Below, one piece after another: positions 1 through 52,002 of a DNA stretch of 52,002 nucleotides. The notes under the pieces were generated by a model. That model was not told the origin of the DNA and made no database searches. It saw only the letters and a list, made by a program, of their open reading frames with translations. Positions within the stretch are counted from its first letter, which is position 1; each line of letters begins with the position of its first letter. Source of the stretch: Sandaracinaceae bacterium (lineage in GTDB: Bacteria; Myxococcota_A; Polyangia; Polyangiales; Sandaracinaceae); the NCBI GenBank assembly GCA_019637095.1, contig JAHBWG010000069.1, positions 1-52,002 on the forward strand, given 5' to 3'. The position numbers and the translations under genes are program-made.

Positions 1-4
1 ACAA

Positions 5-2191
5 ATGACCGATCGATACCTGCGCGCCGAGCTGACGCTCGAGAGTCACGCGTCGACGGAGCTGGTCATCCGGGAGCTCCACGTCGAGGAAGCGCTCTCT
101 TCGCTCTACCGGCTCGAGGCGTCGATCACGGTGGAGGGGCTCATCGACCCCGAGTCGCTGCTCGGCCAGCGCGCCACGATGGAGCTTCACGACGACCACG
201 GCGCGCCTCCGCGGGCGTTCCACGGCATCGTCTTCGAGGCGAGTCTCTGCGCCATCGACCTGAGTGACGAGCGCTACGACCTCCGCATCGTCGTGCGCCC
301 GCGCCTCGCGAGGCTCGAGCTCGGGTCGGACGCCCGCATCACCCAGGAGATGAACGTGCCCGACGCGGTGGCCGTCGTGTTCGACGCGGCCGGTTTGCCT
401 TCGGACATGTTCGAGTGGAGCACCAACGCGACCTACGAGCCGCACGCGTACATCACCCAGTACGGCGAGAGCGACTACGACTACGTGACACGCCTGCTCG
501 CGCGCGAGGGGATCGGCTTCGTCGTCGTCAACGATCCTATCGAGGACCGGGTCGTCTTCTTCGATGACGACACCATCCTCGAGCCTTGCGAGGAGTCCGA
601 CTCACTCAGCTTTCCCGTGCAGGTCACGGAGCTCACCGAGCAGTTCACCGCGACCTCCGACAAGGTCGCGCTACGCGACTACGACTTCACGCAACCGAGC
701 GTCGACCTCACCGTCACCCTCGACGGTGAGGCATCGACGGGCCGCGAGGTCTACCAGCATCCCGGGGACTTTCTCGACACGGCCCGGGGTGATCGCCTCG
801 CCCGCGTGTTGCTGGAGCGACTCGAGCGGGACCGCAGGCGGTTCCGCGGGCACGCCATCTGGCCGTACCTCGCGCCTGGGCGCACGTTCTCCTGCTACGA
901 CCATCCCCGGTCGGAGCTCGCAGGCGAGATGTTCGTCGTCCGCGTGTCGCATCACTGGAGCGGTGGGGTGTACTCGAACGAGTTCGCCTGCCTCCCACGC
1001 GACACCCCGTTCCGCGTCGACGCAGGTCCGCCGGCGCCGATCATCGGCGGGACCCAGGTCGCGTTCGTCACCGGCCCGGCCGGGGCGGAGCTCCACGGCA
1101 GCGAGCAGGGGCAGTCCAAGGTCCGATTCGTCTGGGACCGCTCCGGCATCACCGACGACAAGTCGTCGACGTGGCTTCGGGTGGGGCAGTTCGCGCTCCC
1201 GGGCTCCATGGTGATGCCGCGGGTAGGCTTCGAGGTGCTGGTCGACTACGAGCTGGGCGACCACGATCGACCGATGATCGCGGGCCACCAGTACAACGCC
1301 GAAGCGATGCCGCCCTACGCGCTGCCCGGCGAGGCTGCGATGTCGACGAGCATCCAGACCAACACGACCGAGGGGGGCGCCGGCGCGAACGAGATGCGCT
1401 TCGGAGACGCCGCGGGCTCCGAGGAGCTCTTCATGAACGCGAGCTACGATCAGACGACGGTCGTGGAGAACGACGCGGTCATCGGCATTCAGGCGAACGA
1501 GACCGTGTCGATCGGGGCCGACCTCTCGTTCCGGGTGACCGGCACGTACAACTCGAGCGTTGGTGGCGCGCGCACGCTGAGCGTGGCTGGCAACCAGACG
1601 TTGGCAACGACCGCCGACTACGACGACGGCACCGCGGGCAGCCTGAGCGTCACGGTCGGGAGCCGCAAGGAGACTTGCGGGGGTGACCTCAACGAGCAGA
1701 CGACGGGCACGTTCGACCGTACCGTCGGTGGGTTGATGGCCCTCACGGGAATCAAGGGCATCAATCGCAACATCGTCGGATCCTCGACATCGAAGGTAGG
1801 CGGCGCATGGCTCGAGATCACCGCGAAGGACCGCAACAGCAACGTGGGTGGATCACGCAGCGAGACCGTCGGGGCGCTCAAGATGATCAAGGCCAACACG
1901 GTGTCGGTCGCCTGCGGCGCCGCCTACGTCCAGAACTGCGCGTCTGAGACCGTCAAGGCCGGCGGCTCCGAGACCAACACGGCGAAGGCGGCCGTCGGAC
2001 TGCAGGTCGGCGGCTCGATGACCATCGAAGCCTCGAACATCAACATCAGCGGCGACGCCATGGTCGTGGTCAAGGTCGGGGGAACGAAGATCGAGGTCCT
2101 CCCCGGCAAGGTCACGATCAAGTCTGGCACCATCAAGCTCACCGGAGTCAAGGCCCTCCAATCGGCCGCTGCCCACGAGTCATCGGGATGA
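5..2191 (+). CDS. vgrG: Type VI secretion tip protein VgrG (first copy)
   Basis: A 728-residue trimeric spike protein of the type VI secretion system, which sits on the Hcp tube and punctures target cells. The N-terminal half (about residues 5-350) has the gp27/phage GPD-like pattern, including the YxVTRLLAREGIGF segment typical of VgrG. A gp5-like OB region follows (about 370-440, with 'VRFVWDR' and 'STWLRVGQ'). The rest (about 455-720) is a repetitive Thr/Val/Gly beta-helix (TVVEN, TVGGS and SVGG repeats) with no extra effector domain after it. The ATG at position 5 gives a full-length family member; its ribosome site lies outside the window. The stop overlaps the next vgrG by 4 bases (ATGA), so the two spikes are probably translationally coupled. 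Third-position GC is less extreme than in the later part of the window. Confidence 0.95.
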   Translation: MTDRYLRAELTLESHASTELVIRELHVEEALSSLYRLEASITVEGLIDPESLLGQRATMELHDDHGAPPRAFHGIVFEASLCAIDLSDERYDLRIVVRPRLARLELGSDARITQEMNVPDAVAVVFDAAGLPSDMFEWSTNATYEPHAYITQYGESDYDYVTRLLAREGIGFVVVNDPIEDRVVFFDDDTILEPCEESDSLSFPVQVTELTEQFTATSDKVALRDYDFTQPSVDLTVTLDGEASTGREVYQHPGDFLDTARGDRLARVLLERLERDRRRFRGHAIWPYLAPGRTFSCYDHPRSELAGEMFVVRVSHHWSGGVYSNEFACLPRDTPFRVDAGPPAPIIGGTQVAFVTGPAGAELHGSEQGQSKVRFVWDRSGITDDKSSTWLRVGQFALPGSMVMPRVGFEVLVDYELGDHDRPMIAGHQYNAEAMPPYALPGEAAMSTSIQTNTTEGGAGANEMRFGDAAGSEELFMNASYDQTTVVENDAVIGIQANETVSIGADLSFRVTGTYNSSVGGARTLSVAGNQTLATTADYDDGTAGSLSVTVGSRKETCGGDLNEQTTGTFDRTVGGLMALTGIKGINRNIVGSSTSKVGGAWLEITAKDRNSNVGGSRSETVGALKMIKANTVSVACGAAYVQNCASETVKAGGSETNTAKAAVGLQVGGSMTIEASNINISGDAMVVVKVGGTKIEVLPGKVTIKSGTIKLTGVKALQSAAAHESSG

Positions 2192-4803
2192 CGACCAACT
2201 ACGAATCGCTCTTCTCGATCGCGGGCCAGGAGGGGCACGCAAAGGTGCTCTCCGTGCGCGGCCACGAGGGCCTCGGCGAACCCTACCGCTACGAGATCGA
2301 GTTCCTCTGCCCTTTCGTGGACCCCAACGCGGCGCGCGGCGGGCCGGCGGTGCTCGAGATCATGGACGCCGGGCGAACCTTCGCGGGGGTCGTGGAGTCG
2401 CTCGAGCTCGAGGCGATGAGCGCCAGCCAGCACCGCTTCGACGGCCACCACTTTCGGGTGATCATCGTCCCGCGCCACTACCAGGTCCTGCGACGCCGGC
2501 ATGGCTTCCGGATCTTTCAGGAGAAGACGGTCGTCGAGATCATCCAGGAGATGATGGCGGATGCTGGAATCAGCGACGCCAGCGTCGGTTGGGATGGGGT
2601 CACCGGGAGCTACCCCACGCGCACGTACACGGTTCAGTACGACGAGACGGAGTGGGACTTCATCAGCCGGCTCATGGAGGAGGAAGGGATCTTCTACACG
2701 TTCGAGCACCTGCCGGACAGCTCGAAGATGGTCTTCATGGACTCGAACGCGGCGCTGACGCCCACCGAGCCGGCCTCGCTCTCGCACCACATGAGGCTGG
2801 CGATCGACACGGAGCCTCCAGGCGTCAGCGGATGGACCGCGCGTCGTCGCGTCATGGTGTCTACGGTCACGCTCCGCGACTACGATTTCGAGCGCCCCAG
2901 CACGGATCTGACGGTCGAGGCCACCGCGGACGAGATCATCGCTCGCGAGCACTACAGCTATCCGGGCTACTACACCGACGAGGGCGAGGGCGCGCGGCTC
3001 GCACAGGTTCGGCTCGACGCCTTCCGCTCCGAACGCGCGACCGCGACCTGCCAGACGAACCTGGTGGCAGCGACGCCGGGCCAGTACTTCGCGCTCGTCG
3101 ACCACATCTCGTTCGACGGGGAGCACGTGATCCGAACCGTCGATCTCGACCTCGTGCGAGAGGGACACCCCTCACGCGAGGCGACCTTCGAGATGCGCCT
3201 GGGCACCTTGCCCAAGGAGCAGACCTTCCGCGCGTCACGCCGTACGCCGAAGCCGCGAGTGATCGGCCTACAGACGGCCACCGTCGCGGGGCCGAATGGC
3301 GAGGAGATCCACGTCGACGAGTTCGGTCGCGTCAAGCTCCAGTTCTACTGGGATCGCGATGGAACGGGAGACGATCATTGCTCGTGCTGGATACGCCTCA
3401 TCCAGGGCCACACGACGGGCTCGGTCCAGATCCCTCGCATCGGCTGGGAGGTCTTCGTCGAGTTCATCGATGGCGATCCGGATCGGCCCGTCTGCATGAG
3501 CCGCGTCTGGAACACGGCGGCGGGGCCACCCCATCCATTGCCCGTGTCCAAGACGAAGTCGTCGCACGGCAGCGTGTCCATGCCCGGCAGCGGCGGGGTC
3601 AACGAGATCGTCATGGACGACGCGGCGGGCTCGGAGCACCTCGCGATCAATGCGCAACACAATCAGACGACCGTGGTCGCCAACAACCAGACGACCAGCG
3701 TCGGCGCGAACCTCACACACAAGGTCTCGGCGACCCGCACCGTGGACATCGGCGGCAACGAGACGCGCGCGGTCGAGGCCGACGAGTCGGCGAGCGTGAC
3801 CGGCGATCACACGATCGACGTCGGGGGCACCCGCAAGGTGTCCGCGAGCGGCACCGCCACCGAAGAGACCACCGGGAGCATGAGCAAGACGGTGGGGGGG
3901 ATGGAGAACATCATCGTCGGGAGCCCTGCCGCGGCGCTCCTCTCCGTGGTCGCCGAGGCCGCGATCGCCGCGGTGTCGGGCGCGGCGGCGCAGGCCGCTT
4001 CCCGGGCGCAAGCGGCCTTGCTGGCGCCCATCGCACCCGCGCTGAACGCGGCGCGCAGCGCGATGGGCGCAGCGGGCGACGCGGCGGGCGTGCTGAGCGC
4101 CGTGGGCGCGCCGCCGATCCCAGGGCTCGCCGAGGCCTCGGGCGCCCTGAACTCGGTCACCGGGGCGATGGACGCCGGCGCGATGGCGGGCGGTTTCGCT
4201 CAGTCCGCGCTCACGGGCGCCCTCGACTCGGCCATGGGGAACGACGCGGGTGGAGGGGGTGGAGGGGGTGGTGGAGGTGGCGGCGGCCCCGGGGCCGCGT
4301 CCGGCGCGAGCGGCGGCGGCACGGGCACATGGGGCGTCACCGTGGGCGGCGCGGTCACCGAGAAGGTCGGCGGCGTCGCCGCGCTCACGGCGGCCAAGGA
4401 CATCATGTTCAAGATCGGCGGCAGCAACACCGAGCTCGTCGGAGCGGCGCGGGGCGAGATCATCCGCGGAGGCAAGAACGAGAACACCGGCGCTGCCAAG
4501 GTCGAGACGGTCGGCATCTACTCCGTGAAGGTCGGCAAGTCGTATGGGGTCGAGGCGAAAGCAGCCGCGGGCCTCAACATCGCCGGCGCCTCGTCGCACG
4601 ACATCGGAGGCGCACACTCGATCGCCGCCTTGGGTGCCGTCATGATCAAGGCGGGCGCGACGACATTGAAGGCCAGCACGATCACGCTCGCATGTGGTGC
4701 GTGCAAGGTCGTGGTCAGCTCGGGCGGCATCGACATCGCGGGCGCGTCCGAGGTGACGCTGAAGGGCACGATCGAGCTGCCCTCGACGGCGGTCGGGACA
4801 TGA
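2188..4803 (+). CDS. vgrG: Type VI secretion tip protein VgrG (second copy, with an Ala/Gly-rich insert)
   Basis: An 871-residue VgrG paralogue of the preceding gene. The gp27-like region is about residues 10-370 ('YTVQYDETEWDFISRLMEEEG', 'RDYDFERPSTDLTVEA') and the gp5 OB region about 390-470 ('VKLQFYWDRDG', 'CWIRLIQG'). The beta-helical spike starts near residue 475. Unlike the first copy, the spike is interrupted at about residues 580-712 by an Ala-rich, probably helical stretch that ends in 13 consecutive glycines (688-700). Spike repeats then resume (TVGGAVTEKVGG, FKIGG, ETVGIYSVKVG). The insert makes it about 140 residues longer than its neighbour. It starts at an ATGA overlap. The next gene supplies a PAAR-like tip, so this is the end of a tip module; baseplate and sheath genes are not in the window. 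Confidence 0.95.
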   Translation: MTTNYESLFSIAGQEGHAKVLSVRGHEGLGEPYRYEIEFLCPFVDPNAARGGPAVLEIMDAGRTFAGVVESLELEAMSASQHRFDGHHFRVIIVPRHYQVLRRRHGFRIFQEKTVVEIIQEMMADAGISDASVGWDGVTGSYPTRTYTVQYDETEWDFISRLMEEEGIFYTFEHLPDSSKMVFMDSNAALTPTEPASLSHHMRLAIDTEPPGVSGWTARRRVMVSTVTLRDYDFERPSTDLTVEATADEIIAREHYSYPGYYTDEGEGARLAQVRLDAFRSERATATCQTNLVAATPGQYFALVDHISFDGEHVIRTVDLDLVREGHPSREATFEMRLGTLPKEQTFRASRRTPKPRVIGLQTATVAGPNGEEIHVDEFGRVKLQFYWDRDGTGDDHCSCWIRLIQGHTTGSVQIPRIGWEVFVEFIDGDPDRPVCMSRVWNTAAGPPHPLPVSKTKSSHGSVSMPGSGGVNEIVMDDAAGSEHLAINAQHNQTTVVANNQTTSVGANLTHKVSATRTVDIGGNETRAVEADESASVTGDHTIDVGGTRKVSASGTATEETTGSMSKTVGGMENIIVGSPAAALLSVVAEAAIAAVSGAAAQAASRAQAALLAPIAPALNAARSAMGAAGDAAGVLSAVGAPPIPGLAEASGALNSVTGAMDAGAMAGGFAQSALTGALDSAMGNDAGGGGGGGGGGGGGPGAASGASGGGTGTWGVTVGGAVTEKVGGVAALTAAKDIMFKIGGSNTELVGAARGEIIRGGKNENTGAAKVETVGIYSVKVGKSYGVEAKAAAGLNIAGASSHDIGGAHSIAALGAVMIKAGATTLKASTITLACGACKVVVSSGGIDIAGASEVTLKGTIELPSTAVGT
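4249..4287 (+). repeat. GGN codon run encoding 13 glycines
   Basis: Thirteen consecutive GGN codons (mostly GGT, GGA and GGC) encode residues 688-700 of the second VgrG. The tract is a flexible linker between the Ala-rich insert and the resumed beta-helix. The G-rich repeat is prone to length change by slippage. Confidence 0.9.
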
Positions 4804-4822
4804 GCGAGACTGGGAGCGACCG

Positions 4823-5230
4823 ATGGCCGAGTTGATCGTCACCAAGATGCTCGCGGGGACCTGCAAGCAGAAGCTGAACTTCATCCAGGTGGCGCCAGAC
4901 ACGTGTCTCATTCCCGCGCCGCCCCCGCCGGCGGGCCCCAAGGGCATCCCGACCCCGATGGGATGCACCACCGACACGGGGAAGATCAAAGCGAACAAGG
5001 CCAACGGAGTTCGTCACAAGAACGGCGAGGTGCCGAACGTCAAGTCCACGTTCCCCGGCGTGAAGGGCAACGAGCCCGGCGTCGGTGACCTCCCGCCCGG
5101 AAAGCCGAAGAAGGGCGTCGTCTCGGGGGTCAATACGGGCTTCTGTGACGTGAAGAAGGGCTGCCCCAACTGCAAGGCTGGCGGCAAGGACTTCGTGTGG
5201 TTCTCGTCGCCAGGGACGGGCAACGGCTAG
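4823..5230 (+). CDS. DUF4150/PAAR-like type VI tip protein
   Basis: A 135-residue protein directly after the two vgrG genes. It has the pattern of DUF4150 (PAAR-like) proteins: a short N-terminal strand, a proline-rich turn ('TCLIPAPPPPAGPKGIPTP'), Gly/Asn-rich turns, 'GVVSGVNTGFCDVKKGCPNC' and a short C-terminal tail. Members of this family are thought to cap the VgrG spike and carry effectors. There is no C-terminal toxin domain here, so any effector would be a separate gene. The CPNC and FC cysteines could bind metal, but this is not shown. The ATG has a GGGAG-type ribosome site a few bases upstream and lies 19 bases after the vgrG stop. The gene ends 19 bases before the convergent lipoyl gene. 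Confidence 0.75.
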   Translation: MAELIVTKMLAGTCKQKLNFIQVAPDTCLIPAPPPPAGPKGIPTPMGCTTDTGKIKANKANGVRHKNGEVPNVKSTFPGVKGNEPGVGDLPPGKPKKGVVSGVNTGFCDVKKGCPNCKAGGKDFVWFSSPGTGNG

Positions 5231-5249
5231 ACGACCGCGTCACGGCTGA

Positions 5250-5561
5250 CTACCGGGATCGAGGCTTGCCGAGATATCGGTAGAAGAGGGTGGGCGTCAG
5301 CTCCGTGGGCGACGCCTCGGAGGCCGCCAGCTCCAGCACGGCGACGACCATGCCTTCGGTGACGGGGTCCCCCTCCTCCGCACAGCGCTCCACCAAGCGA
5401 CAGGTGGTCGGCGCGCGGAGCTCCATGATCGCCTTGTCGGACTCGAGCTCCGCGTAGGGCTCGTCCGCCGCGAGGGCTGCACCGACGTCCACGATCCAGC
5501 GGCTGAGGCGGCAGGGCCCGACCGGTGGGAGGATCGGTAGGCGCACGGGACGACGCTTCAC
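5250..5561 (-). CDS. Small stand-alone biotinyl/lipoyl-domain protein
   Basis: A 103-residue protein that is essentially one biotinyl/lipoyl domain. It has the hairpin 'ELESDKAIMEL' with the candidate lipoylated lysine in DKA near residue 43, and the later half-domain 'CAEEGDPVTEGMVVAVLEL'. DKA is the lipoyl-type motif of 2-oxo-acid dehydrogenase E2 subunits; biotin carriers use MKM. The extra C-terminal tail (TLFYRYLGKPRSR) is not part of the domain. The start is a GTG that overlaps the TGA of the cysteine-cluster gene by 4 bases, so the two are probably co-translated. No E1, E2 core or E3 gene is nearby. Its acceptor role is therefore inferred from the motif alone. Confidence 0.8.
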   Translation of the reverse strand: MKRRPVRLPILPPVGPCRLSRWIVDVGAALAADEPYAELESDKAIMELRAPTTCRLVERCAEEGDPVTEGMVVAVLELAASEASPTELTPTLFYRYLGKPRSR

Positions 5562-6937
5562 GGCGACCCGTCGCTCGGGCCCGCTGCGTAGCTGTCGAGG
5601 CCGACCGCGCGGAAGAGCACTTCCACCACGGTGAGCGGCTCGGCAGCGCGCGGGTCGTCGGGGGGCGCCGCGGCGATCGCGCGCGCGAGCCAGAGCCGCA
5701 GCGCGCGGATGCGGAACGCCCTCGCGAGCGGGACACGACCGAGCGCATCGGCGTAGCCCCACGACGTGGCCGTGACGTAGAAGGCTTCCACCTCGGCGGC
5801 CCGGGATCCGAGTGGCGGAGCCGGCGGGAGCTCGGACTGCGCGATCCGATCGGCAGCCGCGACGATCCAGTCGAGCCCCGCGCGGGTGAAATCGGCCTCC
5901 GAACGGAACGTCGCGAGGGGCGCGCGCCAAGCGGAGACGGCCGCGCGCAGCTCCGAGAACGCCTCTCGAACCCGCGCCGTGTCCAGCTCGGGCTCCGTGG
6001 CGTACGCGGTCTCTGCGGCGTCGACGCCGCTCGACGCGAGCGCGCCGCCGATGGCCCAGAGCCCCGCGGCGACGTCGCGCGGTGGGGTCGCCGCGGCGAG
6101 GGCTCGGTAGAAGCGGCGAACTCCGGCGCGCGGCGCCGTGGTCGACCCGTCGAGCGTGACACGCTCCGGAAGCCGCGCGACGGGAACGAGGCGCGACACC
6201 TCCCGGAGCGTCCGGGCGCCCCGCGGAAACGGCGGGTCCCCGTGGGTCACGCCGATGCCATCGACCACGCACGCGCACTCGAAGGTGAAGGCCGCCCGAA
6301 CCGTCGCGCCGTCGTAGACGGACTGCATGGGGAAGGAGCGGCAGACGGACGGCTTCGCGGTGGTACCGGCGCGCGCGTGCAGCATGCAGCGCCGCTGGTC
6401 GTTCAGGTAGCCACAGCGCCCGTGGACCATGATCGGCGCGACGGGGCCCTCGTCCCGCGGGACACCCCGACTGGGGTAGAAGTCGTGGAGCTCATCGTCG
6501 AGCACCACGAGCGCGCGTCGTGCTTCGCGTGGGGTGAAGAGCACAGTCGAGAAGGCCTCGCAACATACGCCTCGCCCACTGCAGATGAGGGTCCACCCCG
6601 CGATCGCCTCGACGGGGACATCGAGCAAGTCCTCGTCGGGCTCGCCCGCATCATCGGGTGCGTCGAGGGGCCCCTCCGCCAGAAGCCCCTTCTCGTCGAG
6701 GTGCTCCAGGAACCCCGCGAGGTCGGTCGGTTCGGTTGCGATGCCTCGCGCTCGTGCCGCCAGCGCGACTCCCTCGATATCACGTGTCCCATCGGCTAGC
6801 GCGAGTACCTGCCATTGGACCGGCAGGATCTTCATCACCTGACACGACGCCTGGTCGTGCAATACGACTCGATCGGTGTCTGCGAGGTGACGCCGTGCGA
6901 TCACGCGGTCACTGAGACGGGGGCGCTTCGGCAGCAT
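5558..6937 (-). CDS. PqqD-like/YkgJ-type cysteine-cluster protein
   Basis: A protein of 459 residues from the ATG at 6937; a TTG 15 bases upstream is an alternative start. Residues about 1-90 look like a PqqD-like winged-helix domain ('VLHDQASCQVMKILPVQWQVLALADGTRDIEGVA', shown only in part as a pattern). Residues about 110-250 carry the YkgJ/FliB-type zinc or iron-sulfur cysteine cluster: CSGRGVCC, then GRCGYL...RRCMLH, then KPSVCRSFP and a later CAC. The C-terminal 200 residues are helical and unassigned. YkgJ-type proteins include the FliB flagellin lysine methylase, but no methyltransferase signature is visible. The stop overlaps the GTG of the lipoyl gene. Function is unknown; a partner role with the lipoyl protein is inference. 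Confidence 0.75.
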   Translation of the reverse strand: MLPKRPRLSDRVIARRHLADTDRVVLHDQASCQVMKILPVQWQVLALADGTRDIEGVALAARARGIATEPTDLAGFLEHLDEKGLLAEGPLDAPDDAGEPDEDLLDVPVEAIAGWTLICSGRGVCCEAFSTVLFTPREARRALVVLDDELHDFYPSRGVPRDEGPVAPIMVHGRCGYLNDQRRCMLHARAGTTAKPSVCRSFPMQSVYDGATVRAAFTFECACVVDGIGVTHGDPPFPRGARTLREVSRLVPVARLPERVTLDGSTTAPRAGVRRFYRALAAATPPRDVAAGLWAIGGALASSGVDAAETAYATEPELDTARVREAFSELRAAVSAWRAPLATFRSEADFTRAGLDWIVAAADRIAQSELPPAPPLGSRAAEVEAFYVTATSWGYADALGRVPLARAFRIRALRLWLARAIAAAPPDDPRAAEPLTVVEVLFRAVGLDSYAAGPSDGSP

Positions 6938-6950
6938 CCTGCGAGGATGC
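6934..6950 (-). promoter_or_regulatory. Perfect hairpin over the start codon of the cysteine-cluster gene
   Basis: A 7-bp perfect inverted repeat, GCATCCT-GCG-AGGATGC, that includes the ATG at 6937 and the preceding AGG. In the mRNA it could hide the start codon. GC-rich DNA forms chance hairpins, so a regulatory role is uncertain. Confidence 0.35.
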
Positions 6951-6955
6951 AACTA

Positions 6956-7375
6956 TCACGACACGGCCCGAACGGGAACCGCCGCCATCCACTCGCGGCG
7001 AGATCGAGGTTCGCCGCGCCGCGTGATGCCGGCCACGGTCGCGGCTGGATCGCGGCCGGCGTGCTGGGCGGCGCGTGCAGTCGATGCAGCCAACGCCTGG
7101 GCGCGCTGACGCGAGCCGGCTCGCTCGACCACCGAGGCGCGCGAGGCGCACAGCGCGCGCAGCGCCTCGACCTCGCGGAGCCGGGCCTCGACGGCCTCCA
7201 GGCTCCTGTCGACGACCGCGCTCCGCCGCACCTCCCGCGCGCGTCGCGCCACGTCGCGCCGCCCCTCTTCGGGACCGAGCCGCTCCGCGCTCCGGCGGCC
7301 GGCCTCGCGCGAGCGCGCCTCGACGGAGCGCTCGGCGACCGCTTCGAGCTCCGCGTCGAGATCGAGGGCCGGCAT
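6956..7375 (-). CDS. Hypothetical charged helical protein
   Basis: A protein of 139 residues from the ATG at 7375; a GTG at 7402 would add nine. The composition is dominated by Glu, Arg and Ala with long helix-forming stretches (AELEAVAERSVEARSREAG; RLREVEALRALC) and no clear membrane segment, so a short coiled coil is likely. This frame has mostly G or C at third codon positions, which supports real coding over the overlapping frames. It ends a few bases upstream of the cysteine-cluster gene and is probably the first gene of a three-gene minus-strand operon. I do not recognise the family. Confidence 0.5.
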   Translation of the reverse strand: MPALDLDAELEAVAERSVEARSREAGRRSAERLGPEEGRRDVARRAREVRRSAVVDRSLEAVEARLREVEALRALCASRASVVERAGSRQRAQALAASTARAAQHAGRDPAATVAGITRRGEPRSRREWMAAVPVRAVS

Positions 7376-7415
7376 GCCGCTCAGGCACGCTAACACGCGC
7401 ACTGGACGACGGCCT

Positions 7416-7435
7416 CGGCGTCAGGGACGACGCCG
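7416..7435. promoter_or_regulatory. Inverted repeat in a divergent intergenic region
   Basis: A perfect 7-bp inverted repeat CGGCGTC-N6-GACGCCG in the 99-base gap between the divergent genes at 7375 (-) and 7475 (+). It could be an operator or a chance GC-rich hairpin. A GAGGAGGAGG purine tract follows and probably contains the ribosome site region of the plus-strand gene. Confidence 0.25.
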
Positions 7436-7474
7436 GCGGCGAGGAGGAGGCGGGCGGCTATCATCGCGCGTCCC

Positions 7475-8917
7475 ATGCGAGACAGCGAGCGCGCGCCGCG
7501 GGCGGCGGAGATCGGGCTGAGCGTCGCGTTCGCGATCGCGTGGGTCGCCCTCGCGCGGCCGGGCGGGATCGACCTGCCGTACTACTGGGACGAGGCCGAC
7601 GTGTACGTGCCGGGCGCGAGGTGGGTGGCCGAGCACGGGCTGACCGTGACGCCGGGCGTGTTCCCCGACGACTACTCGCGCGGGCACCCGCCGCTGCTCT
7701 ACCTGCTGGCGGGGATCGCGTTCGCGCTCTTCGGGCCGTCGCCCGCGGTCGGGCACCTGGTGGTGCTGCCGTTCACCGTGCTCGCGCTCGCGGGCACGTA
7801 CCTCTTGGGCGCGCGGCTCTTCGGGCGCGAGGCGGGGGCGGCGGCGGCCCTGCTGCTCGGCACGACGCCGCTGTTCCTGTCGATCGGGAACATGCTCCTG
7901 CCGGAGCTGCCGCTCACCGCGCTCGCGGTGCTGTCGTTCCTCGCGCTCGCGCACGGCCGCGTCGCGACGGCGGCGATGCTCGGCGTGGCCGCGGTGCTGA
8001 TCAAGGAGACGGGGATCTTCGCCGCCGCTGGGGTGGGCGCGGCGATCCTGTTCGACGCGATCGAGCAAAAGAGGTTGCGCGCCTCGGCGGGGCGCATCGC
8101 GCTGGCGACGCTGCCGCTCGGCGCGCTCGGCGCGTTCTTCGTCTGGCAGAAGGCGCACGCCGGCTACTTCGTGTTCCCGCACCACGCGAACCTCCTCGCG
8201 GATCGGCCGATCGAGCTCGCGAACGTGGTGACCGTGGTGCCGTCGCTGCTCCTCTGGCACGGCCGCTGGGTGGTCATCGCCGCGGCGCTCGTGGCCACCG
8301 GCGTGCTGTTCGCGCGCCCGCGCGCGGGGCTCGCGCCGCGCTCGCCGAGCCGCCGCGCGCTGCTCGCGGGGATGCTCGTGGTGGTGCTCGGCAACGCGGC
8401 GTTCTTCGCGAAGATGTTCTGGCTCGAGCGCTACGCGCTGCCCGCGCACCCGCTCGTGCTCGTCGCGGCGTGCGGCGCGCTCTTCGCGTTCTCGTGGTCG
8501 GGCTGGCGCGCCGCGATCCCGTGGGCGGCGGTCGGCGCGGCCGCGCTGATCGGGGCGGCTTCCGTGCGCGCGCCGACCGCGCCGGACGCCGAAGAGCAGA
8601 CGTTCGCGTACGCCGACGTGATCGCGACGCACCAGGCGGCGTTCGCGACGCTCGGCGACGAGGCGTCGGTGCTCACGACGTGGCCGATGACGGTGGAGCT
8701 GCGCCACGCCTACCTCGGCTACGTCGCGCGCGATCACGTCGCGATCGACGTGCAGTACCTCGAGGCGCACGCGGACGTGTCGTTCACGCACGCGGTCGTC
8801 AACTCGGCCTCCACGCGCCGCGACGACGTGGTGCGCGCGGCGCGCGCGCGCGGGATGCGGCGGCTCGGCGTCCATCGGGTGGGTGTGGCGCCCGCGCTCG
8901 AGGTGTGGGGGCGATGA
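7475..8917 (+). CDS. GT39/ArnT-like membrane glycosyltransferase
   Basis: A 480-residue integral membrane protein of the dolichyl-phosphate-mannose/ArnT (PMT_2, GT39-like) superfamily, which transfers sugars from polyprenyl-phosphate donors on the outer face of the inner membrane. After a first membrane span it has 'YYWDEADVY' with the catalytic-type DE pair, then 'YSRGHPPLLYLLAG', which matches the family's first periplasmic loop. About nine hydrophobic segments follow. The C-terminal 130 residues form a soluble periplasmic domain. Its stop overlaps the start of the YfhO-like gene (ATGA), so the two are co-translated. Donor and acceptor cannot be told from the sequence. Confidence 0.85.
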   Translation: MRDSERAPRAAEIGLSVAFAIAWVALARPGGIDLPYYWDEADVYVPGARWVAEHGLTVTPGVFPDDYSRGHPPLLYLLAGIAFALFGPSPAVGHLVVLPFTVLALAGTYLLGARLFGREAGAAAALLLGTTPLFLSIGNMLLPELPLTALAVLSFLALAHGRVATAAMLGVAAVLIKETGIFAAAGVGAAILFDAIEQKRLRASAGRIALATLPLGALGAFFVWQKAHAGYFVFPHHANLLADRPIELANVVTVVPSLLLWHGRWVVIAAALVATGVLFARPRAGLAPRSPSRRALLAGMLVVVLGNAAFFAKMFWLERYALPAHPLVLVAACGALFAFSWSGWRAAIPWAAVGAAALIGAASVRAPTAPDAEEQTFAYADVIATHQAAFATLGDEASVLTTWPMTVELRHAYLGYVARDHVAIDVQYLEAHADVSFTHAVVNSASTRRDDVVRAARARGMRRLGVHRVGVAPALEVWGR

Positions 8918-11094
8918 CGCGCGAGGCGGTCGTCACGCACGGGGGCGCGGCGCACGGGGGCGCGGCGCTGGGGATCGTCGCGCTGGCGACCGCGCTCCTG
9001 TTCCTGCCGGCGTTCGAGGGGCGCTGGTTCGAGTGGGACGTGCCCGAGCAGTACTGGCCGGACCTCGTCTACTTGTGTTCCTCACTCCACGACGGCGAGC
9101 TGCCGCTCTGGAACCCGTACGACCGCGCGGGCTACCCGTACTACGCCGACCCGCAGGCGGGGACGTACCACCCGCTCCACTGGGCGATGTGCGCGCTGGG
9201 GCCGCGGCCGGGGCTCGGCTGGATGACGCTGCGCGTGGCGCTCGGGTTCTTCCTCGCGGGCGCCTTCGGCCTCCTGTGGCTGCGGCGGCTGCGCGTGCCG
9301 TGGAGCGGCGCGCTCGTCGGCGCGATCGTGATCGAGGCGGCGCCGTTCATGCGCCACAACTGGGAGCTCAACCTCACCCTCGCGCTCGCGCACCTGCCGC
9401 TGATCCTCTGGGCGACGGATCGCGCGGTGGTGGAGCGCCGCGCCGCCGACGGCGTCGTGCTCGGGTGGAGCGTGGCGCTGTGCGCGTGGGTCGGCTCGCC
9501 GCCCGCGCTCTGGCTCTCGCTCACGTTCGCCGCGCTCTACGCGCTCGCGCGGCTCGTGGGGGAGGTGCGGGCCGCGGGGCGCGGCGCGCTCTGGCCCGCG
9601 ATCGGCGCGCTCGCGATCGGCGCCATCGTCGCGGCGGGCCTCACCGCGGCGGTGATCGTGCCCGGGCTCGCGCTCGCGGAGCGCTCGGTCCAGGCGGGGC
9701 GCGACTACGCGTCGATCGCCGCCGAGGGTCTGTCGCCGGATCGGCTCGTCGCGCTCGCGTGGCCGCAGCCGGGCAACCACCTCTACGTCGGGCTCGTGCC
9801 GCTCGCGCTCGCGGGCGTCGCGCTCGCGACGCGGCGACCGCTCGCGATGTGGATGCTCGCGGTGGCGGTGATCGCGGTGCTGCTCGCGATGGGCGATCAC
9901 GGGCCGCTGTTCCGGCTCGCGTTCGAGTGGGTCCCGGGCGTGGATCGCTTCCGGTTGCCGTACCGCTACGAGGCGTGGCTCGGCCCGGCGGCGGGCGCGC
10001 TCGCCGCGCTCGGGATGGGGCGGCTCGCGCAGCGCGCCGAGGCGACGCCGCCGCGGAGCGCGCGCCCGCTCGCGGTGGTCGCGGCGCTCGCCGGTGTCCC
10101 GCTCGCGTTCGCGCTGCCCGCGCCTTCGATCGGGCTCGCGTGCTTGGCGGCGGCTGCGCTCCTCTGGGCGCTCGCGGAGCGGCGCGTGGGCTCGGTGTCG
10201 ATCGGCGCGTGCTTGGCGCTGCTCGTGCTCGCCGACGTCTCGACGGCGCTGCCGCCCGATCGGCACCTGCGCGGCGGCGCGCCGCCGGGCGACGACGCGA
10301 CGGCGGCCCGCGTCTTCGCCGAGGCGCCGGGCGAGGACCGCGTGGTGGACGAGTTCGCGATCTCGTGTCGCGCGGGGACGCGCCACGCGCGCCGCGAGCT
10401 CCGCGGCTACCAGGACCCGCTGACGCTGCGCGCGTTCGAGCGCGTGCTCGCGTCCCTGCGCGAGACGCCGGCGCTCGCGGAGCAATACGGCGTGCGCTAC
10501 GCGCTCCAGGGCCCACACTTCCTGCACGGTTGGGACCGGCACTTCCTCCCGCCGCCGGCGGCGCTGCGCGCGCAGCCCGGCGCGGTCGCGCGCGCGCACG
10601 GCGTGACGGAGCTGACCCGCGCGCTGCCGAGCGCGTACTGGGTCGACGCGGGGTCGGTCGAGCACGCGGCCGATCGCGCCGCCGCGCTCGAGCGCGTGCG
10701 CGCGCTCGCGCCCGCGCCGATCGCGATCCTCGACGGCGTGACCGAGGGGAGCCCGCGGACCGGCGCCGGCGCCCTCCCCGCTTCGGTCCTCGCCGCGACC
10801 GACGTCGTGATCGGCCGCGACCGCGTCGCGCTGTCGATCGACGCGCCGCAGGGCGGCGTCGTGGTCGTCAACGAGGCCTTCTATCCTGGCTGGGAGGCGC
10901 GCGTGGACGGCGCGCCCGCGCCCATCTACCGCGCGAACGCGCTCGTCCGGGCGATCCCCGTGTCAGCCGGCGCGCACCGCGTCACGATGGAGTTCGCGCC
11001 GCGCGACGGCGCGCCGCTGCGGTGGCTGCTCCTCGTGACGCTCATCGCGAGCGCCCTCGCGTTCGCGCTCCTCCGCCGCCCCTCGGCTCGATGA
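8914..11094 (+). CDS. YfhO-family multi-span membrane protein
   Basis: A 726-residue membrane protein. It has the YfhO signature after the first span: 'SLHDGELPLWNPYDRAGYP' followed by the PQAGTYHPL turn. Many hydrophobic Ala/Leu segments follow up to about residue 470. The C-terminal beta-rich domain contains 'NEAFYPGWEARVDGAPAPI', the typical YfhO tail. YfhO proteins are GT-C-like and in Gram-positive bacteria help glycosylate lipoteichoic acid; the substrate here is unknown. The start is the ATG in an ATGA overlap with the GT39-like gene, which implies a shared glycan-transfer job. The much longer open frame upstream of this ATG runs through the preceding gene in another frame and is not real. 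Confidence 0.85.
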   Translation: MTREAVVTHGGAAHGGAALGIVALATALLFLPAFEGRWFEWDVPEQYWPDLVYLCSSLHDGELPLWNPYDRAGYPYYADPQAGTYHPLHWAMCALGPRPGLGWMTLRVALGFFLAGAFGLLWLRRLRVPWSGALVGAIVIEAAPFMRHNWELNLTLALAHLPLILWATDRAVVERRAADGVVLGWSVALCAWVGSPPALWLSLTFAALYALARLVGEVRAAGRGALWPAIGALAIGAIVAAGLTAAVIVPGLALAERSVQAGRDYASIAAEGLSPDRLVALAWPQPGNHLYVGLVPLALAGVALATRRPLAMWMLAVAVIAVLLAMGDHGPLFRLAFEWVPGVDRFRLPYRYEAWLGPAAGALAALGMGRLAQRAEATPPRSARPLAVVAALAGVPLAFALPAPSIGLACLAAAALLWALAERRVGSVSIGACLALLVLADVSTALPPDRHLRGGAPPGDDATAARVFAEAPGEDRVVDEFAISCRAGTRHARRELRGYQDPLTLRAFERVLASLRETPALAEQYGVRYALQGPHFLHGWDRHFLPPPAALRAQPGAVARAHGVTELTRALPSAYWVDAGSVEHAADRAAALERVRALAPAPIAILDGVTEGSPRTGAGALPASVLAATDVVIGRDRVALSIDAPQGGVVVVNEAFYPGWEARVDGAPAPIYRANALVRAIPVSAGAHRVTMEFAPRDGAPLRWLLLVTLIASALAFALLRRPSAR

Positions 11095-11286
11095 CCGCGG
11101 AGGCGTCGCGGTGCGCGATGCTCGCGCAGGCGTCGGAGGGGGAGCCGCCGCCACGATCATTCGCGGGAGGCGACGAGGCCAGAAGAAGCGGAGAGGACGA
11201 CGCGGCGAGCTCCGCTCGCTTCGGTTCATCGGGACACATCGCGGCCCGTGCTGCCCGTGCGAGTCCGGCGTGGTAAACCTCTCAGC

Positions 11287-12087
11287 GTGGAGGCGGTCGA
11301 CGTAGACGAGCTGCTGGATCGGCATCGCGACCGGCTCAGGGCGCTGCTCCGCGACATCGTCGAGGAGGAGCTCGGCGACAACCCGTTCACGCTCCCCCTC
11401 GACGATTTCCTCGCCCGCACGGACGACGAGCGGGCCGCGCTCGTCCGACGAGCCGCCCACGTGGCGCGCGCCCGCGTGGATCGCGAGCTCGAGGAGCGCG
11501 GAGCAGCTTGGATCGTCCTCGTGGGCGAAGACGTGGTCATGGACTCGACGGAGCGAGCCGCGCTCCCGACGGTGGACGAGGTGGTCGCGCTCGGTCGAGC
11601 GCAGAACCGGGTGCCCTACCTCTTCGAGGCAGCGCTCATCGAAGAGATCCCGGCCCTCGCGGAGTGGGCGCCCGTCGCGACCGGCATCGCCGACGAGCGG
11701 TACCCGACGCTGCCGCTGCGCTTCGGTGCGCAGGTGCTCGACGCAGACCTCGACACCGGTGCACACGGGACCTTCGCGGACGCGAGCCTGCGCGAGGCGT
11801 CGACCTCCCCGGCCATCTGGTTCTCGGGACGCCACCTCGGTCGGCTCTTCGAGTGGTCGCCCGACCGCGTCGACGTCACGGTCGCGCTCGGAGACGGGTC
11901 CGTGTGCGCGACGTCGCTCCCCGTTCGCTGGGTGCGGGAGTGGGCGAAGTCGCCGTTCGTTCGGCTCAACGCACACCCGAGGGTGCTCGTAGGCCGGGAT
12001 CTCCTGCGCGCCCTCGGGCTGGAGCTGACGCTGCGCGCACGCTCCGCCCAAACGGAAGTCCTCGGCGCAGGCCCCGCGCGAGGCTAG
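11287..12087 (+). CDS. Retropepsin-like single-domain aspartic protease candidate
   Basis: A 266-residue protein. The C-terminal ~120 residues look like one retropepsin lobe. There is a catalytic loop 'DADLDTGAHGTFAD' with D156-T-G-A, and near residue 233 the second hallmark 'VLVGRDLLRALGLEL', which corresponds to the G-R-[DN]-L-L helix of retroviral-type proteases. With only one Asp motif, an active enzyme would have to be a homodimer. Residues 1-130 are helical and charged ('RHRDRLRALLRDIVEEELGD'). I chose the GTG at 11287 because codons from the alternative GTG at 11248 have poor third-position GC. No signal peptide is seen, so it is probably cytosolic. It sits alone between YfhO and the ABC exporter. 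Confidence 0.7.
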   Translation: MEAVDVDELLDRHRDRLRALLRDIVEEELGDNPFTLPLDDFLARTDDERAALVRRAAHVARARVDRELEERGAAWIVLVGEDVVMDSTERAALPTVDEVVALGRAQNRVPYLFEAALIEEIPALAEWAPVATGIADERYPTLPLRFGAQVLDADLDTGAHGTFADASLREASTSPAIWFSGRHLGRLFEWSPDRVDVTVALGDGSVCATSLPVRWVREWAKSPFVRLNAHPRVLVGRDLLRALGLELTLRARSAQTEVLGAGPARG

Positions 12088-12193
12088 CTCGCCACCCGCC
12101 GGTGGCCGCTAGGACCCCAGCGATGACGCGCTGGCCCGCGAGGGAGCGTGTAACTCTTGCGGCGCACGCCGCCGCGGGCTCAACTCCCCGGCG

Positions 12194-14035
12194 ATGAGGA
12201 GCCGGCCGCCGCGGAGCACGCTCGTCGAGGTGCGCCTGCTCGTGGACAACGTGCGCCGCGCGGTCGGGCTCGCGCTGCGCCTCGAGCGCGGGCTGACCGC
12301 GCGCTACGTGATCGTGTCCGTGTTCAACGCGCTGCTCCCCGTCGCGATCGCGTGGGTCGGCAAGGAGATCGTGGACGCGGTCGTCACCGCGATGGGCACG
12401 CCGGACCACCCGCTCGGGGCGACGCTCTTCTGGGTGGCGATCGAGCTGTGCCTCATCCTCGCCGCCCACGCGAGCGGGCAGTACCTCGGCTACGTGCAAC
12501 AACTGTTGCGCGCGCGGCTCGCGCTGCACGTCGACGTGGTGATCTTCGACAAGGCCCTGCGCCTGGGCGTGAAGCACTTCGAGGACCCGGAGTTCATGGA
12601 CGTGCTCGAGCGCGCGCGCAAAGAGTCGAGCTGGCGCCCGCTCGAGATGATCACCAACGGCCTGCGCCTCGCGCGCAACGTGGTGACCCTCGTCGGCTTC
12701 GCGCTGCTCCTCGCGCAGTTCAGCGGCTGGGCCGTGCTCGCGCTCACCCTCGCGGGGCTCCCGTTCCTCGCGGAGGTCCGCTACGCGGCCGAGCAGTACA
12801 CGATCAAGGCGCGCCGCACGCAGGACGAGCGCCAGGCCCATTACCTGCAACAGCTCTTGACGAGCGACTACTACGTCAAGGAGGTGAAGCTGTTCGCGCT
12901 CGGGCCGATGCTCCTCGGCCGGCACCGCGACCTCCACGAGCGCTTCTACGCCGAGGACCGCGCGTTCGCGCGCCGCCGCGGCGCCGCGGTGACGGCGCTC
13001 GGGATGATCAGCGTGGGCGTCTTCTACGCGATCTACGTGGTGATCGTCGGACAGACCGCGATCGGCGCGATCACCCTCGGCTCGATGACGCTCTACCTCG
13101 GCGTGTTCCGCCAGGGGCAAGACGCCTTCCGCAGCGCGATGAGCAGCATCGCGGGCGCGTACGAGGACAACCTCTACATCCAGAACCTCTTCGACTACCT
13201 CGCGATCGAGGACGACGACGTCGCCCGCTCGGGCCCGGGCGACGGAGCGCCGAAGGACGCGGCCGGCCCGCGGATCCGGTTCGAGGGCGTCGGCTTCGAC
13301 TACCCGGGCTCCGAGCGCCCCGCGCTCGACGGGATCGACCTCGACATCGCGCCGGGCTCGACGGTCGCGCTCGTCGGCCCGAACGGCGCGGGCAAGACCA
13401 CGCTGATCAAGCTGCTCGTCGGGCTCTATCCGCTCGACCGCGGGAAGATCTTCATCGGCGACGACGACCTCGCGACGCTCGACAAGGGCGAGGTGCGCAG
13501 CCGCATCGGCGTGCTCTTCCAGGACTTCGTGCACTACCACTTCAGCGCGGCCGACAACGTCGGCATCGGGTGGCTCCCCGCGCTCGAGGACCGCGCCGCG
13601 GTCGAGGAGGCCGCGCGGCAGGCGGGCGCCGACGCGCTGATTGAGGCGCTGCCGCAGGGCTACGACACGATGCTCGGGCGCTGGTTCGGCGGCGAGCAGC
13701 TCTCGGTCGGGCAGTGGCAGCGCATGGCGCTCGCGCGCGCGTTCATGCGCAAGAGCCGCGTGCTGATCCTCGACGAGCCGACGGCGGCGATCGACGCCGA
13801 GGGCGAGCACGAGATCTTCGAGCGGTTCGCGGAGCTCAAGCAGGGCGCGACCGCGATCCTCATCACGCACCGCTTCAGCACGGTGCGGATGGCGGACCGG
13901 ATCGTGGTGCTCGACGAGGGCCGGATCGTCGAGACGGGCACGCACGCGGAGCTGCTCGCGAAGGGCGGGCTCTACGCGCGGATGTGGAGCCTGCAGGCCG
14001 AGGGCTACCTCGAGGCGGGAGCGGCGAGCGCGTGA
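12194..14035 (+). CDS. ABC exporter, fused permease and ATPase (first copy)
   Basis: A 613-residue half-transporter with an N-terminal six-helix permease (about residues 30-330) and a C-terminal ATPase. Walker A is GPNGAGKTT near residue 395, followed by a Q-loop (VLFQDFVHYHF), the signature LSVGQWQRM near 503, Walker B VLILDEPTAAID near 522 and a switch His (LITHR). It should act as a homodimeric exporter of a lipid, peptide or glycoconjugate. No C39 peptidase domain precedes the permease. The stop overlaps the GTG of the deacetylase/glycosyltransferase fusion gene, which ties the exporter to that locus. It is clearly paralogous to the transporter at 31364. Confidence 0.92.
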   Translation: MRSRPPRSTLVEVRLLVDNVRRAVGLALRLERGLTARYVIVSVFNALLPVAIAWVGKEIVDAVVTAMGTPDHPLGATLFWVAIELCLILAAHASGQYLGYVQQLLRARLALHVDVVIFDKALRLGVKHFEDPEFMDVLERARKESSWRPLEMITNGLRLARNVVTLVGFALLLAQFSGWAVLALTLAGLPFLAEVRYAAEQYTIKARRTQDERQAHYLQQLLTSDYYVKEVKLFALGPMLLGRHRDLHERFYAEDRAFARRRGAAVTALGMISVGVFYAIYVVIVGQTAIGAITLGSMTLYLGVFRQGQDAFRSAMSSIAGAYEDNLYIQNLFDYLAIEDDDVARSGPGDGAPKDAAGPRIRFEGVGFDYPGSERPALDGIDLDIAPGSTVALVGPNGAGKTTLIKLLVGLYPLDRGKIFIGDDDLATLDKGEVRSRIGVLFQDFVHYHFSAADNVGIGWLPALEDRAAVEEAARQAGADALIEALPQGYDTMLGRWFGGEQLSVGQWQRMALARAFMRKSRVLILDEPTAAIDAEGEHEIFERFAELKQGATAILITHRFSTVRMADRIVVLDEGRIVETGTHAELLAKGGLYARMWSLQAEGYLEAGAASA

Positions 14036-16068
14036 GCCACGCGAACAACCTCTACTTCCACTACGCGAGCGCGGGCGCGTCGCCGCGCCGCATGACGATC
14101 TCCGTCGAGGCGCTCGCGCGCGTGGTCGAGGCGGAGCGCGCGGCCGGCCGGCGCCCGGGGCGGCTCACCGAGTACCTCGACGGGGCACCGGACGGCGCGT
14201 GCTTCACCGTCTCGTTCGACGACGCGCACGCGTCGGTGCTCGCGCACGCGGCGCCCCTGCTCGCGGAGCTCGACGTGCCGGCGACGCTGTTCGTCCCGAC
14301 CGCGTTCGTCGGCACCTCGGACGAGCTGCTCGACTGGGACGCGCTCGGCCGGCTGCGCGAGCTCGGCTGGACGCTCGGCGCGCACTCGCACACGCACCCG
14401 CGCATGGGCTGGCGCCTCTACGACGAGGACGAGGCCGCCCACCGCGCGCGCCTCCTCGACGAGTGCGTCCGCGCGCGCGAGACGATGGCGCGCGAGCTCG
14501 GCGAGGCGCCGCGGCTCTTCGCGTACCCCTTCGGCGAGGCGCCCGACCTCGCGCGCGAGGCGGTCGCCGCCGCGGGCTACGACGCCGCGTTCACCGTCGC
14601 GCCGAGCGCCGCGTGGGACGGCGATCGCCTGCGCATCCCGCGCGTCGAGGGCCAGCCGCCGCCGCCCGGCGTCTCCGAGGCGCGCACCTCGTTCAGCGTG
14701 GTGGTGCCCGCGTTCGAGCGGGTGAAGATCCTGAGCGAGGTGGTGACGCGCCTCGCGAAGCAGACCTACCCGCGCGATCGCTACGAGGTGATCGTCGTCG
14801 ACGACGGATCGCGCGAAGACGTGTCGCCGATCTTCGCCGAGATGCCAGAGAACGTGCGGCTCGTGCGGCAAGGAGACGCGGCGTTCCGCGCCGGCCAGGC
14901 GCGGCAGCGCGGCGCGCGCGAGGCGCGGCACGACGTGCTCGCGTTCCTCGACGCCGACGTCGCGGTCGGCAAGGACTTCCTGTGGCACCTCGACTGGGCG
15001 CACCGGCACGTCGAGGACGCGGTGCTGCTCGGCTACCTCTCCGGCTACAACCTCCACGACCTCGGCCACGTCCACACGCTCGACGAGGTGCGCGGCCAGG
15101 ACCTCGATCGGCTGCGCGTCATCCCGGACCGCTCGCGCGAGCCCGCCCTGCGCGCGACGTTCGATCACCCCGAGTGGCTCGACGACCCGTGGACGCTCAC
15201 CTATACGGGGAACGTCTCGTTGTCACGCTCGCTCTTCGAGCGGGTGGGCGGGTTCGCGGACGACTTCGTCGGCTGGGGCCTCGAGGACCTCGACCTCGGC
15301 TATCGTCTGCACCGCGCCGGCGCGCGCTTCGTGTTCTCGCGGTTCGCGATCGGGTTCCACCTCACGGACCCGCACGAGGCCGCGCCGCGGAACCCGTTTC
15401 GCCGCCGCGCGCCGACGCGCGACGCGTTCGCGGGCTACCTCGCGAACCTCGCGCGCCTCGAGGCCGCGCACGCGGGCGACCCGGCCATCGCCGCGTTCGC
15501 CGCGCGCTCGCGCGCCGACGTCGAGGAGACCTGCTCGCGGCCGCACACGGTCGGCATCGAGTGGGGCGGCGCGGCCACCGTGCGCTCGCCGTGGCACCGG
15601 CGGTTGCACCGCGTGATCCCGGGCGGCGTCCCGCTCCACGAGCTGTGCGATCGCGTCGCGTACGCCGAGAAGGTGCGGGCGCGGAGCGTGTACGTGCTCG
15701 GCGGCGCCCCGGCCGAGCACGGCGCGTTCCTCGAGGTGGTGCGGCGCGCGCGCGACGTCGTCGAGTGGGTCGCGATGCGCACGCTCGTGTACCCGTTCGC
15801 CGCGCCGGGGCTCGCGCGGGCGGCGCGAGCGGCCGGCGTCGTCGCCGCGACGTGCGAGGTCCACGCGATGCGCCGCGACGTGCACGAGGCGATCCTCGGG
15901 CCGGACACCTTCGACGCGTTCCGCCGCGGGCTCGACGCGCTCGCCGAGGCAGGCATCGAGCGCTCGGCGCGCGTCGTGCGCTCGCCCCGCGCCGCGGCCG
16001 CGCACGAGGACACCCTCGCCGCGCTCGCCGCCGAGGGCATCCGCGTCGACGAGGTCGTCGAGCTGTGA
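14032..16068 (+). CDS. Polysaccharide deacetylase, GT2 glycosyltransferase and degenerate radical-SAM-like fusion
   Basis: A 678-residue three-part protein. Residues about 50-215 form a NodB-type deacetylase ('TVSFDDAH' metal Asp, HSHTHP motif near 117, 'FAYPFGEAP'). From 222 there is a GT2 nucleotide-sugar transferase ('SVVVPAFERVKIL', 'VIVVDDGS', 'AFLDADVAV') with the C-terminal acceptor module 'WGLEDLDLGYRLHRAG' near 414. Residues about 504-678 resemble the radical SAM barrel in outline: 'VYVLGGAPAEHGAFLEVVRRA' at the GGEP position and 'VHEAILGPDTFDAFRRGLDA' at the usual late strand. The CxxxCxxC cluster is absent, so this part cannot bind the usual 4Fe-4S cluster. It starts at a GTGA overlap with the ABC exporter. 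The transferase part is paralogous to the gene at 17310. Confidence 0.82.
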   Translation: MSHANNLYFHYASAGASPRRMTISVEALARVVEAERAAGRRPGRLTEYLDGAPDGACFTVSFDDAHASVLAHAAPLLAELDVPATLFVPTAFVGTSDELLDWDALGRLRELGWTLGAHSHTHPRMGWRLYDEDEAAHRARLLDECVRARETMARELGEAPRLFAYPFGEAPDLAREAVAAAGYDAAFTVAPSAAWDGDRLRIPRVEGQPPPPGVSEARTSFSVVVPAFERVKILSEVVTRLAKQTYPRDRYEVIVVDDGSREDVSPIFAEMPENVRLVRQGDAAFRAGQARQRGAREARHDVLAFLDADVAVGKDFLWHLDWAHRHVEDAVLLGYLSGYNLHDLGHVHTLDEVRGQDLDRLRVIPDRSREPALRATFDHPEWLDDPWTLTYTGNVSLSRSLFERVGGFADDFVGWGLEDLDLGYRLHRAGARFVFSRFAIGFHLTDPHEAAPRNPFRRRAPTRDAFAGYLANLARLEAAHAGDPAIAAFAARSRADVEETCSRPHTVGIEWGGAATVRSPWHRRLHRVIPGGVPLHELCDRVAYAEKVRARSVYVLGGAPAEHGAFLEVVRRARDVVEWVAMRTLVYPFAAPGLARAARAAGVVAATCEVHAMRRDVHEAILGPDTFDAFRRGLDALAEAGIERSARVVRSPRAAAAHEDTLAALAAEGIRVDEVVEL

Positions 16069-16139
16069 GCCGCGTCGCGCCCCGCTTCGAATGACGAAAT
16101 GACGAGGATCGTCCCCGGTGATCCCCCCTACTGGCGCGC

Positions 16140-17198
16140 TCAGAGATCGGTGCGCTCGGTCCCCTCGAGCTCGAGGATGAAGTCCGCGCCGTACATCATC
16201 GCCGGCGTCCGGTAGCCCGCGGCGAAGTCGCCTTCGAGGACGCGCTCCGCGATCGCGAGCGACGCGATCGCCGTGAGCGTGTATCCCTCTGGACATCGCA
16301 AGCGAGCCTGCGCCTTGGTGGTGCCCTCCCGCGCCTCGCCCCAGAGGAGACTGAACGCCCGCGCGCGCTGCGCGTCGGTCGGCCCGGCGGGGCCGGCGTC
16401 GACGCGCCGCTGGAGCCGGCGCCGCACCGGCGCGCTGCCGAGCAGCCCGCCGAGGTAGCCCGCGACGCGCGCGCCGACCTGCGCGCTGCGCGGGACCGCC
16501 GTGTACACCTCGATGTTCGGGATCCCCGTCGAGGCGTAGGCGGTCGACACGTCGCCCCACGGGATCGAGAGGGTCGGGACCGGGCCGCGGCCGAAGTCGA
16601 CCTCACGCCGGAGCTCGCCGAGGCGGACGTCGGTGAGCGCGCCGTCGCGGCGGACGCGGTTCGGGCGACCCAGGCTCTCGACCATCGTCGTCGCCGTGCC
16701 GTGCGAGGTCTTGCCGCCGACCGAGGTGAACGCGAGCACGAGGTGCGTCGCCTCGGGCAGCCGTCGCTTCAGGTGGTTGGCGAGGCAGTCCGACGGCACC
16801 ACGTCGAAGCCCGTCCCCGGCATGAGCATCACGCCCGCGCGCTCCGCCTCGCCGCCGCGCGCCGCGCACGCCTCGAAGACGTCGATCTCGCCGGTGATGT
16901 CGAGGTAGTGGGTGCCCGTCCGCAAGCACGCGTCGACCATCGGCTCGCTCGTCCGCGAGAAGGGGCCCGCCGCGTGGATCACCACGTCGACGTCGGCGAG
17001 CCCGCGATCGAGCGCGGGCGGGTCGTCGAGCCCGAACGCGCGGTGCGGCAGCCCCAGCTCTTCGGCGAGCGCGGCGACCTTCGAGGCCGAGCGCCCCGCG
17101 AGGATCGGCAGGGCGCCACCGGCCGCGGCCCGCCGCGCGATGAGGTCGCCGGTGTAGCCGTACGCCCCGTAGATCAGGCAACGCGAGAGGTTCGTCAT
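16140..17198 (-). CDS. Saccharopine dehydrogenase-like NAD(P)-binding protein
   Basis: A 352-residue protein with an N-terminal Rossmann fold ('IYGAYGYTGDLIARRAAAGG' and a GRSASKV NADP-type follow-up). It is typical of the saccharopine dehydrogenase-like/trans-acting enoyl reductase group. Middle motifs fit the family: 'VIHAAGPFSRTSEPMVDACL', 'THYLDITGEI' and 'MPGTGFDVVPSDCLA'. Such proteins are oxidoreductases of varied or unknown substrate. It starts at the ATG at 17198. It is the only minus-strand gene inside the plus-strand biosynthetic locus. It converges on the fusion gene and diverges from the next glycosyltransferase, so it is probably transcribed separately. Confidence 0.88.
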   Translation of the reverse strand: MTNLSRCLIYGAYGYTGDLIARRAAAGGALPILAGRSASKVAALAEELGLPHRAFGLDDPPALDRGLADVDVVIHAAGPFSRTSEPMVDACLRTGTHYLDITGEIDVFEACAARGGEAERAGVMLMPGTGFDVVPSDCLANHLKRRLPEATHLVLAFTSVGGKTSHGTATTMVESLGRPNRVRRDGALTDVRLGELRREVDFGRGPVPTLSIPWGDVSTAYASTGIPNIEVYTAVPRSAQVGARVAGYLGGLLGSAPVRRRLQRRVDAGPAGPTDAQRARAFSLLWGEAREGTTKAQARLRCPEGYTLTAIASLAIAERVLEGDFAAGYRTPAMMYGADFILELEGTERTDL

Positions 17199-17309
17199 GG
17201 TGGCGCACCGTAGCCTCCGATCGAGCCGCGGCGCACGCGCCACCTCGCCCGCGAAGGAGATCGAGCGGTTGAGGCGGCTCGGCGTCGGTGGCATGGTTGG
17301 CGCCGTCTC

Positions 17310-18290
17310 GTGAACGCCACCCTCGTCATCCCGACCTACAACCGCGCGGAGCGGCTGCGGTCCCTGCTCGACTGCCTCACTCGGCAAGCGACGCACCGGC
17401 TCGCGCGCGTCGTCGTCGGAGACGACGGCTCCTCGGACCACACCGCCGAGGTGGTACAGAGCTTCGCGGACCGGCTGCCGATCGTGCACGCGTACCAGGA
17501 AGACCTCGGCTTCCGCGCGGGGCAGGCCCGCAACCTCGGGATCGAGCGGGCGATCGGCGACGTGGTGATCTTCGCGGACGACGACGTGCTCGTCGGGCCC
17601 GACTACGTCGAGGCGCACCTCTCTCTGCACGAGGCGCGGCGCGGGGAGCGCATGGTGGTCCTCGGGCCGCGCCACCGCACGCTCGCGTTCGACGGCGCCA
17701 CACCCGGCCCGGCGGACTTCGCGCGCGCCGAGCGCGACGATCGCATCGCCGACCTCGAGGGTCGCTCCGTCGACACGCACGAGGCGCCGTGGATCTTCGT
17801 CTACTCGTGCAACTTCTCGGTCACCCGCGGCGGCCCCGAGCTCCGCTTCGACGACGGCTTCTCGGGCTGGGGCCTCGAGGACACCGAGCTCGGCTATCGC
17901 CTCCACCACGCCGGCTACCGCATCGTCGAGGAGCCGCGCGCCCAGGTGCTCCACGTCGACGACGACGCGCCGCGCGATCCGTTCCGGTGCGAAGCACGCC
18001 AGCTCCCGCCGAGCTACGACACCTACGTCGAGAACGCCGTCCGGTTCATGGACCTCTACCCGGCCGACCCGGTGCTCGCGCGGTTCATCCGGCAAGACCT
18101 GCGGTGGTACGTGCGCGACGCCCACGGGCGCTGGGTGAAGAACGGCTACGAGAACGACGTCGAGCACGTCATCGCCGAGTGTCGACAGCGGCGCACGCGC
18201 GCCGCGGGCGCCGGCGACGACCGGACGGCCGAGAGGACGCTCGACAGGACGCTCGACAGGACGCTCGAGAGGACGGTCGAGAGCCCGTGA
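17310..18290 (+). CDS. GT2-family glycosyltransferase with a chondroitin-synthase-like acceptor module
   Basis: A protein of 326 residues from a GTG start. It has the GT-A nucleotide-sugar fold: 'LVIPTYNRAERLRSLLDCL', 'VVVGDDGSSDHT', the donor/metal motif 'IFADDDVLV' and the acceptor motif 'GWGLEDTELGYRLHHAG'. The motif set matches the transferase half of the gene at 14032 (both also share FRAGQAR), so the two are paralogues. It has no membrane segment. The last ~20 residues are a low-complexity RTL(D/E) repeat made by a 12-bp DNA repeat. The stop overlaps the GTG of the first radical SAM gene, which starts a tight run of five plus-strand genes. Confidence 0.9.
   Translation: MNATLVIPTYNRAERLRSLLDCLTRQATHRLARVVVGDDGSSDHTAEVVQSFADRLPIVHAYQEDLGFRAGQARNLGIERAIGDVVIFADDDVLVGPDYVEAHLSLHEARRGERMVVLGPRHRTLAFDGATPGPADFARAERDDRIADLEGRSVDTHEAPWIFVYSCNFSVTRGGPELRFDDGFSGWGLEDTELGYRLHHAGYRIVEEPRAQVLHVDDDAPRDPFRCEARQLPPSYDTYVENAVRFMDLYPADPVLARFIRQDLRWYVRDAHGRWVKNGYENDVEHVIAECRQRRTRAAGAGDDRTAERTLDRTLDRTLERTVESP
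18231..18278 (+). repeat. Four tandem 12-bp repeats at a gene 3' end
   Basis: Four copies of a GA(G/C)AGGACG(C/G)TC unit at 18231-18242, 18243-18254, 18255-18266 and 18267-18278. They encode the RTL(D/E) tail of the glycosyltransferase just before its stop, which overlaps the next gene's start. The unit length keeps the reading frame. Confidence 0.9.
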
Positions 18291-19288
18291 ACCCCTTCAC
18301 CCCCCTCCGCGCGAGCGGCTCGCTCGGCCGGCCGCTCGACGAGATCGCCATCGAGCTGACCGTCTACTGCAACCTCAAGTGCGTGATGTGCAGCGTCTGG
18401 GAGCTCGGCCAGCACGGCGTCCCGTTCGAGAACGTCGCGAAGATCCTCCGGCAGGCGCGCGCGCTCGGCGCGCACACCTTCACGCCGTGCGGCGCCGAGA
18501 GCTTCATGCGCAAGGACTTCCTCGACGTCGTCGAGCTCGCCCAGGAGCTCGGCTACCGCCGGCAGGACATCGTCACCAACGGCACGATGATCACCGAGGC
18601 GCACATGGACCGCCTCGCGCGCTGCCCGTCGGTCGCGCTGCACGTGAGCATCGACGGGCCGCGCCCGATCCACGACGCCCTGCGCGGCGAGGGCAACTAC
18701 GACAAGTCCGTCGAGACCGTGAGGCGCTGCCTCGCGCGCGGGATCGAGGTCGGCCTCTCGGGCGTGATCCTCAAGGAGTCGCTCGAGCACCTGCGCGCGC
18801 TCGTCACGCTCGCGCACGAGCTCGGGATCGGCGAGGTGAGCTTCCAGCCGTTCCAGCTCGAGATCAGCGGGCCCGACAAGGAGCTGCACCGCTTCTCGCT
18901 CATGCGCTCGCCGCGCGAGCGGATCGTCGCCGCGCTCGAGGACGTGAAGGCGCACGCGGACCGGCTCGGCGTCCGCATCTTCACCGAGTCGATGTTCTCG
19001 GTGATCCCCGACTACCTCACGCTCGGCACGCGGCCGATCCCGCCGGGCGGCTGCTTCCTCCCGAGCAAGTTCCTGCTCGTCGACTTCCGCGGCGACGTCT
19101 ACCCGTGCTTCTTCATGCGGACCGACGCCGACCGGATGGGGAACGTGCTCACCGACGAGATCACCGATCTCTGGCAGTCGGTGCACCACCGGCAGCTGCA
19201 GACGCTGGCGCTCACCGAGCGCTGCCCCGGGTGCCTCGCCGCGTGCTCGGACGTCGAGAGCTTCGCGACCGCCGGAGCGGCCGAGTGA
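18287..19288 (+). CDS. Radical SAM protein with SPASM-like C-terminus (first)
   Basis: A protein of 333 residues from a GTG that overlaps the upstream stop. It has the 4Fe-4S/SAM motif CNLKCVMC (C28, C32, C35) after a strand, as in peptide- and small-molecule-modifying radical SAM enzymes. The usual GGEP SAM-contact motif is replaced by 'CGAES'. C-terminal cysteines in 'PGGCFLPSKFLLVDFRGDVYP', 'CFFM' and 'CPGCLAAC' form a SPASM/twitch-like region for extra clusters, with a 'GNVLTDEITDLW' segment typical of SPASM proteins. It is followed by a second radical SAM gene through another GTGA overlap. The substrate is unknown; glycosyltransferase neighbours point to a sugar or peptide conjugate. Confidence 0.9.
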   Translation: MNPFTPLRASGSLGRPLDEIAIELTVYCNLKCVMCSVWELGQHGVPFENVAKILRQARALGAHTFTPCGAESFMRKDFLDVVELAQELGYRRQDIVTNGTMITEAHMDRLARCPSVALHVSIDGPRPIHDALRGEGNYDKSVETVRRCLARGIEVGLSGVILKESLEHLRALVTLAHELGIGEVSFQPFQLEISGPDKELHRFSLMRSPRERIVAALEDVKAHADRLGVRIFTESMFSVIPDYLTLGTRPIPPGGCFLPSKFLLVDFRGDVYPCFFMRTDADRMGNVLTDEITDLWQSVHHRQLQTLALTERCPGCLAACSDVESFATAGAAE

Positions 19289-20511
19289 GCGCCGAGAGGA
19301 CCGCGGACGAGACCGCGGACAAGACGCGCCCCTGCCCGGCGTGCGGCGCGGACGTGACGCACACGATGAGCGGCCGCGAGGCGCTCGAGGTTCAGGCGTG
19401 CCCGCGCTGCGGCGGCGAGGTGCTCTTCACGAGCTACGAGCGCATGGACATCGCGCTCAGCGAGTACTGCAACCTCACTTGTCAGATGTGCCGGCGGCCG
19501 AGCGAGGCGCTCTTCATGGATCCCGCCGTCGCCAAGCGCGCCATCGACGAGGCCGCGCTCGTGGGCGTCGGCGTCGTGAGCTTCTCGGGCGGCGAGCCGT
19601 TCGTGCACCCGCAGTTCCTCGAGATCCTCGAGCACGCGTTCGGCGCGGGCATCCGCGTGCAGCTCGTGAGCAACGGGACGCTGATCAAGGAGAAGCACCT
19701 GCCGCTCCTCGAGCGCCTGGACTGCCTCACCATCAGCATCGACGGCACCGAGGCCGCGCACGACCACATCCGGCAGAAGCCCGGCACCTACCGCCGCTCG
19801 CTCAAGACGATCGCGATGCTCACCGAGCGCTCGAGCGTGCAGTGGGGCACCAACACGGTGATGCAGCGCGACAACTACGATTGCCTCTACGACTCGTTCA
19901 AGGCGATCCAGGCGATCGGCGGGCGGCGCTACGCGTACTGCGGCTTCTCGCACGTCGAGGTCGTCCCCGAGACGGCGCACTTCCAGATGACGCCCGAGCA
20001 GGAGGAGGCCGCCCACGCGCAGATCGTGCGGATCGAGCGCGAGTGCAGCGAGACCAACACCTGGTTCAACGAGCGCACGCTCTTGCTCGATCACTTCGAG
20101 ATGTACGCCCGCAAGGGCAAGCGCTACCGGCCGATCGACGGGTGCAAGATCCCGCAGAAGTTCATCGGCCTCTCGGACCACGGCTTCTACCTCTGCTGGC
20201 ACCAGGGCCGGAACATCGAGCGCGCCTCGCTCGTCGACGCGCTGCGCTCGGAGCTCGCGCGCGACATCGTCCGCGAGGGTCTCGAGAAGCGCTGCGTCGC
20301 CTGCAACGGCTTCAACTACGCGTGGGACGAGGAGTGGAACGCGGGGATGATCGCGAGCGCGCTCGCCGGCGACGCGGTCGAGCGCGGCGTCGAACGGGGC
20401 GTCGTCGCCCTGCGCGTGCCCGAGCGCGTGCGGCCCGGCGGAAAGAAGCCGCGCGCGGTCGGCGGCGCGGGCCCGGGCAACACCGTCCGGGTCGACGACG
20501 GACCGACCTGA
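19285..20511 (+). CDS. Radical SAM protein with an N-terminal zinc-ribbon-like motif (second)
   Basis: A 408-residue protein. Residues 17-42 contain two CxxC pairs (CPAC and CPRC), a likely zinc ribbon that is uncommon in front of a radical SAM domain. The cluster motif is CNLTCQMC (C62, C66, C69), followed by 'SFSGGEPFVHPQFLEILEHA' with a canonical GGEP and 'VSNGTLI'. The C-terminus has further cysteines ('DGCKIPQKF', 'FYLCWHQG', 'KRCVACNGFNYAW'), consistent with a SPASM-like extension. The Gly/Pro/Arg-rich tail is probably disordered. The GTG start lies in a GTGA overlap with the first radical SAM gene, so the two enzymes are made together and probably act on the same substrate. Confidence 0.9.
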   Translation: MSAERTADETADKTRPCPACGADVTHTMSGREALEVQACPRCGGEVLFTSYERMDIALSEYCNLTCQMCRRPSEALFMDPAVAKRAIDEAALVGVGVVSFSGGEPFVHPQFLEILEHAFGAGIRVQLVSNGTLIKEKHLPLLERLDCLTISIDGTEAAHDHIRQKPGTYRRSLKTIAMLTERSSVQWGTNTVMQRDNYDCLYDSFKAIQAIGGRRYAYCGFSHVEVVPETAHFQMTPEQEEAAHAQIVRIERECSETNTWFNERTLLLDHFEMYARKGKRYRPIDGCKIPQKFIGLSDHGFYLCWHQGRNIERASLVDALRSELARDIVREGLEKRCVACNGFNYAWDEEWNAGMIASALAGDAVERGVERGVVALRVPERVRPGGKKPRAVGGAGPGNTVRVDDGPT

Positions 20512-20514
20512 CCC

Positions 20515-21480
20515 ATGACCGAAGCTCGCGAGAGGGCGCTGCGCGGCGTCAACGTCCCTTACTTGCGCGGGGACTACGGGCACGACCTCGCGCCCAACCC
20601 GCGCTTCGATGACTGGCCGGTGTCGTTCGACCCGATGCACGCGTACCGCCCGCTCATCGAGGCGCGCGACCTGGGCTTCGAGGCGGTGCGCCTCTGGCTC
20701 TGTGAGAACGCCGAGGGGCTGCTCGTCGAGGACGGGCGCGTGGTCGGGGTGCACGACGACCTCTACCGCGCGCTCGACGTGATCCAGGAGGCGGCGGCGC
20801 TCCACGGCGTGCGGCTCTACCCGTGCTTGCTCGACGCCAACGCGTGGCCGCGCGAGGGCGATCCGATCACGCGCGCGATCCTCGCCGACGCCGACGCCGC
20901 CGCGCGCTTCGCGGAGCGGGCGGTCGCGCCGATCGCGGCGCGCCTCGATCCGTCGCTGCTCGTCGCGCTCGAGATCGTGAACGAGCCCGAGACCGCCACC
21001 TCCGAGTGCATCGAGCCCGGCGGACCGGCGCCGGTCGCGTGGGACGCGATCGGGCGCGCGGTCCGCCTCGCGGGCGAGGCCGCGCGCGCCGAACGGCCGC
21101 TGCTCGTCGGCGCGGGCACGGGGCACGTCTTCTTGCCCTCCCTCTGGCGCGCGGACCCGCGGGTGGACCTGGTGGACGTCCACGCCTACCACGCGAACGG
21201 CGGCCTTCCGTCGCGCGCGCAGCTCGCCGAGTACGTGGGCGAGCCGCGCCTGCTCGACCCGCGCCTGCCGCTGATCGCGGGCGAGGCCGGCATCCCGAAG
21301 GAGGACGGCGCGGACGACGACGCGCTCGCGCACTACGTCTACAACGCCGACACGCTCGGCTACGCCGCGGTGTTCCTGTGGGAGCTCGAGCACGCGCTCG
21401 TCGAGGGATCGGGGCGCGAGCGCTCGACCACCGCGCTCGGCGAGCTCATCCGCCACACGCTGCGCGTCTCGGCCGGGTGA
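20515..21480 (+). CDS. GH5-like (cellulase-superfamily) glycoside hydrolase
   Basis: A 321-residue TIM-barrel hydrolase candidate. The start 'RGVNVPYLRGDYG' resembles the GH5/clan A first strand. The proton donor fits 'EIVNEPE' (E157 in NEP) and the nucleophile fits 'LIAGEAGIPKEDG' (E257); both are on expected barrel strands. 'VDVHAYHANGG' supplies the active-site His/Tyr strand. There is no signal peptide, so it works inside the cell unless exported otherwise, which is unusual for a cellulase-type enzyme and suggests trimming of an intermediate. It begins 3 bases after the radical SAM stop and ends 4 bases before the methyltransferase, so it belongs to the operon. Confidence 0.82.
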   Translation: MTEARERALRGVNVPYLRGDYGHDLAPNPRFDDWPVSFDPMHAYRPLIEARDLGFEAVRLWLCENAEGLLVEDGRVVGVHDDLYRALDVIQEAAALHGVRLYPCLLDANAWPREGDPITRAILADADAAARFAERAVAPIAARLDPSLLVALEIVNEPETATSECIEPGGPAPVAWDAIGRAVRLAGEAARAERPLLVGAGTGHVFLPSLWRADPRVDLVDVHAYHANGGLPSRAQLAEYVGEPRLLDPRLPLIAGEAGIPKEDGADDDALAHYVYNADTLGYAAVFLWELEHALVEGSGRERSTTALGELIRHTLRVSAG

Positions 21481-21484
21481 CGCG

Positions 21485-22300
21485 GTGCTCGGTGCGCTCG
21501 ACTGGGATCGGTACTGGCGCTTCGAGCGCTTCCGCCGTCGCTGCGATCCGCTCGACTTCCGGCGCTGGAAGCGCGACAGCCAGCGCGCGCTCAAGGGCCT
21601 GTACCCCGGGCGGCCGCGCTTGTGCGACGCGACGGCGGGCCTGGGCGATCACACCGTCAACCTCGCGGAGGAGGGCTTCGAGGTCGAGGCGTGCGACACC
21701 TCGCCCGTCGCGCGCGAGGCGACGCGCGCGGCGCTCGCCGAGGCTGGGCTCGACGTCCCCGTGCACGACGTCGAGTGGGCGCGGCTCGGCGAGGGCGGCC
21801 CGCGCTACGACCTGGTGTTCAACGACGCCGTGCACTGGGTCTACGACGAGGCGCCGCTCCGCGCGGCGCTCACGGGGATGCTCGCCGCGCTCCGCCCGGG
21901 CGGCGCGCTCGTCTACTTCTTCGCCGACGCGAGCGAGCCCGACGCCGACGCGGGCCGCCGGATCCTCGAGTGGGACGCGGCGCACCTCGAGCCCGCGCGG
22001 ATCGCCTGGGAGCACGAGCGCGACGGCACGCGCGTCGGCCTCACCCTCGTCGCGTCGCGCGGCGACGACTTCATCGACGAGCACCACCTCTACCACGTGC
22101 GCGAGGGCGGCGGCCCCACGCGGCTCGAGACGCTCACCATGCGCCGGGTCTACCGCTGGGATCACTTCCACCTCGCCCCGATCCTCACCGACGTGGGCTT
22201 CGTCGAGCTGCGCACCGACCACTTCGACAACGTGAAGGGCCACCGCTTCGCGATGAACCGCGCATTCAAGCCGCGGTCCGCTAGGGGACGATCCTCGTGA
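21485..22300 (+). CDS. Class I SAM-dependent methyltransferase
   Basis: A protein of 271 residues from a GTG. It has a class I methyltransferase fold: 'LCDATAGLGDHTVNLAEEGF' (motif I with a GLG in place of the GxGxG core), 'VEACDTSPVA' (motif II acidic residue), 'YDLVFNDAVHWVYD' (motif IV) and 'LRPGGALVYFF' (post-motif). The long C-terminal part with many His and Trp residues may close over the substrate. It is the last gene of the plus-strand locus, 4 bases after the hydrolase stop. The target atom (O, N or C) cannot be predicted. Confidence 0.88.
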   Translation: MLGALDWDRYWRFERFRRRCDPLDFRRWKRDSQRALKGLYPGRPRLCDATAGLGDHTVNLAEEGFEVEACDTSPVAREATRAALAEAGLDVPVHDVEWARLGEGGPRYDLVFNDAVHWVYDEAPLRAALTGMLAALRPGGALVYFFADASEPDADAGRRILEWDAAHLEPARIAWEHERDGTRVGLTLVASRGDDFIDEHHLYHVREGGGPTRLETLTMRRVYRWDHFHLAPILTDVGFVELRTDHFDNVKGHRFAMNRAFKPRSARGRSS

Positions 22301-22337
22301 TCTCGTCATTCGCCCTCTCGAGCCCCGGGCGCGGTGC

Positions 22338-23750
22338 TCAGCGCGGGCTCGCGTGGCGCAGCGAGGAGGTCGTGACGTCGTAGTAGACGATGTGGACGGC
22401 GCCCGCGGAGTCGAGCGCGATGGCGCTGTGGCCGCCGCTGCCCGTGCCGACGACGGCGACGTCCGCGAGGGTGAAGCCGCTCGCCGTCTCCGACGCGTAG
22501 CGCAGGGTGCCCGGCGCCCGCGAGTCGAAGTAGGTGACGTGCGCGCGGCCCGAGGCGTCGAGCGCGATCGCGGTGTGGTTCGCGATGGTGCCCGCGTCGG
22601 CGTCGACGGTGACGAGCGTCCAGCCCGCGGCGCCGGGACGCGCGACGCGGATCTCTCGGCGGGAGAGCGCGCCGAAGCGGTACGCGATCACCGGCGCGCC
22701 GGTCGCGTCGAGCGCCATCGAGGCGTAGTCGCCGGCCCCGTCCCCCGCGGGCGCGTCGACGACCTCGGGGGTCCACGACGCGCCGGCGCGCACCGCGTGC
22801 TTGAGGCGCATGAACTGGCCGTCGTAGTAGGACGCGCGCGCGGTCGCACCGTCGAACGCGATGGAGCAGTAGTCCCCGACGCGGCTCGACGCCGACGCGA
22901 TCGTCCCGTCGATGGTGCTCGCGCCGAACGTTCCGTCGCTCCCCTGCGCGAAGTGCGAGAGGAACCCTCCGAAGCCGCCGCTCGGCGCGCGGTACGCGCA
23001 GAGGTGCGCGCGCGCGCTCGCGTCGAACGCGAGGTCGAGGCGACCGACGCTCGCGCCCGGGATCATCGTGAGCGACCAGCCCGACGCGCCGCGCGTCCAG
23101 AGGTCGATGGCGCGCGAGGGCGTGGTCGATCCGGCGGGCGCGGCGACGTGGACCACGCCGGCGCCGTCGATCGCGATCGCGGTGTGGCGGCCCGCGATGA
23201 CGTCGTCGTCGATCGTCTCGGTCACCCAGCCGCTCGCGCTCGAGCGCGCGTAGCGCAGGTCGCCGGAGATGCCGCCGCCGTCACGCCGATACGCCACGTG
23301 GAGCACGTCGTCCGCGTCGATCGCGAGCGAGACCTCCTGGCCGACGTCGCCGTCGCCGTCGATCGTCGTGATCACGAAGCCGGCGTTGGCGCAGCGGTTC
23401 GCGACGTCGAGCCCGCACGTCTCGGTCGCGAGGCAGCCCCCGCAACGTGCCGTGCGCTCCGCGCCGCAGCGATCGGTCGCGCGCACCTCGCCGCACTCCG
23501 CCGACGCCGCCGCGCAGAGCACCGCGTCCGCCTCGGGCGCGCAGCCCGCGTCGGGCGCGCCCGCGTCGGCCGGCGCCGAGCCGGCGTCCTCGGGGGTCGC
23601 GCCCGCGTCCTCGGGGGTCGCGCCGGCGTCGAGGGCCGCGCCCGCGTCGACGCTCGACGCGTCGGCGGGGTCGCCACCGCCGCCGTCGCATCCGGCGAGC
23701 GCGACGAGGAGGTGGAGCAGGAGGAGCCCTCCGAGCGATCGGCTGCGCAT
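22338..23750 (-). CDS. Lipoprotein with a Cys-rich linker and sevenfold propeller-like repeats
   Basis: A protein of about 470 residues. The ATG at 23750 gives a clean lipoprotein signal ('LLLLHLLVALAGC'), so I prefer it to the upstream alternative. An Asp-Ala-Gly-rich linker follows, partly built from two exact 21-bp copies (23583-23603, 23604-23624). Next is a Cys-rich block of CGxxxxxxRCGxxxxARCGGC type common in myxobacterial lipoproteins. The rest holds seven degenerate repeats of about 50 residues with the core '(A/S)IALDxxGxxHVxY', for example 'TAIALDASGRAHVTYFD' and 'SAIALDSAGAVHIVYYD'. This points to a seven-bladed beta-propeller on the cell surface or in the periplasm. The ligand is unknown. 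Confidence 0.85.
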   Translation of the reverse strand: MRSRSLGGLLLLHLLVALAGCDGGGGDPADASSVDAGAALDAGATPEDAGATPEDAGSAPADAGAPDAGCAPEADAVLCAAASAECGEVRATDRCGAERTARCGGCLATETCGLDVANRCANAGFVITTIDGDGDVGQEVSLAIDADDVLHVAYRRDGGGISGDLRYARSSASGWVTETIDDDVIAGRHTAIAIDGAGVVHVAAPAGSTTPSRAIDLWTRGASGWSLTMIPGASVGRLDLAFDASARAHLCAYRAPSGGFGGFLSHFAQGSDGTFGASTIDGTIASASSRVGDYCSIAFDGATARASYYDGQFMRLKHAVRAGASWTPEVVDAPAGDGAGDYASMALDATGAPVIAYRFGALSRREIRVARPGAAGWTLVTVDADAGTIANHTAIALDASGRAHVTYFDSRAPGTLRYASETASGFTLADVAVVGTGSGGHSAIALDSAGAVHIVYYDVTTSSLRHASPR

Positions 23751-23843
23751 CGCGCTCAGGTAGCGCGGGCGGGGCGAGGTCACAAGGCCACGGAGCGGCG
23801 CGTCGCCGCGCTCGAAGAGCGTCGACCGATCTGCCCCGAAGGC

Positions 23844-24191
23844 TCAATAGCGGTACATGCCGCCGAGGTCGTGCACCTTCGTGAAGCCGCGGCGACGCAA
23901 GAGACCTTGCGCGCTGCGGCTGCGCATCCCGCTCGCGCAGTAGACGACCACGTCGCGCCCCGCATCGCCGAGCTCACCGGCGCGGCTCGCGAGCTCGCCG
24001 AGCGGGATGTTGCGGGCGCCGTCGAGGTGGCCCGCGGCGAACTCGGCGGGCGTGCGCACGTCGAGCAAGAGCGCGCCCTCCGCGAGCAGGCGCCGCGCGT
24101 CCTCACCGGAGATGCGCCCGCGCATGCGCAGGACGATCCACACGAGGGCGACGATGGCGACCGCGAGGATGACGTAGCGCTCGGCGCTCAC
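23844..24191 (-). CDS. Membrane-anchored rhodanese-domain protein
   Basis: A 115-residue protein. One membrane span near the N-terminus ('YVILAVAIVALVWIVLRM') is followed by a full rhodanese domain: 'LLDVRTPAEFAAGHLDGARN', catalytic loop 'VVYCASGMRSRSA' with the active cysteine, and 'VHDLGGMYRY'. Rhodaneses move sulfane sulfur from donors to acceptors; the anchored single-domain type is usually periplasmic or membrane-facing. The GTG at 24191 has a GAGG ribosome site about six bases upstream, so I chose it over the longer frame. The 246 bases between this start and the next gene show nothing else I can support. Confidence 0.88.
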   Translation of the reverse strand: MSAERYVILAVAIVALVWIVLRMRGRISGEDARRLLAEGALLLDVRTPAEFAAGHLDGARNIPLGELASRAGELGDAGRDVVVYCASGMRSRSAQGLLRRRGFTKVHDLGGMYRY

Positions 24192-24437
24192 GGCGCACCT
24201 CGCGCGCTCGCGGTGGCTCTCGGGCGCGGCATGCTCACGCGCGAGGATAGCCGAGCCTCGATGGGCGCGCCGCTCCGGGGACGAGCCGGAGCGCACGCGA
24301 CGCGCGCGGCGCGCGCCGGGGATCGGGAGGGTGCGCCCGGCGAGGCATCTCGCTCGGCGCGCCGCCGCAGCGCGGGAGCGGTCCGCGTGAAGCCGCCGAC
24401 GACGGCCCAGCGCGCGGCGAGCGCGCCGCGGCGCGGC

Positions 24438-25022
24438 TCACGCCCGCCCTCGCTCGCCGGCGCGCGAGGGCTCCTCGTGCGCGGGCGCTGGCTCGATCTC
24501 GAAGTGCAGCGTCCAGACGATCGCGTCGAGCGCGACCGTCTGCAGGCAGAAGAAGAGCGCGCCGATGATCGCCGCGACGCGCAGGCGCGGCGCGGGTCGG
24601 GGCGTCGCGTCGAGCACGCAGCCGAGCAGCGCGAGCGAGCCCGCCGCGACCACGGCGAGGTCGACGACGATCCACGGCACGAGCGCGGGCGCCCGCGCGT
24701 CGATCGCGTGCAGGGTGAGCGGCATCCACACGATCGAGCCCGCGAGGACGGCGAGGTACGCGAGCGGGAGGATCGCCGCCGAGACGCGCCCGCCGAAGAA
24801 GCGGACGCGCGCGTGCTCGGTGCAGAGGACGAGCGACCAGGTGAAGACGAGGTACCCGGCCGCGGCCAAGAACATGTTGGCGGTGTACGCGGCGCGCGCG
24901 GCCTCGGGGACGCCGCCCCAGAGCGCCTCGAGGTGCTCGGGGTAGGCGCGCGCGCTCACCACGTAGCTCGCGAGGACCAGCGGGCCCAGGACGAGGTTGA
25001 GCGCGACGAGCCACCGCCTCAC
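24438..25022 (-). CDS. Five-span hypothetical membrane protein
   Basis: A 194-residue protein with five predicted membrane segments, for example 'WLVALNLVLGPLVLASYVV', 'ILPLAYLAVLAGSIVW' and 'IIGALFFCLQTVALDAIVW'. The tail is short, charged and cytosolic. I do not recognise the family. The GTG start overlaps the stop of the acyltransferase gene by 4 bases, so it probably works with it in lipid metabolism; this is inference. Confidence 0.8.
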   Translation of the reverse strand: MRRWLVALNLVLGPLVLASYVVSARAYPEHLEALWGGVPEAARAAYTANMFLAAAGYLVFTWSLVLCTEHARVRFFGGRVSAAILPLAYLAVLAGSIVWMPLTLHAIDARAPALVPWIVVDLAVVAAGSLALLGCVLDATPRPAPRLRVAAIIGALFFCLQTVALDAIVWTLHFEIEPAPAHEEPSRAGERGRA

Positions 25023-26038
25023 GACGCGGCCTCCGGCGCGCTGGCACTGACTCCAGCGCGCACGGGCTCGCGCGCGAGCTCGCCGCGCGCGAAGCGGTCG
25101 ACCGCCTCCCACTGCTCGTAGAGCCACGCCTGGCGCGCCTCGCGACCGTCGGGGACGTCGGCGCGCCGGACGCGCCAGAAGCGGACCTCGATCGTCGCGC
25201 CGACCACGCCGCCTCGCGCGATGTCGGGCAGCCGCGCGAAGCCGCCGAGCCCGCGGTGGGCGCAGACCACCACGTCGAGCGCCGGGGCGGCCGACAGGAT
25301 CGCGTCGAGGCCGCCGACGCGCGGAGGCAGCGTGCGCTCGAGCGCGCGCGCCCGATCGTAGTACTTGGAGCCGCGCTCCTTCATGCGCGCGAGCTCGCGC
25401 GCGCGCCGCGCCTCCGTGAAGAACGTCCCTTCGGGGTAGAGCATCACGCCATCGCCCGGGCGCAGGCCGACGCCGAGCGCGCCGATCGCCGCGAGGTCTT
25501 CGTCGCGGACGTCCGCGCGGTCGACGAAGTGGTTGGGCAGGCGGTTGCCGACGAGGTCGAGGCACGGGTCCCACAGCAGCTCGCGCTTGAGGACGTAGCG
25601 CAGGCGACGCCGGCGCGGGTTGGCGACGAGGACGGAAGGGAGCACCGTGTCGATCAGGCTCGCGTGGCGCATCAGGAGCACGAAGGGCCCGCCGTCGAGG
25701 GCGTCGGTCCCCTCGACCTCGACGCGCAACGAGAGCGCGCGCGACGCCGCCCGGAACATCGCCCCGCTCCACGCGCGCTGCAGGGCGTAGCTCCGCTCGA
25801 GGAAGCGCGCGCCGCGCGAGGGCCAGAGCCACGAGAGGCCGGCGGCGAGCACCCCGAGCGACTCGAGGGCGAGGTACGCGAGCCCGAACGCGGTCAGCCG
25901 CGAGGCGATCGCGCGCCGGGGACGCACGAGGTCCACCAACGCCGCGCCCGCCAGGAGCACCGGCGCGGCGAGCCAACCGAGCACGCTCGCCGTGGCGAGC
26001 AGCGGGAGGGTCACCGAGCGACGCCGGAGCGAGCCCAT
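25019..26038 (-). CDS. PlsC-type 1-acyl-glycerol-3-phosphate acyltransferase family protein
   Basis: A 339-residue membrane-associated acyltransferase. Two N-terminal hydrophobic segments (about 10-75) lead into the PlsC domain with the catalytic HX4D motif in 'MRHASLIDT', the glycerol-phosphate-binding 'YPEGTFF' motif near residue 200, and a downstream 'VVCAHRG' strand. The family acylates lysophosphatidate or related lipids with acyl-CoA or acyl-ACP at the inner membrane. The protein is longer than minimal PlsC (~240 residues), with an extra C-terminal region that could set substrate choice. It starts at an ATG and is coupled to the 5-span protein by a GTGA overlap. Confidence 0.88.
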   Translation of the reverse strand: MGSLRRRSVTLPLLATASVLGWLAAPVLLAGAALVDLVRPRRAIASRLTAFGLAYLALESLGVLAAGLSWLWPSRGARFLERSYALQRAWSGAMFRAASRALSLRVEVEGTDALDGGPFVLLMRHASLIDTVLPSVLVANPRRRRLRYVLKRELLWDPCLDLVGNRLPNHFVDRADVRDEDLAAIGALGVGLRPGDGVMLYPEGTFFTEARRARELARMKERGSKYYDRARALERTLPPRVGGLDAILSAAPALDVVVCAHRGLGGFARLPDIARGGVVGATIEVRFWRVRRADVPDGREARQAWLYEQWEAVDRFARGELAREPVRAGVSASAPEAAS

Positions 26039-26113
26039 TCGCCCCCCTCTCTAGTGCCCCGCGCCGCGGCCGGGAGCCCTCCCGCGCGCGCTCGGCACAA
26101 ACTCTCCGAAGAC

Positions 26114-27726
26114 TCAGCGCGCGACGCGGCCGCGGGGGGCCGTCGGGGCGACGGCGGCGCTCTCGGAGCTCGGCGCCGCCGCGGCGCGCGAGGGGCGCTC
26201 GGCCCAGAAGCGGCGCGCGTCCTCGTCCGTCCAGCCGTCCGCCGGCACGGCCGCACGCAGCGCGGCGGCCAGCGCGGCCGCCGAGCTCGGCCGCTCGCTC
26301 GGGTCCTTCGCGAGGCAGCGCATCACCACCGCCGCGAGCGCCTCGCCGACCGGCGCCCACTTCGACACAGGGTCCGGCTCCTCGTGCGCGTGCGCGAAGA
26401 GCTGCTGGAGCGGCCCGCGGCCCTCGAACACCAGCCGCCCCGTCAACACGAAGTACGCGACACAACCGAGCGCGTAGAGGTCCGAGCGCGGCGTCGCCTC
26501 CCCGCCGACGGTGAGCTCGGGCGCCATGTACCCGGGCGTGCCGACCACGGTGCCGGCGTCGGTGAGCGGCCCGTCGGAGCTGACCGGCGCGGCCTCCTCG
26601 AGCTTCACGAGCCCGAAGTCGAGCACCTTCACGAAGTCGTACGCGCGGCCCGCCTTGCCGACGAACAGGTTGGCCGGCTTGATGTCGCGGTGGACGAGCC
26701 CGACGGAGTGCGCCTCCTCGAGCGAGTGGCAGACCTGCACGAGCAGATGCACCGCGCGCGCCTCGGGCAGCGGGCCGTGCTCCTTCACCATCGACTGCAG
26801 GTCCATCCCCTCGAGGAGCTCCATCACGAGTAGAACGCGCCGTCCTCGGAGCGGCCGTAGTCGTAGACCGCGATGGTGTGCGGCGACGTGAGCGCCGCGG
26901 TCGCGCGCGCCTCGCGCTCGAAGCGCGTGAGCACGCGCTCCGCCGTCGCCTCGTCGCCGAGCAGCGCGGGGCGCACGAGCTTGATCGCCGCCGGGCGCGC
27001 GAGCGTCCGGTGATCGGCGCGCCACACCTCGCCCATCCCGCCCGCGCCGAGGCGCTCGACGAGGTGATAGGCGCCCATCGCGCGCGCGCGCCGCACCGTC
27101 TCGCCGAGCTGGAACACGAACCGCGCGCTCAGGTACGAGAGCACCACGACGAGCGCGTTCGGCAACAGCAGCCAGAGCCAGAGGTTCCACGGCGGGTTGG
27201 GGTTGCCGACCACGCCGACGGTGAACGCGAGCGCGCCCGCGTCGGCGAGCCCGCAGAGGACCGCCGTCGCGGCCATCTTCAGCGGCGGCACCGGCACGAG
27301 CACCGAGACGAACAGCACGAGGATCGCGCTCGCGGGCACGCCGCGCACGACGTCGCTGTCCGCGTACGGGAGCCAGTGGCGGAAGAGCGAGGCGAGGAAC
27401 GCGACGAGCACGACGTAACCGACGGCGATCTCGACGCGCCGCGCCGGCGAGAGGCGCTCGGCGCGCGCGATGAGCAAGAGCGCGATCGAGAGCCCGAGCC
27501 CGACCGCCCAGAGCGCGACCGGACGCTCGGTCCCCGCACGGACGCCGACGTTGGGCTGGCGCAGGAGCGTGAAGAGCCCCGCGAAGACGGCGACGCCGAT
27601 CGCCATCCACGCGCCGAGCACGATGCGGCGCACCGCGAGCCGCGGCAGATCGAGCGAGGCGTCGCTCGCGCCCTCCCCTCGCGCGAGGACGTCGCGCCCC
27701 GCCGCCGGCAGCTCGCTCGGCTCCAT
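26114..27726 (-). pseudogene. Ser/Thr protein kinase with an N-terminal membrane domain, split by a single-base frameshift
   Basis: The gene would encode about 536 residues. The N-terminal part (27726 down to 26824, 300 codons) has five or six membrane segments followed by the kinase N-lobe ('YHLVERLGAGGMGEVWRA', 'AIKLVRPALLG'). It ends at a TGA after 'DYGRSEDGAFYS'. One frame over, from about 26837 downward, the kinase continues with 'VMELLEGMDL', 'LVHRDIKPANLFVGK', 'VKVLDFGLVKLEE', 'GTPGYMAPEL' and the rest of the C-lobe to 26114. The expected codons TAC CTC GTG ATG read TACTCGTGATG, so one C is missing. This is a recent inactivating deletion or a sequencing error. Kinase after the membrane domain is the reverse of the common myxobacterial order. 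It is divergent from the kinase at 27799. Confidence 0.85.
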
Positions 27727-27750
27727 CGGCGCGAACGTACCAGAGGCGGG

Positions 27751-27771
27751 GCGCGGTTCGCTTGACCGCGC
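27751..27771. promoter_or_regulatory. Inverted repeat centred between two divergent kinase genes
   Basis: A perfect 7-bp inverted repeat GCGCGGT-N7-ACCGCGC. Its centre (27761) falls almost exactly at the midpoint of the 72-base gap between the kinase starts at 27726 (-) and 27799 (+). It is a candidate shared operator; a chance GC-rich dyad cannot be excluded. Confidence 0.35.
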
Positions 27772-27798
27772 GGAGCGAGCGCGAAACGATGCGGCCGC

Positions 27799-28659
27799 AT
27801 GGGGCTCGATCCGCGAGCGAGCCTGCCTCCGCCGGGGACGGTGCTGGGCGGGCGCTACCGCCTGACGCGCCTCGTCGCCGAGGGCGGGATGGGCGCGGTG
27901 TTCGAGGCGCACGACGAGCAGGCGGGGCGCTCGGTCGCGCTGAAGCTCCTTCAGCCCGAGCTGAGCGCGGACCGCGACGTGCGGCGCCGCTTCCGCCGCG
28001 AGTCCTCGGTGCTCACCGCGCTCGACCACCCGAACATCGTGCAGGTGCTCGACATCGGCGCGGGCGGCGCGGGCGACGACGAGCAGCTCTTCAGCGTGAT
28101 GGAGCTGCTCGCCGGCGAGACGCTCGCCGAGCGCCTCGCGCGCGAGGGCTCGCTCACGCCGGCCGCCCTCTTGCCGATCCTCGAGGAGATCGCGGCGGGC
28201 CTCGGCGCCGCGCACGAGCACGGGGTGATCCACGGGGACCTCAAGCCCGCCAACGTCTTCCTCGTCGCGCCGGCGGGCACCGTGAAGCTGCTCGACTTCG
28301 GCCTCTCGAAGATCCTCGGGCTCGAGCGGCTGACGCGCACCGGCGAGCTGATCGGGACGCCGGCGTACATGGCGCCCGAGCTGCTCACCGGCAAGGGCGA
28401 GCTCGACGAGCGCATCGACACGTACGCGCTCGGCGTGATGACGTACGAGTGCCTCGCCGGGCGCCCGCCCTTCAGCGGGAACGTGCCGGGCAAGCTGATG
28501 ATGGCGATCGTGATGGGCCAGGCGACGCCGCTCGGCGAGCTCGCGCCCGCGCTGAGCGCGGACGTGACCGAGGTCGTGATGGCCGCGATGAGCCGCGATC
28601 GAGAGCGGCGCTTCCACTCCGCGCGGGCGCTCGCGCGCGCGTTCCGCGACGCGCGATGA
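27799..28659 (+). CDS. Soluble Ser/Thr protein kinase (Hanks type, HGD catalytic loop)
   Basis: A 286-residue kinase with little beyond the catalytic domain. It has the glycine loop 'AEGGMGAVFEAHD' (residues 28-40), the VALK lysine (K49), catalytic loop 'VIHGDLKPANVFL' (H145-G-D147), 'KLLDFGLS' and 'GTPAYMAPEL' before the C-lobe. The usual HRD arginine is replaced by Gly, so it is a non-RD kinase that is probably not controlled by activation-loop phosphorylation. It has no membrane segment and no sensor domain. The stop overlaps the ATG of the next gene, whose product is membrane-anchored and may be its partner or substrate. It is divergent from the broken kinase at 26114. Confidence 0.93.
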   Translation: MGLDPRASLPPPGTVLGGRYRLTRLVAEGGMGAVFEAHDEQAGRSVALKLLQPELSADRDVRRRFRRESSVLTALDHPNIVQVLDIGAGGAGDDEQLFSVMELLAGETLAERLAREGSLTPAALLPILEEIAAGLGAAHEHGVIHGDLKPANVFLVAPAGTVKLLDFGLSKILGLERLTRTGELIGTPAYMAPELLTGKGELDERIDTYALGVMTYECLAGRPPFSGNVPGKLMMAIVMGQATPLGELAPALSADVTEVVMAAMSRDRERRFHSARALARAFRDAR

Positions 28660-29642
28660 GGGAGCGCCGCGCGCTCGTCGCCGCCGGCACGACGACGCTC
28701 GGCGTCGTGTTGATCTGGGCGTTCGCGGCCCTGCGCCAGGAGGGGCAGACGCAAGAGCTCGCGCGCCAGTGGGTCGGCCAGGAGTGGGACATCGCGCGCC
28801 GCTGCCTCGTCGGCACGCCGATCGGTCGGCGCGACGCGGAGGCACAGGTCGCGGATCGGCTCGCCGCGCTCGCGCTCGACGCGCTCGCCGAGCCCGCGAG
28901 CCGCGACGCGCCCGCGAGCGCGCGCTGGCCCGCGCGCTGCGCCCCGCGGCTCGTGAGCCTGCGCGTGGACGCCTCCGTCACCGGGGTCGACCTCTCGCAC
29001 CACGTCGGACAGATCGACGCGCTCGCGCGCCACGTGCTCGAGCCGCGCGACCCCGCGGGGACCCTCGCGCGCGCGCGCGCGCTCGCCGCGCCGATCCACG
29101 CGCTCGACCTCGCGATGCCGCCGGGCGCGACGCACGACCCGAGCGCGTACCCGGCGCCGCGCGCGGACGCGCGGGCGATCGAGGCGAGCCTCGCCTGCGC
29201 GCAGGAGGACGCCGCACCGAGCACGTCGCCTTGCGGGGGCGAGGCGCGCCTGGACCTCGAGGTGACGCCCGCCGTCTGGTCGCGCGATGGAGCGCCGATC
29301 CCCTTCGATCCGCCGCTGCCCGCGGGCGCGACGCCGAGCGTCGCCTGCGACGCGGAGCGCGCCGTCGTCCTCTGGCGCGTGGACGGCGCGTGGGAGGGGA
29401 CACGCTGCGAGGCGACGTGCGCGCCGCTGCCGCCGCTCCCCGCGGGCGAGGCGCTCGAGGTCGCGCTCGTCGAAGGCCGCGTCGTCGTCGTCGCGCGCGA
29501 GGCGCCGGGCGGCCTCTCGTTCGCGCGCGCGCTGCGCGACGAGGAGTGGACCGACCCGGTGCTCGTCCCCCGCGGCCGCCTCGCGCCGGACGCGCCCGCG
29601 ATCGAGGCGTGCGGGGAGCGCTGGACGTTCGCGACGCCGTGA
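28656..29642 (+). CDS. Hypothetical membrane-anchored protein coupled to a kinase
   Basis: A 328-residue protein with one N-terminal hydrophobic segment ('LVAAGTTTLGVVLIWAFAAL') and then a soluble periplasmic-type region with several cysteines ('ARRCLVG', 'ARCAPRL', 'SLACAQED', 'TRCEATCAPLPPL'). I do not recognise the family. It starts in an ATGA overlap with the Ser/Thr kinase. Its last 11 codons lie in a 33-bp sequence that is repeated exactly at 31293-31325. That second copy also reads IEACGERWTFA in frame and then stops (TAG). The present 3' end therefore looks rebuilt or displaced by the insertion of the following cassette. Confidence 0.75.
   Translation: MRERRALVAAGTTTLGVVLIWAFAALRQEGQTQELARQWVGQEWDIARRCLVGTPIGRRDAEAQVADRLAALALDALAEPASRDAPASARWPARCAPRLVSLRVDASVTGVDLSHHVGQIDALARHVLEPRDPAGTLARARALAAPIHALDLAMPPGATHDPSAYPAPRADARAIEASLACAQEDAAPSTSPCGGEARLDLEVTPAVWSRDGAPIPFDPPLPAGATPSVACDAERAVVLWRVDGAWEGTRCEATCAPLPPLPAGEALEVALVEGRVVVVAREAPGGLSFARALRDEEWTDPVLVPRGRLAPDAPAIEACGERWTFATP
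29600..29632. repeat. 33-bp direct repeat, left copy
   Basis: A perfect 33-base copy of 31293-31325, lying in the 3' end of the gene at 28656. The bases flanking both copies differ, so the match is bounded. It marks the left edge of a ~1.7-kb unit with one gene. Confidence 0.92.
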
Positions 29643-29669
29643 GCCTCGAGCCGCGCTCGAGGTCTCGGA

Positions 29670-31247
29670 TCACTCGAGGGAGCGCACCGTCACGCCGAAC
29701 GGCTCGTACGTCAGCGCGACCACGCAGCCGTGGTAGCCGGCCGGCGGCTCGAACTCGTGGTTGAGACCCCACGCCGAGTCGAGCAGACGCTCGACGGCTC
29801 CCTCGAAGCGCGCGAGCTCGGCGTCGCTCGGGAGGCGGCGCGTGTAGAGCTCGACCGCGAGGCGCAGCGCGCCCGCGCCCTCGACGAAGCGCAGCGTCGG
29901 TCGCACCGAGACGAGCCCCGCGTCGTCGCCCTCGTCATCGAGGTAGTCGATGAGCTCTTCGCTGCGCTCGAGCGTCCCGTCGAGCGCGCGCAGCGCGTCG
30001 TGGTCGGTGATCGGCGCCTCCTCCGCCTCGGGATCCTGGAGCTCGGCGCCGTACCACACCGACGTGCAGTACGCGGCCTCGGAAGGCACCGGCGCCGGTG
30101 CGGCCGGCGCGGCCGGTGCGCGGACTCGCTCGACGAAGTCGGACCACACGACGGGCACGAAGCAGCGGCTGTCGAGCGCGAGCGGCGCCGCGCCCGCGTT
30201 CGATCGATGCCAGCGCTGGACGGCTGCTCCCTCCACGGCGTCGAGCACGATCTCGTCGCCGACCGCGACCGGATGCTCTGCATCCGCCTGGAAGCGGAGC
30301 CGGCCGTGCCGTGCCGACTCGACGAAACCGAACCCGGTGGTGGCGCCGAAGAAGGTGACTCGAGCCGTCTCCGCGCCGCCGGGCGGCGGTGCCGGCACGT
30401 CCTCGATCGCGAGGCGAAGCTCACCCGGCGGCGCGGCGCGCAAGTCGCCGAGCGCGATGAGCGTGACGTCCCCGTACTGGTGGAGGGCGAGCGCCCCATC
30501 CACGAACGTGACGGCGCTCGCGCCCTGCGTCTGGACCGCGAACTGACGCACCGCCGGCGTCTCGCCTTCGCGCACCTCTGCCCAGCCCACCGCGGCGACG
30601 GCGCCCGGCTGCGCGCTCGGCTGGTGGGCGACGACGGCGAGCTGATCGCCGTCGAGGGCGACGCCGCCCCACATGGCGCTCGGCGTGTGGGTCACCACGC
30701 CGACGAGGCCCGACGGGCCCAGGACGTGGACCTGCCCTCGCCGTGCGTCGAACGCCGCCAGGCGACCACCACCCACGGCGATCTCGTCCGCCGCGAACCC
30801 CAGCTCGTGGGTCGCACCGAAGCGGTGCGTCTCGAGATCGAAGCGCGCGACCCGTGTCCTCTCGGGTCCGCGACTCGGCGCATGGACGAGCCACGCCGAG
30901 CGATCGTCTTGGGCGAGGCGGCTCGTCTCCGCGAAGCCGTCGGGGAGCGGTGCGCGGGCGACCTCGACGTGACCCCGCGCGACCGCCACCGCGCCGGCGG
31001 TGAGCTTCGCGACCACCGGCGGCGCGCTCGCGGCGTGGACCAGGTACGGCCACCGCTCGGTCGAGACGCCGTACGGATCGCTCGGACCGGGCCTCAGCGA
31101 CTGCTCGACCCTACGCTCGCCGCTCGCCGCATCGAGCCCGAGGAGGCGTCCGTCGGCTTCGAGCCAGAGCAGCCCGCGGGGCCCGTGAAGAGGCCGGACC
31201 GAAGACGCCCAGTGATTGACGCGCCGCGCGCGCAGGACCTTCGGCAT
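29670..31247 (-). CDS. Hypothetical propeller-like protein with a cold-shock-domain-like segment
   Basis: A protein of 525 residues from the ATG at 31247. Residues about 10-300 show repeating short strands ('GLLWLEADGRLLGLDAASGE', 'RGQVHVLGPSG', 'GDQLAVVAHQPSAQPGA') suggestive of a beta-propeller. At about 310-365 the sequence 'ARVTFFGATTGFGFVES' plus 'GDEIVLDAVEG' resembles a cold-shock (CSD) fold, whose usual core is KFFNxxKGFGFI. The rest is acidic then mixed, and unassigned. It has no signal peptide. The gene lies alone on the minus strand between the two 33-bp repeats and interrupts a plus-strand run. Its third-position GC looks less uniform than that of neighbouring genes, consistent with later arrival. 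Confidence 0.72.
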   Translation of the reverse strand: MPKVLRARRVNHWASSVRPLHGPRGLLWLEADGRLLGLDAASGERRVEQSLRPGPSDPYGVSTERWPYLVHAASAPPVVAKLTAGAVAVARGHVEVARAPLPDGFAETSRLAQDDRSAWLVHAPSRGPERTRVARFDLETHRFGATHELGFAADEIAVGGGRLAAFDARRGQVHVLGPSGLVGVVTHTPSAMWGGVALDGDQLAVVAHQPSAQPGAVAAVGWAEVREGETPAVRQFAVQTQGASAVTFVDGALALHQYGDVTLIALGDLRAAPPGELRLAIEDVPAPPPGGAETARVTFFGATTGFGFVESARHGRLRFQADAEHPVAVGDEIVLDAVEGAAVQRWHRSNAGAAPLALDSRCFVPVVWSDFVERVRAPAAPAAPAPVPSEAAYCTSVWYGAELQDPEAEEAPITDHDALRALDGTLERSEELIDYLDDEGDDAGLVSVRPTLRFVEGAGALRLAVELYTRRLPSDAELARFEGAVERLLDSAWGLNHEFEPPAGYHGCVVALTYEPFGVTVRSLE

Positions 31248-31292
31248 CGGGCCGGTGTAGGCCGAGCGCGTCGCGCGATCCAGCCGGCGAGT

Positions 31293-31325
31293 GATCGAGG
31301 CGTGCGGGGAGCGCTGGACGTTCGC
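31293..31325. repeat. 33-bp direct repeat, right copy
   Basis: An exact match to 29600-29632. Read on the plus strand it encodes IEACGERWTFA and then Leu-Pro-stop, so it keeps a complete alternative 3' end of the gene at 28656, just upstream of the ABC exporter. Confidence 0.92.
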
Positions 31326-31363
31326 CCTCCCGTAGGGCTCAATTCGGCTCCGACGTCCACGCC

Positions 31364-33184
31364 GTGTCCGACGCGACCGACCAAGAGGCCGAGCGGCTCC
31401 ACACCGCCGGGGCGATCCGGAGCTCGCTGCGCGCGCTGCGCCTCGTGTGGGCGACGAGCCGCGGGCTCACCGCGCTGCTCGTCGTCTCGACGCTGGCCGC
31501 CGGCCTCGCGCCGGTCGGCGCGGCGTACCTCGCGCGCGTCGTCGTCGACGCGGTGCTCGCCTCGCTGCAGGGCGACGCGCCCGCGAAGCTCACGGCGTTC
31601 TTCGGCATCCTCGGCGAGGGCGTGCTCGTCGGGCTCGTCGTCGCTGGCAACCGCGGCACCGCGCTCGGCCAGCAGCTCCTCAAGGCGCGCCTCGCCCACT
31701 TCGTGACGCGCTCGATCGTCGAGAAGGCGTCGCGCCTGGGGCTCGGCGACTTCGAGGATCCGGCGCTCCACGATCGGCTCGAGGAGGCGCGGCGCGAGGC
31801 GACCGTGCGCCCGCTCGGGCTCGTGCTCCGCTCGTTCCTGCTCGCGCGCAACGTGATCTCGCTCGCGGGCTACTTCGCGATCCTGGTCCAGCTCTCGTGG
31901 TGGGCGGTCGCGGTGCTCGTCGTCGCGGGGATCCCGGCGTTCGTCTCCGAGGCGCGCTTCAGCGACGTGACGTTCCGCTTCTTCAAGCGGCACTCGCCCG
32001 AGAGCCGCGAGCGCAACTACCTCGAGACGGTGCTGACCCGCGAGCAGTTCGCGAAGGAGGTCGGCTTCTTCGGGCTCGGCCCGGTGCTCATCGCCCGCTA
32101 CGACGCGCTCTTCGAGAGCCTCTACGGCGAGGATCGACGCATCGCGCTGCGGCGGCACGCGTGGGGCCTCGTGCTCGGGCTCGCGGGCACGCTGGCGTTC
32201 TTCGGCGCCTACGTCTGGATCGTGCTCGGCACGGTCGACGGCCTGTGGACCATCGGCCAGATGACCATGTACATCGTCGTCTTCCGCCAGGGGCAGGCCG
32301 CGGTGACGAGCGCGCTCACCGCGCTCGGCGGGATGTACGAGGACGCCCTGTACGTCGACAGCCTCGACGCGTTCCTCGCGCACCCGGAGCCGACCGAGGC
32401 GGGGACCGTCGTCACGCCCTCCGCTCCGCAAGACGGATTGCGAGTGGAGAACGTGTCGTACACCTACCCCGGCGCGGCACGCCCCGCGCTCGCCGACGTG
32501 TCCTTCCACGTCCCGCCGGGCGGCACGATCGCGGTCGTCGGCCCCAACGGCGGCGGCAAGTCGACGCTGGTGAAGCTCCTCACGCGCCGCTACGAACCGG
32601 ACGCCGGGCGCATCCTGCTCGACGGCGTGGAGCTGCGCGACTGGGAGCCCGAGGCGTTCCGAGCCCGCGTCTCGGTCCTCTTCCAGGACTTCAACCGCTA
32701 CAAGCTCACGGCGGGCGAGAACATCGGCGTCGGCGACGCCGCGCACTTCGACGACGAGGAGCGCTGGAGGCTCGCCGCCGAGCGCGGGCTCGCGGTGAGC
32801 GTGATCGAGGAGCTCGAGCACGGCTACCGCACCCGCCTGGGCCGCGCGTTCCGCGGCGCGACGGAGCTCTCGGGCGGGCAGTGGCAGCGCCTCGCGTTCG
32901 CGCGCGCGCTCATGAGGCGCGGTACCGAGCTGCTCATCTTCGACGAGCCGACGAGCGCGGCCGACCCGCGCCGGCAGGCGGAGCTCGACGACGCGCTCGC
33001 CGCGATCCTCGAGGGTCGCATGGGCCTGATCGTGTCGCACCGCCTCGCGACCGCGCGCATCGCCGATCGCATCCTCGTGCTCGACCACGGCCGCGTCGTC
33101 GAGAACGGCGCGCACGACGCGCTCGTCGACGAGGACGGGCTCTACGCCTCGCTCTACCGCACGCAGGCCGCCGCCTACCAGTGA
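31364..33184 (+). CDS. ABC exporter, fused permease and ATPase (second copy)
   Basis: A 606-residue half-transporter starting at GTG. The permease is about residues 25-320; the ATPase has GPNGGGKST near 392, 'VLFQDFNRYKL', signature LSGGQWQRL near 501, Walker B 'ELLIFDEPTSAADP' and the switch His in 'LIVSHR'. The motif set, the 'VFRQGQ' segment and the GMYED-type segment before the linker match the transporter at 12194, so they are paralogues of one exporter type. The start lies 38 bases after the right 33-bp repeat. It has no close plus-strand neighbour downstream, and the next gene converges on it. The substrate is unknown. Confidence 0.92.
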   Translation: MSDATDQEAERLHTAGAIRSSLRALRLVWATSRGLTALLVVSTLAAGLAPVGAAYLARVVVDAVLASLQGDAPAKLTAFFGILGEGVLVGLVVAGNRGTALGQQLLKARLAHFVTRSIVEKASRLGLGDFEDPALHDRLEEARREATVRPLGLVLRSFLLARNVISLAGYFAILVQLSWWAVAVLVVAGIPAFVSEARFSDVTFRFFKRHSPESRERNYLETVLTREQFAKEVGFFGLGPVLIARYDALFESLYGEDRRIALRRHAWGLVLGLAGTLAFFGAYVWIVLGTVDGLWTIGQMTMYIVVFRQGQAAVTSALTALGGMYEDALYVDSLDAFLAHPEPTEAGTVVTPSAPQDGLRVENVSYTYPGAARPALADVSFHVPPGGTIAVVGPNGGGKSTLVKLLTRRYEPDAGRILLDGVELRDWEPEAFRARVSVLFQDFNRYKLTAGENIGVGDAAHFDDEERWRLAAERGLAVSVIEELEHGYRTRLGRAFRGATELSGGQWQRLAFARALMRRGTELLIFDEPTSAADPRRQAELDDALAAILEGRMGLIVSHRLATARIADRILVLDHGRVVENGAHDALVDEDGLYASLYRTQAAAYQ

Positions 33185-33194
33185 CCCGCGGGGC

Positions 33195-33512
33195 TCACAG
33201 GACGCTCGCGAGGCTCTCCATCGCGATGCGGCGCAGCTTGATGCGACGGTCGGCGTCGGTGGCGGTGCGCTCCGCCCAGCGCACGAGATCTCTCGCATCG
33301 CCCTCGAAGACGCGCGCGAAGGTCCGCGGCCACTGGTCGGCCCAGGCGAGCACGAAGGCGGCGAGCGCCTCGCGCTCGCGCGCGGAGCCGCTCTCGGAGG
33401 CGACGAGCACGCGCACAGAGCGGGCCATCTCCTCGGCCGACGGCGCCGGACCCGAGCGCTCACCCGCGAGCGGCAACCCGGCGCGGTGCAGCGTACGCCA
33501 TGCGCTCTCCAT
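33195..33512 (-). CDS. Small hypothetical protein
   Basis: A 105-residue, mostly helical protein ('ALAAFVLAWADQWPRTFARVFEG', 'ARDLVRWAERTATDADRRIKL') with no membrane span or known motif. Good third-position GC supports it. It is divergent from the nucleotidyltransferase-like gene at 33534 with only 21 bases between the start codons, so the two must share or overlap promoters. Confidence 0.6.
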   Translation of the reverse strand: MESAWRTLHRAGLPLAGERSGPAPSAEEMARSVRVLVASESGSAREREALAAFVLAWADQWPRTFARVFEGDARDLVRWAERTATDADRRIKLRRIAMESLASVL

Positions 33513-33533
33513 CTCGACTAGAGTAGGCGGGCG

Positions 33534-34067
33534 ATGTCGAGAGGGCTAGACGAGGCGCGGATCCTGCGCCTGCTCGAGGCGGCAGAGCGTCGCCTCGAAG
33601 GCGAGTGGGTGCTCGTCGGGGGCGCGCTCGCGGCGATCTGGTTCAGCCCCTCCCGCGTGACCGAGGACGTCGATCTCGTAGGGCTCCAGGGGACGAACGA
33701 GGAGCGCCTCGCGCTCATGCAGCTCGCGCAGGAAGAGGGGCTGCCGGTCGAGGCCGTGAACAGCGCGGCGGACTTCTTCCTGCGCAAGATCCCCGGCTGG
33801 CGGGACGAGCTCGAGGTGCTGCGACGGGCGGCGCGGCTCACCGTCTACCGTCCGTCGCCGACGCTGTTCCTGCTGCTGAAGCTGCGGCTCGGCGAGCAGG
33901 ATCTGGAGGACTGCGCGGAGCTCCTCGCGTTCGCGCGCACCCACGATCTCGAGGTCGATCGCGAACGCGTCGTCGCGGCGCTCGACGCGCTCGGGCCGAC
34001 CGACGACGCCGCGCTCGCGGTGCGGCGCACCGCGCTCCGGGCCGCCCTCACGGCACACCGCGGGTGA
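33534..34067 (+). CDS. Nucleotidyltransferase-fold protein (DUF6036-like)
   Basis: A 177-residue protein with the minimal nucleotidyltransferase pattern: a helix, then 'WVLVGGALAAIWFSPSR' (GG before the catalytic helix), 'TEDVDLVGLQG' (DxD-like acidic pair), 'VYRPSPTLFLLLKLRLGEQ' and 'DLEDCAELLAFA'. This matches DUF6036-type proteins, which are often antitoxin- or toxin-like partners. The catalytic acidic residues appear present, but activity is not shown. The head-to-head gene at 33195 could be a partner. It ends close to the convergent membrane-protein gene. Confidence 0.75.
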   Translation: MSRGLDEARILRLLEAAERRLEGEWVLVGGALAAIWFSPSRVTEDVDLVGLQGTNEERLALMQLAQEEGLPVEAVNSAADFFLRKIPGWRDELEVLRRAARLTVYRPSPTLFLLLKLRLGEQDLEDCAELLAFARTHDLEVDRERVVAALDALGPTDDAALAVRRTALRAALTAHRG

Positions 34068-34094
34068 CGCGGGCACGCGGCGAAGTGCCGCCGG

Positions 34095-35003
34095 TCACGC
34101 GCTCGGCGCGCGGCTGCTCGCCCAGAGCGCGGCGAGCGGCGGCGCCATCACGGCGATCGTCATCACGTTCACCGTCAGGACGTTGAACCAGGCCCCGTGG
34201 AACGCGCAGACCGAGCTGTCGATCACGAACCACGTCGCGAGCGAGATCGCGATCGCGGCGAGGCCCCAGCGCTCGCCGCGCCGCACGGGGAACGCCGCGA
34301 GATACGCGATCAGCACGAACTGCCCGGTGATCGTCCCGCCGAGCGGGGCGAAGAGGAACGCCTCGAGCGGCCGGACGGGGGGCGGGAGCGAGTCGAGCCC
34401 GAAGAAGTGCGTCGCGGCCATCGACTCCCAGAGCGCGAGGACGAAGGTCCCCGGCGCGACCGTGAGGACCGCGCCGAGCAACGCGAACGCGACGCTCGCG
34501 CCCATCAGCCAGTGGTGGAACGCCGCGCGGTGAGCGGGGGTCGGCGGCGGGCGACCCGAGCCCTCGACCGGGCGCCGCGCGAAGAAGAGCGGCGCGCCGA
34601 AGAGCGCGAGCGGGACGAGGTTGATCATCAGCACGTTGAAGTAGGCGCCGTGCACGATCGACATCCCGCTGTCGATCACGAACCAGGACGCGAGCCCCGC
34701 GACCGACGCGTGCCACGCCCAGCGCTCTCTCTGAGCGAGCCCGCCCCACACGACGGCGCCCGCGGCGACCCACTTGCCCGCGATGGAGCCGCCGATCGGC
34801 CCGAACAGGAACGCGGTGAACGGGACCACGTCCGCGGGCAGCGACGGCGCGCCGAAGAAGCGCTGCGCCATCGCCGCCGTGTAGGGCTCGAAGAGCGCGC
34901 TCGTGCCCGCCACCGCGACCACGAGCCCGAGCAGCGCGAACCACGCGCACGCGACGAGGAGGTAGCGGACCGACCCCCGCGCCGGTGCGGCCGGGACCGT
35001 CAC
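34095..35003 (-). CDS. Membrane protein made of two duplicated halves
   Basis: A protein of 302 residues from a GTG overlapping the esterase stop. The two halves repeat the same ~145-residue unit. The first carries 'PFTAFLFGPIGGSIAGKWV', 'ASWFVIDSGMSIVHGAYFN' and 'VLMINLV'. The second carries 'PLEAFLFAPLGGTITGQFV', 'ATWFVIDSSVCAFHGAWFN' and 'VLTVNVM'. Each half has about four membrane segments, so the protein arose by internal duplication and may form a pseudo-dimer. The shared WFVIDS and HGA(Y/W)FN motifs are the likely functional sites. I do not recognise the family. Confidence 0.85.
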   Translation of the reverse strand: MTVPAAPARGSVRYLLVACAWFALLGLVVAVAGTSALFEPYTAAMAQRFFGAPSLPADVVPFTAFLFGPIGGSIAGKWVAAGAVVWGGLAQRERWAWHASVAGLASWFVIDSGMSIVHGAYFNVLMINLVPLALFGAPLFFARRPVEGSGRPPPTPAHRAAFHHWLMGASVAFALLGAVLTVAPGTFVLALWESMAATHFFGLDSLPPPVRPLEAFLFAPLGGTITGQFVLIAYLAAFPVRRGERWGLAAIAISLATWFVIDSSVCAFHGAWFNVLTVNVMTIAVMAPPLAALWASSRAPSA

Positions 35004-36121
35004 GGCGCGCGGCCCGCCTCGAGCAGGAAGTCCCAGCTCGGCTCGTTGCGGTGGAGATCTCCGGCCGCGCAGCGCGCGCCCCAGCCCGCGAGGATCGGCA
35101 CGAGGTGCGCGGCGAGCCCGCCGCAACGGTCCGCGTCGACGTGGACGCGCCGGCACGACGCGGGGTAACCGCCCGCGCTCGCGTGCGCGCAGCGCTCGGC
35201 CGGCACGCCGGCGAGGTCCCAGTTGTCGACCACCTGCGGCACGCGCTGGAACGAGTCGTCGTCGTGGATGTACGCGAGGCGCAGCGCCGTGCGCGGCGGG
35301 CTCGCGGCGAGCGCCGCGATCCACGGCGCGGCCGCGTGCGTCGGCGTGCCGTCGCCCAGCCGATCGCTCGGGCCCGCGAGCATCACCACGCGCTCGGCCG
35401 CCTCGTCGCGCGCGAGGTAGAGCGCGTGCCCCGCGCCCTGTGAGTGCCCCGCGAGCGCGACGGCGGAGAAGTCCCCCGCGGCGAGCGCGTCGCGCAGCGT
35501 CGAGAACGGGGCGCCGGGCTCGCTCGCGAGGTGCGCGAGCAGCGTCGCGACGCGGTTCCGGATCGAGCTCGCGGCCGTCACGTCGAGCGGGACCGGCGCG
35601 CCGGGCGCGCCATCGACGATCGCGGCGCGGAAGCGCTCGTAGCAGGGCCCGTCGTCGCCGCACACGCTGCGCACCAGGTGGCGGTTCTCGTACATCGGCG
35701 CGATCGCCGCGAAGCCGCGCTCACACGCGCGGACCGGCACCGCGTGCTCGCTCGCGGGGTCGCCGTACGTCCCGACCAGGTACACGAGGAGCCGCCCGTT
35801 CCACGCCCCGTCCGAAGACGTGCAAAAGAAGTGGCGCCCTGGCGCGCCCGGCACGAGGCCCGCGGGCACCGGCGGGATGTCCGCGCCGAGCGCGCTCGGA
35901 TCGAGCACGCCCGAGCACACCGTCGCGTGGAGCGAGTCGGGGCAGCCCGTCGGCGTCCCCGCGTCGAGGCCGCTCGCGTCCTCGGAGATCGCCGCGTCTG
36001 CGCTCGCCGCGTCTGCGCTCGCCGCGTCTGCGCTCGCCGCGTCTGCGCGCGCACCCGCGTCCGCGGCGTGCGAGCCGTCGCACGCGACGAGGAACAGCGC
36101 CAAGGCGAGCCGCACCCCCAC
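35000..36121 (-). CDS. Lipoprotein with an alpha/beta-hydrolase (esterase-like) domain
   Basis: A protein of about 373 residues. The GTG at 36121 gives a short lipoprotein signal ('LALALFLVAC'); an ATG at 36157 is an alternative start. A low-complexity Ala/Asp linker is built from four 15-bp repeats. The mature domain has 'RLLVYLVGTYGDP', the nucleophile elbow 'VALAGHSQGAGHALYLA' (Ser in GHSQG), 'VVMLAGPSDRLGDG' and late His residues ('AAHLVPILAG'), so it is an alpha/beta-hydrolase with several extra cysteines. It should be exposed on the outer membrane or in the periplasm. The substrate is unknown. It overlaps the duplicated membrane-protein gene (GTGA) and follows the selenoprotein gene by 69 bases. 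Confidence 0.85.
   Translation of the reverse strand: MGVRLALALFLVACDGSHAADAGARADAASADAASADAASADAAISEDASGLDAGTPTGCPDSLHATVCSGVLDPSALGADIPPVPAGLVPGAPGRHFFCTSSDGAWNGRLLVYLVGTYGDPASEHAVPVRACERGFAAIAPMYENRHLVRSVCGDDGPCYERFRAAIVDGAPGAPVPLDVTAASSIRNRVATLLAHLASEPGAPFSTLRDALAAGDFSAVALAGHSQGAGHALYLARDEAAERVVMLAGPSDRLGDGTPTHAAAPWIAALAASPPRTALRLAYIHDDDSFQRVPQVVDNWDLAGVPAERCAHASAGGYPASCRRVHVDADRCGGLAAHLVPILAGWGARCAAGDLHRNEPSWDFLLEAGRAP
35991..36050 (-). repeat. Four tandem 15-bp repeats in a lipoprotein linker
   Basis: Four copies of a GCCGCGTCTGCGCTC unit (the last with one change) at 35991-36005, 36006-36020, 36021-36035 and 36036-36050. They encode the Ala-Asp-Ala-Ala-Ser linker after the lipid anchor. 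The unit keeps frame, so linker length can change. Confidence 0.9.
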
Positions 36122-36190
36122 CCCCCGAAGGTACCTCGACTCGCGTCGCCCGCGCACACGTCGCGGACCGCGCCTCCGCGGAGCACGCCC

Positions 36191-36946
36191 TCAGGGCGCG
36201 GCGAGGACGGCGCGCACGCGCTCGAGGAGCTCGGCGCCCGTGAGGTTCTCGTTGCCGCTGGGCGTGCCGTGCGTGGACACGTCGCGGATCACCATGTCGC
36301 GGCGGGTCACGATCAGGTCGAAGCCGCGCCCGATCGCGAACGGCGCGTCGTCCCACGTCGACATCGACGGAATCATCTGGTTCATCGTCTGCGAGTCACC
36401 GACGCAGAGGCCGGCGCGGCTCCCGCGGCTCGCGACGAACGTGCGGCAGTTCTCCGCCGTGCCGGGCTCGAACGTGCCGGTCTGCTCGAGCACCCAGATG
36501 ATCTGGGCGCCCGCTGCGAGGAACTGGTCTTCGATCATCGCCACCGAACTGGTGTGCGTGCGGCAGTCCGGTCACCAGGCGGGGATCGAGATGAACAGCA
36601 AGACGTCGAACGGGCTCCAGTCGATGTTCTCGTCCGCGGTGCAGTGCGCCTCGACGAGATCGAGCGGGACGTTGCGGCCCGCGCCGTCGATCGCCTGCGG
36701 CCAGCGGTACGGCCAGATCACCGCGCCGAGCGCCATCGGCTCGACCGCGCCCGCGGGGTACGTGCAGCCCGCCACCGCGCCGTCGGGCCGCGCCGCGTCG
36801 GCGCGCGCCGCGTCCACGCCGGGCACCGCGCCGTCCGTACGCGTCGGGCCCGAGTCGAGCCCCATCGGCGCCGCGTCGGCTCCCCCTTCGGGTCCCGAGC
36901 ATGCGCCCAGGAGCGCACAGAGCACGGCGAGGAGTGTTCGAGGCAC
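36191..36946 (-). CDS. Selenocysteine-containing thioredoxin-fold lipoprotein
   Basis: A reading frame of 252 codons interrupted only by an in-frame TGA at 36574-36572. The GTG start at 36946 gives a lipoprotein signal ('LLAVLCALLGACSG') and an Asp/Ala linker. The thioredoxin fold then follows: 'FDVLLFISIPAW', then TGA, then 'PDCRTHTSS'. The TGA falls exactly at the first position of a C-x-x-C redox motif, giving W-U125-P-D-C128. After it the fold continues normally ('AAGAQIIWVLEQTGTF', then a late 'DLIVTRRDMVIRDVS'). A hairpin matching bacterial SECIS rules starts 13 bases after the TGA. Read as a stop, the gene would be two orphan halves, each lacking part of the fold. The lipid anchor places it in the cell envelope as a thiol/selenol oxidoreductase. 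Sec-incorporation genes are outside the window. Confidence 0.85.
36539..36558 (-). promoter_or_regulatory. SECIS-like hairpin downstream of the in-frame TGA
   Basis: On the mRNA strand: CGC, bulged A, CACC, loop AGUUC, GGUG, GCG. This is a 7-bp stem with one bulged base and a 5-nt apical loop whose second base is G. The loop begins 21 bases after the UGA. Bacterial SECIS elements sit within roughly 16-37 bases of the UGA, have a small loop with a G in the first two positions, and often have a bulge in the upper stem, as in E. coli fdhF. All these features are met. Confidence 0.75.
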
Positions 36947-37185
36947 GCGGACCAGAGCATACCCGAACCCGACGCGACGCGCACCGTGTCGCGAGCGGGA
37001 CGGCGCAACAGCGTCGCGAGCGACGCGCTCGTCACCGCGCGCGCTCGAGGCCGCCAGCGACCCGCGCTTCCCCCAACGCCCGAGCCGCGAGACGACCAGG
37101 GCGGGCGGGTCGACGCGCGGTCCGGGAAGACAGGCTGGCTCGCCGCGCTGTTCCGGCGGCCGGACTCCGTGCGAAGGTGCCTCCG

Positions 37186-38511
37186 ATGGGACTCGAGGAC
37201 GCGCGCCGCCGCTCACGCCTCCTCGGGTGGTGCGCCATCGTGCTCGCCGCATGCGGAGCGCCCGTAGCCGACGTCCCCGAGCACGCGCGCCACGGCCCGA
37301 GGTCCCGGTCGCCGCGCGCCACACCCACCGCCACGCCGGCTCCCGCACGCGCCGCGTCGCCGCCGGAACCGATCGAACCGATCGACGAGGCGCGCACGCT
37401 CACGATCGGCTTGGCCTCGGTGCTGGCGGCGCCCGACGAGGAGCTCGACGCCATCCGCGAGCGCGTGGCGTCGGGCGACGTCTCGGCGGCGTCGGCGCGC
37501 TTGGCGGAGCTGCTCGCGGCCGATCTGCCGCGAGCTCGACGTGCGTTCGAGACCGACGAGGCGCTGGCTCTGCTGCGGAGCTCGCCCCACGCCGACGCGA
37601 TCCGTGCGCGCATCGCCGCCGTGGAGACGGCGTGGCGCGCAGCGTTGCCCGAGTCGGTGCCCGCCGTGATGTTCGCCACGCGACCGCACCGCGTGCGAGG
37701 CGGGCTCTACGTCCCCTCGACGCGGCGGTTCCTCCCGGTCGGATCGCCGACGCGAGGAACGGTCGCCGCGCTCGTCGTCCCGCGGGTCGAGCGCGTCCTG
37801 GTGCTCACGCAGCACGGCGTAGGCGACTACGCCGGGCATCCGAACATCTCCGCGGCGATGTACCCGCTCTTCGGTGAGCGCGGTTCGATCGCGTCGGCCG
37901 GGCCCCAGGAGTGCAACCAGTGTGCGTTCGTCGCGTTACCCGATCGCATGCGCGTCCGCTACGGCATCGAGGCGCTCGCGCGGGATTGGAGCGAGGTCGC
38001 CGAGGGCCGCGAGGGCACGCCCGCTCCGTCCGGCGAAGCGGTCGAGGACGCGTATGTGTTCGTACGTCGGGCCGCGTTCCGACGTGATCCCTTCTACGTC
38101 GAGGGCCACACCGACAGGGACGGTGCGCGGCGCGGCGGACCCGTCGCCGGCTGGCGCGTGGTGGGGAACCGCGTCGAGCGTGCGGGAGCGCCGTCGCTCG
38201 TGCTCGGCCGCGGTCACGCGGCGCACGTCGCGCACAACATCGTGCCGAGCCCCGACGCCAGCTCCGTCGTCGTGGTGTCGAACCGCACCTACCCCGCGTG
38301 CTCGCACGTCGTCGATCGGGTCGAGGTCGCGACGGCCGCCACGCGCCGCCTCGCCTCGGGCTCGGGCCTCGCGGCGGCGCTCTTCCACTCGGACGGCGCG
38401 CTGTTTCTGCAGCGAGGGACCGCGACGTACCGGTTCGCACCGGACGACCTCGAGCACGGCGACCCACTCCCCGAGGGAGTGGGCCTGGTCGCGCCGCTCC
38501 AGTGCGACTGA
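37186..38511 (+). CDS. Hypothetical lipoprotein
   Basis: A protein of 441 residues from the ATG at 37186, with a GAAGG ribosome site upstream. A lipoprotein signal ('LLGWCAIVLAACGAP') and a Pro/Ala/Thr linker are followed by a soluble domain of about 370 residues. This has a helical part (about 60-150) and a strand-rich part with 'VLVLTQHGVGDYAGHPNIS', a 'CNQCAF' cysteine pair and 'VVVVSNRTYPACSHVVD', perhaps a propeller. I do not recognise the family. It is divergent from the selenoprotein gene across a 239-base gap. That gap contains two copies of GTCGCGAGCG but no other feature I can support. Confidence 0.8.
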   Translation: MGLEDARRRSRLLGWCAIVLAACGAPVADVPEHARHGPRSRSPRATPTATPAPARAASPPEPIEPIDEARTLTIGLASVLAAPDEELDAIRERVASGDVSAASARLAELLAADLPRARRAFETDEALALLRSSPHADAIRARIAAVETAWRAALPESVPAVMFATRPHRVRGGLYVPSTRRFLPVGSPTRGTVAALVVPRVERVLVLTQHGVGDYAGHPNISAAMYPLFGERGSIASAGPQECNQCAFVALPDRMRVRYGIEALARDWSEVAEGREGTPAPSGEAVEDAYVFVRRAAFRRDPFYVEGHTDRDGARRGGPVAGWRVVGNRVERAGAPSLVLGRGHAAHVAHNIVPSPDASSVVVVSNRTYPACSHVVDRVEVATAATRRLASGSGLAAALFHSDGALFLQRGTATYRFAPDDLEHGDPLPEGVGLVAPLQCD

Positions 38512-38518
38512 AGGCGCG

Positions 38519-38535
38519 GGGCGGTCGACCCGCCC
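38519..38535. terminator. Possible bidirectional terminator hairpin
   Basis: A perfect 6-bp GC stem, GGGCGG-TCGAC-CCGCCC, in the 55-base gap between the convergent genes ending at 38511 (+) and 38567 (-). There is no T-tract, so an intrinsic terminator is only possible. Confidence 0.35.
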
Positions 38536-38566
38536 GTGAGCCGGCGGCCGAGAACGAGGCGGACCT

Positions 38567-40140
38567 TCAGCGGGCGAACATGTCCTCGACGCGCACGATG
38601 CGGACGCGCTCGCGCGCGATGCCGAGCGGGAAGCCGACGATCGCGCGGTCCTCTTCGAGCACCTCGGCGGGGACCTCCGCGTCGTAAGTGATCGGCGAGG
38701 GCGCGTCCGACGCGAGCGCGTCGGCGAGCGGCTCGGACTGCGCGGCGACGATCGCGATCGCGAGCCGGTCCGGGTCCAGGTGGCGGCGGATCGCCGCGTT
38801 GAGGGACTCGGCGGTCAGCGCCGCCCAGCCCGCGCGCAGCCGCTCGAGGTACGCGGCGTCCGCGCCGTAGAACGCGTCGTCCATCGCGTAGCCGAGCCGG
38901 CGCGAGGCGGTCTGGAGGTAGAGCGCGTAGTACTCGGCGGCGAAGCCGCGCGCGTGCGCGAGGTCCTCGGCCGTCAAGCCCTCTCGCACCATGCGGCGGA
39001 GCTCGCGGACGGCGGCGCGGATGGCGAAGTGCGCGGTCTCGGGGCGCAGCGGGCGGAGCCAGATCGAGAAGTACTGCTGCCGCCGCGCGTCGTTCGGCAG
39101 CGGGTAGCGGCTCCAGCCCTCCTGCGTGAAGTGCTCCGCGTACGCGAAGTCGCCGTAGTTGAGGCCGCGCTGGCCGCGGATCGCCTGCATGAGCCGGCCG
39201 ATGAACTGGCGGTGCTGGCCGAGCCACGCGGCCGCCAAGACGAGCGCGGGGTAGTCCGGGTGCTCGCGCGTGACCTCGATGGGGAAGCCCATGGAGACGG
39301 CGGTGGCGCGCGCGGAGGGCTTGTGGACGATGAGCACGCGCGGCGCCTCGGACGCGGCCGGCGCAGGGAGCGCGCGGCGGCCGACGCACGCGCGCGAGGC
39401 GAGGCGGCCGACGTCCCGCGCGAGCTCCGCCGCGAGCGCCTCGGGGTAGTCGCCCGCGATCCCGACGGTCGCGCGGCCGCCGCAGAACACGCGGGCGCGG
39501 TGCGCGCGCACGTCGTCGACGCGGATGCGCGAGAGGCCGCCCTCGGTCCCGAGCTCGGGGTGCGCGAAGGGGTGGCCCTCGTAGAGCAGGGCCTGGAGCG
39601 CCTGCTTGCCGAGCGACTCGTCGTCGGCGCCACGCAGATCGACGGTGAGCGCGGTGCGCACCTGCTGGCGCACGCGCGCGAAGTCCTCGTCGGTCATCCG
39701 CGGGCGCACGAGCACGTCGCGGAAGAGCGGGTAGAACGCCTCCGCGTGATCGCGGTGCACCTGGCCGACGAAGACGGTCTGGTCGCGCGAGACGCGCGCG
39801 GAGAGGCTCGCGGCCATCGGGTAGAGCCGCTCGCTCAGCTCGGCGAACGAGAGCTCGCCCGCGCCGCCCTCCGCCATGGTGCGCGCGGTGAGCGTGGTGA
39901 TGCCCTCGCGCCCCGGATCGTCCTCGGCGGAGCCGGCGTCGAACACCACGCGGAACGTGACGATCGGCGAGGCGCCGCGCTGCGCGATCACGAGCGGCTG
40001 CTCGCGCAGCGGCTCGCGGGTGAGCGCGGGCGCCGCGCCGTCGGACGGCTCCTCGTCGGTCAGGCGCGGGTACTCGCGCGGCGCCGGCGGCGTGCTGCCG
40101 CAGCCGAGCGCGAAGAGGAGCGCGAAGCCCGAGGCGCGGA

Positions 40141-40144
<4 letters not shown>
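38567..40144 (-). CDS. Peptidase M16 family protein, catalytically inactive partner
   Basis: A protein of 525 residues from a GTG overlapping the upstream M16 gene. It is a lipoprotein by its start ('GFALLFALGCGS'). It has the M16 two-lobe layout ('VTFRVVFDAGSAEDDPGREG', 'FFGxx'-like mid-part, 'IRGQRGLNYGDFAYAEHF'), but the zinc motif HXXEH is replaced by 'TMAEGGAGE', so it should not bind zinc. The R/Y pair of the second lobe ('QRGLNYG') is kept. Such inactive subunits pair with an active M16 protein to form the closed chamber. The active partner is the gene immediately upstream. Confidence 0.9.
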
Positions 40145-43163
<3,019 letters not shown>

Positions 43164-43243
43164 GCCGCGCTTCTACCGCGTCCCGCGCGAGCGGGCGAGC
43201 GCCGCCGAGGCAGCGACCGGGCGCGAGCGAACGAGCCGATGCG

Positions 43244-43522
43244 CTAGAACGTGCCGCGCACCTCGACCATCACCGCGACCTGGAACGGATCGACGATCGG
43301 CACCGGGACGCCGTCGAACGACTTCACGAGGTCCCCGAGCACGTCGAGCTCGACGGCCGGCACGGGCGCGAACACGTGCGAGAGATCGGCCGGCGGCGGC
43401 GCGGTCAGCGTCGCCAAGGTCACGTAGAGAGCGAAGAGGCTCGGCACGAAGAACCGTTGGCGCAATCGACGTGCCGCCCCGCGACTGCGGTGGGACCACC
43501 CCTTCGGAGCCGGCCACTCCAC
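43244..43522 (-). CDS. Small hypothetical membrane-anchored protein
   Basis: A 92-residue frame starting at GTG with a basic N-terminus, one hydrophobic segment ('FFVPSLFALYVTLATLTAP') and a Val/Pro-rich tail ('GVPVPIVDPFQVAVMVEVRGTF'). The family is unknown. It lies between the FHA gene and gpmI on the same strand with gaps of about 70-80 bases. Support is the membrane-like profile and codon pattern only. Confidence 0.45.
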   Translation of the reverse strand: MEWPAPKGWSHRSRGAARRLRQRFFVPSLFALYVTLATLTAPPPADLSHVFAPVPAVELDVLGDLVKSFDGVPVPIVDPFQVAVMVEVRGTF

Positions 43523-43589
43523 GACATCGCGCCAGTCTGACCGAGAACGAACTGATACACCTATCCGGCCCGGCGCGGGGCGGGAGACG

Positions 43590-44564
43590 TCAGCGGGGTG
43601 GGCGGTCCCAGACGAGATCGACGGGCTCGACGTAGCCGAGGCGCAGCAGGGCGCGCGGCGGCAGGCGCATCATCCGCAGGCGGCCGCCGAGGTGCGGCGC
43701 GTACGTGCCCTGCGTCGAGCCGAGATCGATCGCGACGTCCTCGGCCCCGTCGCGCAGGAGCATCAGGTGGACGCGCGAGACGCTCGTGCTCAGCACGCTG
43801 CGCAGCCCCCCGTCGAGGCAGCGGCCCGCGCGGCCGATGAGGATCCCGTTCTCGAGCGTGCTCTCGTCGAGCGGCGTCGAGACCATGCGCCCGGCGCGCG
43901 AGAGCGTGACGCGCGCGGCGCCCTCCCCGCGCCAGGCCGGGATCTCGGTGACCATGCGGCTCCCCGGCATGAGCGTGATGCGCGAGCGGCGCGAGCCCGA
44001 CGGCGCGTCGAGCGCGGCGCGCGGCAGGCGCTCGGCGCGGTCGACGAGCGCGGGCGCGCGGTAGGGGCCGCCGCGCGTCTCGTAGCGCTCCACGTCGCTC
44101 GGGACGCCGCCGATCACGTACCCGCCGATGCCGACGGCGAACGGGCCCGTCGCGACCACCGCGCGCTGCATCGTGCCGTCAGCGAGCAAGAGCGGCAGCG
44201 GCGTCATCAGATCGAGCAGGCGCAGCGCCACGCTCCCGTCGTCGAGCCGGATCGCGCGGGCGAGCAGGTGCCGGAGCGAGACGCTCGGGTCGGCGTCGAG
44301 GACGACGTCGCACTCGCGGTGACGCCCGATGACGAAGCACTCGTCCTCGGACGCGGGGAGGAACCGGACGATCAACGTCTGCTGGTGCACGCAAAAGACG
44401 TGGACACCCGGCGCGTGGATGCGCGGCGCCGCCTCGATGGTGCGCCACGCGAGCTCGAGCGCGCCCTGGATCTTCGGGATCTCCGGGAGCGAGAACCGCT
44501 CCGGCATCACGGTGTTGGCGTTCGCCGGCACGAAGGAGGAGCGGTCCGAGGGCGTCGAGGGCAT
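43590..44564 (-). CDS. Two-FHA-domain protein
   Basis: A protein of 324 residues starting at the ATG at 44564. The first FHA domain (about 75-130) reads 'CFVIGRHRECDVVLDADPSV', with the GR-x-x-x-C-D pattern and 'SLRHLLARA'. The second (about 235-310) reads 'ILIGRAGRCLDGGLRSVLS', 'SVSRVHLMLL' and 'IDLGSTQGTYAPHLGG', the classic phosphothreonine-binding S-x-x-H and N/T-G motifs. FHA proteins bind phosphothreonine and are common partners of Hanks kinases, which this window also encodes. The middle linker has no recognised domain. Its soluble nature fits signalling. Confidence 0.9.
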   Translation of the reverse strand: MPSTPSDRSSFVPANANTVMPERFSLPEIPKIQGALELAWRTIEAAPRIHAPGVHVFCVHQQTLIVRFLPASEDECFVIGRHRECDVVLDADPSVSLRHLLARAIRLDDGSVALRLLDLMTPLPLLLADGTMQRAVVATGPFAVGIGGYVIGGVPSDVERYETRGGPYRAPALVDRAERLPRAALDAPSGSRRSRITLMPGSRMVTEIPAWRGEGAARVTLSRAGRMVSTPLDESTLENGILIGRAGRCLDGGLRSVLSTSVSRVHLMLLRDGAEDVAIDLGSTQGTYAPHLGGRLRMMRLPPRALLRLGYVEPVDLVWDRPPR

Positions 44565-44638
44565 GCGCGTGACGCTCCTATCTTGAACGACGCGGGAGCG
44601 GCGCGCCCGCCGCCCCCGCGATTCCGCGCCGCGACGCC

Positions 44639-45409
44639 TCAGGCGGCGACCGCCGCGCGCTCCGCGTCCCCGTCCGGGGGCGTCGTGACGTCGCGGCCGA
44701 TGCACATCTCGAGCACACGCTCGGAGGCGCCGTCGTAGAAGCCCGCCTCGCCTTCCCAGCGCGCCGGGTTGCGGAACGTCCCGAAGATCATGTCGACGAG
44801 CGCGATGTCCGCGTAGTTGAAGGCGTGGACGCCGCGCTCGTGGTGGAGCGCGTGGCTCTCGGGCCGGTGGATCACGTACCCGAGCCAGCGCGGGGTCCGC
44901 ACGTTCGAGTGGTTGAAGAACCCGATGAACGTCACGACCGTGTTCGCCACGAGCGCGGCCTCGGGCGTGACGCCGGCGACGAACACCATCGAGAGGCTGC
45001 CGACCGCGGTCCAGCCGAGCATGTCGAGCGGGCTGAAGTAGAACGCGCCGAACACGTCGACGCGCTCCGCGGAGTGGTGCATCTGGTGGAACCAGCGCCA
45101 GAGCAGCGGCACGCGGTGGAGCGCCCGGTGCCACCAGTACGCCATCACCTGGTAGACGAGCAGGGCGACGAGCGAGCCCGCGATCGTCCCGAGCCCGGTC
45201 AGGTCGAGCAGGCGGTGCGCGCCGAGGTGCGCGTCCCAGAAGAAGGGCAGGACGCTCGAGACCGCGACGAACGCGACCAGGAACGCGAGGCCCTTGAGCC
45301 GCCAGAAGCGCAGCTTCGGGAACGGGCGCGCCGGCGCGGCGAAGTCCCAAGCGATCATCGTGAGATAGGCCCCGAGGAGCCCGAGGGTGAGCAGGTCTTC
45401 CGTCGACAT
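44639..45409 (-). CDS. Fatty acid hydroxylase/sterol desaturase family membrane protein
   Basis: A 256-residue membrane di-iron enzyme. It has about five hydrophobic segments and the eight-histidine signature: HRALH (HxxxH), HQMHH (HxxHH) and 'ESHALHHERGVHAFNYADIAL' (HxxHH with a further His). This family hydroxylates or desaturates lipids or carotenoids using O2. The starting ATG (45409) faces the GNAT/AAA operon across an 88-base gap that holds a 43-bp palindrome. The lipid substrate cannot be told. Confidence 0.9.
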   Translation of the reverse strand: MSTEDLLTLGLLGAYLTMIAWDFAAPARPFPKLRFWRLKGLAFLVAFVAVSSVLPFFWDAHLGAHRLLDLTGLGTIAGSLVALLVYQVMAYWWHRALHRVPLLWRWFHQMHHSAERVDVFGAFYFSPLDMLGWTAVGSLSMVFVAGVTPEAALVANTVVTFIGFFNHSNVRTPRWLGYVIHRPESHALHHERGVHAFNYADIALVDMIFGTFRNPARWEGEAGFYDGASERVLEMCIGRDVTTPPDGDAERAAVAA

Positions 45410-45431
45410 CGTTCGTTCCTCCCACCTCCGC

Positions 45432-45474
45432 GGCGTGACGATCGACGGAACGATGTTCCACGGACCGTCACGCC
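45432..45474. promoter_or_regulatory. 43-bp imperfect palindrome in a divergent promoter region
   Basis: Two nested inverted repeats share one centre at 45453. The outer pair is GGCGTGACG (45432-45440) with CGTCACGCC (45466-45474), and the inner pair is GGAAC (45447-45451) with GTTCC (45455-45459). Sixteen of the 21 symmetric positions are complementary. It lies between the divergent starts at 45409 and 45498, a good candidate operator for a regulator controlling both sides. Confidence 0.6.
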
Positions 45475-45497
45475 TCGCGGATGGAGGCACGACACGG

Positions 45498-46355
45498 ATG
45501 GACGCGACGCGCGACGAGGCACGGGGCCAGCCGCTCGAGACCCTCGGGACGATCGAAGCCCTCGAGGCGATCGAGGGGGCCGCGTGGGCCGACGTCTTCG
45601 AGGCGGCGCCGCCGGCGCTGCGGGCACGCCTCGGGCTCGAGGTGGAGCGGACGGGGGGCGCGACGATCCTCCGCGCGCCCGGGCTCGACCACGTCCTCTT
45701 CAACCGCGCGTTCGGCCTCGGCGCCAGCGCGCCCGTCGAGGACGTCGCGCGCGGCTACGCCCAGGCGGGCGTGCGGCGCTTCTTCGTGCAGGTGCGCGAG
45801 GACGACGAGCCCGGCCTCGCCGCCGCGCTCACGCGCGCGGGGCTGGAGCGCTACCCGCGCGCGTGGGTGAAGATGGCGCGCGGCGCCGGCCCCGTGGTCG
45901 AGGCCCCGACCGACCTGACCGTCGTGCGCGCGTCGAGCGCGTACCGCGCCGAGATCGCCGCGCTGCTCGGCGAGGCGTTCGATCTCCCCGAGGAGGGCGG
46001 CGCGCTGCTCGGCGGGCTGATCGGCCGCGCGGGCTGGCACGTCTACGTCGCGCTCGACGGCGCGCGCGTCGCCGCCGCAGGAGGGCTCTACGTCGAGGGC
46101 GCCGCCGCGAACCTCGCGTTCGCCGCCACGCGGCCCGAGCACCGCGGGCGCGGCGCGCAGTCGGCGCTGATGGCGCGCCGCCTCCGGCTCGCCCTCGACC
46201 TCGGCTGCACGCTCGTCACCAGCGAGACCGGCGAGGCGGCGCCTGGAGACCCGCAACACTCGTTCCGCAACATGACGCGCCACGGCCTCTGCCCACGCCA
46301 TCGCCGCGCGAACTTCGCGCCCGCCGGCGTCAGGTGGGGCCGCGCCGTGGCATGA
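45498..46355 (+). CDS. GNAT-family N-acetyltransferase
   Basis: A 285-residue acetyltransferase. The GNAT core lies in the second half: 'EAPTDLTVVRASSAYRAEI', 'YVALDGARVAAAGGLYVEG', 'NLAFAATRPEHRGRGAQSA' (acetyl-CoA loop R-x-x-G-x-G/A) and 'LVTSETGEA'. The N-terminal half is a related degenerate lobe. The ATG at 45498 has a GGAGG ribosome site 10 bases upstream, so I chose it over the ATG at 45453, which lies inside the palindrome. The stop overlaps the start of the large AAA ATPase gene (ATGA). The acceptor is unknown. Confidence 0.88.
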   Translation: MDATRDEARGQPLETLGTIEALEAIEGAAWADVFEAAPPALRARLGLEVERTGGATILRAPGLDHVLFNRAFGLGASAPVEDVARGYAQAGVRRFFVQVREDDEPGLAAALTRAGLERYPRAWVKMARGAGPVVEAPTDLTVVRASSAYRAEIAALLGEAFDLPEEGGALLGGLIGRAGWHVYVALDGARVAAAGGLYVEGAAANLAFAATRPEHRGRGAQSALMARRLRLALDLGCTLVTSETGEAAPGDPQHSFRNMTRHGLCPRHRRANFAPAGVRWGRAVA

Positions 46356-49300
46356 TCGGCGCCGTCATGGGGCCCGACACGTTCGTGGGGCGCGAGGCGG
46401 AGCTCGCGACGCTGCGCGAGGGCGCGCGCGCGGCAGCGGACGGCGCCGGCGGCGTGTGGCTCGTCGCGGGCGAGCCCGGCGTCGGCAAGAGCCGCCTCCT
46501 CGAGGAGCTCGCGCGCGAGGTCGGCGCGACGCACGCGGTGGTGTGGGGACGCGCGTGGGAGGAGGGCGGCGCGCCCCCGTATTGGCCATGGGTGCAGGTG
46601 CTCCGCGCGGCGATGCGGCGCCGCGAGATCGGCGAGGCGCCCTTCGTCGCGGCGAGCCGCGCGCCGTGGCTGGGGCAGCTCGTCGCGGAGCTCGCCCAGG
46701 GCGCGGCGCCGCCGCCCGCGCTCGAGCCCGCGGCGGCGCGCTTCCGCCTCCTCGACGCCGTGGCGAGCGCGCTCACCGAGGCGGCCGAGCGCCGCCCGCT
46801 CCTCGTGCTCTTCGAGGACCTGCACGCGATCGACGCGTCGTCGGCGGAGCTGCTCGCCTTCCTCGCGCGCGAGATCCGCGCAGCGCGCGTCGCCGTCGTC
46901 GGCACGCTGCGCGAGGCGGAGGCGCGCCGCGGCCCGAGCGCCGACGCGCTCGCCCGGATCGCGCGCGAGGCGCGGCGCCTCACGCTCGAGCGGCTCGGAC
47001 GCGAGCCCGTCGCCGCCTACCTCGCCGGAGCGCTCGGATCGGAGCCGCCCGACACGCTCGTCGATGCCGTGCTCGCCACGACCGAGGGCAACGCCCTGTT
47101 CTTGTCGGAGATCGCGCGCGCGCCGAACGCGCTCGCGCGGCTCGCGCGAGGCGACGGCGAGAAGGTGATCCCGCCGAGCGTCGAGGCGGCCATCCGCGAG
47201 CGCGTCGGCGCGCTCGCGCCGGACACGCGCGCGCTGCTCGAGACGGCCTCCGCGTTCGGCCGCGAGGTGCGCGGCGAGGCGCTCGGCGCCGTCGTCGACC
47301 TCGATCGGCGGGCGCTCGCGACCGCGCTCGCGGAGGCGACCGATCACGCGCTGCTGGTCGAGGCGGCGCCGGACGTGTACCGCTTCACGCACATCCTCGT
47401 CCGCGACGCCCTCCACGACGCGCTCGCGAGCGAGCGACGCGCGTCCCTGCACGCTGCGATCGCGGCCACGCTCGCGGCGCGCGCGCCGGCCCCGTGGCCG
47501 CGCATCGCGCAGCACGCGCTCGAGGCGGGAGCCGCCGGGCGCGCGCTGGCGCTCGACGCGCTCGAGCGCGCCGGCGCCGAGGCCGCGGACGCGCTCGCGT
47601 TCACGGAGGCCGCCACGCACTTCGCGCAGGCGCTCGAGCTCGCGCGGGCGGACGGGCTCGAGCGCGTCGCCTGCGCCCTCTGCATCGGCCTCGCGTCGGC
47701 GCTGCGCCACGGGGGCGACCTCGGCGGCGCGCGTCGCGTGGCGGGTGACGCGCTCGATCGCGCGCGCCGGCTCGGTGAGCCGGACCTCTTCGCCGCGGTG
47801 GTCCTCGAGCTCGGCGGCGCGCTCGACGTCGGGGCGACGAACGCCGAGCTCGTCGCGCTGCTCGAAGAGGCGCTCGACGGATTGCCGCCCGGCGACGGCG
47901 CGCCGCGCGCGAGGCTCATGGCCCGGCTCGCCGCGGCGATGCAGCCCGCGATCCCGCCCGAGCCCGCGTTCGAGCAGAGCCGCCGCGCGATCGCGATGGC
48001 GCGACGGACCGGCGAGCCGGCCGCGCTGCTCGAGACGCTGCGCACGGGGATCGCCGCGCTCATGGATCTCGCGGACCCGCGCGAGCGGACGGCGCTCAAC
48101 CGCGAGCACGCCGCGCTCGCGACGCGCATGGGTGCGCCGATCGACGCGCTCCTCGCGCACGGGCGGCTCGTCTTCGACGCGGCCGAGCTCGGCGAGCCGT
48201 CGGCGGTGCACGCCGCGATCGACGCGTGCACGCGGATCGTCGACGAGCACGCGCTGGGCGCGCACCGCTGGCGGGTCACGCTGCTCCGCGCCATGTGCGC
48301 GACCATCGAGGGCCGCTTCGCGGACGCCGAGGCGCTCGCCGACGAGGCCGAGCGCGAGGCGACGCGCGCGAGCGAGCCGTGGGCCGCACGATCGGTCCTC
48401 ATGCAGCGCCACTTCCGCGCCCGCCTGCGCGGCGACGCGGACCGCGCACACCGGCTGCTCGAGCCGATCGACGCGCAGTGCGCCGGGTTCGAGCTCGGGC
48501 GCCAGATGACGCGGCTGATGCGCGTCGCCGCGCTCGGCTGGGCGGGGCGTCGCGAGGCCGCCGCGGCGCTCTGGGACGACGCGCTCCTCACCTGGCCGCT
48601 GGGCATCGGGGACCTCTCGCTCCTGGAGCTCGCGACCGACGCGGTCCTCTGCCTCGAGCGCCCCGAGCTCACCGGGCGCGTGCTCGCGCGGCTGCGCCCC
48701 GAGGCGCACCGCCACGTGAGCTGGGGGATCCTGGGCGCGACGATCGGCCCGCCGGCGGGCGCGCTGGTCGGCCGCCTCCTCGTCGCGCTCGGCGACGCGC
48801 GCGAGGGAGAGCAGCACCTGCGCGAGGCGCACGCGCGCGCCATCGCGACGGGGTGCCGGCCCTACGCGGGCTGGATCGCGTGCTGGCTCGCGGAGCTGCC
48901 CGACGCGCGCGACCGCGACGAGCGCGGCGCGGAGGCGCTCGCGATCGCCGAGGCCCTCGACATGCCGGGCCTCGCCGCGCGCGCGCGCGCGCTGGGGCCC
49001 GACTCGGCGCCGCGCGCGGCGAGCCCGGCGGTCGACGCCTTCCGCATGCGGCGCGAGGGCGGCGTCTGGGTGCTCGAGCGCGACGGACGCTCGCTCCACC
49101 TGCGCGACCTCAAGGGCCTGCACCTGCTCGCGCGGCTCGTCGAGGCGCGCGGCGCGGAGGTGCACGTGCTCGACCTCGACAGCCCGACCGGCGAGGCCGC
49201 GCCCGGCGCGGGCTCGGACGCGGGGGAGGTGCTCGACGCGAAGGCGCGCGAGGCGTACCGCCGCCGCGTCGCGGCGCTGCGCGAGGAGCTCGCCGAGGCG

Positions 49301-49555
49301 GAGCAGTGGAACGACGCCGGCCGCGCCGAGCGCGCGCGCCGGGAGCTCGACGCGATCGCGGGCGAGCTCGCCCGCGCGGTCGGGCTCGGCGGCCGCGCGC
49401 GGCGGGCCAAGAGCGGCGTCGAGCGCGCGCGCGTGAACGTGCAGCGCCGGCTCAAGGACGCGATCGCGCGCGTCGAGGCCCAGGACGCCGCGCTCGGCCG
49501 CCACCTCGCGCGCTCGATCCGCACCGGCACCTACTGCCGCTACGAGCCCGAATGA
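46352..49555 (+). CDS. Large AAA ATPase/TPR-type regulatory protein
   Basis: A 1067-residue protein. The N-terminal AAA domain has 'FVGREAELATLREGARAA', Walker A GEPGVGKS (40-47) and Walker B 'LLVLFEDLHAIDASS', as in STAND-like signalling ATPases of LuxR/adenylate-cyclase type. About residues 350-880 are helical TPR-like repeats. The C-terminus (about 900-1067) contains 'LHLRDLKGLHLLARLVEAR', 'EAYRRRVAALREELAEAEQW' and 'RHLARSIRTGTYCRYEP', a module that often follows such ATPases. There is no LuxR or cyclase domain, so the output may be protein contact. The start overlaps the GNAT stop and the end overlaps the small lipoprotein start. Confidence 0.88.
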   Translation: MIGAVMGPDTFVGREAELATLREGARAAADGAGGVWLVAGEPGVGKSRLLEELAREVGATHAVVWGRAWEEGGAPPYWPWVQVLRAAMRRREIGEAPFVAASRAPWLGQLVAELAQGAAPPPALEPAAARFRLLDAVASALTEAAERRPLLVLFEDLHAIDASSAELLAFLAREIRAARVAVVGTLREAEARRGPSADALARIAREARRLTLERLGREPVAAYLAGALGSEPPDTLVDAVLATTEGNALFLSEIARAPNALARLARGDGEKVIPPSVEAAIRERVGALAPDTRALLETASAFGREVRGEALGAVVDLDRRALATALAEATDHALLVEAAPDVYRFTHILVRDALHDALASERRASLHAAIAATLAARAPAPWPRIAQHALEAGAAGRALALDALERAGAEAADALAFTEAATHFAQALELARADGLERVACALCIGLASALRHGGDLGGARRVAGDALDRARRLGEPDLFAAVVLELGGALDVGATNAELVALLEEALDGLPPGDGAPRARLMARLAAAMQPAIPPEPAFEQSRRAIAMARRTGEPAALLETLRTGIAALMDLADPRERTALNREHAALATRMGAPIDALLAHGRLVFDAAELGEPSAVHAAIDACTRIVDEHALGAHRWRVTLLRAMCATIEGRFADAEALADEAEREATRASEPWAARSVLMQRHFRARLRGDADRAHRLLEPIDAQCAGFELGRQMTRLMRVAALGWAGRREAAAALWDDALLTWPLGIGDLSLLELATDAVLCLERPELTGRVLARLRPEAHRHVSWGILGATIGPPAGALVGRLLVALGDAREGEQHLREAHARAIATGCRPYAGWIACWLAELPDARDRDERGAEALAIAEALDMPGLAARARALGPDSAPRAASPAVDAFRMRREGGVWVLERDGRSLHLRDLKGLHLLARLVEARGAEVHVLDLDSPTGEAAPGAGSDAGEVLDAKAREAYRRRVAALREELAEAEQWNDAGRAERARRELDAIAGELARAVGLGGRARRAKSGVERARVNVQRRLKDAIARVEAQDAALGRHLARSIRTGTYCRYEPE

Positions 49556-49806
49556 AGGCCTGTTCCAGGTGGCTCGCCCTCGTGGCGGTGGCGCTCGCGG
49601 TCACGAGCTCGCTCGGCGCGTGCGACGGAGGCCCGGCTCCTACCCCGACCTGCTCCCGCGAAGACGGATCGACGAGCTGGCTCCCCATCTGCGGCCCATC
49701 CGGCGAGTGGGTCCCCTCGTGCGCCGCCGTCTGCGTCGCCACGGCCGACGAGCCGCTCTGCCTCACCGCGCCCTCCGACGGAACGCTCCGATGCGTCCCG
49801 CGTTGA
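49552..49806 (+). CDS. Small cysteine-rich lipoprotein
   Basis: An 84-residue protein. The signal 'WLALVAVALAVTSSLGACDGG' has a lipobox (LGAC). The mature part of about 60 residues has six more cysteines ('TCSREDGSTSWLPICGPSGE', 'SCAAVCVATADEPLC', 'RCVPR') that could form three disulfides. It starts in an ATGA overlap with the AAA ATPase gene, so it is the third gene of that operon. Function is unknown; a link to envelope sensing is inference. Confidence 0.75.
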   Translation: MKACSRWLALVAVALAVTSSLGACDGGPAPTPTCSREDGSTSWLPICGPSGEWVPSCAAVCVATADEPLCLTAPSDGTLRCVPR

Positions 49807-49923
49807 CCCAAGCACCGCCACGCCTCGCCGTGCGCCCAGATCGACCAGCAGGGAGCCGAGCTCCAGGCGTCCACCGATCGCGACGGATCGAGCGGATGGA
49901 GTGCTCCCCCGACCCGCCCTAAG

Positions 49924-51033
49924 ATGCATCGCGTGAGCTCCGCCGCTTCGAACCACGCGCTCCAGCGCCCGCCGGCCGAGGAGCGCTTCGCGGGCGAGCT
50001 CGCGCGGCTCGCGGGCGCCGACGAGGGGCCGCGCCCGCCGGGCTGGCGCCTCTCGCTCGGCGCGGTGCGGCGCTTCGTGCTCGGCGATCCCGCGCTCGAG
50101 GTGAGCGCGAAGTTCGTCGGCCCGCCCTCGCTCGTCGAGCGCGCGATGGTGACGCTCGCGACGCAGCGCGGGCTGATGCTCGTCGGCGAGCCGGGCACCG
50201 CCAAGAGCCTCCTGTCGGAGCTGCTCGCCGCGGCCGTCTCGGGCTCTTCCACGGCCACGATCCAGGGCGGCGCCGCGACGACCGAGGACCAGATCAAGTA
50301 CTCGTTCAACTACGCGCTGCTCGTCGCGGAGGGGCCGTCGCTGCGCTCGCTCGTGCCCGCGCCGATGTACGTCGGCATGCGCGACGGGCTCGTGGTGCGC
50401 TTCGAGGAGATCACGCGCTGCCCGCTCGAGGTGCAAGACTCGTTGCTCGGGATCCTCTCCGATCGCGCGATGGCGATCCCGGAGCTGCCGGGCGCCGACG
50501 GAATGCTCTTCGCGCGCGAGGGCTTCAACGTGATCGCGACGGCGAACAGCCGCGACCGCGGCGTCAACGAGATGAGCGCCGCGCTCAAGCGCCGCTTCAA
50601 CTTCGAGACGGTGTTCCCGATCGCCGACGCCGGCGCCGAGCGCGCCCTCGTCGCGCGTGAGGCCGCCGCGCTGCTCGAGCGCTCGGGCGTGCCGCTGCGG
50701 CCGCCGGACGACGTGCTCGACGTGCTCGTCACCACGTTCCGCGAGCTGCGCGGCGGCGCCGACGCGGCCGACACGGCCGACGCGCTGTCGAGCGTTCCGT
50801 CGACCGCCGAGTGCGTCGCGGTCGCGCACGCGATCGGGGTGCGCGCGTACTACGCGCGCGGCGAGGCGCCGACGCCGGCCGACGTGGTCGAGCACCTCGC
50901 GGGCGCCGCCGCCAAGGACGACCCGGAGGATCTACGCCGGCTGCGGCGCTACCTCGAGCAGCGCGCGAAGGGCCGTGCGGGCGCGGCGTGGCGCGCGCTC
51001 CACGCGGCCCGGCACCTGCTCCCCGACGGATGA
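49924..51033 (+). CDS. MoxR-family AAA ATPase
   Basis: A 369-residue MoxR ATPase. Walker A is GEPGTAKS (88-95), preceded by 'VERAMVTLATQRGLMLVG'. The MoxR 'GGAATTEDQIKYSFNYALL' segment follows, then Walker B 'GLVVRFEEITRCPLEVQDSLL' and sensor 1 'FNVIATANSRDRGVNEMSAAL', with arginine 'KRRFNF'. MoxR proteins act as chaperones that load metal or help partner vWA proteins. It overlaps the DUF5682 gene by 4 bases (ATGA), so the two belong to one system. The 117 bases upstream contain no gene. Confidence 0.93.
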   Translation: MHRVSSAASNHALQRPPAEERFAGELARLAGADEGPRPPGWRLSLGAVRRFVLGDPALEVSAKFVGPPSLVERAMVTLATQRGLMLVGEPGTAKSLLSELLAAAVSGSSTATIQGGAATTEDQIKYSFNYALLVAEGPSLRSLVPAPMYVGMRDGLVVRFEEITRCPLEVQDSLLGILSDRAMAIPELPGADGMLFAREGFNVIATANSRDRGVNEMSAALKRRFNFETVFPIADAGAERALVAREAAALLERSGVPLRPPDDVLDVLVTTFRELRGGADAADTADALSSVPSTAECVAVAHAIGVRAYYARGEAPTPADVVEHLAGAAAKDDPEDLRRLRRYLEQRAKGRAGAAWRALHAARHLLPDG

Positions 51034-52002
51034 GCGCGCTCCACGTCATCGGCGTGCGCCACCACAGCCCCGCGTGCGCGCGCCTCGTCGAGGCGCGGAT
51101 CCGGGCGATCGAGCCCGCGCGCGTCCTCGTCGAGGGCCCGAGCGACATGAACGAGCGGCTCGACGAGCTCGCGCTCGGGCACCGGCTGCCCGTCGCGATC
51201 TACTCGTACGCGGAGCACGAGGGCCGCGTGCGCTCGAGCTGGACGCCGTTCACCGACTACTCCCCCGAGTGGGTCGCGCTCGCCGAGGCGCGCGCGCTCG
51301 GCGCGGGCTTCCGCTTCATCGACCTGCCCGCGTGGGCGCAGCGCGCCGACGAGGCGCCGGCCGAGCGCGCGTACGCCGCGCGGCTCGCGCGCTCGCTCGG
51401 CCTCGACGGAGCCGACGCGCTCTGGGACCACCTCTTCGAGCAGCCGCTCGCGCTCGACGCGCTCGAGGCGCGCCTGTGGTCCTATTTTCGCGCGCAGCGC
51501 GAGGCGGCGCCCGCGCCGGGGCCGGCGACCGTCGCGCGCGAGCGCTTCATGGCCGCGCACGTCGCGCACGCGCTCCGAGAGGACGCCGGACCGGTGCTCG
51601 TCGTGTGCGGCGGCTACCACGCGCCGCGGCTCGCGAGGGCGCGGCGCGCGCGAGTCGGCGCCGCGCCGCCGCCCGCCCCGCGCGCCGCCGCGCGCCACGG
51701 GAGCTACCTCGTCCCGTTCTCGTTCGCGCGGCTCGACGCGTTCGGCGGCTACGCGGCCGGGATGCCCTCGCCCGCGTTCTACCAGGCGGTGTGGGAGCGC
51801 GGCGCCGAGGCCGCCGGCGAGGCGATGCTCGCGCGCGTCGTCGCGCACCTGCGCGCGCGCCGGCAGCGCGTCGCGACCGCCGACCTCGTCGCGCTCGAGG
51901 CGATGGCGCGCGGGCTGATGCGGCTGCGCGGCCACGACGCGCTCGCGCGCACGGATCTCTGCGACGCGCTCGCGAGCGCGCTCGTGCACGACGCGCTCGA
52001 CG
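51030..52002 (+). CDS. DUF5682 family protein (5' part, runs off the window)
   Basis: The open frame starts at the ATG in the ATGA overlap with moxR and continues without a stop past the window end (324 codons seen). The N-terminus 'VIGVRHHSPACARLVEARI', then 'PARVLVEGPSDMNERLDELA', is the DUF5682 signature: G-x-R-H-x-S-P-A and E-G-P-x-D. The pattern recalls the TraB/ChaN/Tiki hydrolase-like superfamily, but this relation is inference. Later motifs include 'YSYAEHEGRVRSSWTPFTDY', 'FRFIDLPAW' and 'VLVVCGGYHAPRLA'. DUF5682 genes are commonly found beside moxR, vWA and SWIM-type genes, which are expected just outside the window. Confidence 0.88.
   Translation, partial: MSALHVIGVRHHSPACARLVEARIRAIEPARVLVEGPSDMNERLDELALGHRLPVAIYSYAEHEGRVRSSWTPFTDYSPEWVALAEARALGAGFRFIDLPAWAQRADEAPAERAYAARLARSLGLDGADALWDHLFEQPLALDALEARLWSYFRAQREAAPAPGPATVARERFMAAHVAHALREDAGPVLVVCGGYHAPRLARARRARVGAAPPPAPRAAARHGSYLVPFSFARLDAFGGYAAGMPSPAFYQAVWERGAEAAGEAMLARVVAHLRARRQRVATADLVALEAMARGLMRLRGHDALARTDLCDALASALVHDALD

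Follow-up and report, generated by a model that had tools for sequence, protein, structure and literature searches.

What does a radical SAM domain without its cluster cysteines do at the end of a glycosyltransferase? The question is raised by one gene of the window (the whole 52,002-nucleotide stretch of DNA analysed), which is read from a GTG start into a 678-residue protein combining a NodB-type deacetylase, a GT2 glycosyltransferase and a tail that resembles a radical SAM core (Table 1). Few enzyme superfamilies are as large as that of the radical SAM enzymes. To our knowledge, retained but dead members joined to other enzymes have hardly been described, and open-access full text yielded no report of this architecture or of radical SAM domains that are conserved despite being dead. 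The first-pass annotation of this DNA had described the tail as fused to two carbohydrate-active domains, and Pfam identified both, with their motifs intact. In the deacetylase (PF01522), SFDD and HxxxH were invariant among orthologues, which preserves the DD/HxxxH signature of the family. The glycosyltransferase part comprised a GT2 match at residues 222–317 (1.3e-18) and a Glyco_transf_7C match at residues 387–440, and it retained the DDG, DxD and GWGLED motifs expected of GT2 enzymes in all nine distinct orthologues. The same three domains were present at all 14 orthologue loci examined, so the architecture is not an artefact. Hydropathy revealed no transmembrane segment, and the start of the gene overlaps the stop of the ABC-exporter gene upstream by 4 bases (GTGA); the protein should therefore be cytosolic.

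Table 1. Features of the three-domain gene and its neighbours (positions in the window)
Feature	Position	Strand	Basis or remark
PMT_2-type membrane glycosyltransferase	7475..8917	+	Present in the same 10 genomes
YfhO-like polytopic membrane protein	8914..11094	+	Strong orthologues in module genomes
ABC exporter, MsbA-like	12194..14035	+	Overlaps start of three-domain gene
Three-domain protein, predicted cytosolic (NodB-type deacetylase, GT2 glycosyltransferase, pseudo-radical-SAM tail)	14032..16068	+	Pfam, motifs, hydropathy
Polysaccharide deacetylase domain, residues 54–185	14191..14586	+	Pfam Polysacc_deac_1, 8.5e-20
GT2 domain and Glyco_transf_7C, residues 222–440	14695..15351	+	Pfam, motifs
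Pseudo-radical-SAM domain, residues 504–678	15541..16065	+	Predicted (beta/alpha)6 barrel without cluster cysteines
Site of lost CxxxCxxC, residues 515–522 (ATVRSPWH)	15574..15597	+	Alignment to intact radical SAM proteins and L018
Saccharopine dehydrogenase-like NADP-binding protein	about 16140–17213	-	Between three-domain gene and GT2–rS1–rS2 operon
Second GT2 glycosyltransferase, EpsD-like	17310..18290	+	Present in the same 10 genomes
rS1, intact radical SAM/SPASM enzyme, CNLKCVMC	18299..19288	+	Sequence motifs
rS2, intact radical SAM enzyme, CNLTCQMC, with N-terminal CxxC...CxxC zinc-ribbon-like segment	19291..20511	+	

An AlphaFold model of residues 495–678, built from nine orthologues without templates, had a pLDDT of 93.8 and showed six strands alternating with helices in a (beta/alpha)6 barrel. 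When this model was compared with the PDB by Foldseek, radical SAM enzymes were all 50 of the matches listed, with MoaA (1.4e-7) and BlsE (1.5e-7) at the top. VIA-align gave Z scores of 14.8–15.7 against the radical SAM cores of BlsE, MoaA, SkfB, NifB and viperin (NifB 15.7, viperin 15.2, SkfB 15.2, BlsE 14.9), and the PDB matches that it listed were likewise all radical SAM enzymes. A profile of the nine tails, used as sequence alone, matched BlsE at 1.1e-7 and PqqE at 2.6e-4. The GGEP motif of the radical SAM core (PF04055) recurs in the tails in variable form, and residues 537–644 matched that Pfam family with an E value of 5.4e-5, a sub-threshold match at 23.9 bits (curated cut-off 29.5). 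By its modelled fold the tail is thus a radical SAM domain, a partial TIM barrel, and the suspicion first raised about residues 504–678 was upheld by the model, Foldseek and VIA alike. It differs from the canonical core in having no CxxxCxxC or conserved cysteine, a variable glutamate in GGEP and no auxiliary-cluster domain. The full-length model was moderately confident (pLDDT 81.7, pTM 0.59), so the arrangement of the domains is left out of the argument.

The missing CxxxCxxC noted in the first-pass annotation was evident on alignment to about 40 ordinary radical SAM proteins, in which A515, S519 and H522 of the window's tail occupied the cluster positions. The other landmarks it had listed, a GGAP and a late VHEAILG...FRRGLDALAEAGI stretch, were also in place. 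Close orthologues carry alanine or serine, serine or glycine, and histidine or phenylalanine at the three cluster positions, and in L019 and L020 this loop diverges further and contains a three-residue insertion. No cysteine is conserved across the tails of nine distinct orthologues, three of which contain no cysteine at all. The GGEP position reads GGEP in four of the nine tails, GGAP in two and GGAV or GGDV in three. By its cluster positions, the tail does not count as a radical SAM enzyme, for which the three cysteines are defining.

The tails form a single clade (support 100/99) from which L018, an orthologue from another family, branches first, and L018 reads C-xxx-C-xx-H at the cluster positions. 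Because this deepest branch keeps such a remnant, the tail appears to be an old, decayed radical SAM core. The two-cysteine state of L018, the lack of any conserved cysteine and the complete GGEP in four of nine tails together indicate that the decay was gradual and old. In the L018 tail (1007–1669, minus strand; CRNHCAFHRELNRC), a further cysteine lies nine residues past the second cluster cysteine. With its two cluster cysteines, histidine and additional cysteine, this one tail might still bind a cluster. We consider it very improbable that the tail is an active radical SAM enzyme that binds a cluster through unusual ligands: the L018 arrangement and the retention of the former-cluster histidine in most orthologues would fit such an enzyme, but a third of the nine tails lack cysteine altogether and none is conserved. 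The search for cysteine-bearing homologues that the first-pass annotation had suggested succeeded only in part, as L018 has two of the three cysteines but no homologue with all three was found in 289 genomes of the class and 377 of the phylum. Beyond the orthologues, the phylum search (377 genomes) recovered ordinary radical SAM proteins only, the best at 79 bits. Derivation of the tail from rS1 or rS2 was also considered and found unsupported, as the tree separates the tails, rS1 and rS2 into their own clades, with weak support for the deep branches.

We also examined how the tail is conserved. It is the most divergent of the three domains, with pairwise identities of 27–58% except for the G185–G235 pair. 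Between L019 and L020, dN was 0.217 and dS 0.515 in the tail, a ratio of 0.42 compared with 0.20 for the glycosyltransferase and 0.28 for the deacetylase. The tail is thus under purifying selection; its faster evolution relative to the catalytic domains would also be expected of a domain that is mainly structural or is fading. Strand 1 had a mean identity of 65%, the former cysteine loop 48%, the segment between helix 1 and GGEP 60% and the second half 29–35%, and stretches of the first half matched the deacetylase in conservation. Fifteen residues are invariant, including E510, G512, G513, G531, G532, E537, R541, G557 and G558 in the first half, on the side of the former cluster and SAM sites. 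In true radical SAM enzymes, the corresponding half of the barrel holds the cluster and SAM.

One explanation for this pattern is that the tail is a relic of an ancestral fusion of a glycosyltransferase and a radical SAM enzyme, with a barrel that serves folding or stability only and has no partner or ligand. The overall divergence of the tail, the worn GGEP of three of the nine orthologues (GGAV or GGDV) and the drift of the second half of the barrel are all consistent with a relic. However, the tail was present and untruncated in every orthologue found, dN is below dS, the parts of its first half conserved like the deacetylase would be surprising in a relic, and conservation is sharp around the former cradle, with 15 invariant residues; we regard this explanation as unlikely, if far from negligible. 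The conserved cluster and SAM cradle suggests instead a reused surface. The ligand of such a surface could be a different small molecule, such as a nucleotide sugar or an acceptor lipid phosphate, whose binding would regulate or feed the glycosyltransferase. This possibility draws on the invariant residues listed above and on BlsE, the best solved relative by profile, which acts on a sugar nucleoside, as its name indicates; the conserved glycines may merely serve turns of the barrel, and we rate ligand binding as rather improbable.

The surroundings of the gene suggest possible partners. The two intact radical SAM genes that had been placed beside the tail are indeed nearby, but the minus-strand saccharopine dehydrogenase-like gene intervenes. 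Orthologues of rS1 keep CxxxCxxC and the SPASM domain. In those of rS2, CxxxCxxC, four C-terminal cysteines and the N-terminal CxxC...CxxC ribbon are all invariant. The ribbon directly precedes the radical SAM core, and an N-terminal zinc-ribbon-like segment in this position is, as far as we know, unusual.

The three-domain gene, rS1 and rS2 share one distribution: of 289 class genomes, the same ten and no others contain them, each as a single copy. These ten genomes represent three families and eight genera; within the window's own family, four further genomes lack all three genes. The naive chance of two random sets of ten being identical is 1e-18, which is not a p-value, as the genomes are related. 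Among 13 genomes checked, the second GT2 gene and the PMT_2 gene were present in the same ten and absent from three controls. Strong matches to the YfhO-like protein were present in all of the ten except G005, where the match was weaker (37–45%); matches of 32–35% in four additional genomes make this component less specific to the module. The YfhO-like neighbour was also tried as a negative control and proved unusable, since the gene tracks the module. In G189, G223, G224, G185 and G235, the membrane genes have an ABC exporter orthologue (56–74%) next to them or close by.

The three-domain gene adjoins the GT2–rS1–rS2 genes in the window, G141 and G189. In G164, G223, G224, G185, G235 and G005, it lies on a different contig from the radical SAM pair, and such genomes make up at least 6 of the 10, with no adjacency within the flanks available. 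The strength of the co-occurrence lies in this co-retention despite dispersal, together with the patchy presence of the genes. It indicates a common pathway, not contact. The identical 10/289 presence, which extends to genes that are not adjacent, supports the proposal that the tail works with the two radical SAM enzymes nearby. As the tail is conserved as a set with rS1, rS2 and the membrane sugar transferases even though the genes are scattered, it is probably a repurposed partner domain. We give an even chance to the reading that it is a non-catalytic, decayed radical SAM core kept as a partner domain beside rS1 and rS2 in a glycan pathway.

Evolutionary distances gave a further indication of partnership. 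Across nine genomes, distances of the tail correlated with those of rS1, rS2 and the second glycosyltransferase (r 0.77–0.84), compared with r 0.54–0.60 for the deacetylase and 0.55–0.69 for the glycosyltransferase domain of the same chain against the same partners. When the body of the protein was partialled out, the correlation of the tail was r 0.59–0.65 in these nine genomes (permutation p 0.01–0.03). The rpoB distances used as a control were only roughly usable, and we take the tail–partner correlation as suggestive only.

Judged by their families, the proteins, two of them polytopic and resembling membrane glycosyltransferases, together look like a system that assembles a lipid-linked or surface glycoconjugate and exports it. 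In the scheme that we propose, the cytosolic deacetylase and GT2 domains would construct a sugar unit or trim it, and the barrel of the tail would hold this unit, or the protein itself, next to rS1 and rS2. These enzymes could then perform a radical step on the same product, modifying the glycan or its carrier. The second GT2 enzyme would extend the sugar unit, the ABC exporter would carry the product over the membrane, and the PMT_2- and YfhO-type membrane proteins would finish it outside. The tail most likely serves to dock the glycosyltransferase to the radical SAM enzymes or to present its product to them. We infer each of three elements of this scheme: the glycan substrate, the order of the steps and the docking or presenting role. 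In its strongest form, the idea makes the pseudo-radical-SAM domain an obligate adaptor without catalytic activity, through which the deacetylase–glycosyltransferase is coupled to both radical SAM enzymes of a hitherto undescribed pathway for surface glycans in Polyangia; this form is tentative and in our judgement has a somewhat less than even prospect of being right. A peptide is also a possible substrate of rS1 and rS2. We found no conserved precursor-peptide frame beside them (BLAST 1e-6, phmmer 0.01, open frames of at least 20 amino acids), in a search that could miss very short or distant precursors.

The module points to radical chemistry in surface-glycan assembly, of which we found no report in the open-access literature. 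If the adaptor idea is true, a growing glycan would undergo radical chemistry on a scaffold formed by a dead radical SAM paralogue. The dead tail is accompanied by a defined group of co-inherited genes, numbering at least six, so that the proposed partnership and the product can both be put to the test.

To place the module among known systems, we compared its proteins with NCBIfam families. Among the families we met, only the haloarchaeal pseudo-SAM/SPASM family TIGR04347 bears a name that denotes a non-catalytic paralogue of radical SAM enzymes. Against its cut-off of 525 bits, rS2 and rS1 scored 62–75 bits and the L018 tail 18.6 bits (E 9e-4), and the isolated tail from the window gave no match at E 0.001. 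The tail of the three-domain protein thus lies outside this family. The mycofactocin system likewise places a SPASM-type radical SAM enzyme beside a GT2 enzyme. The best NCBIfam match of rS1 was MftC at 81 bits (cut-off 265), and the GT2 domain of the three-domain protein matched MftF at 71 bits (cut-off 280), both far below threshold. Unlike mycofactocin, the module showed no conserved short frame by its radical SAM genes, and it contains membrane glycosyltransferases and an exporter. Both GT2 domains matched the exopolysaccharide glycosyltransferase EpsD (NF041875) best, at 128 and 117 bits (cut-off 370), with the match limited to the GT2 region. We read the module as an undescribed glycoconjugate-assembly system. 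For a role in defence, matches to pVip (viperin) were only generic, at 62 bits for rS2 and 41 bits for rS1, and several other radical SAM families scored higher.

Several further genes of the window were also noted. A GH5-like protein (a weak match) and a methyltransferase follow rS2 at 20515–22300, and a relative of the GH5-like protein was found near the module only in G141 and G218. Upstream, 5558–6952 on the minus strand encodes a protein with a weak match to the CxxCxxCC metal-chelating domain (PF03692), and 4823–5230 encodes a small Tox-PAAR-like protein (PF13665, 5.5e-10), possibly part of a type VI secretion tip.

Follow-up and report, generated by a model that had tools for sequence, protein, structure and literature searches.

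The window analysed here, a stretch of 52,002 nucleotides from a Sandaracinaceae bacterium, contains on its reverse strand a reading frame (36946 to 36191) that is interrupted by a single internal TGA, at 36574-36572. When this TGA is translated as selenocysteine (Sec, U), the frame specifies 251 residues, and the translation places U at the first redox position, in the sequence PAW-U-PDC, as the first-pass annotation had proposed. The gene and its parts are as follows.

36191-36946, reverse strand: probable selenoprotein gene, with a GTG start at 36946, a terminal TGA at 36193-36191 and 251 residues including Sec
36899-36946, reverse strand: predicted signal peptide with the lipobox LGA-C (C16), MPRTLLAVLCALLGAC, assigned from the sequence and from the lipobox of those homologues not truncated at the N-terminus by a contig end
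36767-36898, reverse strand: low-complexity Asp/Ala/Gly linker from the putative lipid anchor to the domain, assigned from the sequence; the linkers of homologues vary in length
36194-36766, reverse strand: predicted thioredoxin-fold domain, residues 61-251, from AlphaFold2, PDB matches and alignment A4
36572-36574, reverse strand: in-frame TGA for Sec (U125) in PAW-U-PDC, as judged from TGA in this column of all 21 homologous genes and from the Sec pathway of the genome
36539-36558, reverse strand: SECIS-like hairpin within the coding region, CGCACACCAGTTCGGTGGCG, from a family-level synonymous-recoding test

The domain carries U125, C128 and H131 together with cysteines 61, 102, 167 and 181, and the homologues end at the matching place, by TGA, TAG or TAA. 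Standard ORF calling cuts the frame at the UGA into two pieces, 36572-37348 and 36191-36544, just as had been foreseen for automatic annotation; the locus is thus a clear example of a functional gene split by annotation. No sigma-70 promoter or terminator pattern was found near the gene. A lipobox was found by pattern in most members of the family and by inspection in four (the window gene, L039, the first gene of L044, and L051), in which the pattern had chosen a later Cys; the gene at L038 is truncated by the contig end. The earlier claim of a lipid anchor therefore stands as regards the lipobox, in the window and in homologues with an intact N-terminus, and from this motif the protein is probably anchored by lipid in the cell envelope. 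The downstream neighbour (35000-36157, reverse strand) probably also encodes a lipoprotein, whose linker is a tandem repeat of (AspAlaAlaSerAla); it has no Pfam match and is not kept beside the homologues of the selenoprotein gene.

A search of 379 Myxococcota genomes returned 20 strong matches (E <1e-48) in 17 genomes, each with exactly one TGA, and weaker matches (E 1e-6 to 1e-15) that have none. Two further samples added one carrier genome and no Cys version of the gene. The family thus comprises 21 genes, from 18 genomes of Myxococcota, with TGA at the same position in all 21 and Cys in none; 19 of them are covered by alignment A4. Upstream and downstream of the TGA alike, dN/dS was below 1 in all eight pairs tested. 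Both sides are under purifying selection and, as had been claimed, form one coding frame; no homologue was seen in which the halves are separate genes split at the TGA. A search of plasmids gave no match, and the 18 flanking regions hold no conserved gene neighbours, and thus no pointer to a substrate. At one locus (L044, 1492-2943; genome G253, contig C176) the selenoprotein gene occurs twice in tandem, with its own TGA in each copy.

The genome from which the window derives (G000, 9.25 Mb) contains a tRNA-Sec with anticodon UCA, selA, a selB that adjoins the tRNA-Sec, and selD. The selD genes of this genome and of G002 (loci L029 and L028) are themselves selenoprotein genes, with an in-frame TGA at the known GG-U-AAK site. 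In G000 this second in-frame TGA serves as an internal control for the decoding of UGA as Sec. Within the window's family, ten genomes were compared; selA, together with selB and selD above cut-offs, is confined to G000 and G002, and the same two are the only carriers of the gene. More broadly, selA is present in all 17 carriers among the 379 Myxococcota genomes, as against 238 of the 379 overall (P = 3e-4) and two of 16 genomes with only Cys-containing relatives (P = 1.5e-7); both P values ignore shared ancestry. So strict a tie to the Sec pathway within one genome family suggests that this gene may be one reason those species keep selenocysteine. In selA-less genomes, three candidate tRNA-Sec hits above the Rfam gathering score (RF01852; L033, L034, L035) were checked and rejected by ARAGORN, which assigned L033 and L035 to tRNA-Ser and called no tRNA-Sec at L034.

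These observations bear on two other explanations of the TGA. That it is an ordinary stop, leaving two separate genes or the remnant of a lipoprotein gene (truncated, or a pseudogene), agrees with the split ORF calls but is very improbable given the same TGA in so many genes and genomes, a single frame under purifying selection and co-occurrence with the Sec pathway. Equally improbable is readthrough of the UGA, or its reassignment to an amino acid other than Sec, such as Trp. A TGA within the coding sequence would look identical in that case, but TGA also terminates the gene where homologues use TAG or TAA, which speaks against genome-wide reassignment; further, a Sec-type tRNA (UCA) accompanies selA, selB and selD, and the aligned residue in relatives is a redox Cys. 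The pathway and the Cys column both bear out the first-pass reading of a selenocysteine redox lipoprotein, and sel genes are present. From the sequence, then, the gene very probably encodes a Sec-containing redox lipoprotein, a thioredoxin-fold oxidoreductase.

Support for the hairpin comes from the family rather than from the window sequence alone. A SECIS-like hairpin had been claimed at the right distance from the UGA, and it is present at 36558-36539, with an apical loop AGUUC (36550-36546) that begins 21 nt past the TGA; by itself, however, it is what GC-rich sequence would give by chance (z -0.37). At the family level such hairpins are above chance. To count as SECIS-type under the rule we set, which follows what is generally known of these elements in bacteria, a hairpin had to have five or more pairs, a loop lying 16-27 nt from the UGA and a G as one of the loop's first two bases. 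Of 19 genes 12 have such a hairpin, as against 4.0 expected when each gene is recoded with synonymous codons of that same gene; 12 was reached in none of 400 rounds, and the genes so tested are related, not independent. The loop includes codon +8, for which 13 of the 19 genes use AGT or GGT; elsewhere in the genes these make up 4% and 10%, respectively, of the codons for their amino acids. This positional test was used in place of a comparison of folding energies (MFE) with synonymous recoding, for which the mean z was only -0.53. The consensus from RNAalifold across the full set was weak (-0.71 kcal/mol), since the family has two hairpin registers, and the window had no Rfam match at gathering scores.

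The Cys-containing relatives are redoxin-domain proteins of Myxococcota (L010, L018, L020, L053-L065). Their WCxxC aligns with WUxxC (hhalign probability 99.8%, over 157 columns), the domain is homologous, and a C-x-YP start is common to both groups. The relatives differ in having Cys for Sec, a cis-Pro and an additional C-terminal region; they lack C167 and C181, and mostly H131, and 14 of the 16 genomes with only such relatives are without selA. In a tree the Sec and Cys groups stand apart with full support and are separated by one change, for which the unrooted tree gives no direction. The alternation of Cys and U that had been anticipated is thus found in the distant relatives but not within the family, where close homologues always have Sec; it is an alternation between two deeply separated groups. 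We regard the relatives as a separate family, whose genes are at times in tandem (L053).

A thioredoxin fold had been claimed for the protein, and structure prediction agrees. The AlphaFold2 model (pLDDT 94.5, pTM 0.92) has this fold, and among solved structures it comes closest to peroxiredoxins and proteins of the ResA type, with Z about 14 to 15; a sequence search of solved structures gave a best E of 0.28. The claim is thereby refined: the fold as modelled is that of a peroxiredoxin/ResA-like thioredoxin protein from which the usual cis-proline is missing. In alignment A4, U125, C128, H131, C102, C167 and C181 are invariant and C61 is nearly so. At the column of the cis-Pro of the Cys relatives, the family has an invariant Gly, and the residue before it is almost always Arg. 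Arg-Gly is a feature of peroxiredoxins.

The TlpA/ResA thiol:disulfide oxidoreductases are likewise membrane-anchored, extracytoplasmic thioredoxin folds with W-[C/U]-x-x-C, but our family has Sec for Cys, Gly, with Arg before it, in place of the cis-Pro that this class, like thioredoxin, places opposite CxxC, extra conserved Cys residues, and a predicted lipid anchor where they have a transmembrane helix. Typical peroxiredoxins (AhpC/Prx1) share the overall fold (Z about 14) and Arg-Gly before the strand that faces the active site. Identity to them is about 10-16%, and their PxxxTxxC motif is absent; PAWUxxC is found in all members instead, and by motif spacing U would take the position of the Thr, and C128 that of the peroxidatic Cys.

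Another possibility is that the family has already been catalogued. Prokaryotic selenoprotein families and subfamilies are known in large number, many of them UxxC thioredoxin folds, and a 2026 review includes a PF08534 UxxC selenoprotein, the "Redoxin family protein" (PMC13188914); the GOS survey includes "Prx-like 3", assigned to pfam08534 with E above 0.001 (PMC2398784). These Prx-like and Redoxin family selenoproteins (PF00578, PF08534) share with ours a peroxiredoxin-type thioredoxin fold and UxxC, and ours matches both Pfam models weakly. The matches are below gathering, however: 16.6 bits against a cut-off of 26.6 for PF08534 (Redoxin), and 15.2 against 26.0 for PF00578 (AhpC-TSA). The family is also set apart from the two catalogued entries, by their descriptions rather than by alignment, as a lipoprotein with no close Cys orthologue found and with invariant motifs of its own (DWS, PAWUxxCxxH, CVGD, RGFD and HG). 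Three members had no match among NCBIfam models at E up to 1; a search with 19 members gave a single weak one, to a SelL-related redox protein (E 0.075), and no selenoprotein model in NCBIfam fits, including GOS_C (NF045500), SaoT (NF040730) and HUIPC (NF047660). In the literature searched, no paper names selenoproteins together with Myxococcota. We consider prior cataloguing unlikely on these grounds. The family is an unnamed myxobacterial selenoprotein family, split at the UGA by automatic annotation, and the bacterial selenoproteome would gain in it a Sec-only family, in a phylum for which none is named in that literature.

We propose the following course for the protein. In steps that are well supported by sequence, SelD would supply selenophosphate, SelA would form Sec-tRNA-Sec, and SelB would bring this to the UGA with the help of the hairpin about 20 nt downstream, such that a single 251-residue protein with UxxC is made. 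Signal peptidase II may then cut before C16. The lipid would hold the protein on a membrane of the envelope, where the domain, at the end of its flexible linker, would be displayed either in the periplasm or at the outer membrane. In that setting U125 could attack an oxidised substrate and C128 resolve the intermediate, forming a Se-S bond that an envelope thiol donor, by a DsbD/CcdA-type route, would re-reduce. The best reading is thus of an envelope selenol oxidoreductase that cycles a U125-C128 selenenylsulfide, which would bring the chemistry of selenium to the cell envelope, on a protein that is probably lipid-anchored.

The protein may work on other proteins of the envelope, as a thiol:disulfide reductase or isomerase in the manner of TlpA, ResA or Dsb proteins, and not on peroxides. 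UxxC in place of CxxC, the ResA-type proteins among the best structure matches and a DsbD_TM protein in the genome are consistent with this role; the loss of the class cis-Pro to Gly, with Arg before it, argues against it, and we judge the role a real possibility that falls a little short of an even chance. A peroxide-type substrate, by analogy with peroxiredoxins, has about an even chance. The cis-Pro through which disulfide substrates are bound is here the invariant Gly, after a near-invariant Arg, as in peroxiredoxins, and for this reason we lean slightly toward a peroxide or other small oxidant over a protein disulfide. More tentatively, the genes may define a family of selenol peroxidases of the envelope, all of them with Sec, in which the cis-Pro has been exchanged for the peroxiredoxin Arg-Gly, Sec and CxxH form a new active site, and no replacing Cys orthologue is found.
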